Below are positions 1 to 64,000 of a DNA stretch of 64,000 bases, one piece after another; positions within the stretch are counted from its first letter, which is position 1, and every line of letters begins with the position of its first letter. A program made the position numbers and the translations under genes. A model generated the notes under the pieces. It was not told the DNA's origin, did not search any database, and saw nothing but the letters and a program-made list of their open reading frames with translations. Origin of the DNA: Owenia fusiformis (lineage: Eukaryota > Annelida > Polychaeta > Sabellida > Oweniidae); contig CAIIXF020000006.1 in assembly GCA_903813345.2 (NCBI GenBank), positions 1,736,001 through 1,800,000 on the forward strand. The letters run 5' to 3'.

Positions 1-474
1 AAATCACCTCTAGACAATTATTGGCTAGAGACTCGAGTAAGTTACTGCCCTTAAACCTTTGCATTCGTTTCACTAAACTCTGCACTGATAGGCTTCAGCT
101 TAGGCTATACAATTAGCTAAATACAACATCTCGAGACATATCATATGACAGTGAATCGAATAGCCTATATACAACTATATCATGTACATCTGAGATCATC
201 ATAGATTATGTTAGTACATGTTATGTTATGTAGGGGAAGCCCTTACTACATGTAGATCATAGTAGTGAAAAGTGAATTAAAGGGGCAACAAGGACTTTAG
301 AGAGAAAATTAGAAATTATTTATTTTTTCTGAACTATCAGGTCAATATTTGGCTTATCTTCTTAATTGACATACCTATTTTTTAAATGTATGGTTAAACT
401 AGTATCAATTTCAGCATTAAAAAGTGTAAATTCAGTTCAAAGCTTCTATAAAGGGATTCCACTTATATCTTTTT
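1..474. other. Intergenic, nothing recognised
   Basis: AT-rich sequence with short direct and inverted ATGT-rich words (for example around 180-250). I see no open reading frame of note, RNA gene or clear repeat boundary. Confidence 0.5.
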
Positions 475-680
475 TCAGGACTGTAAAATGTATTTTACAG
501 TCTGTACATTAAGGTTACAGATAGTACACTATATAGTGTTTCTGCTCAGTTGACCATATACATGGTATATATTGTCGACCATATACATGGTATATGGTCA
601 ACTGAGCAGAAACACTATATAGTGTAAGCTTACTATCTGTAACCAATGTACAGACTGTAAAATACATTTTACAGTCCTGA
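475..680. repeat. Foldback palindrome (MITE-like hairpin)
   Basis: The two ends read TCAGGACTGTAAAATG and its reverse complement, and the arms of about 100 bp match almost throughout. The pairing runs through the CACTATATAGTG and GTTGACCATATACATGG words to a centre near 575-580. Short palindromes such as TGTAAAATACATTTTACA lie inside each arm. No coding capacity is visible. A non-autonomous foldback or MITE is the likely identity; no target duplication was confirmed. Confidence 0.8.
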
Positions 681-756
681 AACCATAATGTACAGACTGT
701 AAAATAAGCTTAATATGTCTGTAATATATTTTACAGTCTATACATTATGGTTTCAG
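681..756. repeat. Second small palindrome abutting the foldback
   Basis: AACCATAATGTACAGACTGT at the left pairs with ACAGTCTATACATTATGGTTT at the right (one extra T) around a central AAGCTTA. The words are shared with 475-680, so this is probably a partial, rearranged copy of the same family. Confidence 0.65.
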
Positions 757-1036
757 ATAGCACATGTAAGTGCGTTTCTCCTCAAGTTTAATTACCCGGG
801 CCATAGATAAAACATAAGCTGAGACGAGATTTCAAATACCTCAAATCTTGACTTGGGCTTCACCAAATCTAACCTAGAATCAATGACTGAGAAGAATTAA
901 GATGTCATGGTTTATTATGATACTCCTGAAACCACCATAAAATTCATTTTTAAAAATAGCATGAGCAATAAATCAATATCATCCTGACATTTCATTAGTT
1001 TTATGAATATTGGTTTTACTTGGCTGACCACTAGAT

Positions 1037-2302
1037 CACGGTGTTATAGCATGACGGCTACGCCAAGGCGATTTGCAAATTTTTGCGGTAACGATAACAA
1101 AAAATGGCGGATGGGAAAGACAGCATGTCCTCTTTCTCGCCTGTAGGCAAGATTCACAGATGAGATTTCCTTTTCAACTAGTTCCATTCGGTGACGCATA
1201 TATGGATGGTTATAAAGACTGGGTCATATCTGCCAGGTGGTTTGCTAGAAGCGGAATATAAGCTGTAAACTTACCGACTGAGATGTTTAAGTTCATACTT
1301 TTTAGTCCATTCTCGTGATTTCTCAGTATATGTGCCTCAGAGCCACTCAAACTATTAACAGTAAGTAAACTGTGTATAAACAAGCCATAAAATGACAAAT
1401 CCAGAACAGGAACGTGGTCATACTGCAAATAATAAGGTTTCAAACGCAATGTCGTTAGACGACTACGTATAAATTCTATGGACGGTAACGTATTGTATTT
1501 GATGTACATGTACTGATATTTAGCGGACGGTTACGTGCATGTAAGGTTGCTAGTTCTGATAGCCTCTTTCCATGTAATTGTTATAATGGGTAAGAATTAG
1601 AATATTGAATTGCTTATATTTGTTGTTTTCAGGACTCGCAAATGACGCTCTTGTTTGAGCCTCTATAGGGCAAGGAAAAAATTGTGTCTTGCTTTATTTA
1701 TGAAACCAATTTTAAGTCAAAAAGATAGCAGTGAAGAGGCAAAAGAAGAATTACCATCAAGTACTGATGAATATGACAAAATTAATAACAATGAATCTTG
1801 GATACATATTTGACTGAGGTTCGCGTAACCGCCAATCAAGTTTTTGCGCAACCGCAAATTAAAAACACAATATTATGGCTTAAGTAGAACATTAGGTGGT
1901 TGCCAATGCTCAATTGGCTTTTTATGATCGTATGTACTATGTAGGTTACATCTATATACCCCGGGGTCGTTAGGCAATGTAGACCATGCCCTAACGACAA
2001 AAATAAACAAATTACTACATTTTGTGTAGTTTTGAATTTCAAATTCAAGTTTTTCGCTTATTTCATGTTATCCCCGGGCATCAATTTGCAAAGAATACAT
2101 TCAAAATATACATTACTAAATGCATCACCGAATGCGATGCCTACAAAAATCGGTCATCCTTTCATTGATACACAGTAGAAGAAAATAATGCACCAACCTT
2201 AGTTTTCTGTTCCATCGCGGCCATTTTATTGGATAAATCAGTGATCGTAGTCGTCTAATCTCGTTTTCAGAGGTGTCGTAACCGTCATGCTATAACACCG
2301 TG
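1037..2302. mobile_element. TIR element, CACGGTG ends, 5-bp TSD (Transib/RAG-like ends)
   Basis: The left end reads CACGGTGTTATAGCATGACG and the right end is its exact reverse complement. The match extends to about 26 bp with one difference. The pentamer TAGAT lies immediately outside both ends (1032-1036 and 2303-2307), which is a 5-bp target site duplication. A 5-bp duplication with CAC..GTG heptamer-like termini is characteristic of Transib and RAG-type DNA transposons. The inside (1266 bp in total) has no long ORF and no recognisable transposase, so this copy is non-autonomous. CGGTWACG-like words recur inside (near 1085, 1481, 1528, 1822 and 2277) and could be subterminal binding repeats. 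A short open stretch at 1701-1814 (37 codons) is acidic and unrecognised. The TIR and TSD are directly visible; the superfamily assignment is inference. Confidence 0.72.
1965..2000. repeat. Short hairpin inside the CACGGTG element
   Basis: GGTCGTTAGG pairs with CCTAACGAC around a short loop. It may be a structural or protein-binding site within the element. Confidence 0.5.
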
Positions 2303-2662
2303 TAGATAGTCCTGTTTCTTTTGAATGAAACATCTGTTGTAACGGCATTCATTCATTTTACCATTTTTGAATACTGTAGTACAGCGTTTTTAATTATAGT
2401 GAGAAAGCTAAATGAATATTCAAACGGTATGGTAATACTGATTCTCATCAGATCTTTCTGACTTCAATTAGATAGAAGATCATGATTTCTCTTGGTTAAA
2501 TATGTATTATTTTTCTGGTTCTAAAGTATAATTGAGTACCCAAATTTTCACTTAACCATAGCATACTCATCTATACTTGCCTAATGGGGTGTCATCCACT
2601 TGACAATGTATGTCTTTAATCTTACTATTGGAACATAACATAGCGTAGCGTAGCATAGCATA
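2303..2662. other. Spacer between two TIR elements
   Basis: AT-rich spacer ending in a short TAGCGTAGCGTAGCATAGCATAG run that directly precedes the next element. Part of 2520-2560 (ATAATTGAGTACCCAA) matches the dispersed repeat at 4690-4925. No gene is seen. Confidence 0.5.
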
Positions 2663-4662
2663 GACGTGTCGCAAAAAGGTGGCGCATTTGTTTTTTAAGG
2701 GTATCGCGTGAATGTAACTTTGATTCCCCGGATTATAAGATAATATTCTTATTAAAGTTATATATCATTTTAAAGCTGTTTCGATGAAGATTTTAGATCA
2801 ACTACACTCCGTTCACATTTTTTGCGCGTTCGTTTTTAAAAAAGAGTTTTTTACCAAAACATCTGGCAAATATCCCATGTTGACACGTTACATTTTGAAT
2901 TATTTTTCGTCTTTAAACGCTCATAACTCAAACAATATATGACTATTATACTTATTTTTCGTCTTGATAAAGGTAGATGGAAGGTTTATTTCAAAGGATG
3001 AATTTTAGTAAGCGTCCCATATTGTGACGTCATAGAGTCTGAAAAATAGAATTTTTTTTTATAGGTTATTGTTATTTATTTCTATAATATTCAACATAAT
3101 TATTTACATAGATTGTGAGGGGCCGAGGCTATACATAGCATTATTGGCCCCCCTCTAGAAAGTTAAAAACATATAATAAATCACTGGAGTGTGTAGGATT
3201 GCAACGGACAGACGGTCGTCCACCAGGTCTTGCCCATGATGATATATATGAGTGTTAATGAGAGATGATGTGAAATGAGGAGGATGGTCATTCTAAGATG
3301 TTATCGATATAATTTGAAGATAGTTGAAGGCATTTTGTATTCAGTTCACTATTTAAATTTTCATCTCCATAAAGTATAAATTCTATTTTTTGCTTTCTGG
3401 TTTTTCCAAAATAGCACATAATATCAAGATTGTCTAACTTTAGGATGTTCTGTATGTAATCATTTCTATGTATGGCGGTTAGAGGGCAGTCGAGTAAAAG
3501 ATGAATCTTATCTTGATTTCGGTGGCCGCGGGGGCAAGAAGGATCTATGATGTTGTTGAAATTATGTCTAAAAAAGTCACTTTTAAGGGCAAGGTCGCTT
3601 CTTATTTTATTAAGTTTAGTTTCAGAAGACCTTTTCAAATTAAGATTTTTTGTTAAAATATTCTTTTTATGAAATGTATATTTCTTATTATAGTTTTTCT
3701 TGAAGATTGCTAGGGTTGGCGATGTTTTTATTTCAGTTGAAAGATTTTTCCAAATGGTGATAGGCTTTATGGCTGGTGAATTTAGGTATTTCACAGACGC
3801 TCTCACTGGTAAAACATATTCTCTTCTGGAGCGGAGCTCCCTTTCGACACCAGGATTGGACAGTTTTTCATATATAGAGACTACATAAGAGGGGGTCAAA
3901 TTTGATCGGACTTTGAACATGTGAATACTTTGTTTTTCTTCTCTTCTCTCCGCTAGGGTTTTCCAGTTTAAACATTTATATAATTTTTGCTTGCACGTTC
4001 CATAAATCGCCCCGGAAACTATCAGGGATGCTCTGTAATGGAGTTTGTCTAGTTGTTCCAGAGCACCTTGCGACGCCGAACCATAGATTCAAGAGCCGTA
4101 TTCGATTTTAGAGAGGATGAAGAAGTGTACATTGTTTTAGAATCTGTTGACAGCGACCTTTTTTGCTCATTTTTTGGTACCTTCAACTTTCCAGGTGTAC
4201 ATTAAACAAAAAATACGAGATCAATTTTTAATAAATCATATATGATTCTTTTGCTCCTAAACTCTAGTTTATTAATAAATAGTTGATTTTGTTCACAAAA
4301 GTATGTGTTTTCTGTTGTATGTGGAAAAGTGGAGGACGAAAGGTTTTCAAAATTCATTAAAATAGGGCTAATTTACGCCATTCGCCTATTTTCAAGCACA
4401 GCAACACGTATATTTATTTCACCTAAAATATCAATTGATTCGTGTTTTATGATGCTCCTAGCCCATTAACAATATATATATGATATCAGAGTTATTCGTC
4501 TAAAATATTTTGAGATATAGGAGTAAATGTGGAGGACGAAAGGATTTTCATGTGTGTACATTTTTCTCAAAAACGTCACATTCTATCATGTTAAAAGCGA
4601 GGATCCTCTGGATTACGCCACAAAATGTGTAACAATGCGTGCGCGAGCTTTTTGCGACACGT
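2663..4662. mobile_element. TIR element interrupted by a LINE fragment
   Basis: GACGTGTCGCAAAAAG at 2663 is repeated in reverse complement at 4647-4662 (CTTTTTGCGACACGTC). Both sides are flanked by CATAGCATAG words, either a target duplication or a pre-existing microsatellite. The two halves around the internal LINE remnant have no coding capacity of their own. This is probably a non-autonomous DNA transposon that later received a retrotransposon insertion. The superfamily is unknown. Confidence 0.65.
3050..4165 (-). pseudogene. 5'-truncated non-LTR retrotransposon (LINE) ORF2 remnant
   Basis: The minus strand encodes the C-terminal part of a LINE reverse transcriptase protein. The longest open piece is 3288-3920 (210 residues). 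It carries the cysteine/histidine pattern CP-x2-H then H-LLLDCP typical of the region after the RT domain. Upstream of it (3921-4150) the same frame gives KIEYGS-stop-IYGSASQG and QLDKLHYRASLIVSGA, matching the conserved thumb/C-terminal stretch of jockey/CR1/RTE-type ORF2 proteins. An in-frame TGA lies in that stretch (near 4090). The endonuclease and RT palm are absent, as expected for 5' truncation. An A-rich run at the low-coordinate end (3050-3061, read on the minus strand) may be the old 3' tail. It sits inside the TIR element 2663-4662 and is non-functional. Confidence 0.8.
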
Positions 4663-4689
4663 CATAGCATAGCATAGCGCGTCATTAAA

Positions 4690-4925
4690 AAAATGAAGAA
4701 TACAACTTCAGACAAAATTTCTCCTTTATTAGGTACCCTCTATAAATGGATGACTATAATTGAGTACCCAACATGCCTTAGTTTATGAAATATCACAAAT
4801 TCAAATTCAAAAATGACCGTTAATATCCGCACCTTGCGCACATGATATCCACACCGCTTGTTTTCGTATAGCACAGCCTGTATAGGGGCATATTTGCATA
4901 ACCTGTTTGCATCTTTATGATACAT
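4690..4925. repeat. Dispersed repeat, copy 1
   Basis: This stretch runs from an AAGAATACAAC word through ATGGATGACTATAATTGAG to ATATCCGCACCTTGCGCAC and CCGCTTGTTTTCG. The same blocks occur rearranged at 19385-19800. It has no convincing coding content, and its 64-codon minus-strand ORF is a by-product. Confidence 0.65.
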
Positions 4926-5758
4926 TTCATACATTTCCGTGTTTTTAAGTAGCTCAATATATCAATAGTTGAGTGAAAACTCTTGTTCATGACTAGAATA
5001 GATCAGACTAAATATTTGTATCTGAATGGATGTGGATTAGAATTGCGCAATTTATCAGTTATTTATTGCTATTATTCTTGTTGTAATTAAAGAAATACAT
5101 GTAACTGCTATTTTCTCGAGCCTATTTAAAATCTAAAGGCTCAAACACGCATATTTGAATGCATAACATGTCCATATTTTATGGACAGATTAGCCGCACA
5201 CAGTTAGCCTTGTGTGTCATTTACTCGATTGATTTCAATTGATTTCTAATTAAGAATCATTCTACTCGATGTATAAACAAATATTGTATTAATGTAGTGC
5301 TATTAAAGGCAACCAAGCATGCCAAGTGGGTAGGCCTAGTCTGCTATGGAATGTTTTCAGCTTCATTATTCGTATTTTACTATATGTATTCGTAAATTGA
5401 ACTTCTACATTTGTTGAATGCACATTTATGTTCGTAACTTTAGTATTTTCATTCATTTTTTGTATTTTCTGTTCGTGAATCTAATTTGTTTCGTTAAAAC
5501 GTATATGTACGTGTTTTATGCCGAAATACATTCAAAATTCCTTATAAGCATTTGTTAGTGACACATTGTATATCCGTATACAAATAAATGTGAGTTCATT
5601 TTGTACATTTATCATTGTTTCTGCAAATATATTTGTTTAATATCTACGAACTGAATGTCAAATTTATCAATGAATAAGTACTAGCTTTGGCATTTTATTT
5701 TTTAATTGTCGAATTTATTTTCGTAACAAGGTAAAATGTTTTCGTAAAAGTGCACATT
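4926..5758. other. AT-rich spacer with degenerate ATTCGTAA repeats
   Basis: From about 5380 onward the words TTCGTAA, ATTCGTAA and ACATTTATGTTCGTAA recur irregularly. The same words appear at 10061-10630 on the other side of the large foldback, in the same orientation. The foldback seems to have landed in a pre-existing degenerate tandem repeat. No gene is seen. Confidence 0.5.
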
Positions 5759-8700
5759 TAGTATAGTAGGAACAAGGGGCTCCCATGCACCCATAAGGTG
5801 TGAATAAGTTACATACATTTTTGTAATCCCTAGGGTGTCTATTTAATGAATTCATTTGTTAACATTGCCAACTAATGTCCCATAGTACTTTTATGGTGGC
5901 ATTCAGTTACCATGGTTACGCATCTTTAGACATCTTACCTTGGTATCTTAAATCATTTGTAGCTCTGTCATTATTTGGTCTATAGAAATGATATTGGTAC
6001 CAAATTGAACCTCGTTAAATTTTCAATAAATTTCTGATATTCAATTATGCAAATTATCTAATTTGCATAAATTATGACGTCATCAATCTATTTTTGGTTC
6101 AGAATTTCCAACTATAGCAACGTATCTATTAGAACTGAGGCAGTATGGCAAAATTTCTGAAAGGTTTTGTCCTTTATTCTATTAGTAGAAGGTATAAGCA
6201 ACATAAAAGTGAAAATAGATTCAAAATTGAATCAGTATTACGAAAGTTATGTAACTTTCGAGGCAGCTATCGTGAATGTCATTATTTGACAATAATATAC
6301 ATACATCTTACCTTGGAGTCTTGAATCAATGTAGCTTCGCCATTATTTGGTCTGTAGAGATGATATTGGTATCTGATTAAACCTTATTAAATTTACTATA
6401 TGGTTACAATATTCAGTTATGCAAATTAGCTAATTTGCATTAATTGTGACGTCATCAATCCATTTTTTGTTCAGAATATCCATTTATCATTTATATACAT
6501 TTATCAAAAGAATATTAAATTAACAAAAAAGTAACAACCCTAGTTGTTTCAATCTTATTGAGTAAAAATGTGCATGTATTGAACTGAACTAATAAGTATG
6601 TGGAAAGGTTACATGTATTTTGACTATCATTCACAAGTGCTTAGAGATAAATAGTCACATGAATTTGTTTAAAAAAATTATAACTTAATTTAACCCCCTC
6701 CTGACAGCCCCCATATTCGAAGATTTGGGTGAAACCTGGCAAAATACATTTAATTATTAGGTTCCAGAAGCCCCCAGAAGCTATATGATGGCCCCCAGTG
6801 GCCCCAAGAATCTATACAGGGGCCCCAAGTGGCCCCCAGAAGGTATACGATGGCCCCCAGAAGCTATACAAGGGCCCACAGAAACTATACTGTGGTCTCC
6901 AGAAGCTATATGGTGGCCCCCAGTGGCCCTCAGAAGCTATATGATGGCCCCCAGAAGCTAATTAGTGGCCCCCAGGAGCTATATGGTGGCACCCAGAAGC
7001 TATACAGGGAACCCCAGTGGCCCCAAGAAGCTATACGATGACCCCCAGAAGCTACACAGGGGCCCCCAGAAGCTATACTATGGCCCCCAGAAGCTATACA
7101 AGGGCCCCCAGAAACTATACTATGGTCTCCAGAAGCTATATGGTGGCCCCCAGTGGCCCCAAGAATCTATACAGGGGCCCCAAGTGGCCCCCAGAAGGTA
7201 TACGATTGCCCCCAGAAGCTATACAAGGGCCCACAGAAACTATACTGTGGTCTCCAGAAGCTATATGGTGGCCCCCAGTGGCCCTCAGAAGCTATATGAT
7301 GGCCCCCAGAAGCTAATTAGTGGCCCCCAGGAGCTATATGGTGGCACCCAGAAGCTATACAGGGGACCCCAGTGGCCCCAAGAAGCTAAACGATGGCCCC
7401 TAGAAGCTATACAGGAGCCCCAAAAAGCTACATGATGGCCCCAAGAATGTATATGATGGCCCCCAATGGCTCCCAGAAGCTATACAGGGCCCCCAGTAGC
7501 CCCTAGAAGCTATACGGTAGCCCCCAAAGCTATATGGTGGCCCATTGGGGGACACTGTATAGCTTCTGGAGGCCATCGTATAGCTTATGGGGCTACCGTA
7601 TAGTTTCTGCGGGCCCTTGCATAGCTTCTGGGGGCCATCTTATAGCTTCTGGGAGCCACTGGGGGCCCCTGTATAGCTTCTGGGGGCTACAGTACAGTTT
7701 CTGCAGGCCCTTGCATAGCTTCTGGGGGCCATCGTATAGCTTCTGGGAGCCACTGTGGGCCCCTGTATAGCTTCTGGGGGCCACTATATAGCTTTCGGGG
7801 CCACTGAGGGCCACCGTATAGCTTCTAGGGGCTACTGAGGGGGCCCTTTATAGCTTCAGGGAGCCATTGGGGGCCACCATATAGATTCTGGGGGCCATTG
7901 TGTAGCTTCTGGGAACCACCATGTAGCTCCTGAGGGTCACTATTTAGCTTCTGGGGGCCATCATATAGCCTATGAGGGCCACTGGGGGCCACCGTATAGC
8001 TTTTAGGGGCTACTGGGGGCCCTTCACATCTTCTGGGAGCCATTGGGGGCCATCATATACATTCTTGGGACCATCATGTAGCTTTTTGGGGCTCCTGTAT
8101 AGCTTCTGGGAGCCATCGTTTAGCTTCTTGGGGCCACTGGGGTCCCCTGTATAGCTTCTGGGAGCCACCGTATAGCTCCTGGGGGCCACTAATTAGCTTC
8201 TGGGGGCCATCATATAGCTTCCGAGGGCGACTGGGGGCCACCATATAGCTTCTGGAGACCATAGTATAGCTTCTGGGGGCCTTTGTATAGCTTCTGGGGG
8301 CCATAGTATAGCTTCTGGGGGCCCCTGTGTAGCTTCTGGGGGCCACCGTATAGCTTTTTTGGGCCACTGGGGGCCCCTGTATAGCTTCTGGGCGCCACCG
8401 TATAGCTCCTGCGGGCCACAGGGTTTCCTGTATAGCTTCTGGGAGCCACCGTATAGCTCCTGGGGGCCACTATTCAGCTTCTGGGGGCTAACATATAGCT
8501 TTTGGGGAGCACAGTATAGCTTCTGGGGGCCACTTGGGGCCCCTGTATAGATTCTTGGGGCCACTGGGGGCCATCATATAGCTTCTGGGGGCTTCTGGAA
8601 CCTAATAATTAATGTATTTTGCTTTCACCAAAATATGGGGGCTGTCAGGTTGGGGGGGGGGTTAAATTAATTAAGTTATAATTTTTCTAAACATGCGACT

Positions 8701-10057
8701 ATTTATCTCTAAAGCAAAGGGAGAATAACTTCCCTTTAACTCATTAAGAACGTGAAATGTAAAAACCTCATTATCAAGTGATGTTACCATAGCATCTGAA
8801 ATGTTAGAAATATAACATAAACCATATGATGAATCATCTTCACTTCTAATCATGCTATATACTTCAGATGCTTTAAGAATCAAGAATATGAAGAATATGA
8901 TGAAAATCAGACTACATGTATACAATTTATATGAATCATTGAAAGTGCATGGTAAATTATAAGATTGGATCTTTGATATACAGGGCCGAGATAACCGTTT
9001 TGACCCCTGTGAATGATAGTCAAAATGCATGTAACCTTTCCACATACTTATTAGTTCAGTTTAATACATGCACATTTTTACTCAATAAGATTGAAACAAC
9101 TATGGTTGTTACTTTTTTTGTTAATTTAATGTTCTTTTTATAATTGTCAAACAATGACGTTCACGGTAGTTGCCTCCAAAGCTGGATAATTTTTTTAATT
9201 CTGATCCAATTTTGAAGATTTGTTGTCTCTTTAATGTTGCTTATATCTTCCACTCATCAAATAAGGGACAAAACTATGCACACATTCTGTCATACGGCCT
9301 CAGTTCTAATAGATATGTTGCTATACTACGATATTCTGAACAAAAAAATGGATTGATGACGTCACAATTAATGCAAATTAGCTAATTTGCATAACTTAAT
9401 ATTGTAACCATATAGTAAATTTAATAAGGTTTAATCAGATACCAATATCATCTCTATAGACCAAATAATGGCGAAGCTACATTGATTCAAGACTCCAAGG
9501 TAAGACGTACGGTATGTATATTATTGTCAAATAATGATATTCACGATAGCTGCCTCGAAAGTTACATAACTTTTGTAATACTGATTCAATTTTGAATCTG
9601 TTTTCACTTTTATGTTGCTTATACCTTCTACTAATAGAATAAAGGACAAAACCTTTCAGAAATTTTGCCATACGGCCTCAGTTCTAATAGATACGTTGCT
9701 ATAGTTGGAAATTCTGAACCAAAAATAGATTGATGACGTCATAATTTATGCAAATTAGATAATTTGCATAATTGAATATCAGGAATTTATTGGAAATTTA
9801 ACAAGGTTTAATTTGGTACCAATATCATTTCTATAGACCAAATAATGACAGAGCTACAAATGATTTAAGATACCAAGGTAAGATGTCTAAAGATGCGTAA
9901 CCATGGTAACTGAATGCCACCATAAAAGTACTATGGGACATTAGTTGGCAATGTTAACAAATGAATTCATTAAATAGACACCCTAGGGATTACAAAAATG
10001 TATGTAACTTATTCACACCTTATGGGTGCATGGGAACCCCTTGTTCCTACTATACTA
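5759..10057. mobile_element. 4.3-kb foldback element with minisatellite loop
   Basis: The termini are TAGTATAGTAGGAACAAGG and its reverse complement, flanked by ATT on each side (5756-5758 and 10058-10060), a possible 3-bp target duplication. The arms (5759-6790 and 8590-10057) match over about 1 kb. The right arm carries roughly 290 bp extra (about 8718-9005). Each arm contains two diverged subrepeats of about 370 bp, each with TTACCTTGG, ATTATTTGGTCT and a TGACGTCA plus ATTTGCAT core. The loop is the GC-rich minisatellite described separately. No transposase is present. The terminal block GGGTGCATGGGAACC and the core are shared with the element at 58510-63886, so the two belong to one diverged family. 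Confidence 0.85.
6765..8600. repeat. GC-rich minisatellite switching orientation near 7540
   Basis: About 1.8 kb of variants of the unit CCCCCAGAAGCTATAC(A/G)GGGG with interspersed CAGTGGCCCC spacers. Units read on the plus strand up to about 7540 and on the minus strand from there to 8600, so the array is a large imperfect palindrome. Several overlapping reading frames stay open and encode MAPRSYT- or GPQKLY-type repeats on both strands. These are by-products of a stop-free repeat unit, not genes. It forms the loop of the foldback 5759-10057. Confidence 0.92.
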
Positions 10058-10060
10058 ATT

Positions 10061-10630
10061 TATTGTCCGTAAATGTTGTCATTTGTATTCGTAAATTGCA
10101 CTTATATATTCGTTTTTCATTGGTTCATTGAGATCACGTGATCATTCTCAACGAGACATGGTCAACCCATGGTCAGAATTATCACCCCCTCCCCCACACA
10201 TACCTAAAACTCTCGTGTCACGTGACCTATGCCTGGATACTAGCATTTTATATTTGTAAACTCACATTTGTATTCGTAAACTCACATTTATATTCGTAAA
10301 TTTTCAATTTATTATTCGCTAATGTTTGAATATTTCTTTGCTTTCTGAAATAATTTATGGGTAATATGCAAGATTATTATTCGTGAAAATACATTTCTTC
10401 GATAAAATAACGGGCAACATTTTGAAATTTACGAATTCTAATCTTCAGTTTGCGAATAATAAATTGTTAGTTTTACAAATGTTCTTAGTCGTTACAAACA
10501 TAAAATGCTCCCGATTTTAGGATCTATTTGTCTATTTGATACATCATATATGAATTTGTAATTTAGGCATTTTATTTGTAAATGTTACATTGATATTCGT
10601 ATAAGGGAATTTATAACAAACGAATAATGA
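10061..10630. other. Degenerate ATTCGTAA repeat stretch
   Basis: The pattern ACATTTRTATTCGTAAA recurs, most clearly near 10240-10310, and matches the stretch on the left of the large foldback. No coding or RNA gene is seen. Confidence 0.55.
10132..10226. promoter_or_regulatory. Two palindromic CACGTG E-boxes
   Basis: GATCACGTGATC (10132-10143) and GTCACGTGAC (10217-10226) are perfect palindromes with a CACGTG core, 74 bp apart. bHLH-zip factors such as USF, MITF or TFE proteins bind such sites in animals. They lie about 1.2 kb upstream of the mannosidase start. A regulatory role is only an inference. Confidence 0.3.
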
Positions 10631-11410
10631 AGCAGTTATGACGCTATAGTCTGCACGCACTATATCATGTTTTAAATAAATGACAATTGTTGTTAATTTA
10701 TTCGTACATAATAATTGTAGATTTATGAGGAAAATCCTGTTCATTGCAGTTTTCAAATCATCTACTCACATAAGGAATCTTCATCTGTTTGTAAATAAAA
10801 GTCATCTTTAGAAGTTTTTGCAAGCAATATTTCTGTCCCAGCCAATGCGGCTTATGAGAGACGATACATATACAGTTGTACAATAAGTACAATATACGCA
10901 TACAATACGTACAGTTCTATAATAATATATAGATGAACTAAAATAAATAGATATTATTATGCAAAACATATGTTATTGTAACAGTGATTAAGCAACAACT
11001 TATTTGAAAAAGCTTAACAAGTATCAAATATTCATAACTGATTTCATAACTTGTACATAGCAAGATAGCAGGACCATCTGAGTAAAAACCAATAAAAATC
11101 AATATGTCCATACTAATTACTATCTAATTCTTCCAGATATGATGTTCACATAAATAACTTTCATCGGCAATGACGGTTGTGAAACGTTACTTGATTGATG
11201 CAAATAGATAGCATGCCTTTTGTTAGAGAACACTGAACGACTCTCAACCTCACAAGCAAGCTATAGGGCAGATAAAACGGATTGTTCAATAGTTCCGATA
11301 GAGCGATAGTGAGATAGAGGTACATATATGTACATTGTAAAAGTTATCTGCATGGTATGCGCGCAGAAAAAGCAGTTTGTATGGAATAAAAACATTTAAT
11401 TGTCGGCAAT
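10631..11410 (+). other. 5' flank of the alpha-mannosidase gene
   Basis: No repeat is recognised. It should contain the promoter and 5' UTR of the downstream gene. I see no convincing TATA box or initiator. The start codon context is CAATATGA, neither strong nor unusual. Confidence 0.4.
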
Positions 11411-14400
11411 ATGAAGTTGGCATTACGACTGACACTTGCGATAGTTATTTCTACAAGTTCACTAATTTACATTCTTATCTACATTTCGAACAAATCTACA
11501 ACTAAACAACGTGTCTTGACACACTTGGTTCACCGAATTGATAAGACTAGAGAAAGAGCGAAATATGAGACTTTACGTGAAAGTATGCCCAAAAAGGATG
11601 AAGGTCAAGCTGCTGGAACGGATGCCAACAATGGGGCATTGCCGCTTCCAAAGGCTGATGCCGATGTATACACGCAAGACGTATTCGATTACGTCAATGA
11701 AAATTACAGTGAACGATATGACACGCTCCCAAATGATATGCATAAGCTTGAGACCAGAAAGGATAGGCTTAACGTCTTTATAATACCTCATTCTCACGTT
11801 GACCCCGGGTGGCTGCAGACGGTGGATGAATATTACACAGAGTCAGTGCATGACATACTTACAAATGCTGTACTCGCATTAACTGACCATCCGAAAATGA
11901 AGTTTATGTGGGCAGAAACAGTTTTCCTTAAGAAATGGTGGGATGCCTTGACTTTTAACAACATGGATGATGTCAAGGTTAAGTTTCGTAAACTTCTGAA
12001 AGATAAACGTTTTGAGATTGTGATGGGAAGTTGGGTCATGCCAGACGAGGCAAGTACCCATTATTATTCTATAATTGACCAAATGGTGGAAGGTCACCAA
12101 TGGTTGGAACACAACCTTGGTGTTAAGCCTCAATACACGTGGTCCATAGACCCTTTTGGACATTCCTCGGCGTTCCCTTTCTTTCTTAAAGCAGCAGGTT
12201 TCAGAGGAATGGCAATATCGAGAATACATTCGGGGGTGAAACGAAAATTAGCTCTTGATAAGAGTCTAGAATTCCACTGGAGACAAACTTGGGATCAAAT
12301 GGGCCAGCACGACTTGTTCTGTCACGTTCTAGCTGGAAGTACGTATGTGACTGGAGATTCTTGTGGTATAGACCCAAAGGTGTGTCAAGAGTTTGATTTT
12401 TCAGCGGGAGGAACCCCATGGGGTCAAAACCCGATCCAAATCACAAATTCAACGATAGCTGAGCAAGCAGATATCTTATACAGGCAATATATGTTAAAGA
12501 GTGACTTATTCCGAACAAGAAATATATTCAACCTTGTTGGGCATGACTTTAGGTATCGCAAAATGGAAAATTATGAAGACGTTTTCCGAAATTTCCAAAG
12601 GTTGATTGAATACATGAACAATAATGAAACAATGAACGTTCATATTGAATTTGGCACTCTTGGTGATTATTTCAATAAGGTAGATGATGATCTAGAACAA
12701 ACTAAAATGCCTCATTTAATTGGGGATTTCTTTCCATACGTAATGTCCACAAGACCGTCTCAAAATGATTACTGGACTGGCTATTTCACTACTCGTCCTT
12801 TTGATAAATACTTAGGAAGGGAATTACAGTCAATGGTAAGGACGGCAGAAATTCTGAACACATTCTCTGCTCTGAGAATCAAGCAACTTAGTGCACCTCA
12901 TGATGATCATGAGGCACACGTGATTGGATCCCTAAGAGCCTTGGCCATCGCTCATGAGGAACTGGGTGTTTATCAACATCATGATGCAATTACAGGTACA
13001 GAGGTCAGGCACGTAGCAAAGGACTACGAAAAACGTATGATGAAAGGACTACAAAGCTGTTACAATGTCATTAGAAAATCGTTTGCTATTCTTAACCCAG
13101 AGACTAATGGTATCGCGTTCGATTTAGATAACGTGAGAGACGAGGATGATATGCAAATTGCTAAAGCCATAATTGGAATCACTAAAGAGAGACGTGTGAC
13201 TGTTTTCAATCCTATTGCAAAGAGAGTTCAAACTGTTGCTCGTTTTCTTATAATACATCCTAATGTTGACGTTTATGACATAAATGGATATAAAGTCGAC
13301 GCCCAGATCAACCCTGTGTGGCGAGATAATGCAGTTTTCATTGACCGTTATGAGCTCATTTTCGGGGTAACCGTTCCAGCATTTGGAACTAGCACTTACA
13401 CTCTTAAAGAAAAGAATGGTGCGGTCAAATTTGCAGAAATATTAACCAGTGATGTAGAAAGTAAAGTCTTCACGGTAAAACCATTAGGCAAGAATGACAT
13501 CCATGTCATGAACTCATTCATGGAGGCTAAATTTTCAGCTATAAATGGTGATTTGTTAGGAGTCAAACAGGAAGGAGACAATCATAAGATACACACATCG
13601 TTTGTTTCTTACCATAGCGGCCAAGGAGGAGCATATGTATTTAAACCAAGGGGGAAATCTGATCAAAAGCTGTTCAGTTCTCAGAAGCCAATCGTCAGAG
13701 TAATAAAAGGTGAGATTGTGACTGAAGTACATACGTTATATGATGGGCTATCAAGAGTGGCCATCATACACCATACAGGGGAAGATATACAGAGAGCCAT
13801 AACAATACACAACTCTATCGACATACGACACTTTCCTGAAAAGGACAGACGGAACATTGAAGTCATGATGGAAATAAAGTCAAATGTTTCTAACAAGGAT
13901 GGACTATTTTATTCTGATGCAAATGGACTACAAATGAGTGAACGAAAGAATAATCCTAAAATTGCTGTCAATGGAAACTTCTATCCTATGACATCAATGG
14001 TATACTTAGAATCTCAAAGGACAAGATTGACTATATCGTCTGCTCAACCATTAGGGGTTGCCAATTTGAAATCAGGGGAATTGCAGATAGGGCTCGACAG
14101 AATGACAACAGCGGATGACGGTAAAGGAATGAACCAAGCCGTCGACGATAACAAAGTCACTCTTAGCAGATTTATGATCTATGTCGAGAAACGGAGATCT
14201 CCACATGATCAACGAACTGTATCGACTCCAAGTGCAGTTGCGATTTCTCTACAAAATATTTTAAATAATCCATTAGTTCAGTTCATATATGAAGATGATT
14301 CGGGAAGTAATAGCGAATTCAAGGACTTTAGTTTAATTCAAACGCCTCTTCCATGCCACATAAACGTTGTCTCAATAAGAGGTTTATTTAATAAATCTTC

Positions 14401-14662
14401 CAACCATTCCACTGTGTCTGATATTGGACTGACGCTTCATGCTCAGGGATATGATAACAACATAGGTAATAAATCATCAACTATATGTAAACAGTATAGT
14501 AACAAATTCAACATGGAAAATATCTTTGGAAAGACAGCGAAACTATCTACGATTAAAGAAACAACGTTATCATTCATGCATATCAAGCGTGATATTAGTG
14601 TAAACGATAATTTGGATATACGTCCAATGGAGCTGAAATCCTTTAAGATAGCACTGGAATGA
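11411..14662 (+). CDS. MAN2A1: Golgi alpha-mannosidase II (GH38), intronless
   Basis: The 1083-residue open frame has no introns. Residues 3-25 form an uncleaved signal anchor after a very short cytoplasmic tail (type II Golgi topology), followed by a stem to about residue 115. The GH38 catalytic domain starts with HSHVDPGWLQT (H129 and D131 are zinc ligands by family knowledge). It continues with WSIDPFGHS (D247 is the expected nucleophile), YWTGYFTTRP near 454-463, and YQHHDAITGT at 521-530, which supplies the last zinc histidine. The middle and C-terminal beta domains are complete, and the length is close to the family's usual 1100-1150. The enzyme removes two mannoses from GlcNAcMan5GlcNAc2 during complex N-glycan maturation. 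The membrane anchor argues against the lysosomal homologue. Vertebrates have two copies (MAN2A1, MAN2A2); this gene could correspond to either. The absence of introns, unlike every neighbour, suggests a retrocopy or intron loss. The frame is intact, so it is likely functional. Confidence 0.95.
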   Translation: MKLALRLTLAIVISTSSLIYILIYISNKSTTKQRVLTHLVHRIDKTRERAKYETLRESMPKKDEGQAAGTDANNGALPLPKADADVYTQDVFDYVNENYSERYDTLPNDMHKLETRKDRLNVFIIPHSHVDPGWLQTVDEYYTESVHDILTNAVLALTDHPKMKFMWAETVFLKKWWDALTFNNMDDVKVKFRKLLKDKRFEIVMGSWVMPDEASTHYYSIIDQMVEGHQWLEHNLGVKPQYTWSIDPFGHSSAFPFFLKAAGFRGMAISRIHSGVKRKLALDKSLEFHWRQTWDQMGQHDLFCHVLAGSTYVTGDSCGIDPKVCQEFDFSAGGTPWGQNPIQITNSTIAEQADILYRQYMLKSDLFRTRNIFNLVGHDFRYRKMENYEDVFRNFQRLIEYMNNNETMNVHIEFGTLGDYFNKVDDDLEQTKMPHLIGDFFPYVMSTRPSQNDYWTGYFTTRPFDKYLGRELQSMVRTAEILNTFSALRIKQLSAPHDDHEAHVIGSLRALAIAHEELGVYQHHDAITGTEVRHVAKDYEKRMMKGLQSCYNVIRKSFAILNPETNGIAFDLDNVRDEDDMQIAKAIIGITKERRVTVFNPIAKRVQTVARFLIIHPNVDVYDINGYKVDAQINPVWRDNAVFIDRYELIFGVTVPAFGTSTYTLKEKNGAVKFAEILTSDVESKVFTVKPLGKNDIHVMNSFMEAKFSAINGDLLGVKQEGDNHKIHTSFVSYHSGQGGAYVFKPRGKSDQKLFSSQKPIVRVIKGEIVTEVHTLYDGLSRVAIIHHTGEDIQRAITIHNSIDIRHFPEKDRRNIEVMMEIKSNVSNKDGLFYSDANGLQMSERKNNPKIAVNGNFYPMTSMVYLESQRTRLTISSAQPLGVANLKSGELQIGLDRMTTADDGKGMNQAVDDNKVTLSRFMIYVEKRRSPHDQRTVSTPSAVAISLQNILNNPLVQFIYEDDSGSNSEFKDFSLIQTPLPCHINVVSIRGLFNKSSNHSTVSDIGLTLHAQGYDNNIGNKSSTICKQYSNKFNMENIFGKTAKLSTIKETTLSFMHIKRDISVNDNLDIRPMELKSFKIALE

Positions 14663-17249
14663 TTTTTTATAAAAATGTCGTGTATCGTAACAGCATTGCC
14701 AAAAGTAAAGGGTGTGTCAGAAATACCCACTTTGATTGAGCAAATGTATTTAAACCAAGGGGGAATTCTGATCAAAAGGTGTGATACTTTTTTTTACAAT
14801 ACTCAATATGTAGGCAAAAGTATATTTACATAAACAATTGGAATGATAATTTAATTTCCAATGATTTGGTATTTTATTCATTTGCATTGGGTACATGTAT
14901 ATCATTTTACATGACTGAGGCCAGTGCATTGCACGCGTATGCTAATCTATTATATATACTTTATCATACTTGTACTTTTTAAATGTGGTTTCTTTTCAGG
15001 GTTTGTAACTTGGCTTAGTGGGTGTTTTATTTTATTTTGTTATCATCTGTATTATGGACAAGGGCAATATGTCAGTTATGACTGTAGAAATTACATGTAT
15101 ATTATAGAATTTTTGAGTACATTGAAATCGTAGAAATAATCAAAATGTATCAAATCCAATTTAATTAAACAATTTAAATTATGCAGAATGAAAATATAGA
15201 AATGTATAAGAAATTGTTTAATACTTTGTAGTAAAACCCAATTTAGAAAATCCATGCCTCGTCATATTAATGCACGGTGCACTCTAGGGAAAGAGACATA
15301 TAAAACACATACATCCCTGATATTGATATGATGATTACCAGTGCCCCCTATATTCAACTGGGGAGCCGTGCACTGCTATCCTTAGGAACATTTAGATATA
15401 TTCGTTAATCTTTGGGGCGGAACCAGTTCCCTTCAGAGTTGAAGTCCAAATGTTGCTGAAGGTGTAATTGATTTTCATTCTCACACAGACACTTTATGTT
15501 GTAAAACATCTCCATTTAAATACAATACAATACAATACAAGTTGAGTTAAAACTTAGCCTATATAATATGTCTGTAAATGTTTTGAACGAACGGAACAAT
15601 GAACTTAAACTTACAATACAATACAATACAATACAATATGCTATTATGGCAATGTTATAATTAAAGGAATTGAAGTGGAAAGGATAAAGACTGAATGTAA
15701 AATATTGAAAGCAATCGTTTTAAAAGGCATGTCATTGTGTTCCTCAGTTACAATCCTTATTTCTGAAGGAATCACATTTCTCAATTATAAACGTTAATAA
15801 ACGTTTATTTCCAATAAATCGTTTACTTTAATCAAGTAACCAATTACAGTTGCTATACACATTATTGTGCCGCGATTATATTGCAATTATATGATTAATG
15901 GAAGGATAACTCGGCAGTTCAGACTATACATTTTTTCACTTAACCTTTTTCCTGAATACATGCATTTACGTAACCAAATAGTTCGAATCGATGACAATTT
16001 CTGGTCGAAATTAATCCAACAGTTCCTTCAGGATGGAAAGTCCCGATATGTTCTGACAAAAGCTTTTCATTCGAAGAATTGTGCACTTTAACTTGTAATT
16101 TGAAACTAAACCTCAAGTACCCAAAATCTTGGTTTTTCAAAGTGAAATCAAAGATTTCCATAGAATTGCTTTTCGGAGCATCTACTTGTGGAATTACCCC
16201 GAAATAAAATATATTTTCATATAAAACAATTTGCTAGGAATAAAAAATAAATTAGTGAACTGTCGTTAAATGAGGCCTGACTGTATTGACTTGTTATCGC
16301 ATATCGAACGATGTAAGAAATACGATCATGTAAAGTACGTGTGTGGAGGCTACCCAAGAATCCTGACTTTTTGCTGAAGTATGCTGGCCTTACCCAAGTT
16401 TTCCTAGTTTATACACTCGATAGATGTCCACATTGTTCTCCTTTATAAATGGATTTCACGTAAATGAATGCTCCTGTAATTAATGTTAGGAAATTACTTA
16501 TATTTCTACATAGGAAGTAGACTATCTTTGTGTGTAAAACGCTCTCCAGTGTAAAGCCCGTCTAGTCCGAACACCATTGGTACCTACTAAAAGCGTTCGG
16601 ATTATGAGGTGTCAGTCACATTTCTAGGTTTTTGCATTCATGAGATTGTGGATTTCGCAGAAATGCGAACACATTCTCAATAATTTTCTATTGTCTTTTG
16701 GCCCCATATCTTTGTGTCATTGGAAATCTGTTTCAAATGAGTTATTCCTATAATGAAACAGTGATAAATAGGAAATAATTGAACAATATGTATGAAACAT
16801 GCACGACGTCTTTTGGAAAGTGTTCATATCAAGACGGGTTGATTTTTCAAATATTAACTGTTCAGTGCTCGGGAGGTGTTCACATTGTAAGGTTTCTGTA
16901 ATGTGGGAATAATATTTAGTAAAAATCACAACAAGTGAAGCCGTAATAAAGACTTAACATATCCCAAGATAAATAAGATATCAAATTCTACCAGAATGAC
17001 AATAAAATGAATCCAACCACAGAATAATAAAAACAACATAGACGCGTGTGAGTGTATTCGAAAAAATAAGTAGACTCGGAATACTTGGGTCAGGTTAGAA
17101 TACTTCGACAGGAGTCTGAATAGTTGGACAGCCAATTGCAAGTACACTTGGGCCTCCACATGGTTTATTGTGCGGCATAACATGCAAGACGTAAAGTATA
17201 GAGAAGCATGGTTGAGGTCTATGAGAGAAGCAAGCAATGGAGCATCTCT
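14663..17249. other. 3' flank and intergenic DNA with AATAC microsatellites
   Basis: This holds the presumed 3' UTR of the mannosidase gene, then AT-rich DNA with two short TACAA/AATAC microsatellites (15519-15540 and 15611-15638). No clear AATAAA signal lies close behind the stop. Small ORFs (for example 14924-15133 and 16926-17237) show no recognisable protein features. Confidence 0.5.
14743..14778 (+). repeat. 36-bp duplicate of mannosidase coding sequence
   Basis: This segment repeats 13634-13669 of the upstream coding region (starting ATGTATTTAAACCAAGGGGG) with one mismatch. It lies 81 bp after the stop codon, in the same orientation. It looks like a recent small duplication or gene-conversion scar. 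Confidence 0.85.
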
Positions 17250-17527
17250 AAAAGTATGGCTATATTATACTCAAATTGAAGGAATCACAATTATGGTATT
17301 GTTTTTCTGATTTGTGCTTCAGAAAATTCAAGATGGCTGCCTAGAGCAGGAATTCGCCATTACTTAGAGATATCTTGAAAGTATGGTTACATGATACTAC
17401 AATGATCTCAAATATTTATTGAAGGGAAGAGTAGATGGCAAGTATTAGATTGTGACTGTACAGATTCATGATTAATATAGTGTTCGTTGTGATTTGCTAC
17501 TCCGTGGAGTTGCCGTTTTCTAGTTCT
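17250..17527. repeat. Truncated copy of the CGAAC/GTTCG repeat family
   Basis: GTATGGCTATATTATACTC, CACAATTATGGTATTGTTTTTC and the end TTTGCTACTCCGTGGAGTTGCC match the 3' third of the elements at 28099-28903, 32161-32958 and 44993-45760. The CGTC-rich 5' part is missing. Confidence 0.75.
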
Positions 17528-17599
17528 AGTTCGATAAAGTCAAATTGATGTCAAAGTTACTGGAACAATAGACAAATCGCGATAATTCAGCCACATTTA

Positions 17600-18105
17600 C
17601 TCACGCCCGGTGATCGCACAAAAATGATGGAGAGGGGGATTAGGTAATTTCTGGAAGAAAAGTCAACAAATTAGGAATATTTATTTTTTTCAAGAGAAAA
17701 TTACAACTGATTTTTTTTGCACTGATACCCTTCTAAGATATGAGATCTATTAAAAAAGGCGCATCATCACCAACGTGCAAAAGTCAATGTTTTTGCTATA
17801 AATCGAGCAACAATGGTATACACGACCTGTAATAAATAGGTATAAGGGACGTTATTATTAGCAAAAACATTGACTTTTGCACGTTGGTAATGATGCGCCT
17901 TTTTTAATAGATCTCATATCTTAGAAGGGTATCAGTTCAAAAAAATACTATAGATGACCTTACATATTTTGCCATGCACTGCGCCTATTCATTTGGCAAT
18001 TCAGTTGTACATTTTCTCTTGAAAAAATAAATCTTCCTTGTTGAATTTTCTTGCAGAAATCGCCTAATCCCTCTCCATCATTTTTGTACGATCCCCGGGC
18101 GTGTT
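17600..18105. repeat. Foldback element, about 500 bp
   Basis: The left arm (about 17600-17806) and right arm (about 17862-18105) are reverse complements. Matching blocks include CACGCCCGG with CCGGGCGTG, ATGATGGAGAGGGGGATTAGG with its complement near 18065, and the nearly perfect inner block AGGCGCATCATCACCAACGT. The loop is about 55 bp. The right arm holds an extra stretch near 17945-17995. A non-autonomous MITE is likely. Confidence 0.85.
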
Positions 18106-18209
18106 ACTTGTCTATAATGGGATATATGTGACTAGTAAAGATCATGCTAGACCAGCAAAATGTAATGTACATGTATGTTATAATGACATTCTTTTATCAA
18201 ATGATTAAG

Positions 18210-18366
18210 GAATAAATAATGATAGGCCATTCAATATGGTGAAATTCAGCACGAGTTGGACAGAATGTTGTACAAAGCACGAACCGAAGGTGAGTGCATT
18301 TGTACTAACATTCTGTCCAACGAGTGCTGAATTTCACCATATTGAATGGCCTATCATTATTTATTC
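18210..18366. repeat. Near-perfect short foldback
   Basis: AATGATAGGCCATTCAATAT and the following 40 bases return in reverse complement at 18298-18362, with only one or two differences around a loop near 18280-18297. The ORF that reads through it (18236-18523) is an artefact of the palindrome. Confidence 0.88.
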
Positions 18367-18539
18367 CGATTCAAACATAAAAATTAGTAAAAGCCGTGTC
18401 TGTGGAACGGGCATGAAGGAAGAATACGCATGCTGTCAAGATTCTGAAGTCGGCCGGAAAAATTTTAGAATTTGTTTGGGCTGTTCTATTTTACTCCCCG
18501 TTTTAGAATTACTGCAAACTTGAAGTCAGCCATAGTTAA

Positions 18540-19384
18540 ATAGTTACAGTAGTTACGGAGGGAGTAAAAAAGAACAGCTATCCCCGGACAGAGCCCCAGA
18601 TGTGCAGCTGAGATGTGACGTCACTCAAAACAATGCAAATTGCAGATTGAATAGAGCATGGTCGTGCATCTATGGAGAATTAGAGAACGTTCTATATTGG
18701 CTATGCTGCATTCTGATTGGTTGAGAAATTCGAATAGAGCACGGTCATGTTTGAATTCGTAACAAAGACTACGATTACATTCAGCTGCATTATTTATGGC
18801 AAATATATGACCCGAGGTGCCCTTTGCAATAGCTTCCTTAGATATAGCGTCGTCTTCGATCTAGTTTAGATCTAAACTCTGCATTCGATTTATTCAGGAT
18901 TTTTTAATTAGAAATAATTGATTTCATGGCTCAACATGAATACAATAGTACAATAATAACAATGACATCATTGATTGTCCAGGGCGAATCTTCTCCCGGG
19001 ATCTTATCAGACTTGCCTCTTTAATTTACGAACTTGTTGCTTTGTACATGTAGGTGGAGCAAATGTACATCGTGATATTGACTCATTCTTAGGTATCACC
19101 TGATCACGGGATATTAAATGAATGAACCGATAAATCAAACGTTGTCAATGGAAATCTGATCGCAATTCATATTTTTCAACATTGCCGTGACAGGATGATG
19201 TTAACATTCAAAGTTCATTTTATGTTTAACTTTGTGAGGAAGGGGCAAATCTTAGGACCTGGGTGGGAAGTAAACTTGGACTTGAGAAACAAAATAAACT
19301 GTAAACTGAAAAACTAAACCTCTTTTTAATTTTAATTCTCAGTATAAGGATTTTATACATAATACACTTTCAGAAGACTGTGAA
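18540..19384. other. Intergenic, nothing recognised
   Basis: A TGACGTCA octamer occurs at 18616-18623, and AATAGAGCA(T/C)GGTC is repeated near 18648 and 18733. No gene or complete element is seen. Confidence 0.45.
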
Positions 19385-19800
19385 TTCGAAAACAAGCGGT
19401 GCATATATCATGTGCGTAAGGTGCGGACGGTCACTTTTGAATTTGTTTTCGTAATATTTCTAGAGGTAGCACATATCTGATAAATGTTTTCAATTTTTTA
19501 AATATACACACAGAAAGTTTATGACTTCTAAAATGCAAAAATAATTTATATCGATTGGTTATCTCGATCACCAATACTGAATGTAGGCTGTACATGTATA
19601 CTGTGTTATAAAGCAGCAATTTCAAATTCTTTGCTATGGAGGAAGGATGAATGTTTAGTGCGTCGTTAACGAATGAAGAATACAACTATAGATAAAATTC
19701 CCCTTTTATGTAGTTATCCGCTACAAATGGATGACTATAATTGAGTAAACAACATGCCTTAGTTTATGAAATATAACAAAATTAGAAAAGTTGTGAGCTT
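19385..19800. repeat. Dispersed repeat, copy 2 (rearranged)
   Basis: CGAAAACAAGCGGTG and ATCATGTGCGTAAGGTGCGGA near 19387-19430 are the reverse complement of 4815-4870. From about 19675, AAGAATACAACTATAG, AATGGATGACTATAATTGAG and ACATGCCTTAGTTTATGAAAT match 4690-4800 directly. The blocks have therefore changed relative orientation, as in a foldback derivative. Confidence 0.65.
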
Positions 19801-19984
19801 TTAATTTCTCAAAAATTCAAATTTCCCGCCATTTTTCAAATAAAATTGAAATAATTGAAATTCAAATAAAATGTCATATTCAATTGTGCCACTTCAAGTT
19901 TTTTCGATGTCAATCTTTTCTTAATATGCTAAACTTCAAAATTGAATCAATGTTGATGGGCTAATCAGGTTAAAAGGAAGAATA

Positions 19985-20370
19985 CAGAGTGTCCCGAAAG
20001 TATACACCCATATAGGCAGACATATACCAATATCTCCATAGTATGGTCGTTTATCTGATCATTGTACATGTACATCAATGTCAAATTAATTCACTCAGAT
20101 CTAATTAATTTTCATGTTTTCAATTGATTAAAAAGATCAGGTGAATTATTGACTGAGAAAAATGTTTGAAATGCCTGTAACTTTTTCCCATTTGTGAATT
20201 ATCGAAAGGATATGTGTGGCCTCTTAAAGTTAGTTTTGAATAAATTCACGATTTTTCGAACTAAAAGTCCTTCAAAAATCACTTTTTGGAATCGAGATAA
20301 AATTTGGTAAGACTAAGTGGTTTAAACTTCATATAGAGGCTTTAAATGAAAACAATACTAAAACTGAAAC
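19985..20370. other. Spacer beginning with a CAGAGTGTCCCGAAAG end
   Basis: The ACAGAGTGTCCCGAAAG word at about 19988 resembles mariner/Tc1-type termini and has a possible partner at 21690-21713 (TACTTCTGGGGCACCCTGTA). Pairing is weak. Nothing else is recognised. Confidence 0.35.
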
Positions 20371-22277
20371 ACAGGGTGATCCAGAAGCAACGTCAAATTT
20401 GCATTTCAATACTAATGGACCAATATTCTTGAAACTTTTAACATATCATTATTGAGCTCAAGAATAAAGCGTTTAGTATTTAATTGGTTGTCACGGTTAC
20501 TATGGTAACCCGATGTGTCGACAACCTGGGTATAGGTAATCTAATTTTGCAATACATAAAATTCTTCTCGACTTGATAAACCTAAATGATTGATTGAATA
20601 CAGGATGGGCCAAAAAACGCCACTTTTTTCAAAATGCTATAACTTTTTTAATTTTTGATATTAAATCATAATTTGCATACCAAATGAAACTTGAGGTTGT
20701 TATCTAGCCATGGATCATAAATTATACAGTTTTACTTGAATAAAATATGTCACCAGCGTCTCACTTAAACATGTGGTTTTCATGAGAAATAAGCATAATT
20801 TGCAAAAAGTTCCTGAACTGATACGGCCTGATGATCGCCAAGCTAATAGCCCTGATGCAAACCCCAGTGAGTATAGGGTATGGGAAGGTCTCCAGGAGGT
20901 TGTATGAAGGCACCCAATCTAGAAAATTGCTCAACTAAAGCTGGGAATTTAGACAGGTTGGAAAAAACTCAGCTAACATTTCATTGATACTGCAATATCA
21001 GCAAGGCGACTAAATCTAAAATATATCATCAATTAGGGCGGCGGACCAATTGAACTCCCCTTTTAGATCAAATATAATCCAAGTTGAATGACTTGTTACA
21101 TTATATTATTGCTAAGAACCCTTGGCACTATATAACTGCAAAATTTGAGGTATGTAGGTTGGAAAATAAAAAAGTCGTAGTGTCCTGAAAAAAAAGTGGC
21201 GTTTTTTTGGCCCACCCTGTAAATAATCTTCCAATATGTTTTCTATTTGTGTCATCATGGTCTTTCAATTAGAAGGGTATGCAACTCTGTGTAATAGCAT
21301 GAGCTCTTCAAAATGAGCAATGCCATGCTTCCCTTTTATTGTAATATTTCAAAAAGTATAAGATAAATGTATATGTTGTTTTTTTTATTATTTTGAATAA
21401 AAATCAATTTTCATTTTAATTATGATTAAAGCATAAAATACATAGTAGTAGCATTACAGTAGTGATGTGAACAGCAGGGAAACATATGAACATGAAATGT
21501 TTTTCAAAAATGTATGAAAAACACACTGCTGCTCCGCAGAACGCGCGTACATGTTGCTATGGCAACTATACATTGAATATATTTGTGTAAAGTAATAAAT
21601 GTAATATAGTAAAATGAAGCTAACATCTTGATCTTTAATTTGTGTGAATTTCATATTGTTTCCATATCAAATAAAAATTTTAGAGCATAATTATCATTAC
21701 TTCTGGGGCACCCTGTATATTCATATTCTCATGTAAAAGTAAACAAAAAAGACGGCAATTAGAATGAGATGTATCAAGATGTTCTCTTCGAGTATTGCAT
21801 TGTGGGTAATTATTCAAGAACACATTCCAAACAATATGATTTGTGGGAGAATGTTCACTTTCTGTATTGTCATAATTACGACGAATTCCATTTCTTATTA
21901 AATTATCAACATGTATGCAGATAATCATGTTTTTATTTTTGAGTTATTTCTTTAAATCCAAATCCATAAAAAGGACAAAATAATATTTTCTTGGAATGTG
22001 TACAATGCTCCAATTTAGAAAACCCAAAGGCAATGCTTATGTATGAAATATGTAAAGTTGCCTACCCTTCTAGTTGAAAGCCCATGGTATCAATCATGGT
22101 GTTAAACACAAAATAAGTTAATTGGGTATTTTGTTCTGTGAAAGTGTTCTACCAAGCATCACAATATTAGCAAATACCCGACGGACCAGGGCAGATGAAG
22201 TCTTCACTGTACGCCTTAGCCCTACAAACTTAGTATTGATAAGCCTCATCTTTGACGTCACTTCTGGCTCACCCTGT
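20371..22277. mobile_element. Mariner-type TIR element with a nested MITE
   Basis: ACAGGGTGATCCAGAAGCAA at the left pairs with ACTTCTGGCTCACCCTGT at the right. The match continues through a GACGTCAAA-like block for about 30 bp. CAGGGTG ends are typical of Tc1/mariner derivatives, but no TA duplication is evident and no transposase was recognised. The 619-bp element 20601-21219 lies inside it. A third CAGGGTG-type end at 21690-21713 shows that this block is composite. Confidence 0.55.
20601..21219. mobile_element. 619-bp MITE with TA duplication
   Basis: The ends CAGGATGGGCCAAAAAACGC and GCGTTTTTTTGGCCCACCCTG are inverted repeats of about 30 bp, flanked by TA on both sides (20599-20600 and 21220-21221). 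This is the signature of a Tc1/mariner non-autonomous element. It has no coding capacity. Confidence 0.85.
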
Positions 22278-22667
22278 TTACGGTTCAATGAGTGGGAATT
22301 TCTTTCATTGCTCATGTCTTATAATATCACAATTTTAAGGGTTCTATTGCCATTTGAATTCATTAAAAGTACATATATTGGTATTTGACCTACATTTTAA
22401 GTAAAAAATGTGGACATTAATTATTGATTAAACTTTGAGTGGCCTAAATATACATGTACTTTTATGTAGTACATTGCTTCGTACAATGACACGCCTACTG
22501 AAATGCGGTTATCACCCGTGTAATATTGACGTCATCGAAACCTCGTTTTGATAACCAATTAGGGAAAATCCCGAAAAAGAAAAGTTTTAAAAATGAAGTT
22601 TCGTCTGTCATGTAATACTTCGTAAATGTCCTGATCATATTTTAGCAACGACCAAAAATATACCAAG
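22278..22667 (+). other. 5' flank and probable 5' UTR of the p67phox-like gene
   Basis: AT-rich, with a TGACGTCA octamer at 22527-22534, about 135 bp before the start codon, which could be a CRE-type site. No TATA box is clear. The start context is AAGATGG, a favourable one. Confidence 0.4.
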
Positions 22668-22841
22668 ATGGCAATGAAGCAGCAGTTGACGCTTTGGAGT
22701 GAAGGAGTTGATTTACATGAAGCGAATAACTTTGACAGTGGACTAGAAAAGTGGAAACAAATTCAAAATCCAAGTGCCAAAATTTTATTCAACATTGCAA
22801 ATGTTCAAATTCAGTTTAAGCAGCTTGAGCAAGCAGCTGAG
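22668..22841 (+). CDS. NCF2: p67phox-like exon 1
   Basis: 58 codons starting at the ATG of AAGATGG and ending in AE before a GTGAGT donor (phase 0). It encodes TPR1 with the family signature LW-x-EGV and FNIANVQ. Confidence 0.92.
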
Positions 22842-25800
22842 GTGAGTCTGAGTTTTTTGCATTGCCCCTCGGAAAAAGTGTCAATTGATAGTCACTTGTA
22901 CCATGGTCTTTCGATGTGGATTTGGTGAAAATGGGTCGGGATCAAGAGGTTAATTTCAGAAGGAATATTGATATAATATCCACATTTGACTTTTCAAAGC
23001 CTTTCTTCAATACTTTCGAAATCATACAGCATCAGTGACACACAGGGATATGGGATGATGTGTTTTGTATTGATAAGGTACAGTATGCTTGCTTGGATCT
23101 CATTATTAAGGAGTTGCATCACAGAATCACGAAATGACAAGTGTTATGCGAAAATGCGCCACCATTTCATTTTCTACATAATAGGTAGAACCATGGAAGA
23201 TAAGCCTAGTCGGGGGCCACAAGATATATCAGATAAGAGGCCCAGACTAGGTTTAACTTGTTGAACTTGGGGAGAAATGAAGGTGAGCAATACCTTTTGG
23301 GTATATCCCATATACGTATACGGTTGTAATTAATGCATGTAATCATGGAAGGCAGACCCAGGAACCCCCTCCTTATATGAGCCCTGTTTTCTCGTGCCCT
23401 ATGCACTCATACATAGTCATACAAGTACACACCAAAGCCATTTGTACAAGTTGTGGACCACTCAGTCAATCAGTGATATTTGAGCTGTAATTAGAGAATA
23501 TACAATGATGAACAAATGGGACAAGTATTACGTATAATAACTCACAATAAATGTGTCATTATGACAGTTGTTTCTTTGATTGCTCAGATGATCGCCAACC
23601 ATGCGATTTTTCAAAGATTTCATATCAAGTGATTCTATTCGCAGATCACTCGGTAGGTTTAAAATGAGACGCTTTAGGTTTCATTGTGAAATATGAAAAG
23701 CCCAGCTGACTTAACGGGAAAATGCTTGCCTGCCATGTGGTCTCTATAACTACATCAATAAAGCAATTATAATTGTCAGTTTGCATGACAATGTGAAAAT
23801 GATATTTGCCCAAATATCGCATTTGATGGAAAGGTCCGCTTTTAATTATTTATTATAAACTTTGACCTAATTTATGCATTTAGTCTATTTTCAAATAAAA
23901 CCCCTGATAATGTTGTGTTGTATATATTATATATTTGTATTTTAGAGTAGGAATATTGTATTTTAGAGTCTCAGTGGATGTGTCGAGAAAGATGAACATT
24001 TAGCTGTGGGTTATTTCCTGAGGGGTGTGGTATATTTCAAGACAAACAGGTAAAAAGAATTGTAGTCTCTAGGTTCAGTTATAATATATAGGCTTTTATT
24101 AGATTTGAGTATGACTGCATCAAGCCCTTTGCTGGTCTTGCATCAAGCCCTCTTTTAGTATGGCATCAAGCCCTCTGTAAGTATTGTGTCAAGTCCTCAG
24201 TTAGTATTGAGTCAAGCTCTCTGTTAGTATTGCACCAAGCCCTTTGTTAATATTGCACCAGGCCCTTTGTTAGTATTACGACAAGCCCTTTGTAACTATT
24301 GCGTCAAGCCCTCTGTTAGTATTATATCAAGCCGTCTGAGTATTACATCAAACCCTCTGTTAGTATTACGTCAAGCCCTCTGTTAGTACTGCATCAAATC
24401 CTCTGTTACTCTGTTAGTATTGCATTAAGATCAAGCCCTGTGTTAATATTGCATCAAACCCTCTATCAGTATTGCATTAAGTTCAAGCCCTCTGTTAGTA
24501 TTGCATCAAATCCTCTGTTAGTTTTATATCAAGTGTGCCCTCCTGCAATTTTCTCAAACACAGATTCAGAGGCTACATATATAGCAGGGGGAGTTCTGAC
24601 TTGAACTACTATTACTCTGTTTCATTCAGTGTTATAAAGAGCATATTGAATGTTGTTTGATTAAGAGCATTTATACATTTATGACAAATTCCACATTTAA
24701 CTATTGTACAATGAGTCACAAAAGCAGTACTAAATAACTTTAATAACAATGAAGTGCTTGAAATACTCCAACATAAATGCACTGTTGGGTCAGACTCATA
24801 ATATATAAACTTACACTGAAATAGATTACTCAGTAATCAGGGCTTAATTATGCATAATTCCAGTGAATTTATAGACATGAATATAATTCAGAGTTGATGT
24901 TATATACAGCAAAACATAACACTTGAATGCTCATCTAAATAAACCTCTATAATTTATACACTTTTAATGGGACCCATTTTATCCCCCCCCCCATTTGGTG
25001 TCATGTTATATCTGTATTTGAAAGATGAATGACCCCATAGCACTCACATATTGAGTCCCACAATTATTCATCTTATAGGGGTTTTACTGTACAAATACAA
25101 TGTACATTTATTTTTATGTTTTGTTAAGAGGCTTTGCAATGCAATCAGATTTGTCCACTTAATTTTTGTTACCTATATAAATTCTATTTCGTGACTTTTC
25201 TGTCCATGCAAACATTTACATTCTTATTTCTGCTAACTCATTCCAAGTACTAATATATTGTGACTCAACATTTTGCATTGTACATTGAGATTTGGTACTC
25301 GCCAGTTAAATGCTTATGTTTTTATATGTGATATTATTCACTATTTTCGGTATTTTGTGATTATTGTAAATGCCCAGGTATAAATGTAGCTGAATCATCT
25401 GAGCATTTTCTGTGTTTGTGCCTAAGTTTATCACACGAAGGCAAATTGCATATATATAATAGGATTTATTTGTACTGATGCCCTTTTAAGGCCAAACGTA
25501 CATCCAACATACAATTTTCATTGACAGTAAAAACAGCAATAAAGTAAAGAAAATAGGATTACATTCTTCAAATGACATATGAAATGTTACTTTGATATAA
25601 GAATCCTATCTCTACCAATCATTATAACTATCTAGAGTCCATTTCACTGCTTCATTGCATCAGTAGAATGGCAAAAATAAGAAATTGGGAGACCATTGTG
25701 CAATAATATATGGAAAAGTATATTCATAATGTACATGAATGACATTTGTATATTTCAGATTTTTTAGTTTTTTGTGCAATAAGCCTGTGCCGTCTTGTAA

Positions 25801-28800
25801 TTCGAAGAATTTCAGCCATGTTAATCTTATTGAAAATAACATGGCAGAGAAGCATCCAAATATAAGAGGCCACACTCTTTATAAGCCAAACTAGAAGCAA
25901 TCCAAGATATACAAATGTCATTCATGTACAATAGAATTATAGTTTTCTATATTTTATTGCAAAATGATATTTTGATTTCTTATTTTTTAGCTTTTACTGA
26001 CGCAGTTAAACGGTGAAATGGACTCTAGGCCTTAGAAAACGTTAAATGAAATGATTCCTTTTCATTTATGAAATCTATTAAATGCACTTTCGATTTCCAA
26101 TTGAATGTCAAAGTGCTCTAATAACGAAAGTGAAAGTGTTTGGCCGTTGTCAGAAATCCCCCCAAAACAAATGTCATAATTGCTGGAATTACACCCAAAA
26201 AAATGCTAAAAGCGCTTTAGTGAAAAGCGCTTTAAAAAATCACCATCCTGATTACACCAACATTTATAAAGCGCCTTTGAATTTTTATTTTGAAACTACA
26301 CGTCATTTCTAAAATGCTTTTCGTGCACTTTTAATGATGAAGATATGGAGAATATCCAGCAGATGTATACATCTACAATAAATGTATTCTTTTAGCATCT
26401 AAGAGAAAGCGTAACTGAGACTTGCCAGTGATGTGAACTTACTTTCAATTTTTGCGATATAATTAAATGACCTATTGCATTTTTAGGTCCCATCCATCAT
26501 TTCCAGTATTTTTGCGGTGGCCCATATGTGTAGCATTTGAAATACGCTTTTGAGAAGTGCTTTTGTAAAACGGCAATCGTGATTACATTTTTTTTTTGGG
26601 TTAAAACCTTAGGCACCTTTCTAAAACACATGGTGTAATTCCAGCAAATGAATGTCTCCATATCCTCCAACGTATATTATTACCACCTTACTACAGACCT
26701 GTTCTAGGGGTATTAGTGCTAGTTTCGACCTGAGCAGTATGTGACGTCATAGTGGCGGGGCATATTTTTCCCCGGGAAATTAGATTTCGCTCAGTTCTTG
26801 TTATTTCAACCCTGGGCATTACCGGTGGTAATAATACTAATAATGTCATTTCTGCAGGCAATATTATACAAATAGCGACTGCCATTGAGGGTAACAGTGT
26901 AAATTATTTCTCGGTGGGAATATCCTCTAAAATGTACTATTCCCGAAGCTGCAGGCTTGTAGAGGATAATCCCAAGGAGAAATCATTTACACTATTGCTC
27001 GAAATTAGGCTGACTCACTATTTGTTTTATTATATACCCTATACTGACTCTTGTCCGGTTACCTCCGCGAAGGCCAAAAGGGCTTACAAAGCCCCCTCCC
27101 CAGGTCTATTGTTAGCATTATAAGCTGTGACGTCATAATATGCTTAACAGAATTTTTTCCTAAGAAATTTCTGAGACTCTCACTTGACAAATTCAATCGC
27201 GTTTAACACAAGAAATAGATTATCATAACACTTGAAATTACACAGACGTTGCTTATATTGTATCGTTCACGCACGTCTGTCATGGTGAACGGAGTTGATT
27301 TGCCCAAAAATGGCAATGTTATTGAATTTGATTTAAGTCTCATATGTTCTGAAAATTGCAAAAAGTAGGGGTCTCCTACTCCATCAATTTTTTTTAATTT
27401 TACATTTTCTTCATATGGAATGAAAGATGAATATCCACTCTAAATGTATAAGTAATGAAAAGTATTATACATACATGGTAACATAATGTATTTTTACTTT
27501 AAAGGTCACATATTTTCAGGTAATAATGTTCCTTAAAGGTATGTCATTTCAATACATCCTTGAAAATGAGTAAATAGACAAGTAAAAGACTCAAAACCAG
27601 TCAACCCATATAAGTACCCATTATTATACCTTATTTCTTGCTTTAGATATACATAGTTAAAAAAGACTTCCACTGCTGTGAATATGACAGACACGTGTTT
27701 CATATTTTTGCGTGTGAAGAGATAAATAACCAATAAAACATATCAAAATTTTAATCACTTTTTATCATATAGTCTCATATACAGGTTTTTAATATGGTTT
27801 GAATACATGTCGACTAAAACATATAATACTTAGGAAGCTTACATACTTACATGCATAATACAAAATGGATAGGTTCAAAAAGTAATTCATGTCAAAAATT
27901 GTTCTAACATTGTCACATTAGATTTTTAAAAAGCAGATTTTTCAGTGACTAACTTTTTCAGATGAAAATTGAAATGGCTGATAATTATTATATTGCCCAT
28001 TTTTGGATAGGTCATTTGTTTTTATATGCATAATAAATTATATATAAATTGATAAATTGCTCATAACAAAAGCTGATCCAAGAGCCCATGCTTAACTCAT
28101 TATCCCAACGAACGAAGTTCGGTAGGGATATAGTGAAGCCCTCCGTCCGTCCGTCAGTCCGTCAGTCCGTCAGTCTGTCAGTCCGTCAGTCAGTCAGTCC
28201 GTCCGTCCGTCCGTCCGGAAGATAACTCAAATATTAGTTGACGGATTTTCTTCATATTTGGTGGAAAGATGTATATTGATGAATAGTTTTACGCAAAAAA
28301 AAAATTTTCAAGATGGCCGCCGCTTTAAAAATGACGGGACTTTTTCGCAAAAATCATAAATTTTTCATTCTAAACCAAAGTAATTAATATTATTGTTTGA
28401 AATTTTGGTAGTATATTCGCAACATCTATCCATTTCATATATATTCCGTGTTTTTCATCCTGACCCCCAGGGGCCGTGTATGGGGGGTCAGGAAAACAGA
28501 CATTTTCGCTAATTTTTAGATCTTTCTTAAGTATAGCTTTATTATACTCAAATGAAAGGTAATTAAGAGTAGATTGCAAATATTGTATCTTTTTTCTGAT
28601 TCGAGCCTCGTAAAATTCAAAATGGCCGTCTAATGTACGATTTCACAATAATTTTTCGATCCCTTCAAAGTATAGCTATATAATACTCAAATTGAAGGAA
28701 TTCTGGAGTAGATCACAATTATGGTATTATTTTTCAGATTTGTACCTCAGAAAATTCAAAATGGCTGCTTTGCAGGAATTCGCAATTCTAAAATCTAAAT

Positions 28801-31800
28801 TTTTCAATTTAAACCAAAGTAATGAGTATAATTGATTGGAATTCGGTAATTGATATTTTGTTCGTTGGGATTTGCTACTCCGCGGAGTTGCCGTTATCTA
28901 GTTTAATATGAGTCCCTCACTAGCTCTGAGGAGGCATCATCCAAACAATATAAGTTTAGTTTAGTACAAGCCCATGTTACTCCCCCACTACATACCTCCC
29001 CACTTCTGGTGGTGAAATAGATAAGGAGATTCAGAGATTTGAAGCTAAATCCAGTTCTATTTTCCAGATTTCCTGATGCACTTAGGGACTTTGAGGCAGC
29101 ACACAAAAAGCTTAGAGAGAAAGATGTTATTGACTACAAACAGTTAGGGCTAAGACATAAGCTGTACGCCTGCGAATGTCTCCACAACCAAGCTCTAGTT
29201 CATCTGTACCAGCAAGATGTTGCTAAGGCTAGGCAACTTTTGGGTAATGCCTGGGTCACATTTGCTCCGATTAATCAGCCGGCGCCTAGCCGATTGCAGT
29301 ATTCTGTTCAAATCTGATTTCAACTTGCTCCGAATTGACTATTTTTTTAAGTTCTCAGGGGCTCACATCAGACCTCAAGACCTGAGATTTGACCCTCAAT
29401 TTTGAACAAAATACTCAATCGGCCAGGCGCATGGAACTACAATAAGTGTAAAATATTTTCACAAATAAAATTGTGTTCAGTGTGTTTAAAGCTTGTAGAC
29501 AATGCTAAGTACAAATGTATTATTATAATGTTTATAGGTGAAGCCCAGAACTTGAAAGTTGAAAAGAAGCATAGTGTTTGTGATACTGCACTCTCCAAAG
29601 CAGCTGTGAGTACATTGTTCATAGCTATTTGGGTTTTAACCTACTAGCCCGAATTGCATAACACTCTAATTCTGACCACCTAACTTCCTTGATATTGTAC
29701 AATTACTGTAAGAAGTTTATGAAGTTGTTATGTGCAAATGCTTGTTTATTGACAAAGATATATTTTAAATTTTCATTGTTAGTGACGATTTCAGGATAAA
29801 AGATGATTATCATCTCACCACTCAATTTTCCCTAGCAACAGTGAAATACAACAAAAGGAGTGGGTGATCCCTAACAACTGTCACATTTGTGATTATGATC
29901 TGTCCTCTTCTTGTAGAACAATGAGGCATTCCCTCTTATAGAGATACCATCAGACGCCCTCTTCAAGCCTCCAAAGTCAGTCATCAACAATATGGCCAAG
30001 AAAGACTACCTTGGGAAGGCAAAGGTATAACTTCAGTTCTAAACAATTCTTTTGCATTTGTTTCATTGTCCCTACAGATAAGTTGTTTGTTTCATAAAAA
30101 AACATTTTATTTATGCTGATTTGTGTTTTCATTTAATTTTTACTGAAAGACACAGCATTGCTGAACAAAAGGTAAACTTGTCCTTGAGCCATATAGTAAT
30201 ATCACTACTTGTATGTATTTATTTCTGCTGACTTTTTCACAAAGTCGATTCTGTTTTTCTCCAGTATTGAATTTTATTTTAATTTTTTAAGAATTCTTAA
30301 ATTATAGGTGGTGTCTGTATTAGAAGAAGACAATGCATTCGTAGGATTTTCTGGTCCTAAGATTCTTTTGAAGAAGCAGAGATCTGTTCCAGCTAACATT
30401 ACAGAAGAGGTAGTCATAGTAACCAGCACTGGCCGTCATAGTAACCATGGGCATCCAATATCTATTGAAATCCCATGTAGTAACCAACACTGGTCGTTAT
30501 ACTAATCAAAATTGATTGCCATGGTAACCACCACTGTAAAATCCATTAAACACAAGGAACATCCCCAGATCCCTATTGCTGGTGTAATCATGTTTACCTT
30601 GCTAATATGTCATGCCCTTTGTGGTGTTTTTTGGTTGTTGCTACAACCAAAAAACACCCTGTGTTTGTCGACCATGATTTGGTGATTTAAGGTTTTCATT
30701 TGTAGAACCCAAAGGATGGCTGGTGGCTGAGGAACCCATCTCCCTACACTCCCCATCAATCTGTATTTATGTTTATATCAAAAATGAAGTTGAAATGACA
30801 ACCACTAATGGTTAGACTTACACAGCAGGTTTAATTGCTACGAAGCGTTTTGACAAAATCCTCCATTATTTTTCCTAAATGCTTCATTCAGAAGCAATTT
30901 AGCCCTGCTGTGAATGTTGACCCTCCAAGCACACCTTTATAACTTTACAAATACTGTGTATGTGAACACCATGAAAATATTAGCACATGTAGACCCATTA
31001 ATACATTAGATTAGGATGCAGTTATTGTATGGACTGAACATGAATCCCTAAATTACAAGAAACATATTTCTACTTTTGAAACCCCTAAACAATGTTACTG
31101 TTAGATGTCATATAACTATGCCAACAATTACTGATATTGTCAATATAACTTTCAAAGGTCTACAATCTATAAAGTTGTCCAATTTATTTACAGTAGTATG
31201 CCATTTATTTGAACATAATGTTAAGTTACTTAATATGTAAAACAAATACCCTTAACAAGTTTTGTTTTTAATTCACGCATGGAATTTCCATGTCACAGAA
31301 AAATCATATCAAACATGTTTAACAGAAACTTGCATTTGGAGATTTGGCGTATAGAGCATTGAATAACACGATCCAATCCAACACAGTTCAATTTCTTTCA
31401 AATGTAAAATGAGCTTCTGATTGGTCTAAACAGATCAAAGAAATCTTGTCTCTGAAGAGTACTGCAACAACTTTATATATTTTATTTTGATGCTTCATAC
31501 CCTGAGGAAACTGAGCGAATCAATTCATGGTGTTAAAAATATTTATTTTTATTTGTTGTTTCAGGTCATATCTGCAGTTTGTGAAAATGATCGCTTCTCT
31601 GGCTTTGATGGACCACGCCTTGTAAGTTCATATAAAATCTAATATAATTTCCATTATCATGTGCACCATTCTTCAAATGGGAGTAATATTCTCAATTTAC
31701 CTAAAATATTTTTCAGATGATGTCCGACAGTCAAAAAATCCATTTATTTTCTCATTCTGCCGTATTCTTAAGTTTTTCGCCCATTGTAATATATTTGGCC

Positions 31801-34668
31801 GATGACTTAACTACACATTCTTCCTTTCGTCAGAGAGCTGGGTAGAATCATGTCCAATTACATTTTCTTGTGATTAATCCTCTAAATTCCAAAATGGTGG
31901 ATGATTCTAAAAATCTCATGACATGACAAGTCATTATAGTTTGTAAACTTGACCATCATACTAAAGATTGTTAATTGCATTTATTACATTGTGCGAAATT
32001 ACAATTGTTTAGAACAGTTTGTAAACTGGATTATCACATTGAGGGATTTCAACTTCCTCTAAAAATTGATTTTTTGACTGTCGGACAGAAACTGAAAAAT
32101 ATTTCAACTAAAAATATTCCAATTTCTTCAGCTTTTTATTCCACTTTTAGAAAGTGCTTTATTATCCCAACGAACAAAGTTCGTTAGGGATATAGTGAAG
32201 CCCTCCGTCCGTCTGTCCGTCAGTCAGTCAGTCAGTCAGTCAGTCAGTCAGTCCGTCCGTCCGTCTGTCCGGAAGATAACTCAAATACTAGTTGACAGAT
32301 TTTCTTCATATTTAGTGGAAAGATGTATATTGGTGAATAGTTTTACGCAAAAAAAAATTTTTTCAAGATGGCCGCCGCTTTAAAACTGACGGGACTTTAT
32401 CGCAAAAATCATAAATTTTTCATTCTAAACCAAAGTAATTAATATTATTGTTTGAAATTTCGGTAGTGTATTCACAACATTTATCTTTTTCACATATATT
32501 CCGTGTTTTTCATCCTGACCCCCAGGGGCCATGTATGGGGGGACAGGAAAACAGAAATTTTTGCTAATTTTTAGATCTCTCTGAAGTATAGCTTTATTAT
32601 ACTCAAATGAAAGGCAATTAAGAGTAGATTGCAAATATTGTATCTTTTTTCTGATTCGAGCCTCGTAAAATTCAAAATGGCCGTCTAATGTACGATTTCG
32701 CAATAATTTTTCGATCCCTTCAAAGTATGGCTATATTATACTCAAATTGAAGGAATTTTGGAGTAGATCACAATTATGGTATTATTTTTCAGATTTGTAC
32801 CTCAGAAAATTCAAAATGGCTGCTTTGCAGGAATTCGCAATTCTAAAATCTAATTTTTTCATTTTCAACCAAAGTAATGATTATAATTGATTGGAATTCG
32901 GTAATTGATATTTTGTTCGTTGGGATTTGCTACTCCGCGGAGTTGCCATTATCTAGTTGTAATTGTCCTGTGTTGACGGCCAGGTGGGCAGGAAATTTAA
33001 TTGAGGAATGCAGAAAATTTCCCATCATGCACCCTGACCTTAAATGCTGATGTTTTTATATGTAATATAATCCACTATTTTGTGATTATTGTGTAAATGC
33101 CCGGGTATAAATGTAGCTCAATCATCTAAGCATTTTCTGTGTTCGTGCCTAAGTTTATTACACTAAGGCAAATTGTATATGACAATCTTTAAAAAAGTAT
33201 TCCTTAATTAAAACAATTACTAATACAGACGCATTGACCAATTTTTTTCAAAGTAATCTACAAGTTTAAGGAAAACTGCACATCTGTTTAACTTAAACTT
33301 TTTATGGATGCAAGACCAGACTAGTGCCAAGATCTGATTAGGTTTTGGGCATGCTGGGTAAATTACATGGCAGCCATTTTGCTCTTCAAAGTGCAATATT
33401 TATCACTCTGTCTTGTTTTAAGTTAAATGGATGCAGCCCTCGGTTAATGCCAAATTGATAGAGAAAGTGACACATATCTGAGCATGGTAAATGTTGATGG
33501 AGTTAAGACTGTCTATTGTAGTAATCTTTTGAAGTAATTCAAAATTAGGTTTATTCATTCATTGATACTGTTGTCACAAATGATCCATTAAATCTTCATG
33601 TAATCTATTTCAATAACAGATAGATTACCCTACCATTGCTAATTTGTTACTGAAAGACGATTTAGTAGGGTGAATTGTACTTGGAATGAAATATTGTAAA
33701 AATTTATTTCACAATATTTCATCTAATACACTGATGCTGTCACAAAATCAATAAAACCTTGAAATAATTCATGAGACAAAGTCTTAGATTGACAGTTATT
33801 AATATCATGCCAATGTTTTAAATGAATGATAAAGTTTTTATCATTCTAATTTTATTTAATTATTACAATGTTTGTACTGCTTTCTAAATTATTGATGCAT
33901 TGATTGAATACAACAATAACTCTGTATTTTCAGATTGAAGAAGGGAAAGTTGCTGATAAAATTGGCAATTTTCCACAACTTCCAAAGCGAATTGTAAAGT
34001 CACCAGATCTGACACGAAAACTACTGAATCAAATGAAAGGTCTGATACTAGATAAAGATGAAACAAAAAAGATTGACTCACAAAACACAATTAAGGCGTC
34101 AGACTTAACATTCAGTGGAACACATTCCTTGCCCCGGAATATGTCTGCATCTATTAACAGTTCTTCGTTTGCTAACATTCCTCCACCAGAACCAATGAAA
34201 AGTGATGGCCCTTCACCCCCGACACGTAGACAGCCACCTCCTAGCCCACCATCTTCAAGAACTAGTGGTGTTTACCAAAATGAGCCTTCTGAAACCTATA
34301 CTATGCCTAGACATTCCCCACCTAATGTGCCCGTGTCAACTGTGGCTATAGCTCCAAGTCATAAAGCAAGGAGACCTCCTCCTCCTATACCTGGGGATAC
34401 CCCAGCTCCCTCAGGAGCAAAACCTCCTCTTCCTGGAACAAAACCTGCTCTACCAAGTGAATCTAAGAGTATGGACTCAAAAGTTAACATTCAGCACACT
34501 AATGCCAGTCCTCTACCCCAAGGAAATCCCATCCCAGACTTGCCACCCCCCAGGTCAAGTATGCTTGGGGTAATGGAGGAAGACACCCCACCCCCTGCAA
34601 GACCAACATGCCCCAAACCTTTGTCTAAACCCCCAAGTAGACCCCCACCTAGGGCCCCAGTGCAATAA
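22668..34668 (+). CDS. NCF2: p67phox/NOXA1-like NADPH oxidase activator, 8 exons
   Basis: Eight exons (22668-22841, 23967-24049, 29068-29243, 29538-29605, 29917-30024, 30308-30409, 31565-31621, 33934-34668) join in frame to 500 codons plus stop, all with GT-AG borders. Exons 1-5 give the four-TPR Rac-binding domain, with WSEGVDLHEANNF near residue 10, DEHLAVGYFLRGVVYF near 70 and AKKDYLGKA near 200. All align closely with human p67phox in order and spacing. Exons 6 and 7 each encode one copy of the NOX activation motif (FVGFSGP and FSGFDGP). The last exon is long and proline-rich (RRPPPPIPG, PLPGTKPALP, PPSRPPPRAP) and ends without SH3 or PB1 domains, which human p67phox has. Family role: a cytosolic partner that, with GTP-bound Rac, switches on a membrane NOX enzyme to make superoxide. 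It could be named NOXA1-like instead; the family is certain, the paralogue is not. Confidence 0.9.
22842..23966 (+). other. Intron 1 of the p67phox-like gene
   Basis: No repeat element or nested gene is recognised. ORFs inside (22986-23264 and its minus-strand shadow) have no family features. Confidence 0.6.
23967..24049 (+). CDS. NCF2: p67phox-like exon 2
   Basis: 83 nt after a TTTTAG acceptor, before GTAAAA. It encodes TPR2 with HLAVGYFLRGVVYF, nearly identical in pattern to p67phox HLAVAYFQRG. It ends in phase 2. Confidence 0.92.
24115..24540 (+). repeat. Minisatellite in intron 2
   Basis: About 17 degenerate copies of a 23-26 bp unit of the form GTATTGCATCAAGCCCTCTGTTA. Copies differ at the GCATC/ACGTC/GTGTC positions and some are truncated. 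Confidence 0.9.
24541..25631 (+). other. Intron 2, unassigned AT-rich stretch
   Basis: A stretch near 25310-25460 (TGCTTATGTTTTTATATGTGA through CATTTTCTGTGTTTGTGCCTAAG) is repeated at 33048-33175, so it belongs to a dispersed repeat. Otherwise nothing is recognised. Confidence 0.5.
25632..26028. repeat. Foldback MITE in intron 2, about 400 bp
   Basis: CTAGAGTCCATTTCACTG at the left pairs with CGGTGAAATGGACTCTAG at the right. The arms continue through CATCAGTA, AAAATAAGAAAT and GTACATGAATGACATTTGTA blocks, so the whole segment is a palindrome. Confidence 0.85.
26740..27140. repeat. Composite palindromic repeat with two TGACGTCA sites
   Basis: A hairpin at about 26895-26992 pairs GTAAATTATTTCTCGGTGGG with its near complement before 26992. 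TGACGTCA octamers stand at 26742-26749 and 27128-27135 toward the two ends. The stop-free stretch 26752-27123 is an artefact of the palindrome. The superfamily is unknown. Confidence 0.6.
27141..28098 (+). other. Intron 2, unassigned
   Basis: AT-rich sequence with no gene or complete repeat recognised. The 66-codon minus-strand ORF at 27533-27733 lacks any family signature. Confidence 0.5.
28099..28903 (+). repeat. CGAAC/GTTCG repeat family, copy 1
   Basis: It starts ATTATCCCAACGAACGAAGTTCG, continues with a (CGTC)n run (28139-28216), and ends GCTACTCCGCGGAGTTGCCGTTATCTAGTT. It matches 32161-32958 (same strand) and 44993-45760 (opposite strand) over the full length of about 0.8 kb with only scattered differences. 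The start contains the hairpin CGAACGAAGTTCG and the end contains CTCCGCGGAG. It has no coding capacity. Confidence 0.92.
29068..29243 (+). CDS. NCF2: p67phox-like exon 3
   Basis: 176 nt after TTTTCCAG. It encodes TPR3 and the start of TPR4 with DFEAAHKKLR and YKQLGLRHKLYACECLHNQA, matching p67phox YKILGLQFKLFACEVLYN. The donor at GGTAATG was chosen because it keeps frame with exon 4 and restores the QLL-GEAQ join. Reading on would leave the family alignment. Confidence 0.88.
29538..29605 (+). CDS. NCF2: p67phox-like exon 4
   Basis: 68 nt between TTTATAG and GTGAGT. It encodes the helix after TPR4 (NLKVEKKHSVCDTALSKAA) and ends in phase 0. Confidence 0.82.
29917..30024 (+). CDS. NCF2: p67phox-like exon 5
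   Basis: 36 codons between CTTGTAG and GTATAA. It encodes PLIEIPSDALFKPP and AKKDYLGKAK, the highly conserved stretch just before the activation domain. Confidence 0.92.
30308..30409 (+). CDS. NCF2: p67phox-like exon 6: first activation motif
   Basis: 34 codons between ATTATAG and GTAGTC, phase 0 at both ends. It encodes VVSVLEEDNAFVGFSGPK, corresponding to human p67phox VVASVVDQDSFSGF (residues around 200-212), the segment needed to activate NOX2. A basic tail follows. Confidence 0.9.
30623..30658. repeat. Perfect 16-bp hairpin in intron 6
   Basis: GGTGTTTTTTGGTTGT and ACAACCAAAAAACACC pair perfectly around a 4-nt loop. It is too short for a microRNA precursor; it could be a footprint or a small structural element. 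Confidence 0.85.
30659..31564 (+). other. Intron 6, unassigned
   Basis: No gene or element is recognised. CTGTGT..AGCAATT-like words near 30820-30910 pair loosely, but no clear foldback emerges. Confidence 0.45.
31565..31621 (+). CDS. NCF2: p67phox-like exon 7: second activation motif
   Basis: 19 codons between TTTCAG and GTAAGT, phase 0 at both ends. It encodes VISAVCENDRFSGFDGPRL, an evident paralogue of the start of exon 6. Eight of 19 positions are identical and most others are conservative. It may be used together with exon 6 or skipped without breaking frame. Confidence 0.88.
31690..32130. repeat. Foldback MITE in intron 7
   Basis: AAAATATTTTTCAGATGATG and GTCCGACAGTCAAAAAATC at the left pair with GATTTTTTGACTGTCGGAC and CTGAAAAATATTT at the right. 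It directly precedes a CGAAC/GTTCG repeat copy. Confidence 0.78.
32161..32958 (+). repeat. CGAAC/GTTCG repeat family, copy 2
   Basis: Same structure as 28099-28903: ATTATCCCAACGAACAAAGTTCG start, CAGT/CGTC-rich run at 32206-32272, CTCCGCGGAG near the end, and ATCTAGTT terminus. Same strand as copy 1, 4 kb away in the same gene. Confidence 0.92.
32959..33933 (+). other. Intron 7, distal part
   Basis: 33048-33175 repeats 25310-25460. A short hairpin (TAATCTAT..ATAGATTA) lies near 33602-33628. No gene is seen. Confidence 0.5.
33934..34668 (+). CDS. NCF2: p67phox-like exon 8: proline-rich C-terminus
   Basis: 244 codons after TTTTCAG, ending in TAA. It starts with a charged, helical segment (IEEGKVADKIGNFPQLPKRI), then a Ser/Thr-rich linker. 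Over 130 residues rich in proline follow, with several PxxP clusters of the class-I and class-II SH3-ligand type (RRPPPPIPG, SRPPPRAP). VYQNEP is a Y-x-N motif of the kind SH2 domains bind when phosphorylated. No SH3 or PB1 fold is visible before the stop. Confidence 0.88.
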   Translation: MEEGKVADKIGNFPQLPKRIVKSPDLTRKLLNQMKGLILDKDETKKIDSQNTIKASDLTFSGTHSLPRNMSASINSSSFANIPPPEPMKSDGPSPPTRRQPPPSPPSSRTSGVYQNEPSETYTMPRHSPPNVPVSTVAIAPSHKARRPPPPIPGDTPAPSGAKPPLPGTKPALPSESKSMDSKVNIQHTNASPLPQGNPIPDLPPPRSSMLGVMEEDTPPPARPTCPKPLSKPPSRPPPRAPVQ

Positions 34669-35895
34669 ACACTCTATTTTGAAGGGATCGGCTTGAAATC
34701 CAAAGAAGCTGGAAATGCTTTATGTACCAAATAATCAAAAAACCTGTGTGATAATACTCTGGCAGCCATATTATATGTGTCGTATTAAAACTTTGAAAAA
34801 TGCTCAATAGTAATGTCTCATTATTTGTGATTAATGGTGAAAATACACTCATATGTTTCCTTTATTAGTTGCCTCAATGCATCCTCTAAAACTGTACAAT
34901 GCCTCAGACTCAACATGAAGCAAGAAACAAAGTGTAATGGCTGCTTATAGGGTTGACTGCTCTTGTGTCAAATATACTTATATTGTTGAAACTATAATAT
35001 AGTCGACACTGCTGGACCAGTTAAAACTGTTGTTGAAATTGTTTTCATGTTAAGAAATTTAGTTGGACTTTTAAGTAATGGACAGAAAAATGTTCTCATT
35101 TATTAAAGTAGCCTTTAGATAGTACCCTTTGCATTCATTTGACTTCACTTCTTAAAAGAGAGCTTCGTCTTCTTGTAGTTTAACTAGACTCTGCACGCAG
35201 GGTATTAGATAGGTGTATTTATTTATAATATTATGTACATGAACATAAAACTGGTGTCTCTACTGTATTTACCCTTGTGTGGCAGACCATATAATATATT
35301 ATGTAGATCAGTACAACTAGCATGGCCAGTCTTTTTACTATATTAATCAAACCAAGTACACATTCTGTGAAATAATCCTAGATTTTGTGTGTCTACTGTC
35401 TTCGTTATATCCCAAACGTCGGACCTGTCAGCTGAAATAATGATTACTCAGTTAGCATTTGAATCGATTTTATTGCCTCATATTGTTAAAGCTGGTAGTT
35501 TGAAACTGACGGTAGAGCACTAACTTTTGTCTTAAATATCGATTTTATGTGTTTACTCAAGTGGGTTATCATTCATAATATCAATAGGCTATCCTGGGCC
35601 ACATTGCTTTAATGGCTTATTTGCAAGGCAACCATCTCAAACTAACACCAATGACAACATGTCCACTCAATACCTCATAAAATAGATAACAAAATATTAT
35701 ATCACTGCGAGTTCAAATATTTTCCAGCAATTACACTTTATTTCTTATGTATTATGTATTTTTTATGTACATATACATGTAATTGAGAATGTTCATGTAT
35801 AAATGTTATTTTAATGATTGTTACTGTAGTAGTTAAGTTTGTTTTTTGTATATACTCTATATACCCAAAAAGGGGTGAATTGAGAAATGAATAAA
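34669..35895 (+). other. Probable 3' UTR of the p67phox-like gene
   Basis: 1.2 kb of non-coding sequence from the stop codon to the first AATAAA followed by AT-rich sequence. No element is recognised. Confidence 0.5.
35890..35895 (+). terminator. Candidate poly(A) signal
   Basis: AATAAA followed by TATATAATATATAATG. Suggested end of the p67phox-like transcript. Confidence 0.4.
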
Positions 35896-36225
35896 TATAT
35901 AATATATAATGTTATGGTAACCATGGTCATAGAGAGAAGTTAGGTAATCTTTGTGATTTGGGCTGTATTTTGTCAAGAAATATCAATTTGCCTTGCTCTG
36001 GCTATGCTCCTGCCATGTGGTCAGTTAGTTATTATGAATTTATAAAGCTGGTATTATTAAAATGCTCAAGGTTTCTATATATCATCATATGCTAGATGTG
36101 ACACCAATTGTTCATTGCCAACAGGATCAATACAAGCTGAAGGGGATTATAGACATCATCAATGAGTATAGACATCTGTATTTACTCTGACACCGGTTTC
36201 AACATAAGTATTTACTTATATAATT

Positions 36226-37829
36226 AGACTCCAGATTGAAAATCTGGAGTCTATTGCTTTTGCCTGAATTCTTATTATTCTTATTATTAGACTCCAGATG
36301 TCAATCTGGAGTCTATTGTTTTTGCCAGTATTCTTATTTTTATTAGACTCCAGATTGAAAATCTGGAGTCTATTGTTTTTGCCAGTATTCTTATTATTAT
36401 TATTCTTATTATTCCGTAGCCGTTTTTTCAGGAACTATAAGGTATCCAGTAAAGACCATTATATAGTTTATTTAGGTTCAGTATCTAGTTGGTGGGAAAT
36501 TGGGTCAAATTTTTATCTAGGTCAAAGGTCAGGAACTGGGTCAAATCCAGTACTTTGTCACTTTTTTCAATTTTCTCAGTCGTCCTTCAATATTTTCGAT
36601 CCGGTTTTTTTTCATTGTGTTCCTTATAAAAAAGTAGGAAAGCTAGGGTCGATTTAGTTTTTTGATATCTCAAACCGATTTCGAGATATCAGTGTCCGAA
36701 AACGAGGTCCAAAAAAAAGTTCTCCAAATCAAATGTCCAGGATATTAGTCTTATAGGGAATTTTCTCAGAATTCCGAATCTGAAAACCAAATTCAGATCG
36801 GCCTTCCGGTTCGGAAGTTATGGCGTTTTGAAAACTCAAAAATCGCTAAATTTGGTGCCCATGTTAAGTCAATGGGAAAAAAGATTTTTTTGAAGTGAAA
36901 AATACGAAATATAGACTGAGTTCAGCTTCATATAATCAAAGCCTTTAAAAGAAGGGGACCTCAAAAGCCACATAGCTTCAAAATTTGGACACCAAAATGC
37001 CTAGGTCAAAATCTAGGTCAAATTCCAAGTTTTTTCTTATTTTTGCGATTCTGACACTACACTTTAATTATATTCTTCGAAATTGTGTATACATGTAGCC
37101 AAGAGTATGCTAATAGCGTTAGCCTTTTGCCGTCAGAAAGTATTTTGACCCACTTTTGAGATATGGTGTCCAAAAAGTAGGTCAAAATAGAAAGTTCTCC
37201 AAATTTAACGTTTGAGTTATGAATTAAGGATAGAATTTTCTCAGAAATCCGAATCTGCAAACCAAATTTGGATCCGACTTCCGGTTCTGAAGTTATGGCG
37301 TGTCCAAAAAGTAGGTCAAAATAAAAATTCGCCAAATTTAATGTATGAGTTGTGAATTAGGGGTAGAATTTTGTCAGGAATCCGAATCTTTAAATCAAAT
37401 TTAGATCCGACTTCCGGTTCGGAAGTTATGGCGTTTTGGAATTTTGGAAAATCGATCTGATGGTATCCTGATAGAAAGTCAAGAGTAGAGAAGAAAATAT
37501 TGAAAAATTCATCCATCCTTCCTATCTGATCCTATCCTATCCTATCCTTCCTATCTATCCTTCCTTCGTATCCTTTCCTTCCTATCCTTCCTATCCTCTC
37601 CTATCATATCCTTTCTTCCTATTCTGTTCTATCCTATCCTTCTTTCTTATTCTATCCTATCGTTCCTTCCCATTCTATCCTATCCTACCTTCCTATTTTA
37701 TCCATCCATCTTATTCTAGATGACTCAGCTTATTCTGGATGACTCGGCTTATTTTAGATGACTGGGCTTAAAAAAGTCTAGATCTGGAGTCTGAAATTGA
37801 ACTTCGTTCAATTTCCAAAGTCTAGTTAT
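36226..37829. repeat. CTGGAGTC repeat module 1
   Basis: It begins with three closely spaced copies of the palindrome GACTCCAGATTGAAAATCTGGAGTC (36228, about 36292, about 36349). The body repeats the block TCCGAATCTGCAAACCAAAT...GATCCGACTTCCGGTTCGG. A CCTATCC satellite follows at 37512-37700, and the module ends with the hairpin GAAATTGAACTTCGTTCAATTTC and TCTAGTTATT. Confidence 0.85.
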
Positions 37830-39360
37830 TATTATTCTTTATTATTATTCTTTCCCAGTTTTCTCGTTAACTAGAAGATATTGAGTCAAGTCCTATATAT
37901 GGTCCATTTAGGTTCTAGATCTAGTTTCTCGGAAATTGGGTCAAATTTTTATCTAGGTCAAAGGTCAAGAACTAGGTCAAATCTTACATTTTCAACATTC
38001 TGTCATTTATCTTCGTCGTTGTTTATCGTAACTCCTAAATCTTTTTTTCATTATGTAGCTTAGAAAAAGCCGAAGCAAAGATATGACATTAGATTTTTGA
38101 TTACTCTTACCGATTTTTAAATATGGCGTCCAGAAAGTAGGTCACGACAAAAAGTTCTCCAAATTCAACGTATGACATATGAACTAAGGGTAGAATTTTC
38201 TCAGGAATCCGAATCTGCAAACCAAATTTCGATCCGACTTCCGGTTCAAAAGTTATGACATTTTAAAACTTTTTTTTAACCTGCCAATAAGCATGCGCAA
38301 GATCGAAAAAATCAATATGATGGTATCCTGATAGAAAGTCAAGAGTAGTGAAGAAAATATTGAAAAATCCTTCCATCCATCCTATCTATCCTATCCTATC
38401 CTATATCCTATCCTATATCTATCCTATATCCTATCATATATCCAATCCAATCCTATCCTTCTTTCCTATCCTTCCTTCCTATCCTATACTATCCTATCGT
38501 TTCTTCCTATTCTATCCTATCCTTCCTTCCTATTCTGGAAGGAAGGATAGGATAGGATAGGATAGGAAGGAAGGATAGGATAAGAAGGATAGGAAAGAGG
38601 GATAGGACTGGACGACTTGGCTTATTCTGGACGACTCGACTATATCCATCCCACCTATCCTATTCAATCCTATCCTTCTTTCCTATCCTTCCTATCCTAT
38701 CCTTCCTTCCTTCCTTCCTATCCCATCCTTCCTATTCTGTCCTATCTTATTCTTTTTTCAGATTCTATCATATCCTATTCTATCCTTCATATCCTATCCT
38801 ATACTATCCTATCCTTTCTTCCTATTCTGTCCTATCCTTCCTATCCTATGAATTCATCCATTCATCCATCAATCCATCCATCCATCGGCTTATTCTGGAT
38901 GACTCGGCTTATTCTGGATGACTCAGCCTATTCTGGATGACTTGGCTATTTTGGATGACTCGACTATAATATCCATCCCACCTATCCTATCCAATCCTAT
39001 CCTTCTTTCCTATCCTATCCTACCCTTCCTATTCTGTCCCATCTTATTCTTTCTTCGGATTCTATCGTATCCTATTCTATCCTTCATACCCTATACTATC
39101 CTATCCTTTCTTCCTATTCTATCCCATCCTTCCTTCCTATTCTGTCCTATCCTTCCTCCTATCAATCCATCCATTCATCCATCAGTCCAGCCATCCACCT
39201 GCTTATTCTGGATGACTCGGCTTATGCTGGATGACTCAGCTTATTCTGGATGACTTGGCTTATTCTGGATGACTCGGCTTTTTCTGGATGACTCGGCTAA
39301 AAAAAGGTCTTAATCTGGAGTCTGAAATTGAACTTGTTCAATTTCCAAAGTCTAGTTATT
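37830..39360. repeat. CTGGAGTC repeat module 2 with CCTATCC satellite
   Basis: It has the same body blocks (GTCAAATTTTTATCTAGGTC, GATCCGACTTCCGGTTC) and the same end hairpin as module 1. The satellite part is larger: CCTATCC arrays at 38366-38535, an inverted GGATAGGATAGG stretch at 38536-38610, and further arrays at 38641-38855 and 38965-39165. These are separated by tandem copies of CTTATTCTGGATGACTCGG. Confidence 0.85.
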
Positions 39361-40110
39361 CTTATTATTCTTATTAGCACGTTTTCTCAGTAACTGGAAG
39401 ACTTGGAGTAAATCTAATTACAAGGTCAGTTAGGGTATGTGACCTAGTTTCTGGGAAATTAGGTCAAATTTATATCTAGGTCAAAGGTCAAATTCTAGGT
39501 CAATTTTTTTAATTTCATTAATTTTCAATTTTCTTTTTTATCTTTCAATATTTCTTGCTATAAATATTTTTCTATGTTTCTCTAAGTGTGTCAAACATTT
39601 TGCTAAATGTATGTCTTGATAAAAAAATTATCAATTTTGAGAAATTTGACTTTAAAAAGAAGTTGAATTTTAAAATGATCCAAATCTATCAAAATTGGTA
39701 TTAATTAAATAGGAAATTTCCTCAAGATTTCGAATCTGAAAACGAAATTGTGATCCGACTTCAGGTTCAGGAGTTCTGACCTTTTGAAATTTTGAAAAAA
39801 AGATTTGATGATATCCCCATGTCATGTCAATCGGGCTGATATATTTTTATTTCTCATTAATATCAAAGTTCAAATTAAGGTTGTAATAGAAAATTTTCTC
39901 AGGATTCCGAATCTGAAAACAAAATTGAGATCCGACTTCCGGTTTAGAAGTTATGGGCTTTTGAAATCTCAAAAAAATCCTACCACTGCCACCAAATTGT
40001 AACAATCTCAACCCTTTCATTAATATCAGATCTCAAAATGGTTTTGAGATAAACAATCTGAATCTGGAGTCTTGAATTGAACTTGTTCAATTTCACCAGT
40101 CTAGTTATTA
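39361..40110. repeat. CTGGAGTC repeat module 3, no satellite
   Basis: A shorter module with two copies of the TCCGAATCTGAAAAC...GATCCGACTTC block, and the end GAACTTGTTCAATTTCACCAGTCTAGTTATT. It lacks the CCTATCC satellite of the other two. Confidence 0.8.
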
Positions 40111-40226
40111 TAATTATTTATAATTTAACATACACTGTACATGTACACTTGAATCCTTGCATGAAAAGGTTGTGTCCAGGCAGAATTATTTCATTAAATA
40201 ATTGATTTTAGTATTTTTAGTTCATT

Positions 40227-40440
40227 TACTGTACTTCTACTTAATTTGGTACTACTTATTTTGGCGGATTTTCTGTTTTGACATTTGGCAGCTACTTATT
40301 TGATGGATACTAACAGTCTTAATTTACATGGTACTAAAATTACCAGGGATTTTGGTGGCTCCTTTATTTGGCCGACTTTAACAATTTGGCCAATCCGCCA
40401 AATTAAAATGGCCGCCAATTTAAGTACAAGTACAGTAATA
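40227..40440. repeat. Small foldback, about 210 bp
   Basis: TTTACTGTACTTCTACTTAATT pairs imperfectly with AATTTAAGTACAAGTACAGTAA. Inner words TTTGGCGGATT and AATCCGCCAAA pair too. A MITE-like repeat with no coding content. Confidence 0.7.
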
Positions 40441-41276
40441 CATTGATGTTTATCATATTTTATGTCAAATATTAGATTGTCATCATAGCTTTTATGTAAA
40501 AAATTATTTCCAAGGCCAGTTATTTTATGGAAAACCATGCTTGATGATAACTGGAAATTTCATGTTACATATATATACATGTGTAGTCTGACAAGAGTTA
40601 ACATAGGCCCCAACGATGTTTTATTTCCATAATATAATAAAAATGGATACATTTTATTTTAAATGTGATATCAGACATTTTCTGAATGATCAATGTGATT
40701 AATAAAATAAATGATTAATAAAAAATTATAATAGTGTTTGTTATTGGCATTTTCATATCAACTAGACATAGACAGTCATGTACAAGTGACAAGTGTTTTA
40801 TCTGGTGAAATATTCATTGTATAAAAACAAAAACTGAATATAATGCTGATCTTTTAATGGCAATCCAATTAGAATTTAATAATTTTTGGAATAGAACTCA
40901 TTGGAGCATTTCATCCTATAAAGGGGATAATATACGTATTACATGTGAGCAGCAGTCTAGCAATCAAAGAAAAATGTGGATGACAATTTATTATTCAATA
41001 GGGATTACCTATTTTGACTCCCTTGTGGAACTAGATTATTCTGTTATTACACCTACAAATATTCAATCCTGCATACACATTGAATGCCTTTGACATTATT
41101 ACCAATTGCCAAACAGTACCGTCACTTATTACAGGTTGTCAACTATGTTTAAGATTTTATCTCAGATTTTTGCATCTTGATACTTCAAAGTGAACAAAGA
41201 TTTTACTTTCTAAATGGCAGTGTATTTATTCTTTCCAATCTTATTTACATGGAATTTAATAATATGTAGATATATA
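40441..41276. other. Intergenic, nothing recognised
   Basis: AT-rich sequence. The 78-codon ORF at 40857-41093 has no recognisable features or repeat support. Confidence 0.45.
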
Positions 41277-41876
41277 CAGGGTGTCAAATAAGTCCCGTCC
41301 CCCCCTCTACAGCCAAAACCAAGATATTTGGTACCAAGTGCGATATATCATTGGAAAGGCCTTCCAACGTTACGTTGATTTGCATATATCTGACACATGT
41401 CAATCAATCTCAGAAATTTTTACATTGTATCAATTGAGGTGACCATATGCCTAGAAACATGGCAATTTGGCGTATTTGGCACGATTTTAAGAATTGTGTA
41501 TAAGAGAGGTCACGGGACCAAAATATGACTAAATATGTTTATGGCGATGCATTTAACCTTTTTCTAGAAAATAGAGGTGCAAGGAAAGTGGTGAAAACCT
41601 TTTTGTAACAAGTGGAATGTGAAAAAGATTAACTTTTTGATGTATTTCTGTGGTCAAATCCTTCTCATTTTGACGCAAAAAAGCTACTTAAAGGATCTAG
41701 GAGGGCACGCTAATTTTAAAAGACATCATAAAAATATAGGTAAATTTCATCCAAAATACTTGAGAGTTGGTGAGTTAACATAACTTTGGATGATCTTTCC
41801 GATGGTATGTCACACTAGGTACCGTCTGTTAAGGTTTTAGCTGTAGCAGGGGGGACGGGACTTATTTGACACCCTG
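41277..41876. mobile_element. 600-bp mariner-type MITE
   Basis: CAGGGTGTCAAATAAGTCCC at the left and its exact reverse complement at the right are flanked by TA (41275-41276 and 41877-41878). The perfect repeat is about 28 bp, and weaker matching continues through CTACAGCCAAAACC. It has no transposase ORF. Confidence 0.92.
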
Positions 41877-42649
41877 TATAAACAGATCCAACTGAATGTC
41901 ACACTCACAAGCACCATTATAAATTAATTAATAATACTACATATAAAATGTAAATTCATGCCAAAGTAATAAAACATGTTAAATAATACATGGGAGTAAT
42001 TTTGTAATGCAATATTTCATGCCAAATATGTATAATTGTATATTATTACACACTGACCACTAATCACAACTTCAGCTAGTCATATACTATTTTGAATAAA
42101 ATCTTGAATGGTATATTGTCAAGATTTGTATATAAAATCTTGAATAACATATTGAGTATTAACTTGAGTGGCAACTTTAAACTTAATTTGAATTCCAACT
42201 TAAGTCATATATGATTCAGCAATGTTATGTAAATCATTTCTATCCATATGTGACCATATTGATAAATGAACGAGTGAAGAATGAAAATTGAATGCTGACA
42301 CTGTAATAAGCCAAACATGAAGGGATGAATTCAAAGGAACTAAAAGTGATAGAGATGATTTGAGTGAAAGTTATGAAAAGTTGTCACAACTTTATTTTTT
42401 TGGTTTCGTCATTCCATGTGCAATTGTCTTAATTTTTGGATAATCCTTCTATTTTTTGTTCATTTTGTATCTATCTACATTTGAATCAAATATCTTAATT
42501 TCTTTTTCAAAAATATATTAAGTATGTTAAGGTAAACATTGCATGTTTTTTAAAAATATTGCTTCCAACATTTTACTATCTTTATCCCTTCTATTTCCTT
42601 TAATATTAATAGTGCCACATGGACACCACAGTCAGTGATATGAGTTCAG
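41877..42649 (-). other. Intergenic and probable 3' UTR of ODF2
   Basis: AT-rich sequence. A TTTATT at 42391-42396 gives AATAAA on the minus strand, about 250 nt after the ODF2 stop codon. Confidence 0.45.
42391..42396 (-). terminator. Candidate ODF2 poly(A) signal
   Basis: AATAAA on the minus strand, the first good match downstream of the ODF2 stop. Confidence 0.4.
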
Positions 42650-42835
42650 TTAATGTAATGAGGATTTGAACGGGGAGCTAGCTGGTAGACCTCCTGATAT
42701 AGATGTGTCCCCAAAAACATTGGCATATGAGCTCTTGAGAAATTGGACATAGTTCTGCATGCTTCGATTTGTACTGTGGGACTGTTCCAGTCGGTCTTTC
42801 AGATCATATAGACGGGAGTTGCATTTCCTCTCAGC
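42650..42835 (-). CDS. ODF2: ODF2 last exon
   Basis: 61 codons plus TAA after a TTTCAG acceptor. It encodes the family's diagnostic C-terminus (NYVQFLKSSYANVFGD) and a short Ser/Pro tail (SISGGLPASSPF). Confidence 0.95.
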   Translation of the reverse strand, partial: AERKCNSRLYDLKDRLEQSHSTNRSMQNYVQFLKSSYANVFGDTSISGGLPASSPFKSSLH

Positions 42836-45800
42836 CTGAAATATTTCGTAAATTTTTGCACGTAAAAAAATTAAACATGGTGTTATATTAAGAATGACCA
42901 TGGCATAGCATAAGTTGGCTGGATAGAACTAAAAATTGTTCTTATTATATATATATAAACCCTGAGAACACCTCAACATCAAATCAACATAACATGAATG
43001 CAGTAGACATCACACGATTCATAATTATAAATATGGATGCAATACATAAGATTGACTATGTAATGTATGCACTATTTGAGCCAGGCCACTGGAAAAGGGG
43101 TCTCATCACATTTTTTTCAATGTTTTGATTTTTTGTTTTTATTAAAAAGCACAAAGAGACCTTTCAAATGAGCCATTGCTTGTGTCTTAACACTTTTTCC
43201 TTGCAGATATAGACCAAAAAGGTGGATTTGAATTTAGCACATTTTCCTCTTAATCGTGGGCACATTTTTGGTTCTGTAGCACAATTTAAATTTTTGTGAT
43301 CAGACCGGTTTTCCTATGGCGAGGCTCATTTATTGCATCGTATTACTGATTATTCATTTTATTGAATGGGATATTGGCTACATACCTCCTCTTTTTCCCT
43401 CTTATATCTGGCAATATCTGCCCTCCCCTGGCTCAGCTGTGACTCTAACTCTAGAAGCCTGGACTGGATAGCCCTCTCCTGCAAATACAGTGGAATGAAG
43501 TGTAAATCATCTTTTAACTAAAGGAGAGGCACAATTCCTTAAAATGAATTTCTGAATTCTTAGTCATATTATTATTCTCTTTAGATGATGTCATGAGAAA
43601 TTTACTTTTCAATGTTGATTAATAAGTTGGCCAAATAAGATTCAACAAGCTGAAGGGAATCTGGGCCATTGCATATGCTACACCCTTGTCTAAATATTAA
43701 GTACCTTTGATGCAGCCTTCTCTCTGTTATCCTCAGCTAGTCTTCGTGTTTCACTAAGTGCTGTTTCTAATTGCCTTGTAAGACTACTGTTCTCTCTCTT
43801 TAACTCATCAATTCGCAACTAAATCACATTAAAAAACAATCAATTAAACATGCATTCCATCTAGATTATCATTTGTGTGGTAGCGTATCATATGAAGACA
43901 TAATGAGATGACAAAATATCATGTGGATAAAATGTATCAAGTGAAGACAATGTATCATGTGGAGATCATGTACATTTATATACATGTATTCATATCCTAT
44001 TAGTACTATATGAGTATACAATCAAAGGGTAACACAAAGTTGTGTATAATCCCAAACACTCACATTATATTGGTTGTTGGCTTCTTCTTTCTTGCCCATT
44101 GACTCATTCAGGTGGCGATTCTGCTCATCAATATCTTTCTGACGTCTATCCAAGGTCTCCAGCTGGGCTTTCAGGGTTCTATTCTCATCCTGAATGTCAT
44201 GAATTTTCTCTTTTAAGCTCTCTAGGTTCTCTGTCTTGTGTTCTAACTGTAACGTGAATACATTAAATATATCCATTCTCATATAATAAGAATCAAAACA
44301 AACAGCATGAGTTTCATATACAACTGCAAAGTGATAAACCTTAAAGTGTCTGAAAATTCTGGTGACATAAAGCACTGAGTTTACCCTAGGGGATTAGTTA
44401 ATTTTTTTATATGGATACATGTATTATAAGCTATGTCAAATTCCACTTTGTTTAGTTCACTATGGTTTTGTTACAATTTCTGGGGTAATATTACAATCGA
44501 GTGAACTAATAATATTATGAAAGTATTGTTAACAGCAACGCACAATTTTTAAACACTAAAAAGAGATATTTTTAGGAAATCAGTAAAAGAAGTCCTTTCA
44601 ACTGCTTTCATCAAACTTGTCAACCAAATGATTCTTACATCTAATCTTCGATAAACAGCACAACTGACTGCACAAGAATCAACACAATCATTTTTTCAAT
44701 TAAGTACAATTGATCGCCTTACCTTCACTGTGAGTTCAGCTATTAGCTTTGCATTCTCTGTGTTTCGTTGTTCATAGCCAATGATGCGATCATTGGCATC
44801 TTGCAGTCTCAATTCAGTTGTCTTCAACAGCTCTGGTAGCGGCTCTAGCTCTAGTAAGCGGTTCTGGAGACGCAATTTCACCTGTAAAAATAACACACAA
44901 AAATATCTGTCATTTTCTCTAAAACAGTGAATTTTCTTAGTTTTTTACAATTCATGAGTAATTTATTTTATATTATAAATTAAGATTATTACAACTAGAT
45001 AACGGCAACTCCGCGGAGTAGCAAATCCCAACGAACAAAATATCAATTACCGAATTCCAATCAATTATACTCATTACTTTGGTTGAAAATGAAAAAATTA
45101 GATTTTAGAATTGCGAATTCCTGCAAAGCAACCATTTTGAATTTTCTGAGGTACAAATCTGAAAAATAATACCATAATTGTGATCTACTCCAAAATTCCT
45201 TCAATTTGAGTATAATATAGCCATACTTTGAAGGGATCGAAAAATTATTGCGAAATCGTACATTAGACGGCCATTTTGAATTTTACGAGACTCGAATCAG
45301 AAAAAATATACAATATTTGCAATCTACTCTTAATTGCCTTTCATTTGAGTATAATAAAGCTATACTTCAGTAAGATCTAAAAATTAGCGAAAATTTCTGT
45401 TTTCCTGTCCCCCCATACATGGCCCCTGGGGGTCAGGATGAAAAACACGGAATATATGTGAAATAGATAAATGTTGTGATTACACTACCAAAATTTCAAA
45501 CAATAATATTAATTACTTTGGTTTAGAATGAAAAATTTATGATTTTTGCGAAAAAGTCCCGTCATTTTTAAAGCGGCGGCCATCTTGAAAAAGCGTAAAA
45601 CTATTCACCAATATACATCTTTCCACTAAATATGAAGAAAATCTGTCAACTAGTATTTGAGTTATCTTCCGGACAGACGGACGGACTGACGGACAGACGG
45701 ACGGACGGACGGACGGAGGGCTTCACTCTATCCCTAACGAACTTCGTTCATTGGGATAATAATGATTATACAAAATGCTTATTAAATCTTGTCTTGTCAT

Positions 45801-48800
45801 TGATCAAATTCATGGTTTGCAATATGGCTTCATTAACACAAACCTTGAACTAAATTAATATTTTACAACAATTAAAATACCATCTTCAACTTGTGATTAT
45901 TTGTTGTTCTGTTTTCATCTGTAATAAAATGACTCACCTTCTCTAGATTGATTTCACTGTCCTTTTCTATATGTCTTGTCTCACGTACCGACTCTTCCAG
46001 ACGAACAGACACCTCATCTGCCTCACGACGTGACTTGTTCATCTGTAGATATATACATGTATTAATTTAATACATGTTATAATTGTAATTTAATGTATTA
46101 ATGCAAGTATTAACAGGAAATATATGAAGTGACATTTTACAGTTAGAGTTACACTGCTTCAAATTAATTTAATTAATTGCTTCAAAATATCCTTCATTAC
46201 GAAGCTGTGTAACAGGTACCACTGATTCAAAAAGAAAATGGTGGATGATTATAAATTATACTCGCAATGAATGAAGTATGAGTGTATTAAACAACAGCAG
46301 GCACTGGCCAAGCACTGACCTTCAAAGGTGTGCAATATCAAGAGACTTCAAATTGAATTCTAACCACATACCCCAAGTGTATATTAACATTTAGCATAAA
46401 ACACTGATATCTGAAATATATACATCCCAATCCATGTTATGTCATCAACAAATCGCAACCTAAAACATGAACTAAAATCTGAGGCAGCATCAGTTTGATA
46501 GCAGAATAAACTATACTATGGTAGTGCACATTCATGACATGGTCAAAGACAAGTGAGATAGAGTTAGAGAGAGAGAGAGTCAGACACGTTGGACAAAAAA
46601 GGAGGACACAACATTAACTGCATGCAGAAAACAAATTAAATCTCATATTGTCATTAACTTGCCTTGCACCCTGCATTTTAAAATATCAATTTTGAAATAC
46701 ATAAAATAAAAATTCTGTAAATCATATCTGGAACTGAACTAAAAATATTCAACTAAAGTTATATTAAAATAATTCAAAACATGGTCTACCATACAAATGT
46801 ATGTGTGTCAATAATGACCACCAGAATTGGTATCATTATCAGTGTTTTTACAAAAAAGTGTGAAAATAACAATATCAAGATTTGGTCTGCCAACGTGATA
46901 GTTCTCAACACTAATCTTACAAATTCAAAACCCAGCTCAGAAAAACATTATACAAATATTTCATTTTTGAGGTGCATACCTCTACATCTTTCTAAGGTGA
47001 TATTTTAATCTTTAATTGCATGTGACCAAGCTTTGGCCAATCATACAATTGCAATTTGACGGTGATATAAAAAAATTCTTCATTGAATATTTACCAGGGC
47101 ACATTTCTTTATTGTATATCATGAGTTAACTAAACCTGGATTGCATTTTGAAATTGTAATGCCTGGAAAATCATGATTCATAAAAACTACAACATATTAT
47201 TTCAAAATGTCCCTTCAGTTTCAATTTTGCATTGGCTCAAAAAGATAAATAAAATATCATCACCTAGATGCAATTATGAAAGTACAGTAACCGTGAAAGT
47301 CAATGCCGAAGGCTTAAGTTCACAAGAAACAGTGACTAACAAAAGGTCACAAAAAATGTTGGCTAATAACAAAAGGTAAAAACAAAATGGAACTAAAATG
47401 ACAAAAGGTCAGCCCTTCACAGTGGGTAAAATGATATATTTATAGACATGTTTGTTAAAGCTAAGTTTAGAATTGTACAAGCATTTGAGACTATTGAGAT
47501 TGTTGACTGTATACCTTGAGTCTGGCAGAAAGACTAAGGGGACTTGCAGGGAGGTGGAGCTACATAATCACAAACATACAACAAAAATATTTATGATGAA
47601 TAAATTCTTATCATAATACAACAATGCAACCTTAAATAATACTTAAACTATGATCTGTTGAATAACATGCCTGTTTTTTATTCTCTTTATATGTGACTTG
47701 TATTTAAGAGTTTAGACACTCTACATGTACTATACACATAAATATATATTTCATGAAAAATTATTCAAGGCTTAAATTGAGAAGGAATAACTGGAGAGAG
47801 GGAGGTCGGAATTTATAGAAGATTTGAGGCTCCCTGTTAAAATGACAGTTATTCTACTACTCTGGTTCAACTGTTTAACATCTACGGACAAATCAATCTA
47901 TAGCAGCACTTGGTTTTAACATTGCTTTCTAGAGCTGAGCTTTTTAAATCATATTGGAATAACACAATAATATACTCAAGGCATGCTACTCCAACGAGGC
48001 CTACCTCGGTTTTATACTCTTCGGCTAATGTTTCAAAGTGTTGTAAACTTGACTTTAATGATGTCAATTCCGCCTCAGCTTGTGAAATCTTCATTTTATC
48101 ATTGCAGGCCTGATTCCAAACATTTAAGGGGCTAGTAATGAGGTTCACTGACACTTGAATCATGAATATAAATGACCCATTCCAAAAGCTCACCAAGTGA
48201 GCTAGAAACATGCGAACCAATAATATTGTTTTGAACGAACACATCAGTACAACCATATAAAAAAACAGTGCAACTTTAAATTATATTTTAAGCGATAATT
48301 TGTACAATCTGATAATATGGCTTATCTATTCTCCAGATTATCTCAATGATATGCATCTGATTCAGACACACTTTAAGCATTAAAAATCCACCTGAGAAAA
48401 ACTAAGTTGATGGCATGACAGGTATCAGATGGGTGAGTTATCAAGGTAACAAAGTAGATTTTGGGACAAATGAGGCAAAAGTGTTCTAAAATATAAAGTA
48501 TACAAAGGATCCCTCACTACCCCCTTCAACTGAAACTGCTTTCCAATATACTCAAGGCATGCTACTCTTAAGGATGCCTACCTCAGTTCTATACTCTTCG
48601 GCTAATGTTTCAAAGTGTTGTACACTTGACTTTAACAATGTCATTTCTGCCTCAGCTTGTGAAATCTTCATTTTATCATTGTAGGCCTTATGAGAATACA
48701 GTAATGAATTGCATAATTTCCAACAAATCATTTTATAAATGTATAACAGATTTGCAAAGTCAATGCAAAGTTTTGCAATAGAGTACTCAACCCACAGAGA

Positions 48801-51158
48801 ACATATTCAATACTAATACTCAAGGCTGAGTTGCATGGAAGTACTCAATTAGGTCACTCATAGGAAATACTTTCAATACTCAAAGTATGTCATAAAGTAC
48901 TCAACCCATACTCAAATCATAAAACTCACCTGGGATTTATACTCATCAACTAGTGTTTCATATTTTCGCAAACTTGACTTCAATGCTGTAACTTCTGTAT
49001 CAGCCTGAGAAAGCTTATCTTCTATGTTAGCTATAGATGTCTGCAATGTAATAAAATCTGTATTAGCATGAGAAAGCTTATCTTCTATGTTAGCTATAGA
49101 TGTCTGCAATGTAATAAAATCTGTATCAGCCTGAGAAAGCTTGTCTTCTATATTAGCTATAGATGTCTGCAATGTAATAATCTGTATTAGCCTGAGAGAG
49201 CTTGTCTTCTATGTTAGCTATAGATGTCTGCAATATGATAAAATCTGTATCAGCCTGAGAAAGTTTATCTTCTATGTTAGCTATAGATGTCTACAATATA
49301 ATAAAATCTGTATTAGCCTGAGAAAGCTTATCTTCTATGTTAGCTATAGATGTCTGCAATGTAATAAAATCTGTATTAGCCTGAGAGAGCTTGTCTTCTA
49401 TGTTAGCTATAGATGTCTTCAATGTAATAAAATCTGTATTAGCCTGAGAAAGCTTGTCCTCTGTAAGCTAGAAATGTCTACAATGTAATAAAATCTGTAT
49501 TAGCCTGAGAAAGCTTATCTTCTATGTTAGCTATAGATGTCTGCAATGTAATAAAATCTGTATTAGCCTGAGAAAGCTTGTCTTCTATGTTAGCTATAGA
49601 TGTCTACAATGTAATAAAATCTGTATCAGCCTGAGAAAGCTTATCTTCTATGTTAGCTATAGATGTCTACAATGTAATAAAATCTGTATTAGCCTGAGAA
49701 AGCTTATCTTCTATGTTAGCTATAGATGTCTGCAATGTAATAAAATCTGTATTAGCCTGAGAAAGCTTGTCTTCTATGCTAGCTATAGATGTCTGCAATG
49801 TAATAAAATCTTTATTAGCCTGAGAAAGCTTGTCCTCTGTAAGCTAGAGATGTCTGCAATGTAATAAAATCTGTATCAACCTGAGAAAGCTTTCTTCTAT
49901 GTTAGCTATAGATGTCTGCAATATAATAAAATCTGTATCAGCCCGAGAAAGCTTTCTTCTATGATAGCTATAGATGTCTGCAATAAAATAAAATCTGTAT
50001 CAGCCTGAGAAAGCTTGTCTTCTATATTAGCTATAGATGTCTGCAATGTAATAAAATCTGTATTAGCCTGAGAAAGCTTGTCTTCTATGTTAGCTATAGA
50101 TGTCTGCAATGTAATAAAATCTGTATTAGCCTGAGAGAGCTTGTCTTCTATGTTATCTATAGATGTCTACAATGTAATAAAATCTGTATTAGCCTGAGAG
50201 AGCTTGTCTTCTGTAAGCTAGAGATGTCTTCTATAAAATCTGTAATGTAACAAAATCTGGGAGCAGTGATCTGCATCTGCTGCGTTCAAGTATTCTATGT
50301 CAGCTACAGATATATACAGTGACTTTAGCCTGATCCATTCAATGGAGATATTTATGTGTTTTACAATGGTAAGCCTTGTATTTGATGATATATGGTGGGA
50401 AATTTAAATACTTATGTGAAAATTTCAATAAATTCTTTTTTCAAAAGTCACATATTCAAAAAATACTTAAATAATTTTTTTAAAGTGACAAAAAGTTATA
50501 TTTGAATAATTACAAGTACAAGCAAACTACATTTTTGCATGGGGTCTTTAAGGAAGAATTACATACTCTCTCCCCTCTTGGATTAAGCTCATTGATGTAA
50601 AAATGACGTTCACTTCAAAATATGGGGGTTTACCAACCCCTTCCATTTTAGATTTATATTTTGACTCAGTATGTCATTTGTTTTGAGAAGTACATTCGTA
50701 AGACACTCTCTGAGCCTTGAAGATATGAATGAAATTGATACAGAAGTAAGATAATTATTTGTGAACAGTTTGTAGAAATGGAAAAGGTAATTATCATGAT
50801 GGCAATAAGCAAACACTGAGTGAATAATGGTTACATTTGCACTAAAGATGACAAAATTTAGATAAAAATTATTTATTTTATATAACAAAAGGACAACATT
50901 TACATAGTATACTAGCCTTGCCCAAGTCGGTATTTTTTTTACTTATCTGATCTTGAATTATTGGTCATAATAGAAATCAAAATAAGTAGAAGAGACCGAC
51001 TTGGGCAAGGCTAATAGCATACCTTCAGTCGTTCATTTTCTAATTTATGTATTCCAGATTCACTGGTTTTATTATGCAGGTCAGCAGTTAGTCTCTCTAC
51101 TTGACCTTTGTAGTCTTCTTCTGTCCTGTGTAATAGACTCTCTATCTCAGACAAACGG
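42650..51158 (-). CDS. ODF2: ODF2/cenexin, 3' half, 11 exons on the minus strand
   Basis: Eleven exons with GT-AG borders join without frame breaks, from 51023-51158 down to the stop at 42650 (about 446 codons). The product is a continuous coiled coil. Its end (RLEQSHSTNRSMQNYVQFLK and SSYANVFGD) is almost identical to the C-terminus of human ODF2. Upstream matches include KLENERLK, EDKLSQA...DEYKSQ, READEV and LRLQNRLLELEPLPELLK. ODF2/cenexin builds mother-centriole appendages (needed for cilia) and sperm-tail outer dense fibres. All joins are phase 0 except the first exon's 5' border. Two additional coiled-coil exons (48582-48686 and 48005-48109) have no counterpart in the human protein. 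A 45-nt exon (47515-47559) may be alternative. The N-terminal half, about 550 residues in human, was not found in the window; the next gene upstream is on the other strand. Confidence 0.92.
43386..43478 (-). CDS. ODF2: ODF2 exon, coiled coil
   Basis: 31 codons between TTTGCAG and GTATG. Encodes ERAIQSRLLELESQLSQG, matching human ERAAQNKILDLETQLS. Confidence 0.93.
43705..43818 (-). CDS. ODF2: ODF2 exon, coiled coil
   Basis: 38 codons between ATTTAG and GTACTT. Encodes LTRQLETALSETRRLAED, matching human ARQLESAIEDARRQVEQ. Confidence 0.93.
44064..44246 (-). CDS. ODF2: ODF2 exon, coiled coil
   Basis: 61 codons between TTACAG and GTGAGT. Encodes a charged helix with KIHDIQDENRTLKAQLETLD, in the position of the human KHQASQKENKQLSLKVDELE region. 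Confidence 0.92.
44723..44881 (-). CDS. ODF2: ODF2 exon, coiled coil
   Basis: 53 codons between TTTACAG and GTAAGG. Encodes ELEPLPELLKTTELRLQDA and GYEQRNTENAKLIAEL, matching human LQQLPDILKITEAKL and GYERKNIDLT. Confidence 0.94.
44993..45760 (-). repeat. CGAAC/GTTCG repeat family, copy 3
   Basis: Reverse-complement copy of 28099-28903 and 32161-32958, in an ODF2 intron. It begins AACTAGATAACGGCAACTCC and ends GAACTTCGTTCATTGGGATAAT, with a GGACGGAC-rich run at 45672-45722. Confidence 0.92.
45938..46042 (-). CDS. ODF2: ODF2 exon, coiled coil
   Basis: 35 codons between CTACAG and GTGAGT. Encodes MNKSRREADEVSVRLEES, matching human MKTRLEADEVAAQLERC. Confidence 0.93.
46043..47514 (-). other. 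ODF2 intron, nothing recognised
   Basis: AT-rich sequence. Small plus-strand ORFs (46781-47008 and 47173-47379) have no recognisable features. Confidence 0.5.
47515..47559 (-). CDS. ODF2: Possible 45-nt ODF2 micro-exon
   Basis: Between TATGTAG and GTATAC, in frame, encoding LHLPASPLSLSARLK, which is not coiled-coil-like. Both splice sites are reasonable and phase 0 is kept, so it could be an alternative exon. It has no human match that I recall. Confidence 0.45.
48005..48109 (-). CDS. ODF2: ODF2 duplicated coiled-coil exon, copy B
   Basis: 35 codons between AATCAG and GTAGGC, phase 0. Encodes KMKISQAEAELTSLKSSLQH and ends EEYKTE. It is nearly identical to 48582-48686 and homologous to 48930-49040. 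Confidence 0.88.
48582..48686 (-). CDS. ODF2: ODF2 duplicated coiled-coil exon, copy C
   Basis: 35 codons between CATAAG and GTAGGC, phase 0. Encodes KMKISQAEAEMTLLKSSVQH and ends EEYRTE. The acceptor is pyrimidine-poor, so its use needs transcript support. Confidence 0.82.
48930..49040 (-). CDS. ODF2: ODF2 coiled-coil exon, ancestral copy D
   Basis: 37 codons between ACATTGCAG and GTGAGT, phase 0. Encodes IEDKLSQADTEVTALKSSLR and ends DEYKSQ, the direct match of the human MEDKLNQAHLEVQQLKASVK / DNYKSQ segment (37 residues there too). The acceptor lies in the last unit of a 63-bp array, and each upstream unit carries a similar acceptor, so the true 5' border is uncertain. Confidence 0.8.
49041..50275 (-). 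repeat. 63-bp minisatellite derived from an ODF2 exon
   Basis: About 19-20 head-to-tail copies of a 63-bp unit. On the minus strand an intact unit reads QTSIANIEDKLSQADTDFIT plus L: 21 residues, exactly three heptads. The two or three units next to exon 48930-49040 are open in frame. Further upstream many copies carry CAG-to-TAG stops (the CTACAAT variants on the plus strand), 2-3 base deletions or a truncated CTGTAAGCTAGAGATG form. Every unit keeps TTATTACATTGCAG or a variant, resembling the exon's own splice acceptor. Mostly intronic satellite; translation beyond the last units is unlikely. Confidence 0.92.
50276..50912 (-). other. ODF2 intron, nothing recognised
   Basis: AT-rich sequence with no element or exon recognised. 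The minus-strand ORF 50610-50888 shows no family features. Confidence 0.45.
50913..51013. repeat. 101-bp foldback next to an ODF2 splice donor
   Basis: TAGCCTTGCCCAAGTCGGT at the left and its exact reverse complement at the right flank about 63 bp of AT-rich loop. The right end is 8 bp from the splice donor of exon 51023-51158. Confidence 0.88.
51023..51158 (-). CDS. ODF2: ODF2 exon, first one found in the window
   Basis: 136 nt between AATTTCAG and GTATGC. Encodes RLSEIESLLHRTEEDYKGQV and ends KLENERLK, matching human DSLVERLHRQTAEY...KLENERLK. It needs two bases from a preceding exon that I could not find. Confidence 0.9.
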
Positions 51159-52202
51159 CTGAAATTAGAAGAAATTATAACAATATGAATAATTTTCTTT
51201 AAAAGATATGATAATATTTGTATTTAAATTTGGGCAATTTACGCCTGGGGGCCTAAGGTATTTTTGTACACTGATACAATCTTAAAGTCATTGGGATGTG
51301 ACATTACAGCCTACATATTATGCTCATAACATTAAATGATCAGTTTAAGCCAACGCCCAGCAAATAAGCACATTAAGCAATAAGCTACAATTCTTCCACA
51401 CCCTCCCTCCCAGTAATTTTATTGCATTTGTGGGTTTTTACATTTTTTCTTTGGTTTATTATATATTGTTTTTTAGTTTTAGCTTTAGTTTAGTGTATGG
51501 GGGTTAGTTATTAATATTTAATAACTTGTGACGTAATGTTATATAATATTACATAATGTAACGTGATAAAAACTCCTACTGCTCCAAACACATTCTTATG
51601 TTTTTGTAATTGTATCTAATTTAAAGCTTTGAAAAATAACTTTTAGATATTTTATTCACTTTTCAGTTTTTTATGGTACTGTGGTCAATTCTAACAGACT
51701 AGACCATCTACAATTGTCGTTTACTCATTTAAGAATTTCATGTGACTTTAAATTCATGTAAAAAGGTGGTCTAGCACAGGATATACAAATGTTATTTTAA
51801 GGTCACCATTTTAACACACAAACATTGATTCATTTTTCGCCATTCAGTATTTTCCTTAGCAGTGCCCAGGATCACATTTTCAGATGTAGAAACCAGCTTG
51901 AATGTGCAGTTAATGCACCTACTACCATCATGAACCAAATCAATTATAAATGTTCAGGTAAAATGGCCATACCACCTACACCCTGTTAATAGTATTAACT
52001 GCCAATCAATTAAAGCCCTCATATTATCTCCTTGAAATGAAAAAATAAAAATTAATTGTTTCAATATCACCTGTTCTCTATTTCCCTGTACCTAATTTAA
52101 GCCTCAGATGCATGCTCATTCTTAAACCAGAGCTTCCGGAAGTAGGATATAATATCTCGAACTATATTTCAAAAGTATACTTATTCAAAGTTATATTTAA
52201 AA
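51159..52202. other. Intergenic between divergent ODF2 and GGT
   Basis: No ODF2 upstream exon is recognised on the minus strand. Presumed promoter and 5' UTR of the GGT gene lie at the right end. No TATA box or repeat stands out. Confidence 0.45.
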
Positions 52203-52348
52203 ATGACACAAGAAGGTTCAAGATGGAGAACTGTACTGATACCTTATTTGGTATTATGTTTAATATGTTACTTGAAAGGATGTTTCGGGGATGCAGCAAA
52301 GAAAGGTGTGGTCATAGCTGCTGATGCTGAATGCAGACAAATTGGAAG
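52203..52348 (+). CDS. GGT exon 1
   Basis: 48 codons plus 2 nt from ATG to GTACAT. Cytoplasmic tail MTQEGSRWR, membrane anchor, then [12 protein letters not shown] second ORF in another frame (52112-52324) is a shadow. Confidence 0.9.
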
Positions 52349-55300
52349 GTACATACAATACCTTTATTATCACTATTATATATTATTTTCTACTAATAGG
52401 TACAAACTAAATCAAAAATTGACATAAGGCAACATGGAGTTGTGGAGTTAAGCAACATGGAGGATTGGCACCCAGAGTGCAACATTGATATTCTGTCCCA
52501 TATATGGGCATGTCGTGATAGAAAATTTGAATTCAAACAGCCGCCATTCTGTTCACTTCAACATTTGAATCGTGAATTTTGTTCTTATTTCCTAACAAAA
52601 AATTCCAAAACTCACAAGAAATTATCGAGATATTGGTTCGAATCTTTTGAACTGTTTATTTTGAATTTATAGTCGGTTATAAATTCAGAAAATAATGGTC
52701 ATGTTTGAGGTCATAAAGCAGGTTTGTAAAATGTTGTATTTTCAACAGCAGGCAGGATAATAATTTCATCCTGGCTGAGTAGGCAAATATATTATATCTG
52801 CTCATTATGGGAAAATTAAAAATTAAAATTTTGCTCAAAATAAATGTTGGTTTGTTGATTAGAACACATTCATGAAATATAAAAAGTACATCTATAAAAA
52901 TAAATGTGATAATGTATGTGACATTACATCATGCTTCAATAGCCAATACTCATTTTTATTTTTAAAGTAATAGTTGAATCATATTGTTTTGCATTAATAA
53001 TATGGAGTCTTACCAAGTTACAGAAAATCAACCAGAACAACGGCAACGCCAAAGCGTAGCGAATCCCATCGAACAGAAATGGCTGGCATTTTTACAAACG
53101 AATAGCAAATATCATAAAACAACACACCAGAAAGGCCACCATTTTCAAAATGGTTGCTCACTAGCCAAGTTGTCACCAGAAGAAATAATGTGCTTTTAAG
53201 TAGCCACCTCTAAAATTTTTGAAAATCGCACACGTACTTGTAAAATAACACACATAAAAATGGTGGCCATTTTTCAAAATGGCCCACTACTCCCCAAAGT
53301 TTTATTAGACAATGTGCCATGCTTAAAGTATTCACATATCAAATATGAACAAAATCGCTCCACTACTTTTCGAGTTATAGTAAAATACGTTAAAATGGCG
53401 GCCATTTTTCAAAATGGCCACTGTCTACCAAAAGTGTCATTAGAAATAGACAGCGTGCCATGCTTATAGTATTCACATACCAAATATGAACAAAATCACT
53501 CCACTACTTTTCGAGTTATAGTAAAATACATTAAAATGGCGGCCATTTTTCAAAATTTTTTTCAAAATGGCCGCCTTCTACCAAAAGTGTCATAGGACAG
53601 TGTGCCATGCTTATAGTATTCACATACCAAATATGAACAAAATCGCTCCACTACTTTTCGAGTTATAGCAAAATACATTAAAATGGCGGCCATTTTTCAA
53701 AATTTTTTTCAAAATGGCCGCCTTCTACCAAAAGTGTCTTTAGACAGTGTGCAATGCTTATAGTATTCACATACCAAATATGAACAAAATCGCTCCACTA
53801 TTTTTTGAGTTATAGCAAAAATCGTAAAATGACGAGTAAAGGCCGCCATTTTTCAAGATGGCTGCCATGTGCTTCTTTAATATCTACATTTGTAGCATTA
53901 TTAATGTCCTTTATAATTCTTTTACATTTAAAACATATTGCTATTACAGTTTTACATATTACACCTAAATTACTGTAAAATCGGCACTAAAATGGCCGCC
54001 ATTTTGAAATGAGTGGCCATTTTGAAAATCTGCTTTCGAGCAGAACTACTACCCCAATAGGGTATATGTGTACAAAATATGAACAAAATCGGGCCAACAG
54101 TATTTGAGTTATTGCCCGGACGGACGGACGGACGGACGGACGTACGTACGTACGGACGTACGTACGGACGGACGGACGGAGGCGTTCCCTATATCCCTCC
54201 GAACTTCGTTCGATGGGATAAATTAAAATCTGACAGGACTTAATGGAGTACTCGATGGGGGACTTGGGAATTGGCCTCATTGGTATATGTTTGACTCAGG
54301 ACACTGATTATAAACTGATAATCAAAATGATATCATAATGTGTTACTTAACATTTTGTCAAATCAAACTTACACATCTAGAGCATGTTATCTAAAATGTT
54401 GGGTGCAGTTTTTTGGGACACTCAGCATGTACTGCAATACTATATAATGTATTGATTGTTTTAACAGTATATTCATTTTGAATATTTTTTAGTGATTTTC
54501 TGAACATAAAGCAAGGGTCAGCGATTGATGCTACAATCGCAACAATGTTATGCCTGGGAGTGAAGATGCCTCATGCTATGGGAATAGGAGGAGGTAATAA
54601 TTACCAATTGCTTTGAGAAATATCAAAAGATGACATAATGTAAAACTAATAATAAAGGTTTAATTGTTTTGTGCACACTGACATAACAGAAATCAAAATA
54701 AGATTACTGTATCAAAAAACAGATCATCCAGAAAAGGTTTTCTAAATTAATTCAATATTTTCGTTATCTAGGATTCAACATGGTTGTGTATGACCGCAAG
54801 TCTGAACAAGCAGAACATATAGATGCCAGAGAAGTGTCACCCATGGCAACAGATACAGACTTATTCAACAGAACAGACTTTTTGAACAATCCAAATCATT
54901 TACCAATGATAAAAATGGGTATAATTATTTTCAATTAATTGAAATAATGTTGAAGTACATTATTTAAGTATAAGTAATGGCCACGTTCTAAAGGGGACAT
55001 GCCATTAAGAGGCCATTCTCTGACTTAGTCATTTTTTCAAAAGTGTGAAAATAAAAAAAATTCATGAAAAGTTCTTAAAATATTCTGAATAACAAGTTGA
55101 ATATATATATTTAATGATGGCACAAGCAAAAGTCTGAAAATTAACATGAAATGAAGGGTTTTGACAGATGCAAAAGATGGTAGATTTGTGATGAAGAAAT
55201 AGAGGTTTTTGCAGTGACAACACAATTACCTCGAAGTTATCCGTTATGAGAGGCTGAGAACTAAACTTGACATAATTTTCAATCTCAGATTATCAGTAGT

Positions 55301-58300
55301 ATCTAACTTAAGCCGGACAGCCACTCAAAATGTATATGGAGCCCATAATATTCATTTTTCTCAATTGAAGTCACTATTTCTGTTTTTAGCTTCAGAGGAT
55401 AGGAGGTACATGAACATGCTAAGTTTACCTAGATCACAAGCCTTACCACAAATATAAAGTATATAGGAATAGAGTTGATATGTGTGAAAACCTTAAACTT
55501 CCCATTTTATTGGGGATGGAACTTGTGGACCATGTGTATTTCTAACTTCTTCACATCTGCATGGATCTAAAATTGTGGCAGCCATCTTGGATTTGTCATA
55601 TATGTGGACATGGTTTTGGTTGTGCTGAATTTGTTTCAAAATAACATTTCTTGTATACCTTCGATAAGTGAGATAGGAATTTGAAATTAAATACAGATCG
55701 TATACTTGACATTTAATGCAGTAAACAGTAATACAATTCATTCTTACATAATAAGTGAGTCCAGACAAAAAGTTGTTATTGTGTTAGTTTAACTGGGCAT
55801 GAATTACACTCATTGGCCTTGGTTTTCTTAATTGGCTTGGATAAAATGTTGTTCTGTTTATTCAGAAAAGGAGTATAGTTCAATATACAAGTTCACACTC
55901 GTTCCATCCTTGTAGAAATGAATCTCATATTATTTCATCTCAAATATAGAACACAAAAATATAATAAAAAACAAGTTTCTATTAATTGCAAAAGTTAGCT
56001 TCTATGTCATGACTGAGTTTGGGTTCCGCTTCTAGGGAAAAATATCTATCTGGAAATATCGTATTGACCATTGCTATACACTCCATATTTAATCCTCCCA
56101 GTAAATAACATTGATATACAGTATACATTGACATCGAGGATCTGGGGTTTGGGTAATGTGATACATGAGGCCACTTGTCTTTTTGAATCTCATATTCAAT
56201 ATTCTTTCTTTAAACCCTCATATTTAATATTTTTGGAGTGGTAATTCAATTATGTACCTATTTTTTATTCTTTATCCCATAGTTGAACTCTGTTCCGCTC
56301 TGTTAGGTAACATGAAAACATATTTGTGATATTTTGCAAATGCGTGGAAAAGTGATATCTGTGGAATACGGAAAATATTTCACAGATATCACCTTTTGGA
56401 AGGGATTTGAAAACTACCACCAATATGATGTGTTTTGTTACATAGTGATTTCATGACATCACGGGGATGAATGGATGTTGTTTTGATATGTTTTGTTTAG
56501 TTTTAGAGGTGAACTATGGGAAAAATAGAACATCCTATGAATTTTCGTGATATTGTGTTAATCCAACTCATTGATATCAATATCTGCGCTAATTCACTAT
56601 TCTAACTTGGCAAGATATTGATATCAACTCGGAGATAAAGATAAAATCATTTAAAATCATATAATATCCTATACATATCCTTTACTGTGCCACAACTTTC
56701 TCATATGTTATATATTTTTGCACAGGCCATCATTTATTTTCCTTGAATTCATGCTTTTGTTCCTCGTTTTAGAAATGAGAGGAAATCTTTGATTTTCCTT
56801 GTATTTAAGTTGCTTAAATGTTGCCCTGTGATGCTGATAAAAGTCAATAGTAATCCATTACAGTCACAGTTGAAATGTACCCATTGCTAGCCCAGAACCT
56901 ACCAAAATAGCATTTGCATTTTGTCAATATTGCCCTATGTGTTTTTCCATGAAAACAATTTTAATCGTATCTTTTCTTCAGTATTTCATATATTACATTT
57001 TTATATATTTAAATTGGTTAATATTTATATACTATTTACTTAGACAACAATAAATAAAGAATTTTTTGTAAAAACACCAAAAATGGTATATGATCTTTAA
57101 ATGACTGTTGTGTGAACATCAAAGGTCAAAATTCGCTGAAATTGCATTTTTATAAAGCACAAATGATTTTTCTTCAATATGATATGCATTATTATCAGAT
57201 ATCTTTGGGGGCTAAAAAGGGCCCTTAATGACACCCGTCCTTTTATGATTTTAACATTGAGGACTTGCAAGATTTCAGAATGGCTAAATCACAACTCCCC
57301 TCCCTTCCCAAATCAAGTTGCAAGGTTTCAGAATGGCTAAATCACAACTCCCCTTCCTTCCCAAATCAAGTTGCAAGATTTGAGAATGGCTAAATCACAA
57401 CTCCCCTTCCTTCCCAAATCAAGTTGCAAGATTTGAGAATGGCTAAATCATACTTCCTTCCCTACCTAAGTCAAGTTTCAAGACTTCAAAATGGCTAAAT
57501 CACAACTCCCCCTTCCTTCCCAAATCAAGTTGCAAGATTTCAGAATGGCTAAATCACAACTCCCCTTCCTTCCCAAATCAAGTTGCAAGATTGAGAATGG
57601 CTAAATCATACTTCCTTCCCTACCCAAGTCAAGTTTCAAGACTTCAAAATGGCTAAATCATAACTCCCCCTTCCTTCCCACGTCAATTTTCAAGACTTCA
57701 AAATGGCTTAACCACACCACTCTCCCTTCCAAAATCAAGTTTCAAGACTTCAAAATGGCTAAATCACAACTCCCCCTTCCTTCCCACGTCAATTTTCAAG
57801 ACTTCAAAATGGCTTAACCACACCACTCTCCCTTCCAAAATCAAGTTTCAAGACTTCAAAATGGCTAAATCACAACTCCCCCTTCCTTCCCACGTCAATT
57901 TTCAAGACTTCAAAATGGCTAAACCACACCTCTCTCCCTTTCCAAGTCATGTTTCAAGACTTCAAAAGGCTAAATCATACCAACTCGCCTTCCTTCCCAC
58001 ATCAATTTTCAAGACTTCAGAATAGCTATATCACACTTCCCCGTTCCTTCCTAAGTCAAGCTGCAAAACCTCAGGATGGCTAAATATCCTCCCCTAATAA
58101 TATAGTGCTGAATGCTTAATATTTTTAGGACTGCTATCAATAGCTATTCCTGGAGAGTTAGCTGGGTACTGGACTGCTCATCAGAGGCACGGGAAGCTTC
58201 CCTGGTCAGAACTATTCCAGCCAGCAATTAAACTGGCCCGCTATGGCCACCCAATGACTCACTACACATCGGCAGCTATTAACTGGTGGAGCAAAATGAG

Positions 58301-61300
58301 ATTCGATCACTCTGAATTTGGAACTTTGTGGTAAATCTCCTTAGAAATAATGTTTATTATGATTTTTAATCAAATTTCATTTCAAAATATATGTGATGTA
58401 AGGATCCATACATCCATGTACACTCACAAACCAATTACTGATATAATTAGAAATCAATCATTAACAAGAACTTAAAATCCTTTTCTCGAAAGATATTACA
58501 GGTTTGCATTAGACGGGTAGGAAGGAGGGGTTCCCATGCACCCGAAAGATGTATTTTTTTAATGTACATTTTTGTAATCCTAAAGGTCCATACTAAAGAT
58601 TTTTGCATGTTCCCAGAATGAAATATTGTCCCATGGTATCTATTGGCGGCCATCTTGTCGGCCATCTTGGATTTTTGAAAGAGTTGATGTTAATTATCTC
58701 AAAGTTCAATAACTTCCAGAGTTTTAAGATTTGAAAGCTGTAAGTGGTACTAAAATGAAGCTATTATAGTATCCTATATTATCAGATGCAATAATTATGT
58801 AAATTGTCTCATTTGCATAAAATGTGACATCATCAATCATAATTCTTGTCTCTTTTCAACAGTATCGCATTATACCTTTCAGCCTGAATGATCAGTCTTA
58901 GTCATTCATTCATTCACATAAATGAATTTAAATATATAGGTACATTAATTTTGATCATATTTGCAAAAAGAAATTCGAAAATTTTGGAAAAACATTGTCA
59001 GACACACGATAATGTTACTGAAAAGAGGCGTGGCACTTCTTGTGAAAGAATTGATGTTAATTATCTTAAAGTATAATAACGTCCACAGTTTTGAGAGTTG
59101 AAAGCTGTAAGTGGTACCAAAATGAAGCTATTATAGTATCCCATATTATAAGATGTAATAATCATGCAAATAGTCTCATTTGCATAAAATGTGACATCAT
59201 TAATCGTAATTTTTGCCTCTTTACAACGGTATCGCACAATACCTTGCTGCCTGAGTGACCAGTCTTAGTGATCCATGAACATAAATGAATTTGAATATAT
59301 AGGTACACTAATTTTGAACATATTTGCAATTGAAAGTTTTGGGAAAACATTGTCAGACACTAAGTTTTAACACTTCACATGATTATGTTACTGAAAAGGG
59401 GCGTGGCACTTCTTGAGAAAGAGTTGATGTTAATCATTTCAAAGTACAATAACTTCCACAGTTTTGATAATTGAAAGCTGTAAGTGGAACAAAAATGGAG
59501 CTATTATAATATACTTATAAAAATGCAATAATTATGCAAATTTTACCCATTTGCATAATATGTGACAACCTCTATTATTTTTGGCATTTTTCAATGGTAA
59601 CAACCAATATCTCTCCCTCTGGGTAACAGTCTTGGTCATTCACGAGCATTTATGATTTTAAATATATAGGTACATTAATTTTGAACATATTTGCAATTGA
59701 AATTTTGGAAAAACTTTGTAAGAAATTACGTGTTGACACTTCACATGATTATGTAACTGAAAAGGGAGGGGGGGGGGCACTTTTGTTCAAAATGTTTTCT
59801 AAACACTAATATCAAATTCAAGGGCTGAAGCTCCTCTAGCAGAGTCATGTAGATAGAGCCCAATGTTGCTCATTGGTGAAATGTTGGCCAAATTTTGCAT
59901 CTTGTATGCACTGCTTACAAGTACATGAAGTGTTCATTATCATAGTGTTATTCCAATATGACAGCACAATACAAGTCAGGCTATTTTATTGTCACATATG
60001 CAAAAGTTGATCTGATGAGACATGTTAAAAGTGTTACTGGTTAATAATGCCCAGATCAAATTAACACAAGATAGATATTGAAGGTAGGCCCAGATCAAAG
60101 TATGGGCATCTTTAGCCTCAATCATGATGCCATCTGTATTGTCCATTAGTGGGAGCTGTAACCCAAATAATGAGTATATGATTTAATGTATTGTGTCATT
60201 CAGTTGCCATGCACTTGGGGCAGTTGGCGGTTTCTTCCTTGCCCCAAAGTCTGAGGTTTGATGGAGTTGAGACCAGGTCAGGGAAAGCTCTTAATAGGAA
60301 ATTGAGCCTCCCTTGGTCCATGGACCAAAGGTCATTCCATTTCAAGAAGTGCTGAAGTGAGGGTTCCCAGGTAATGTCAGGTAATGTAATGTCAGGTAAT
60401 TCCCAGGTAATGTAAATCTGGAAAGGCAACTGAAATCGGGGAGTAATGTCATAACACCCCGATATATGACTTGAGTCAATGGCTCTAAGCCACTTGTCCA
60501 CGTCCCTTGACACTTCAGCTGTTTTGTTTAAACCACACATAGTTCTTCTCTAGACATTTGTTTCTTTATCTTGCCCTGTTGGTATTTGCTTGCCATTTAT
60601 TTTGATCTGCATTGGAGAAAGCTTGCCATCAACCAAAACCATGCTTCTTGACCTGGTTGGTTTTTAACTTTATGCAAGTCCAGTTTGCCATTCTTTCCAT
60701 ACCTAATAGAACCAATCTTGTACCCACTACTGAACTGGTCATAACTGTGATGTCATCCGTGAAAGCTCTGTATGGTAAGTGTTTTGCACCTTCATTTGCT
60801 TTTGAAACCTTACACTGCATCATCCCTGCCTTGAGCAGTAAGTTCATTGATGTTACGAAGAGAACTACTGATACAGTGCAGTCTGCCACTATGCCTTTCT
60901 CTGAACTCTGCTAATTAGTGGTATTATTGCCAAATGTATTGTGCAACTTCAAGGAGTTTGTGTGTCCCATTGTCAGATTGACTACATCTGTTGGTTTTGG
61001 TATGTGAAAGTTAACTTGTACCTCTAGTATCAGTTGGTGAGGGGCACTAGGTAGACCTTAGGTCCAGCCAAACTACTTATTCTCTTTCTTGGCTTCCTTC
61101 ACAAGTTGCCTTATTGCTGCTATATGCACCCTTGATGTCTTGGGATACCATTTTTCTGAATGCTTGGCAGGCCAGTAGGAAATAACTGAGAGACTTGACC
61201 ACAATGGCCCAGAAGATCTTTCCCTCAGCATCCGATAATGATGTCTACTTGAACTGGTTCAGTCAAATTTTAGCTCCTTTGGAATGAAGCACCTTTCCGG

Positions 61301-64000
61301 CAAAGCCCAAGTCCTTGCTAGATTTTTCTTGTTCTGGATTCTTGTTAGCAATCACCATAGAGGTATTAACAGCTTATGGCTGTTCTTGTACACCATGTAT
61401 GCCTTCCTGATGATTGTTCTTACCTCATCAAGCTTGAAATCTGACTGGTCAAACGGTTTTGAAGATAAATCTGGTGAGATGTCAATTGGGAAATTACTCA
61501 ATGGCATATTTCGATCTGGGTCACTGTGTGCTGCCAAAGTATTTGCTTCTGCTTGATCCTGCGTATATGCCATACAGGCACTCTTTGGTTCCCTAACAAG
61601 TTTGGTGTGAGCCTATAGTGATTTTCAAAGAATGTCTTCCTGGTCCTACGCTTCTCTTTAGATTTTCTCTAAGATGAAGTAATCTCTTAAGAAGCATCTG
61701 TTGGAGCTCTCTGATCTTTTTCACTTGCCAGTGTTGAAGCCGTCCACGATTACTATGGGCTTCATCTCTCCTTCCGAAGAGAAGCTTTTGTCTTCTACTT
61801 GGCCCAACACAATTGTGTTTCAAAGATGTTTCCTCCACTCACTGTCCCCGCATCTGGGATGGAAATCGTTCTAACTTGGACAAGAGATAGCATAGTGAAG
61901 AGGCTGGGCTCTGCATCCCACTTCTATTGGGTGCATAACTGCATACCACCCTCTTGTCTTAACCTCATCAAATAGGTCTTGGATTTTTAAGCTGATCAGA
62001 TATTTTAATCGGTCAACTCTTTTGAAGGTACCATGAGCTCATTGAAGATGTTGGACCTCTGTGTTTTGACATCAGCACTGAGTTTCTGTAAGAAGTCAGC
62101 TGAGAGTCCAGTCGGATGAGGTAGAGGCTTAATACATATTGAGTTAATTATATAGCTTTAACAACTAAATACTGTGGGTACCCATTTCAGTCCATTGCCT
62201 ATCCTAAAATGATATGGGGATATGTGGTCATTCGTATATACGTATCTGTATAGTACTTAGTCCAAAAGCGATACAGATATATCTTTGGCTGAAATTTAAA
62301 TGTCTGCCAAACAGACCAACAAGAATTTCTGAACAAGCTAGGAATAAGGAACATCACTGGGCTACTTTCTAAAAGTCAAAAGCTATATTTTACACCCGAG
62401 GTATTCACTCTATATAAACCTTGACAGGGGGTTCCTCTTTTAACATTTAGTATGGCAATGGATCCAAATTTTAGGATCTGGAATGAGAATGCCCCCATTT
62501 AATTATGACTTTTGAGGTATGACAATGGTCGGATTTTTCTACTTTGTGGTACAAGAATGGTCATGGAGAATATGTTACCTCTCACTTGTGGTATGGGATT
62601 GGTCTAATTTTTACAAATGTCCTTAATTTGAGGATGTTTTCATTTTCATAAAAATTCTGCTTCTTCCAGGGGCTTTAGACATTTTGCATTCCAATGGTCT
62701 TATATTTTTGGGATATTTGGTATGGCATTAGCCCTATATTTGGACATTTGGTATAGCATTGGTCTTATATTTGGATATTTGGTATGGCTTTTGGGCGTTA
62801 TTTTGGTTGGTATGTGAACACATTGAAATTTGACAGATTGGTATGGGAACATGATGATTATGGGAACATAATGATATCTTAGGGCTCAGCCTAGGACAAC
62901 TACAGAATTGTGTATTCAGTGAACCCCCGTGTATTTTACAGATGATACATCGACTGTATAATAACATTACGGATTTTCACGCCCCTTTTCAGAACAATAA
63001 TCATTTGAAAGGCCATACCTTGATTTCTGACAATGTTTTTCTAAACTAAAAATTTCAATGCAAATATGTTCAAGCTTTCAATTGCAAATATGTTCAAAAT
63101 GAATGTATACATTTAATATCTTTTATATTCATGAGAGACCAAGACTGGTCACTCAGAGGAAAATGCAATATGTATTACCGTTGAAAAGGGGCAAAAATAA
63201 TGATTGATGATGTCATATTTCATGCAAATACGGTGATTTACATAATTATTGTATCTTGTAATGTGGGATATTGTGATACCTTCAGTTTGGTACCACTTAC
63301 AGCTTTCAACTCTCAAAACTGTGGAAGTTATTGTACTTTAAAATGATTAACATCAATTCTCTCACAAGAAGTGCCACGCCCCTTTTCAGTAACATAATCA
63401 TGTGTCTGACAATGTTTTTCCAAAACTTTTGATTGCAAATATGTTCAAAATTAATGTACCTATATATTTAAAATCATTAATGTTCATGAATGACTAAGAC
63501 TGATCACCCAGGCAGAAAGGTATAATGCGATACCGTTGTAAAGAGGCAAGAATTATGATTGATGATGTCACATTTTATGCAAATGAGACAATTTGCATAA
63601 TTATTGCATCTGATAATATAGGATACTATAAAAGCTTCATTTTGGTACCACTTACAGCTTTCAAATCTCAAAACTCTGGAAGTTATTGTACTTTGAGATA
63701 ATTAACATCAACTCTTTCAAAAATCCAAGATGGCCGACAAGATGGCCGCCAATAGATACCATGGGACAATATTTCATTCTGGGAACATGCAAAAATCTTT
63801 AGTATGGACCTTTAGGATTACAAAAATGTACATTAAAAAAATACATCTTTCGGGTGCATGGGGACCATACCTTCCTACTAGACTACATGTACTTGTACAT
63901 AAATATAGAAATGAATATTAATATAATAATATAAAAACACAAAATTCGAACAAAACTTCTTTTTTTACAGTAAAATATTATGCAGGCCAGATGGGTCACT
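52203..64000 (+). CDS. Gamma-glutamyltransferase, 5' part, runs off window
   Basis: Five exons (52203-52348, 54493-54593, 54772-54918, 58129-58330, 63971-64000+) join in frame and encode the N-terminal part of a gamma-glutamyltransferase. Residues 9-28 form a signal anchor ([15 protein letters not shown]). Next come [15 protein letters not shown] and [15 protein letters not shown], then [10 protein letters not shown] (family NAHSMGIGGG), HIDAREVSP (family INAREVAP), [20 protein letters not shown] (family VAVPGEIRGYELAHQRHG) and [14 protein letters not shown]. The enzyme is a cell-surface type II protein that cleaves itself into two subunits and removes glutamate from glutathione. The catalytic threonine and the small subunit lie beyond the window. 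It could be the orthologue of GGT1 or GGT5. The segment around the GGT active-site arginine (R107 in human) is present as DAREVSP. Confidence 0.93.
52349..53033 (+). other. GGT intron 1, proximal part
   Basis: AT-rich sequence. A GGTTCGAATC box at 52635 looks like a tRNA B-box but has no tRNA around it. Nothing else is recognised. Confidence 0.5.
53034..54221. repeat. Diverged long relative of the CGAAC/GTTCG family
   Basis: It begins CAACGGCAACGCCAAAGCG..AATCCCATCGAAC and ends CCCTCCGAACTTCGTTCGATGGGATAA. These are counterparts of the 44993-45760 ends (ACGGCAACTCC..AATCCCAACGAAC and CGAACGAAGTTCG...). Inside are four tandem subrepeats of about 150 bp (53270-53880) with CCACTACTTTTCGAGTTATAG and ATGGCGGCCATTTTTCAAAA. 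A (CGGA)n/(CGTA)n run lies at 54117-54180. Confidence 0.82.
54493..54593 (+). CDS. GGT exon 2
   Basis: 101 nt between TTTTTTAG and GTAATA. Encodes [20 protein letters not shown] and the HAMGIGGG glycine-rich turn of the family. Confidence 0.95.
54772..54918 (+). CDS. GGT exon 3
   Basis: 147 nt between ATCTAG and GTATAA. Encodes [20 protein letters not shown] and [11 protein letters not shown], containing the conserved DARE(V/T)(A/S)P block. Confidence 0.94.
54919..57255 (+). other. GGT intron 3, proximal part
   Basis: AT-rich sequence with no clear element. ATGTTTTCATGTTACC- and TTTCACAGATATCAC-type short inverted words occur near 56310-56400 (GTGATATCTGTGGAA..TTTCACAGATATCAC). A few small ORFs have no features. 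Confidence 0.45.
57256..58085 (+). repeat. 53-bp minisatellite in GGT intron 3
   Basis: About 15 copies of a unit of about 53 bp containing CAAGATTTCAGAATGGCTAA, ATCACAACTCCCCTTCCTTC and CCAAATCAAGTTG. Two higher-order variants alternate (CAAGACTTCAAAATGG with CACGTCAATTTT). It ends 44 bp before the acceptor of exon 4. Confidence 0.92.
58129..58330 (+). CDS. GGT exon 4
   Basis: 202 nt between ATTTTTAG and GTAAAT. Encodes [20 protein letters not shown] and [17 protein letters not shown], among the best-conserved GGT stretches. Ends in phase 2. Confidence 0.95.
60196..61850 (-). pseudogene. Decayed non-LTR retrotransposon reverse transcriptase
   Basis: The minus strand holds, in order, pieces of a LINE reverse transcriptase. 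61838-61593 is a charged region upstream of RT. 61573-61352 carries the RT start motif ([14 protein letters not shown] then VYKNSHKLL). 60889-60629 contains [12 protein letters not shown], equivalent to the catalytic (F/Y)xDD box, near 60755. 60540-60196 gives the C-terminal [20 protein letters not shown] and a CPKC zinc-knuckle start. The pieces are in different frames with stops between them, so the gene is dead. The style (AFxDDxTV plus the RxxFLLR...P.NL..W...CPxC tail) is that of a LINE family common in marine invertebrates. It sits in the loop of the foldback 58510-63886. Confidence 0.82.
61851..62960. other. Foldback interior beyond the LINE remnant
   Basis: GATGAGGTAGAGGC and LINE-like fragments may extend to about 62130. 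From 62440 to 62830 the words GGTATGGCATTGG and TTTGGATATTTGGTATGG recur as a degenerate tandem repeat. No intact gene is seen. Confidence 0.5.
63971..64000 (+). CDS. GGT exon 5 (start only)
   Basis: A TTTTTTTTTACAG acceptor is followed by an open frame that, with the two bases TG from exon 4, gives [11 protein letters not shown]. This fits the GGT position with two spaced cysteines before an acidic/basic turn. The exon continues past the window. Confidence 0.75.

What the first reader, a model, noticed from the sequence alone, without database searches (positions are those of the whole stretch)
30308..31621. Two paralogous activation-domain exons in a p67phox-like gene
Exons 6 and 7 both start in phase 0 with a V(V/I)S(V/A)(L/V)xE motif and continue to F(V/S)GF(S/D)GP. 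In known p67phox and NOXA1 proteins this NOX-contacting segment occurs once. A tandem copy, presumably by exon duplication, would give one activator two NOX-activating motifs. Alternatively, exon skipping could tune activity, since both exons are multiples of three and phase 0.
Basis: partly seen in the sequence, partly recalled or inferred. Interest (0 to 1): 0.8.

Follow-up and report, generated by a model that had tools for sequence, protein, structure and literature searches.

The report
Doubled activation exon in p67phox gene
In this animal's p67phox-like gene, the small exon that helps switch on the NOX2-type oxidase appears twice in a row, so the cell may be able to choose between two versions of the switch.

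Summary
The gene at 22668-34668 (+) is p67phox/NCF2-like: with either exon it aligns without gaps to human p67phox residues 2-218; no second gene was found. Exons 6 (30308-30409) and 7 (31565-31621) are paralogous: 8 of 19 residues identical, BLOSUM62 score 47 reached by 0 of 200,000 shuffles. Both start, in phase 0 at codon 204, where one human exon starts (c.610-669). So the activation-domain exon has been duplicated in tandem. 'Two complete motifs in one protein' is less supported: the other half of the domain (KDYLGKAK) is single-copy in exon 5, so a transcript has at most one complete human-like domain. I think the exons are most likely alternatives tuning one NOX2-like enzyme (0.52); constitutive inclusion of both is the main rival (0.36). 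Transcripts and other animal genomes were not available, and the reading frame does not force exclusivity. Sea urchin p67phox-like protein already has a second TPR+AD-like set; a doubled AD exon was not found in my searches.

The parts
22668..22841 (+). exon 1 (codons 1-58), start of p67phox-like ORF, MAMKQQLTLWSEGV...
   Evidence: PDB alignment to human p67phox from residue 2; boundaries
23967..24049 (+). exon 2, TPR; ends at coding nt 257, the same place as human c.257
   Evidence: human c.257+1 splice variant listed in PMC7284029
29068..29243 (+). exon 3, TPR, includes R102 aligned with human R102; ends at coding nt 433 (human has a boundary at c.366 instead)
   Evidence: c.366+1
29538..29605 (+). 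exon 4; ends at coding nt 501 = human c.501
   Evidence: human c.502-1
29917..30024 (+). exon 5, leads into the activation domain, ends ...AKKDYLGKAK at coding nt 609 = human c.609
   Evidence: human c.609+372_670-655
30308..30409 (+). exon 6, activation-domain copy A (34 aa: 19-aa motif plus 15-aa extension), phase 0/0
31565..31621 (+). exon 7, activation-domain copy B (19 aa), phase 0/0; closer to the human exon in length and sequence
33934..34668 (+). exon 8, proline-rich C-terminus and stop; no SH3 or PB1 detected
30417..30537 (+). three copies (two exact, one with 2 mismatches) of TAGTAACCANCACTGG just downstream of the exon 6 donor; role unknown
   Evidence: 3 matches; 0 of 100 shuffles have at least 3

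Best explanation
The ancestral AD exon (the counterpart of human NCF2 c.610-669) was duplicated in tandem. Both copies have been kept as coding exons and are, I infer, used as alternatives after the shared exon 5. Joining exon 5 to exon 6 or to exon 7 each rebuilds one full activation domain (KDYLGKAK + V204...FxGF) in the human register, giving two forms of one p67phox that drive the genome's NOX2-like oxidase with different strength or regulation. Shown: orthology by sequence, exon homology, phase, register, similarity above neutral drift. Inferred: alternative use and different output.
For: Ungapped alignment to human p67phox 2-218 for both joins: exon 5-7 153.7 bits, exon 5-6 147.9 bits. 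Coding boundaries 257, 501 and 609 equal human c.257, c.501/502 and c.609. Human has a single phase-0 exon of 60 nt here, codons 204-223 (inferred from the deletion notation). The proximal half of the domain is single-copy in exon 5, so only one copy at a time can complete it. No other p67phox-like gene and one clear NOX2-like gene were found, so two forms would tune one enzyme. [quoted passage not shown] Weak support: exon 6 has poorer splice signals than exon 7 (acceptor 2.3 against 10.4, donor -0.3 against 3.3, approximate table).
Against: No transcript evidence. Both exons are multiples of three with GT-AG sites and a 1155-nt intron between them, so nothing in frame or spacing forbids including both. 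Exon 6's signals are not exceptional in this gene: the acceptors of exons 2 (-5.7) and 8 (0.4) score lower and exon 3's donor ties at -0.3. The lengths differ (102 against 57 nt). Exact intronic pairing is at chance level. Exon 6's extension could be a linker between two included motifs. Tandem exon substitutions are called rare in human. No relatives could be examined for conservation of the pair.
Confidence: 0.52

Rival explanations
1. Both exons are constitutively included. Exon 5-6 makes the working activation domain, and exon 7 adds a second, partial NOX-contacting motif 34 residues further on, making a two-site activator.
For: Frame is kept with both in (500 residues and stop); exon 7 has the highest-scoring acceptor in the gene; the two copies are more alike in protein than neutral drift gives; a second TPR+AD-like set exists in sea urchin p67phox-like protein.
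Against: The KDYLGKAK half of the domain is single-copy in exon 5, so exon 7 in this arrangement lacks it. Exon 7, joined to exon 5, matches human slightly better than exon 6 does (5.8 bits), which is weak evidence that exon 7 is or was spliced to exon 5.
Confidence: 0.36
2. One copy (most likely exon 6) is a rarely used or decaying exon, and the gene makes an ordinary single-AD p67phox.
For: Exon 6 has a low-scoring donor and a moderate acceptor and is the less human-like copy.
Against: Open frame over 34 codons, V204 and FxGF kept, and a similarity score not reached in 2 x 2000 neutral drift runs.
Confidence: 0.09
3. The resemblance is chance or convergent; exon 6 or 7 is an unrelated linker.
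For: Short motifs; only 8 of 19 identities.
Against: 0 of 200,000 shuffles; best two of 6823 AG-preceded stretches against the human segment; same phase and same start as the human exon.
Confidence: 0.03

Closest known systems
Human p67phox (NCF2)
   Same: TPR N-terminus, KDYLGKA-V204-FxGF activation domain in the same register, an AD exon starting at codon 204 in phase 0, intron positions c.257, c.501 and c.609
   Different: Human has one exon at this place and vertebrate p67phox has SH3, PB1 and SH3 C-terminal domains; this gene has two AD exons and ends in a proline-rich tail without detected SH3 or PB1. One human boundary, c.366, is not shared (433 here)
Limpet (Lottia gigantea) p67phox-like protein
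   Same: Text reports a TPR domain and an AD-like region (PMC2121648 section 13)
Sea urchin p67phox-like protein
   Same: Carries two AD-like regions in one protein
   Different: [quoted passage not shown] here only the AD exon is repeated and both copies have Val
Mutually exclusive tandem duplicated exons in general
   Same: Adjacent homologous exons, same phase
   Different: Exclusive use not shown; lengths unequal; no enforcing frame and no exact pairing above chance

Membership tests
p67phox / NOX activator (NCF2 family) | TPR N-terminus alignable to human p67phox | tested here: met
   ungapped alignment 2-218, E 3.1e-42 and 5.1e-44; Pfam TPR_2 and TPR_1 above cut-off
p67phox / NOX activator (NCF2 family) | activation domain with valine at human position 204 | tested here: met
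   both exon 6 and exon 7 put V at residue 204 when joined to exon 5; importance of V204 from PMC2121648 section 9
p67phox / NOX activator (NCF2 family) | SH3 and PB1 domains (vertebrate members) | tested here: not met
   no SH3 or PB1 among 12 Pfam families listed up to E 0.1; the two PB1 matches found in the genome lie on C3 and C1. PMC2121648 reports PB1 absent from Ciona and sea urchin p67phox-like proteins and the central SH3 only in vertebrate p67phox, but the C-terminal SH3 present in sea urchin; so this does not exclude an invertebrate-type member
p67phox / NOX activator (NCF2 family) | NOX2-like enzyme and p22phox in the same genome | tested here: met
   NOX2-like exon on C11, best PDB match human NOX2 E 2.3e-19; p22phox model matches 5 places on C3, 3 over cut-off
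p67phox / NOX activator (NCF2 family) | activates a NOX with Rac | not testable with these tools
   needs an assay
Mutually exclusive exon pair | adjacent homologous exons with same phase | tested here: met
Mutually exclusive exon pair | frame, spacing or splice-site type prevents both being included | tested here: not met
   both lengths divisible by 3, 1155-nt intron between, GT-AG sites
Mutually exclusive exon pair | competing intronic RNA pairing | tested here: inconclusive
   longest exact complements at chance level: I5-I6 reached in 19 of 20 shuffles; I6-I7, only the 600 nt next to exon 7 on each side, 12 of 20; I5-I7 57 of 1000. Imperfect pairs bracketing an exon, such as 31526-31544 / 31704-31722, were not tested against shuffles
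Mutually exclusive exon pair | transcripts with one and only one of the two | not testable with these tools
   no RNA data

The most novel reading that the evidence does not exclude
An animal NADPH-oxidase activator carries a splice switch inside its activation domain: two alternative exons swap the V204 half of the domain on an unchanged Rac-binding TPR body, setting how strongly one NOX2-like enzyme is driven, for example in blood cells against other tissue.
Probability: 0.43. Interest if true: 0.68.

Novelty: new variant of a known kind. Interest (0 to 1): 0.5.

Why it matters
p67phox switches on NOX2 through a short segment around V204. A natural pair of alternative segments on one activator body would let the output of that step be compared directly, and would show NOX activation tuned by splicing rather than by a second gene, the route vertebrates took with p67phox and NOXA1.

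Tried and rejected
Searched for relatives of the gene in the bacterial and viral collections in the hope of stray animal DNA: none confirmed. Looked for a matching duplication in the docking partner: the exon aligning with the NIS part of human NOX2 occurs once in the 10 kb examined. Looked for competing RNA structures: the I5-I7 13-nt complement was not reached in 20 shuffles but was in 57 of 1000. Tried to place the organism: COX1 and hemerythrin gave no match though their controls rang; molluscan haemocyanin gave none and its control rang nowhere either. The phylum is undetermined. The sequence around the two exons shows no blastn match between the exon 6 and exon 7 stretches at E up to 1, so the duplication is not recent. 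I considered and rejected chance resemblance.

Limits. The search used a query with exon 7 and did not return exon 6 as a match of its own, so a lone, diverged AD-like exon elsewhere could be missed. The PX search (17 matches) was not followed up, so p47phox was not identified. Of the six NOX places, only one C11 exon and one C10 exon were compared with PDB chains; the NOX5 and DUOX labels for C7, C1 and C9 are by eye from recall, and that the two C11 places belong to one gene is assumed. A weak match at C11:36918633 (E 0.027) was not followed up, so a further NOX gene is not excluded. The oyster paper PMC4892480 (listing) mentions p67phox and was not opened. No structure was predicted. One search timed out. 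One search printed isoform translations with wrong boundaries for exons 2-4; one search supersedes them, and the exon 6/7 statistics do not depend on them. The query lacked exon 2. The splice-site weights are approximate values from recall.

Full report
What was checked. I rebuilt the gene on the + strand of the window. Eight exons, 22668-34668, give an open frame of 500 residues plus stop with both candidate exons in, 481 with exon 6 only, 466 with exon 7 only and 447 with neither. All seven introns are GT-AG.

What the gene is. The N-terminal part aligns with human p67phox (PDB 8wej chain D) over residues 2-218 without a gap, whether exon 5 is joined to exon 7 (E 5.1e-44, 153.7 bits) or to exon 6 (E 3.1e-42, 147.9 bits). 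Of 12 Pfam families listed up to E 0.1 only TPR_2 and TPR_1 pass their cut-offs; the other ten are weaker, mostly TPR-like matches, and none is SH3 or PB1. The protein ends in a proline-rich tail. Kawahara and Lambeth (PMC2121648; I read the outline with abstract, sections 9 and 13, and found passages) report that PB1 is absent from Ciona and sea urchin p67phox-like proteins and describe the limpet protein as having a TPR domain and an AD-like region. A search of the genome with a 222-residue query (exon 7 form) returned 7 matches at E up to 1: six are in this gene and the seventh is a weak hit (E 0.625) on C2. Exon 6 itself was not among them, so this search could miss a lone diverged AD exon.

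The exon pair and its human counterpart. A human CGD patient in PMC7973097 (passages) has on one allele a deletion written c.609+372_670-655 that removes 'exon 6', with the protein change starting at V204; the other allele carries p.Gln169Glu. Activity was null, but p67phox was only a very faint band, so the loss may reflect missing protein as much as a missing domain. From the notation I infer that the human exon spans c.610-669: 60 nt, codons 204-223, phase 0. In the window, coding nucleotide 609 is the last base of exon 5, and both exon 6 and exon 7 begin in phase 0 at codon 204. Boundaries also agree at c.257 and c.501 (variants listed in PMC7284029, passages). One does not: human c.366 against 433 here. 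Both exons are therefore copies of the exon that carries the V204 half of the activation domain. PMC2121648 says that V204 is crucial and that all p67phox and NOXA1 orthologues it examined keep it. Both copies here keep it.

How strong is the resemblance. 8 of 19 residues and 30 of 57 nucleotides are identical. The BLOSUM62 score of 47 was reached in 0 of 200,000 residue shuffles; exon 6 against human scores 20 (242 of 200,000) and exon 7 against human 32 (2 of 200,000). Human residues 219-222 in that comparison are from recall. Among the AG-preceded 19-codon stretches of the window (3295 on +, 3528 on -) the two exons are the best two matches to the human segment, and no third stands out (next best 14). 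Neutral drift of exon 7 and of exon 6 to the same nucleotide distance gave mean scores of 6.6 and 8.0, with 0 of 2000 reaching 47 in each case; identities alone are less striking, 36 and 40 of 2000 reaching 8. blastn finds no match between the exon 6 and exon 7 stretches with their upstream introns, so the event is not recent.

How it most likely works. The activation domain is cut in two by the intron after codon 203: exon 5 supplies KDYLGKAK and the next exon supplies V204...FxGF. Either copy, joined to exon 5, gives one complete domain in the human register. If both are included, exon 6 completes the domain and exon 7 follows ...SVPANITEE without the KDYLGKAK half. This geometry favours alternative use, one domain at a time, over a protein with two equal motifs. 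It is an inference. On an approximate weight table exon 7 has the best acceptor of the gene (10.4) and exon 6 a moderate acceptor (2.3) and a low donor (-0.3); but exons 2 and 8 have lower acceptors (-5.7, 0.4) and exon 3's donor is equally low, so this is weak support. Three copies of a 16-nt repeat (two exact, one with 2 mismatches) sit just downstream of the exon 6 donor and could be regulatory, untested. Against exclusivity: frame and spacing allow both exons, the lengths differ, and exact intronic pairing is at chance level. Of 23 inverted repeat pairs in the stretch 30025-33933 the imperfect ones bracketing an exon were not tested for significance.

The partner. Two NOX-domain searches gave 6 and 7 exon matches. 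A C11 exon is NOX2-like by PDB comparison (E 2.3e-19) and a C10 exon DUOX-like (E 6.9e-29); the rest were labelled by eye. The p22phox model matches five places on C3, three over its cut-off. With one clear NOX2-like gene, the two p67phox forms would act on the same enzyme. A 2026 review (PMC13296129, passages) says the NOX-NIS element is the docking site for p67phox and Rac in the activated structure. Using a human NOX2 C-terminal stretch from recall, the exon aligning with that part occurs once in the 10 kb examined (E 1e-10), so the docking side is not doubled there.

Known or new. In the held literature, p67phox together with 'exon duplication' gave 0 papers. No paper held p67phox with any of four phrases for a second or tandem activation domain. 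Of 86 papers holding at least three of five terms (NCF2, p67phox, alternative splicing, activation domain, mutually exclusive exons) the 20 listed showed nothing of the kind by title and start of abstract. These searches cover open-licence papers only. Tandem duplicated exons spliced as alternatives are a known, though in human rare, kind of event (PMC9741552 abstract), and one group suggests that mutually exclusive splicing may follow directly from tandem duplication (PMC9013439, abstract and passages). The combination is therefore a new variant of known kinds.

What stays open. No transcripts, no other animal sequences and no identity for the organism were available. Whether the pair is alternative or jointly included is a single RNA-seq question.

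Noticed in passing
28099-28907, 32161-32963 and 45714-44987 (minus): Three copies, about 94% identical, of an ~0.8 kb interspersed repeat (the third match covers 737 nt) with a CCCAACGAACGAAGTTCG-like start and a GTCC/GTCA simple repeat; two lie in introns 2 and 7 of the p67phox gene.
   Followed up: partly
30417-30537: Three copies of TAGTAACCANCACTGG (two exact, one with 2 mismatches) just after the exon 6 donor, not expected by chance.
   Followed up: partly
31696-31745 / 32063-32112 and 30623-30638 / 30643-30658: A 50-nt inverted repeat (86%, 317-nt gap) in intron 7 and a perfect 16-nt hairpin in intron 6.
   Followed up: no
6754-8573: Coding-like minisatellite repeats (GPQKLY / APRSYT) on + at 6754-7435 and on - at 8074-8573, that is, an inverted arrangement.
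   Followed up: no
11390-14662: Single uninterrupted 1090-aa ORF that looks like an alpha-mannosidase (name from recall).
   Followed up: no
48912-49864: Tandem repeats encoding LQTSIANIEDKLSQADTDFIT-type coiled coil on the minus strand, with antisense open frames on +.
   Followed up: no
G000:C9:4204200-4207200 and 4214500-4217500 (L011, L012): Two DUOX-type (label by eye) exon sets about 10 kb apart whose listed translations are identical: a very recent tandem duplication or an assembly duplicate.
   Followed up: no
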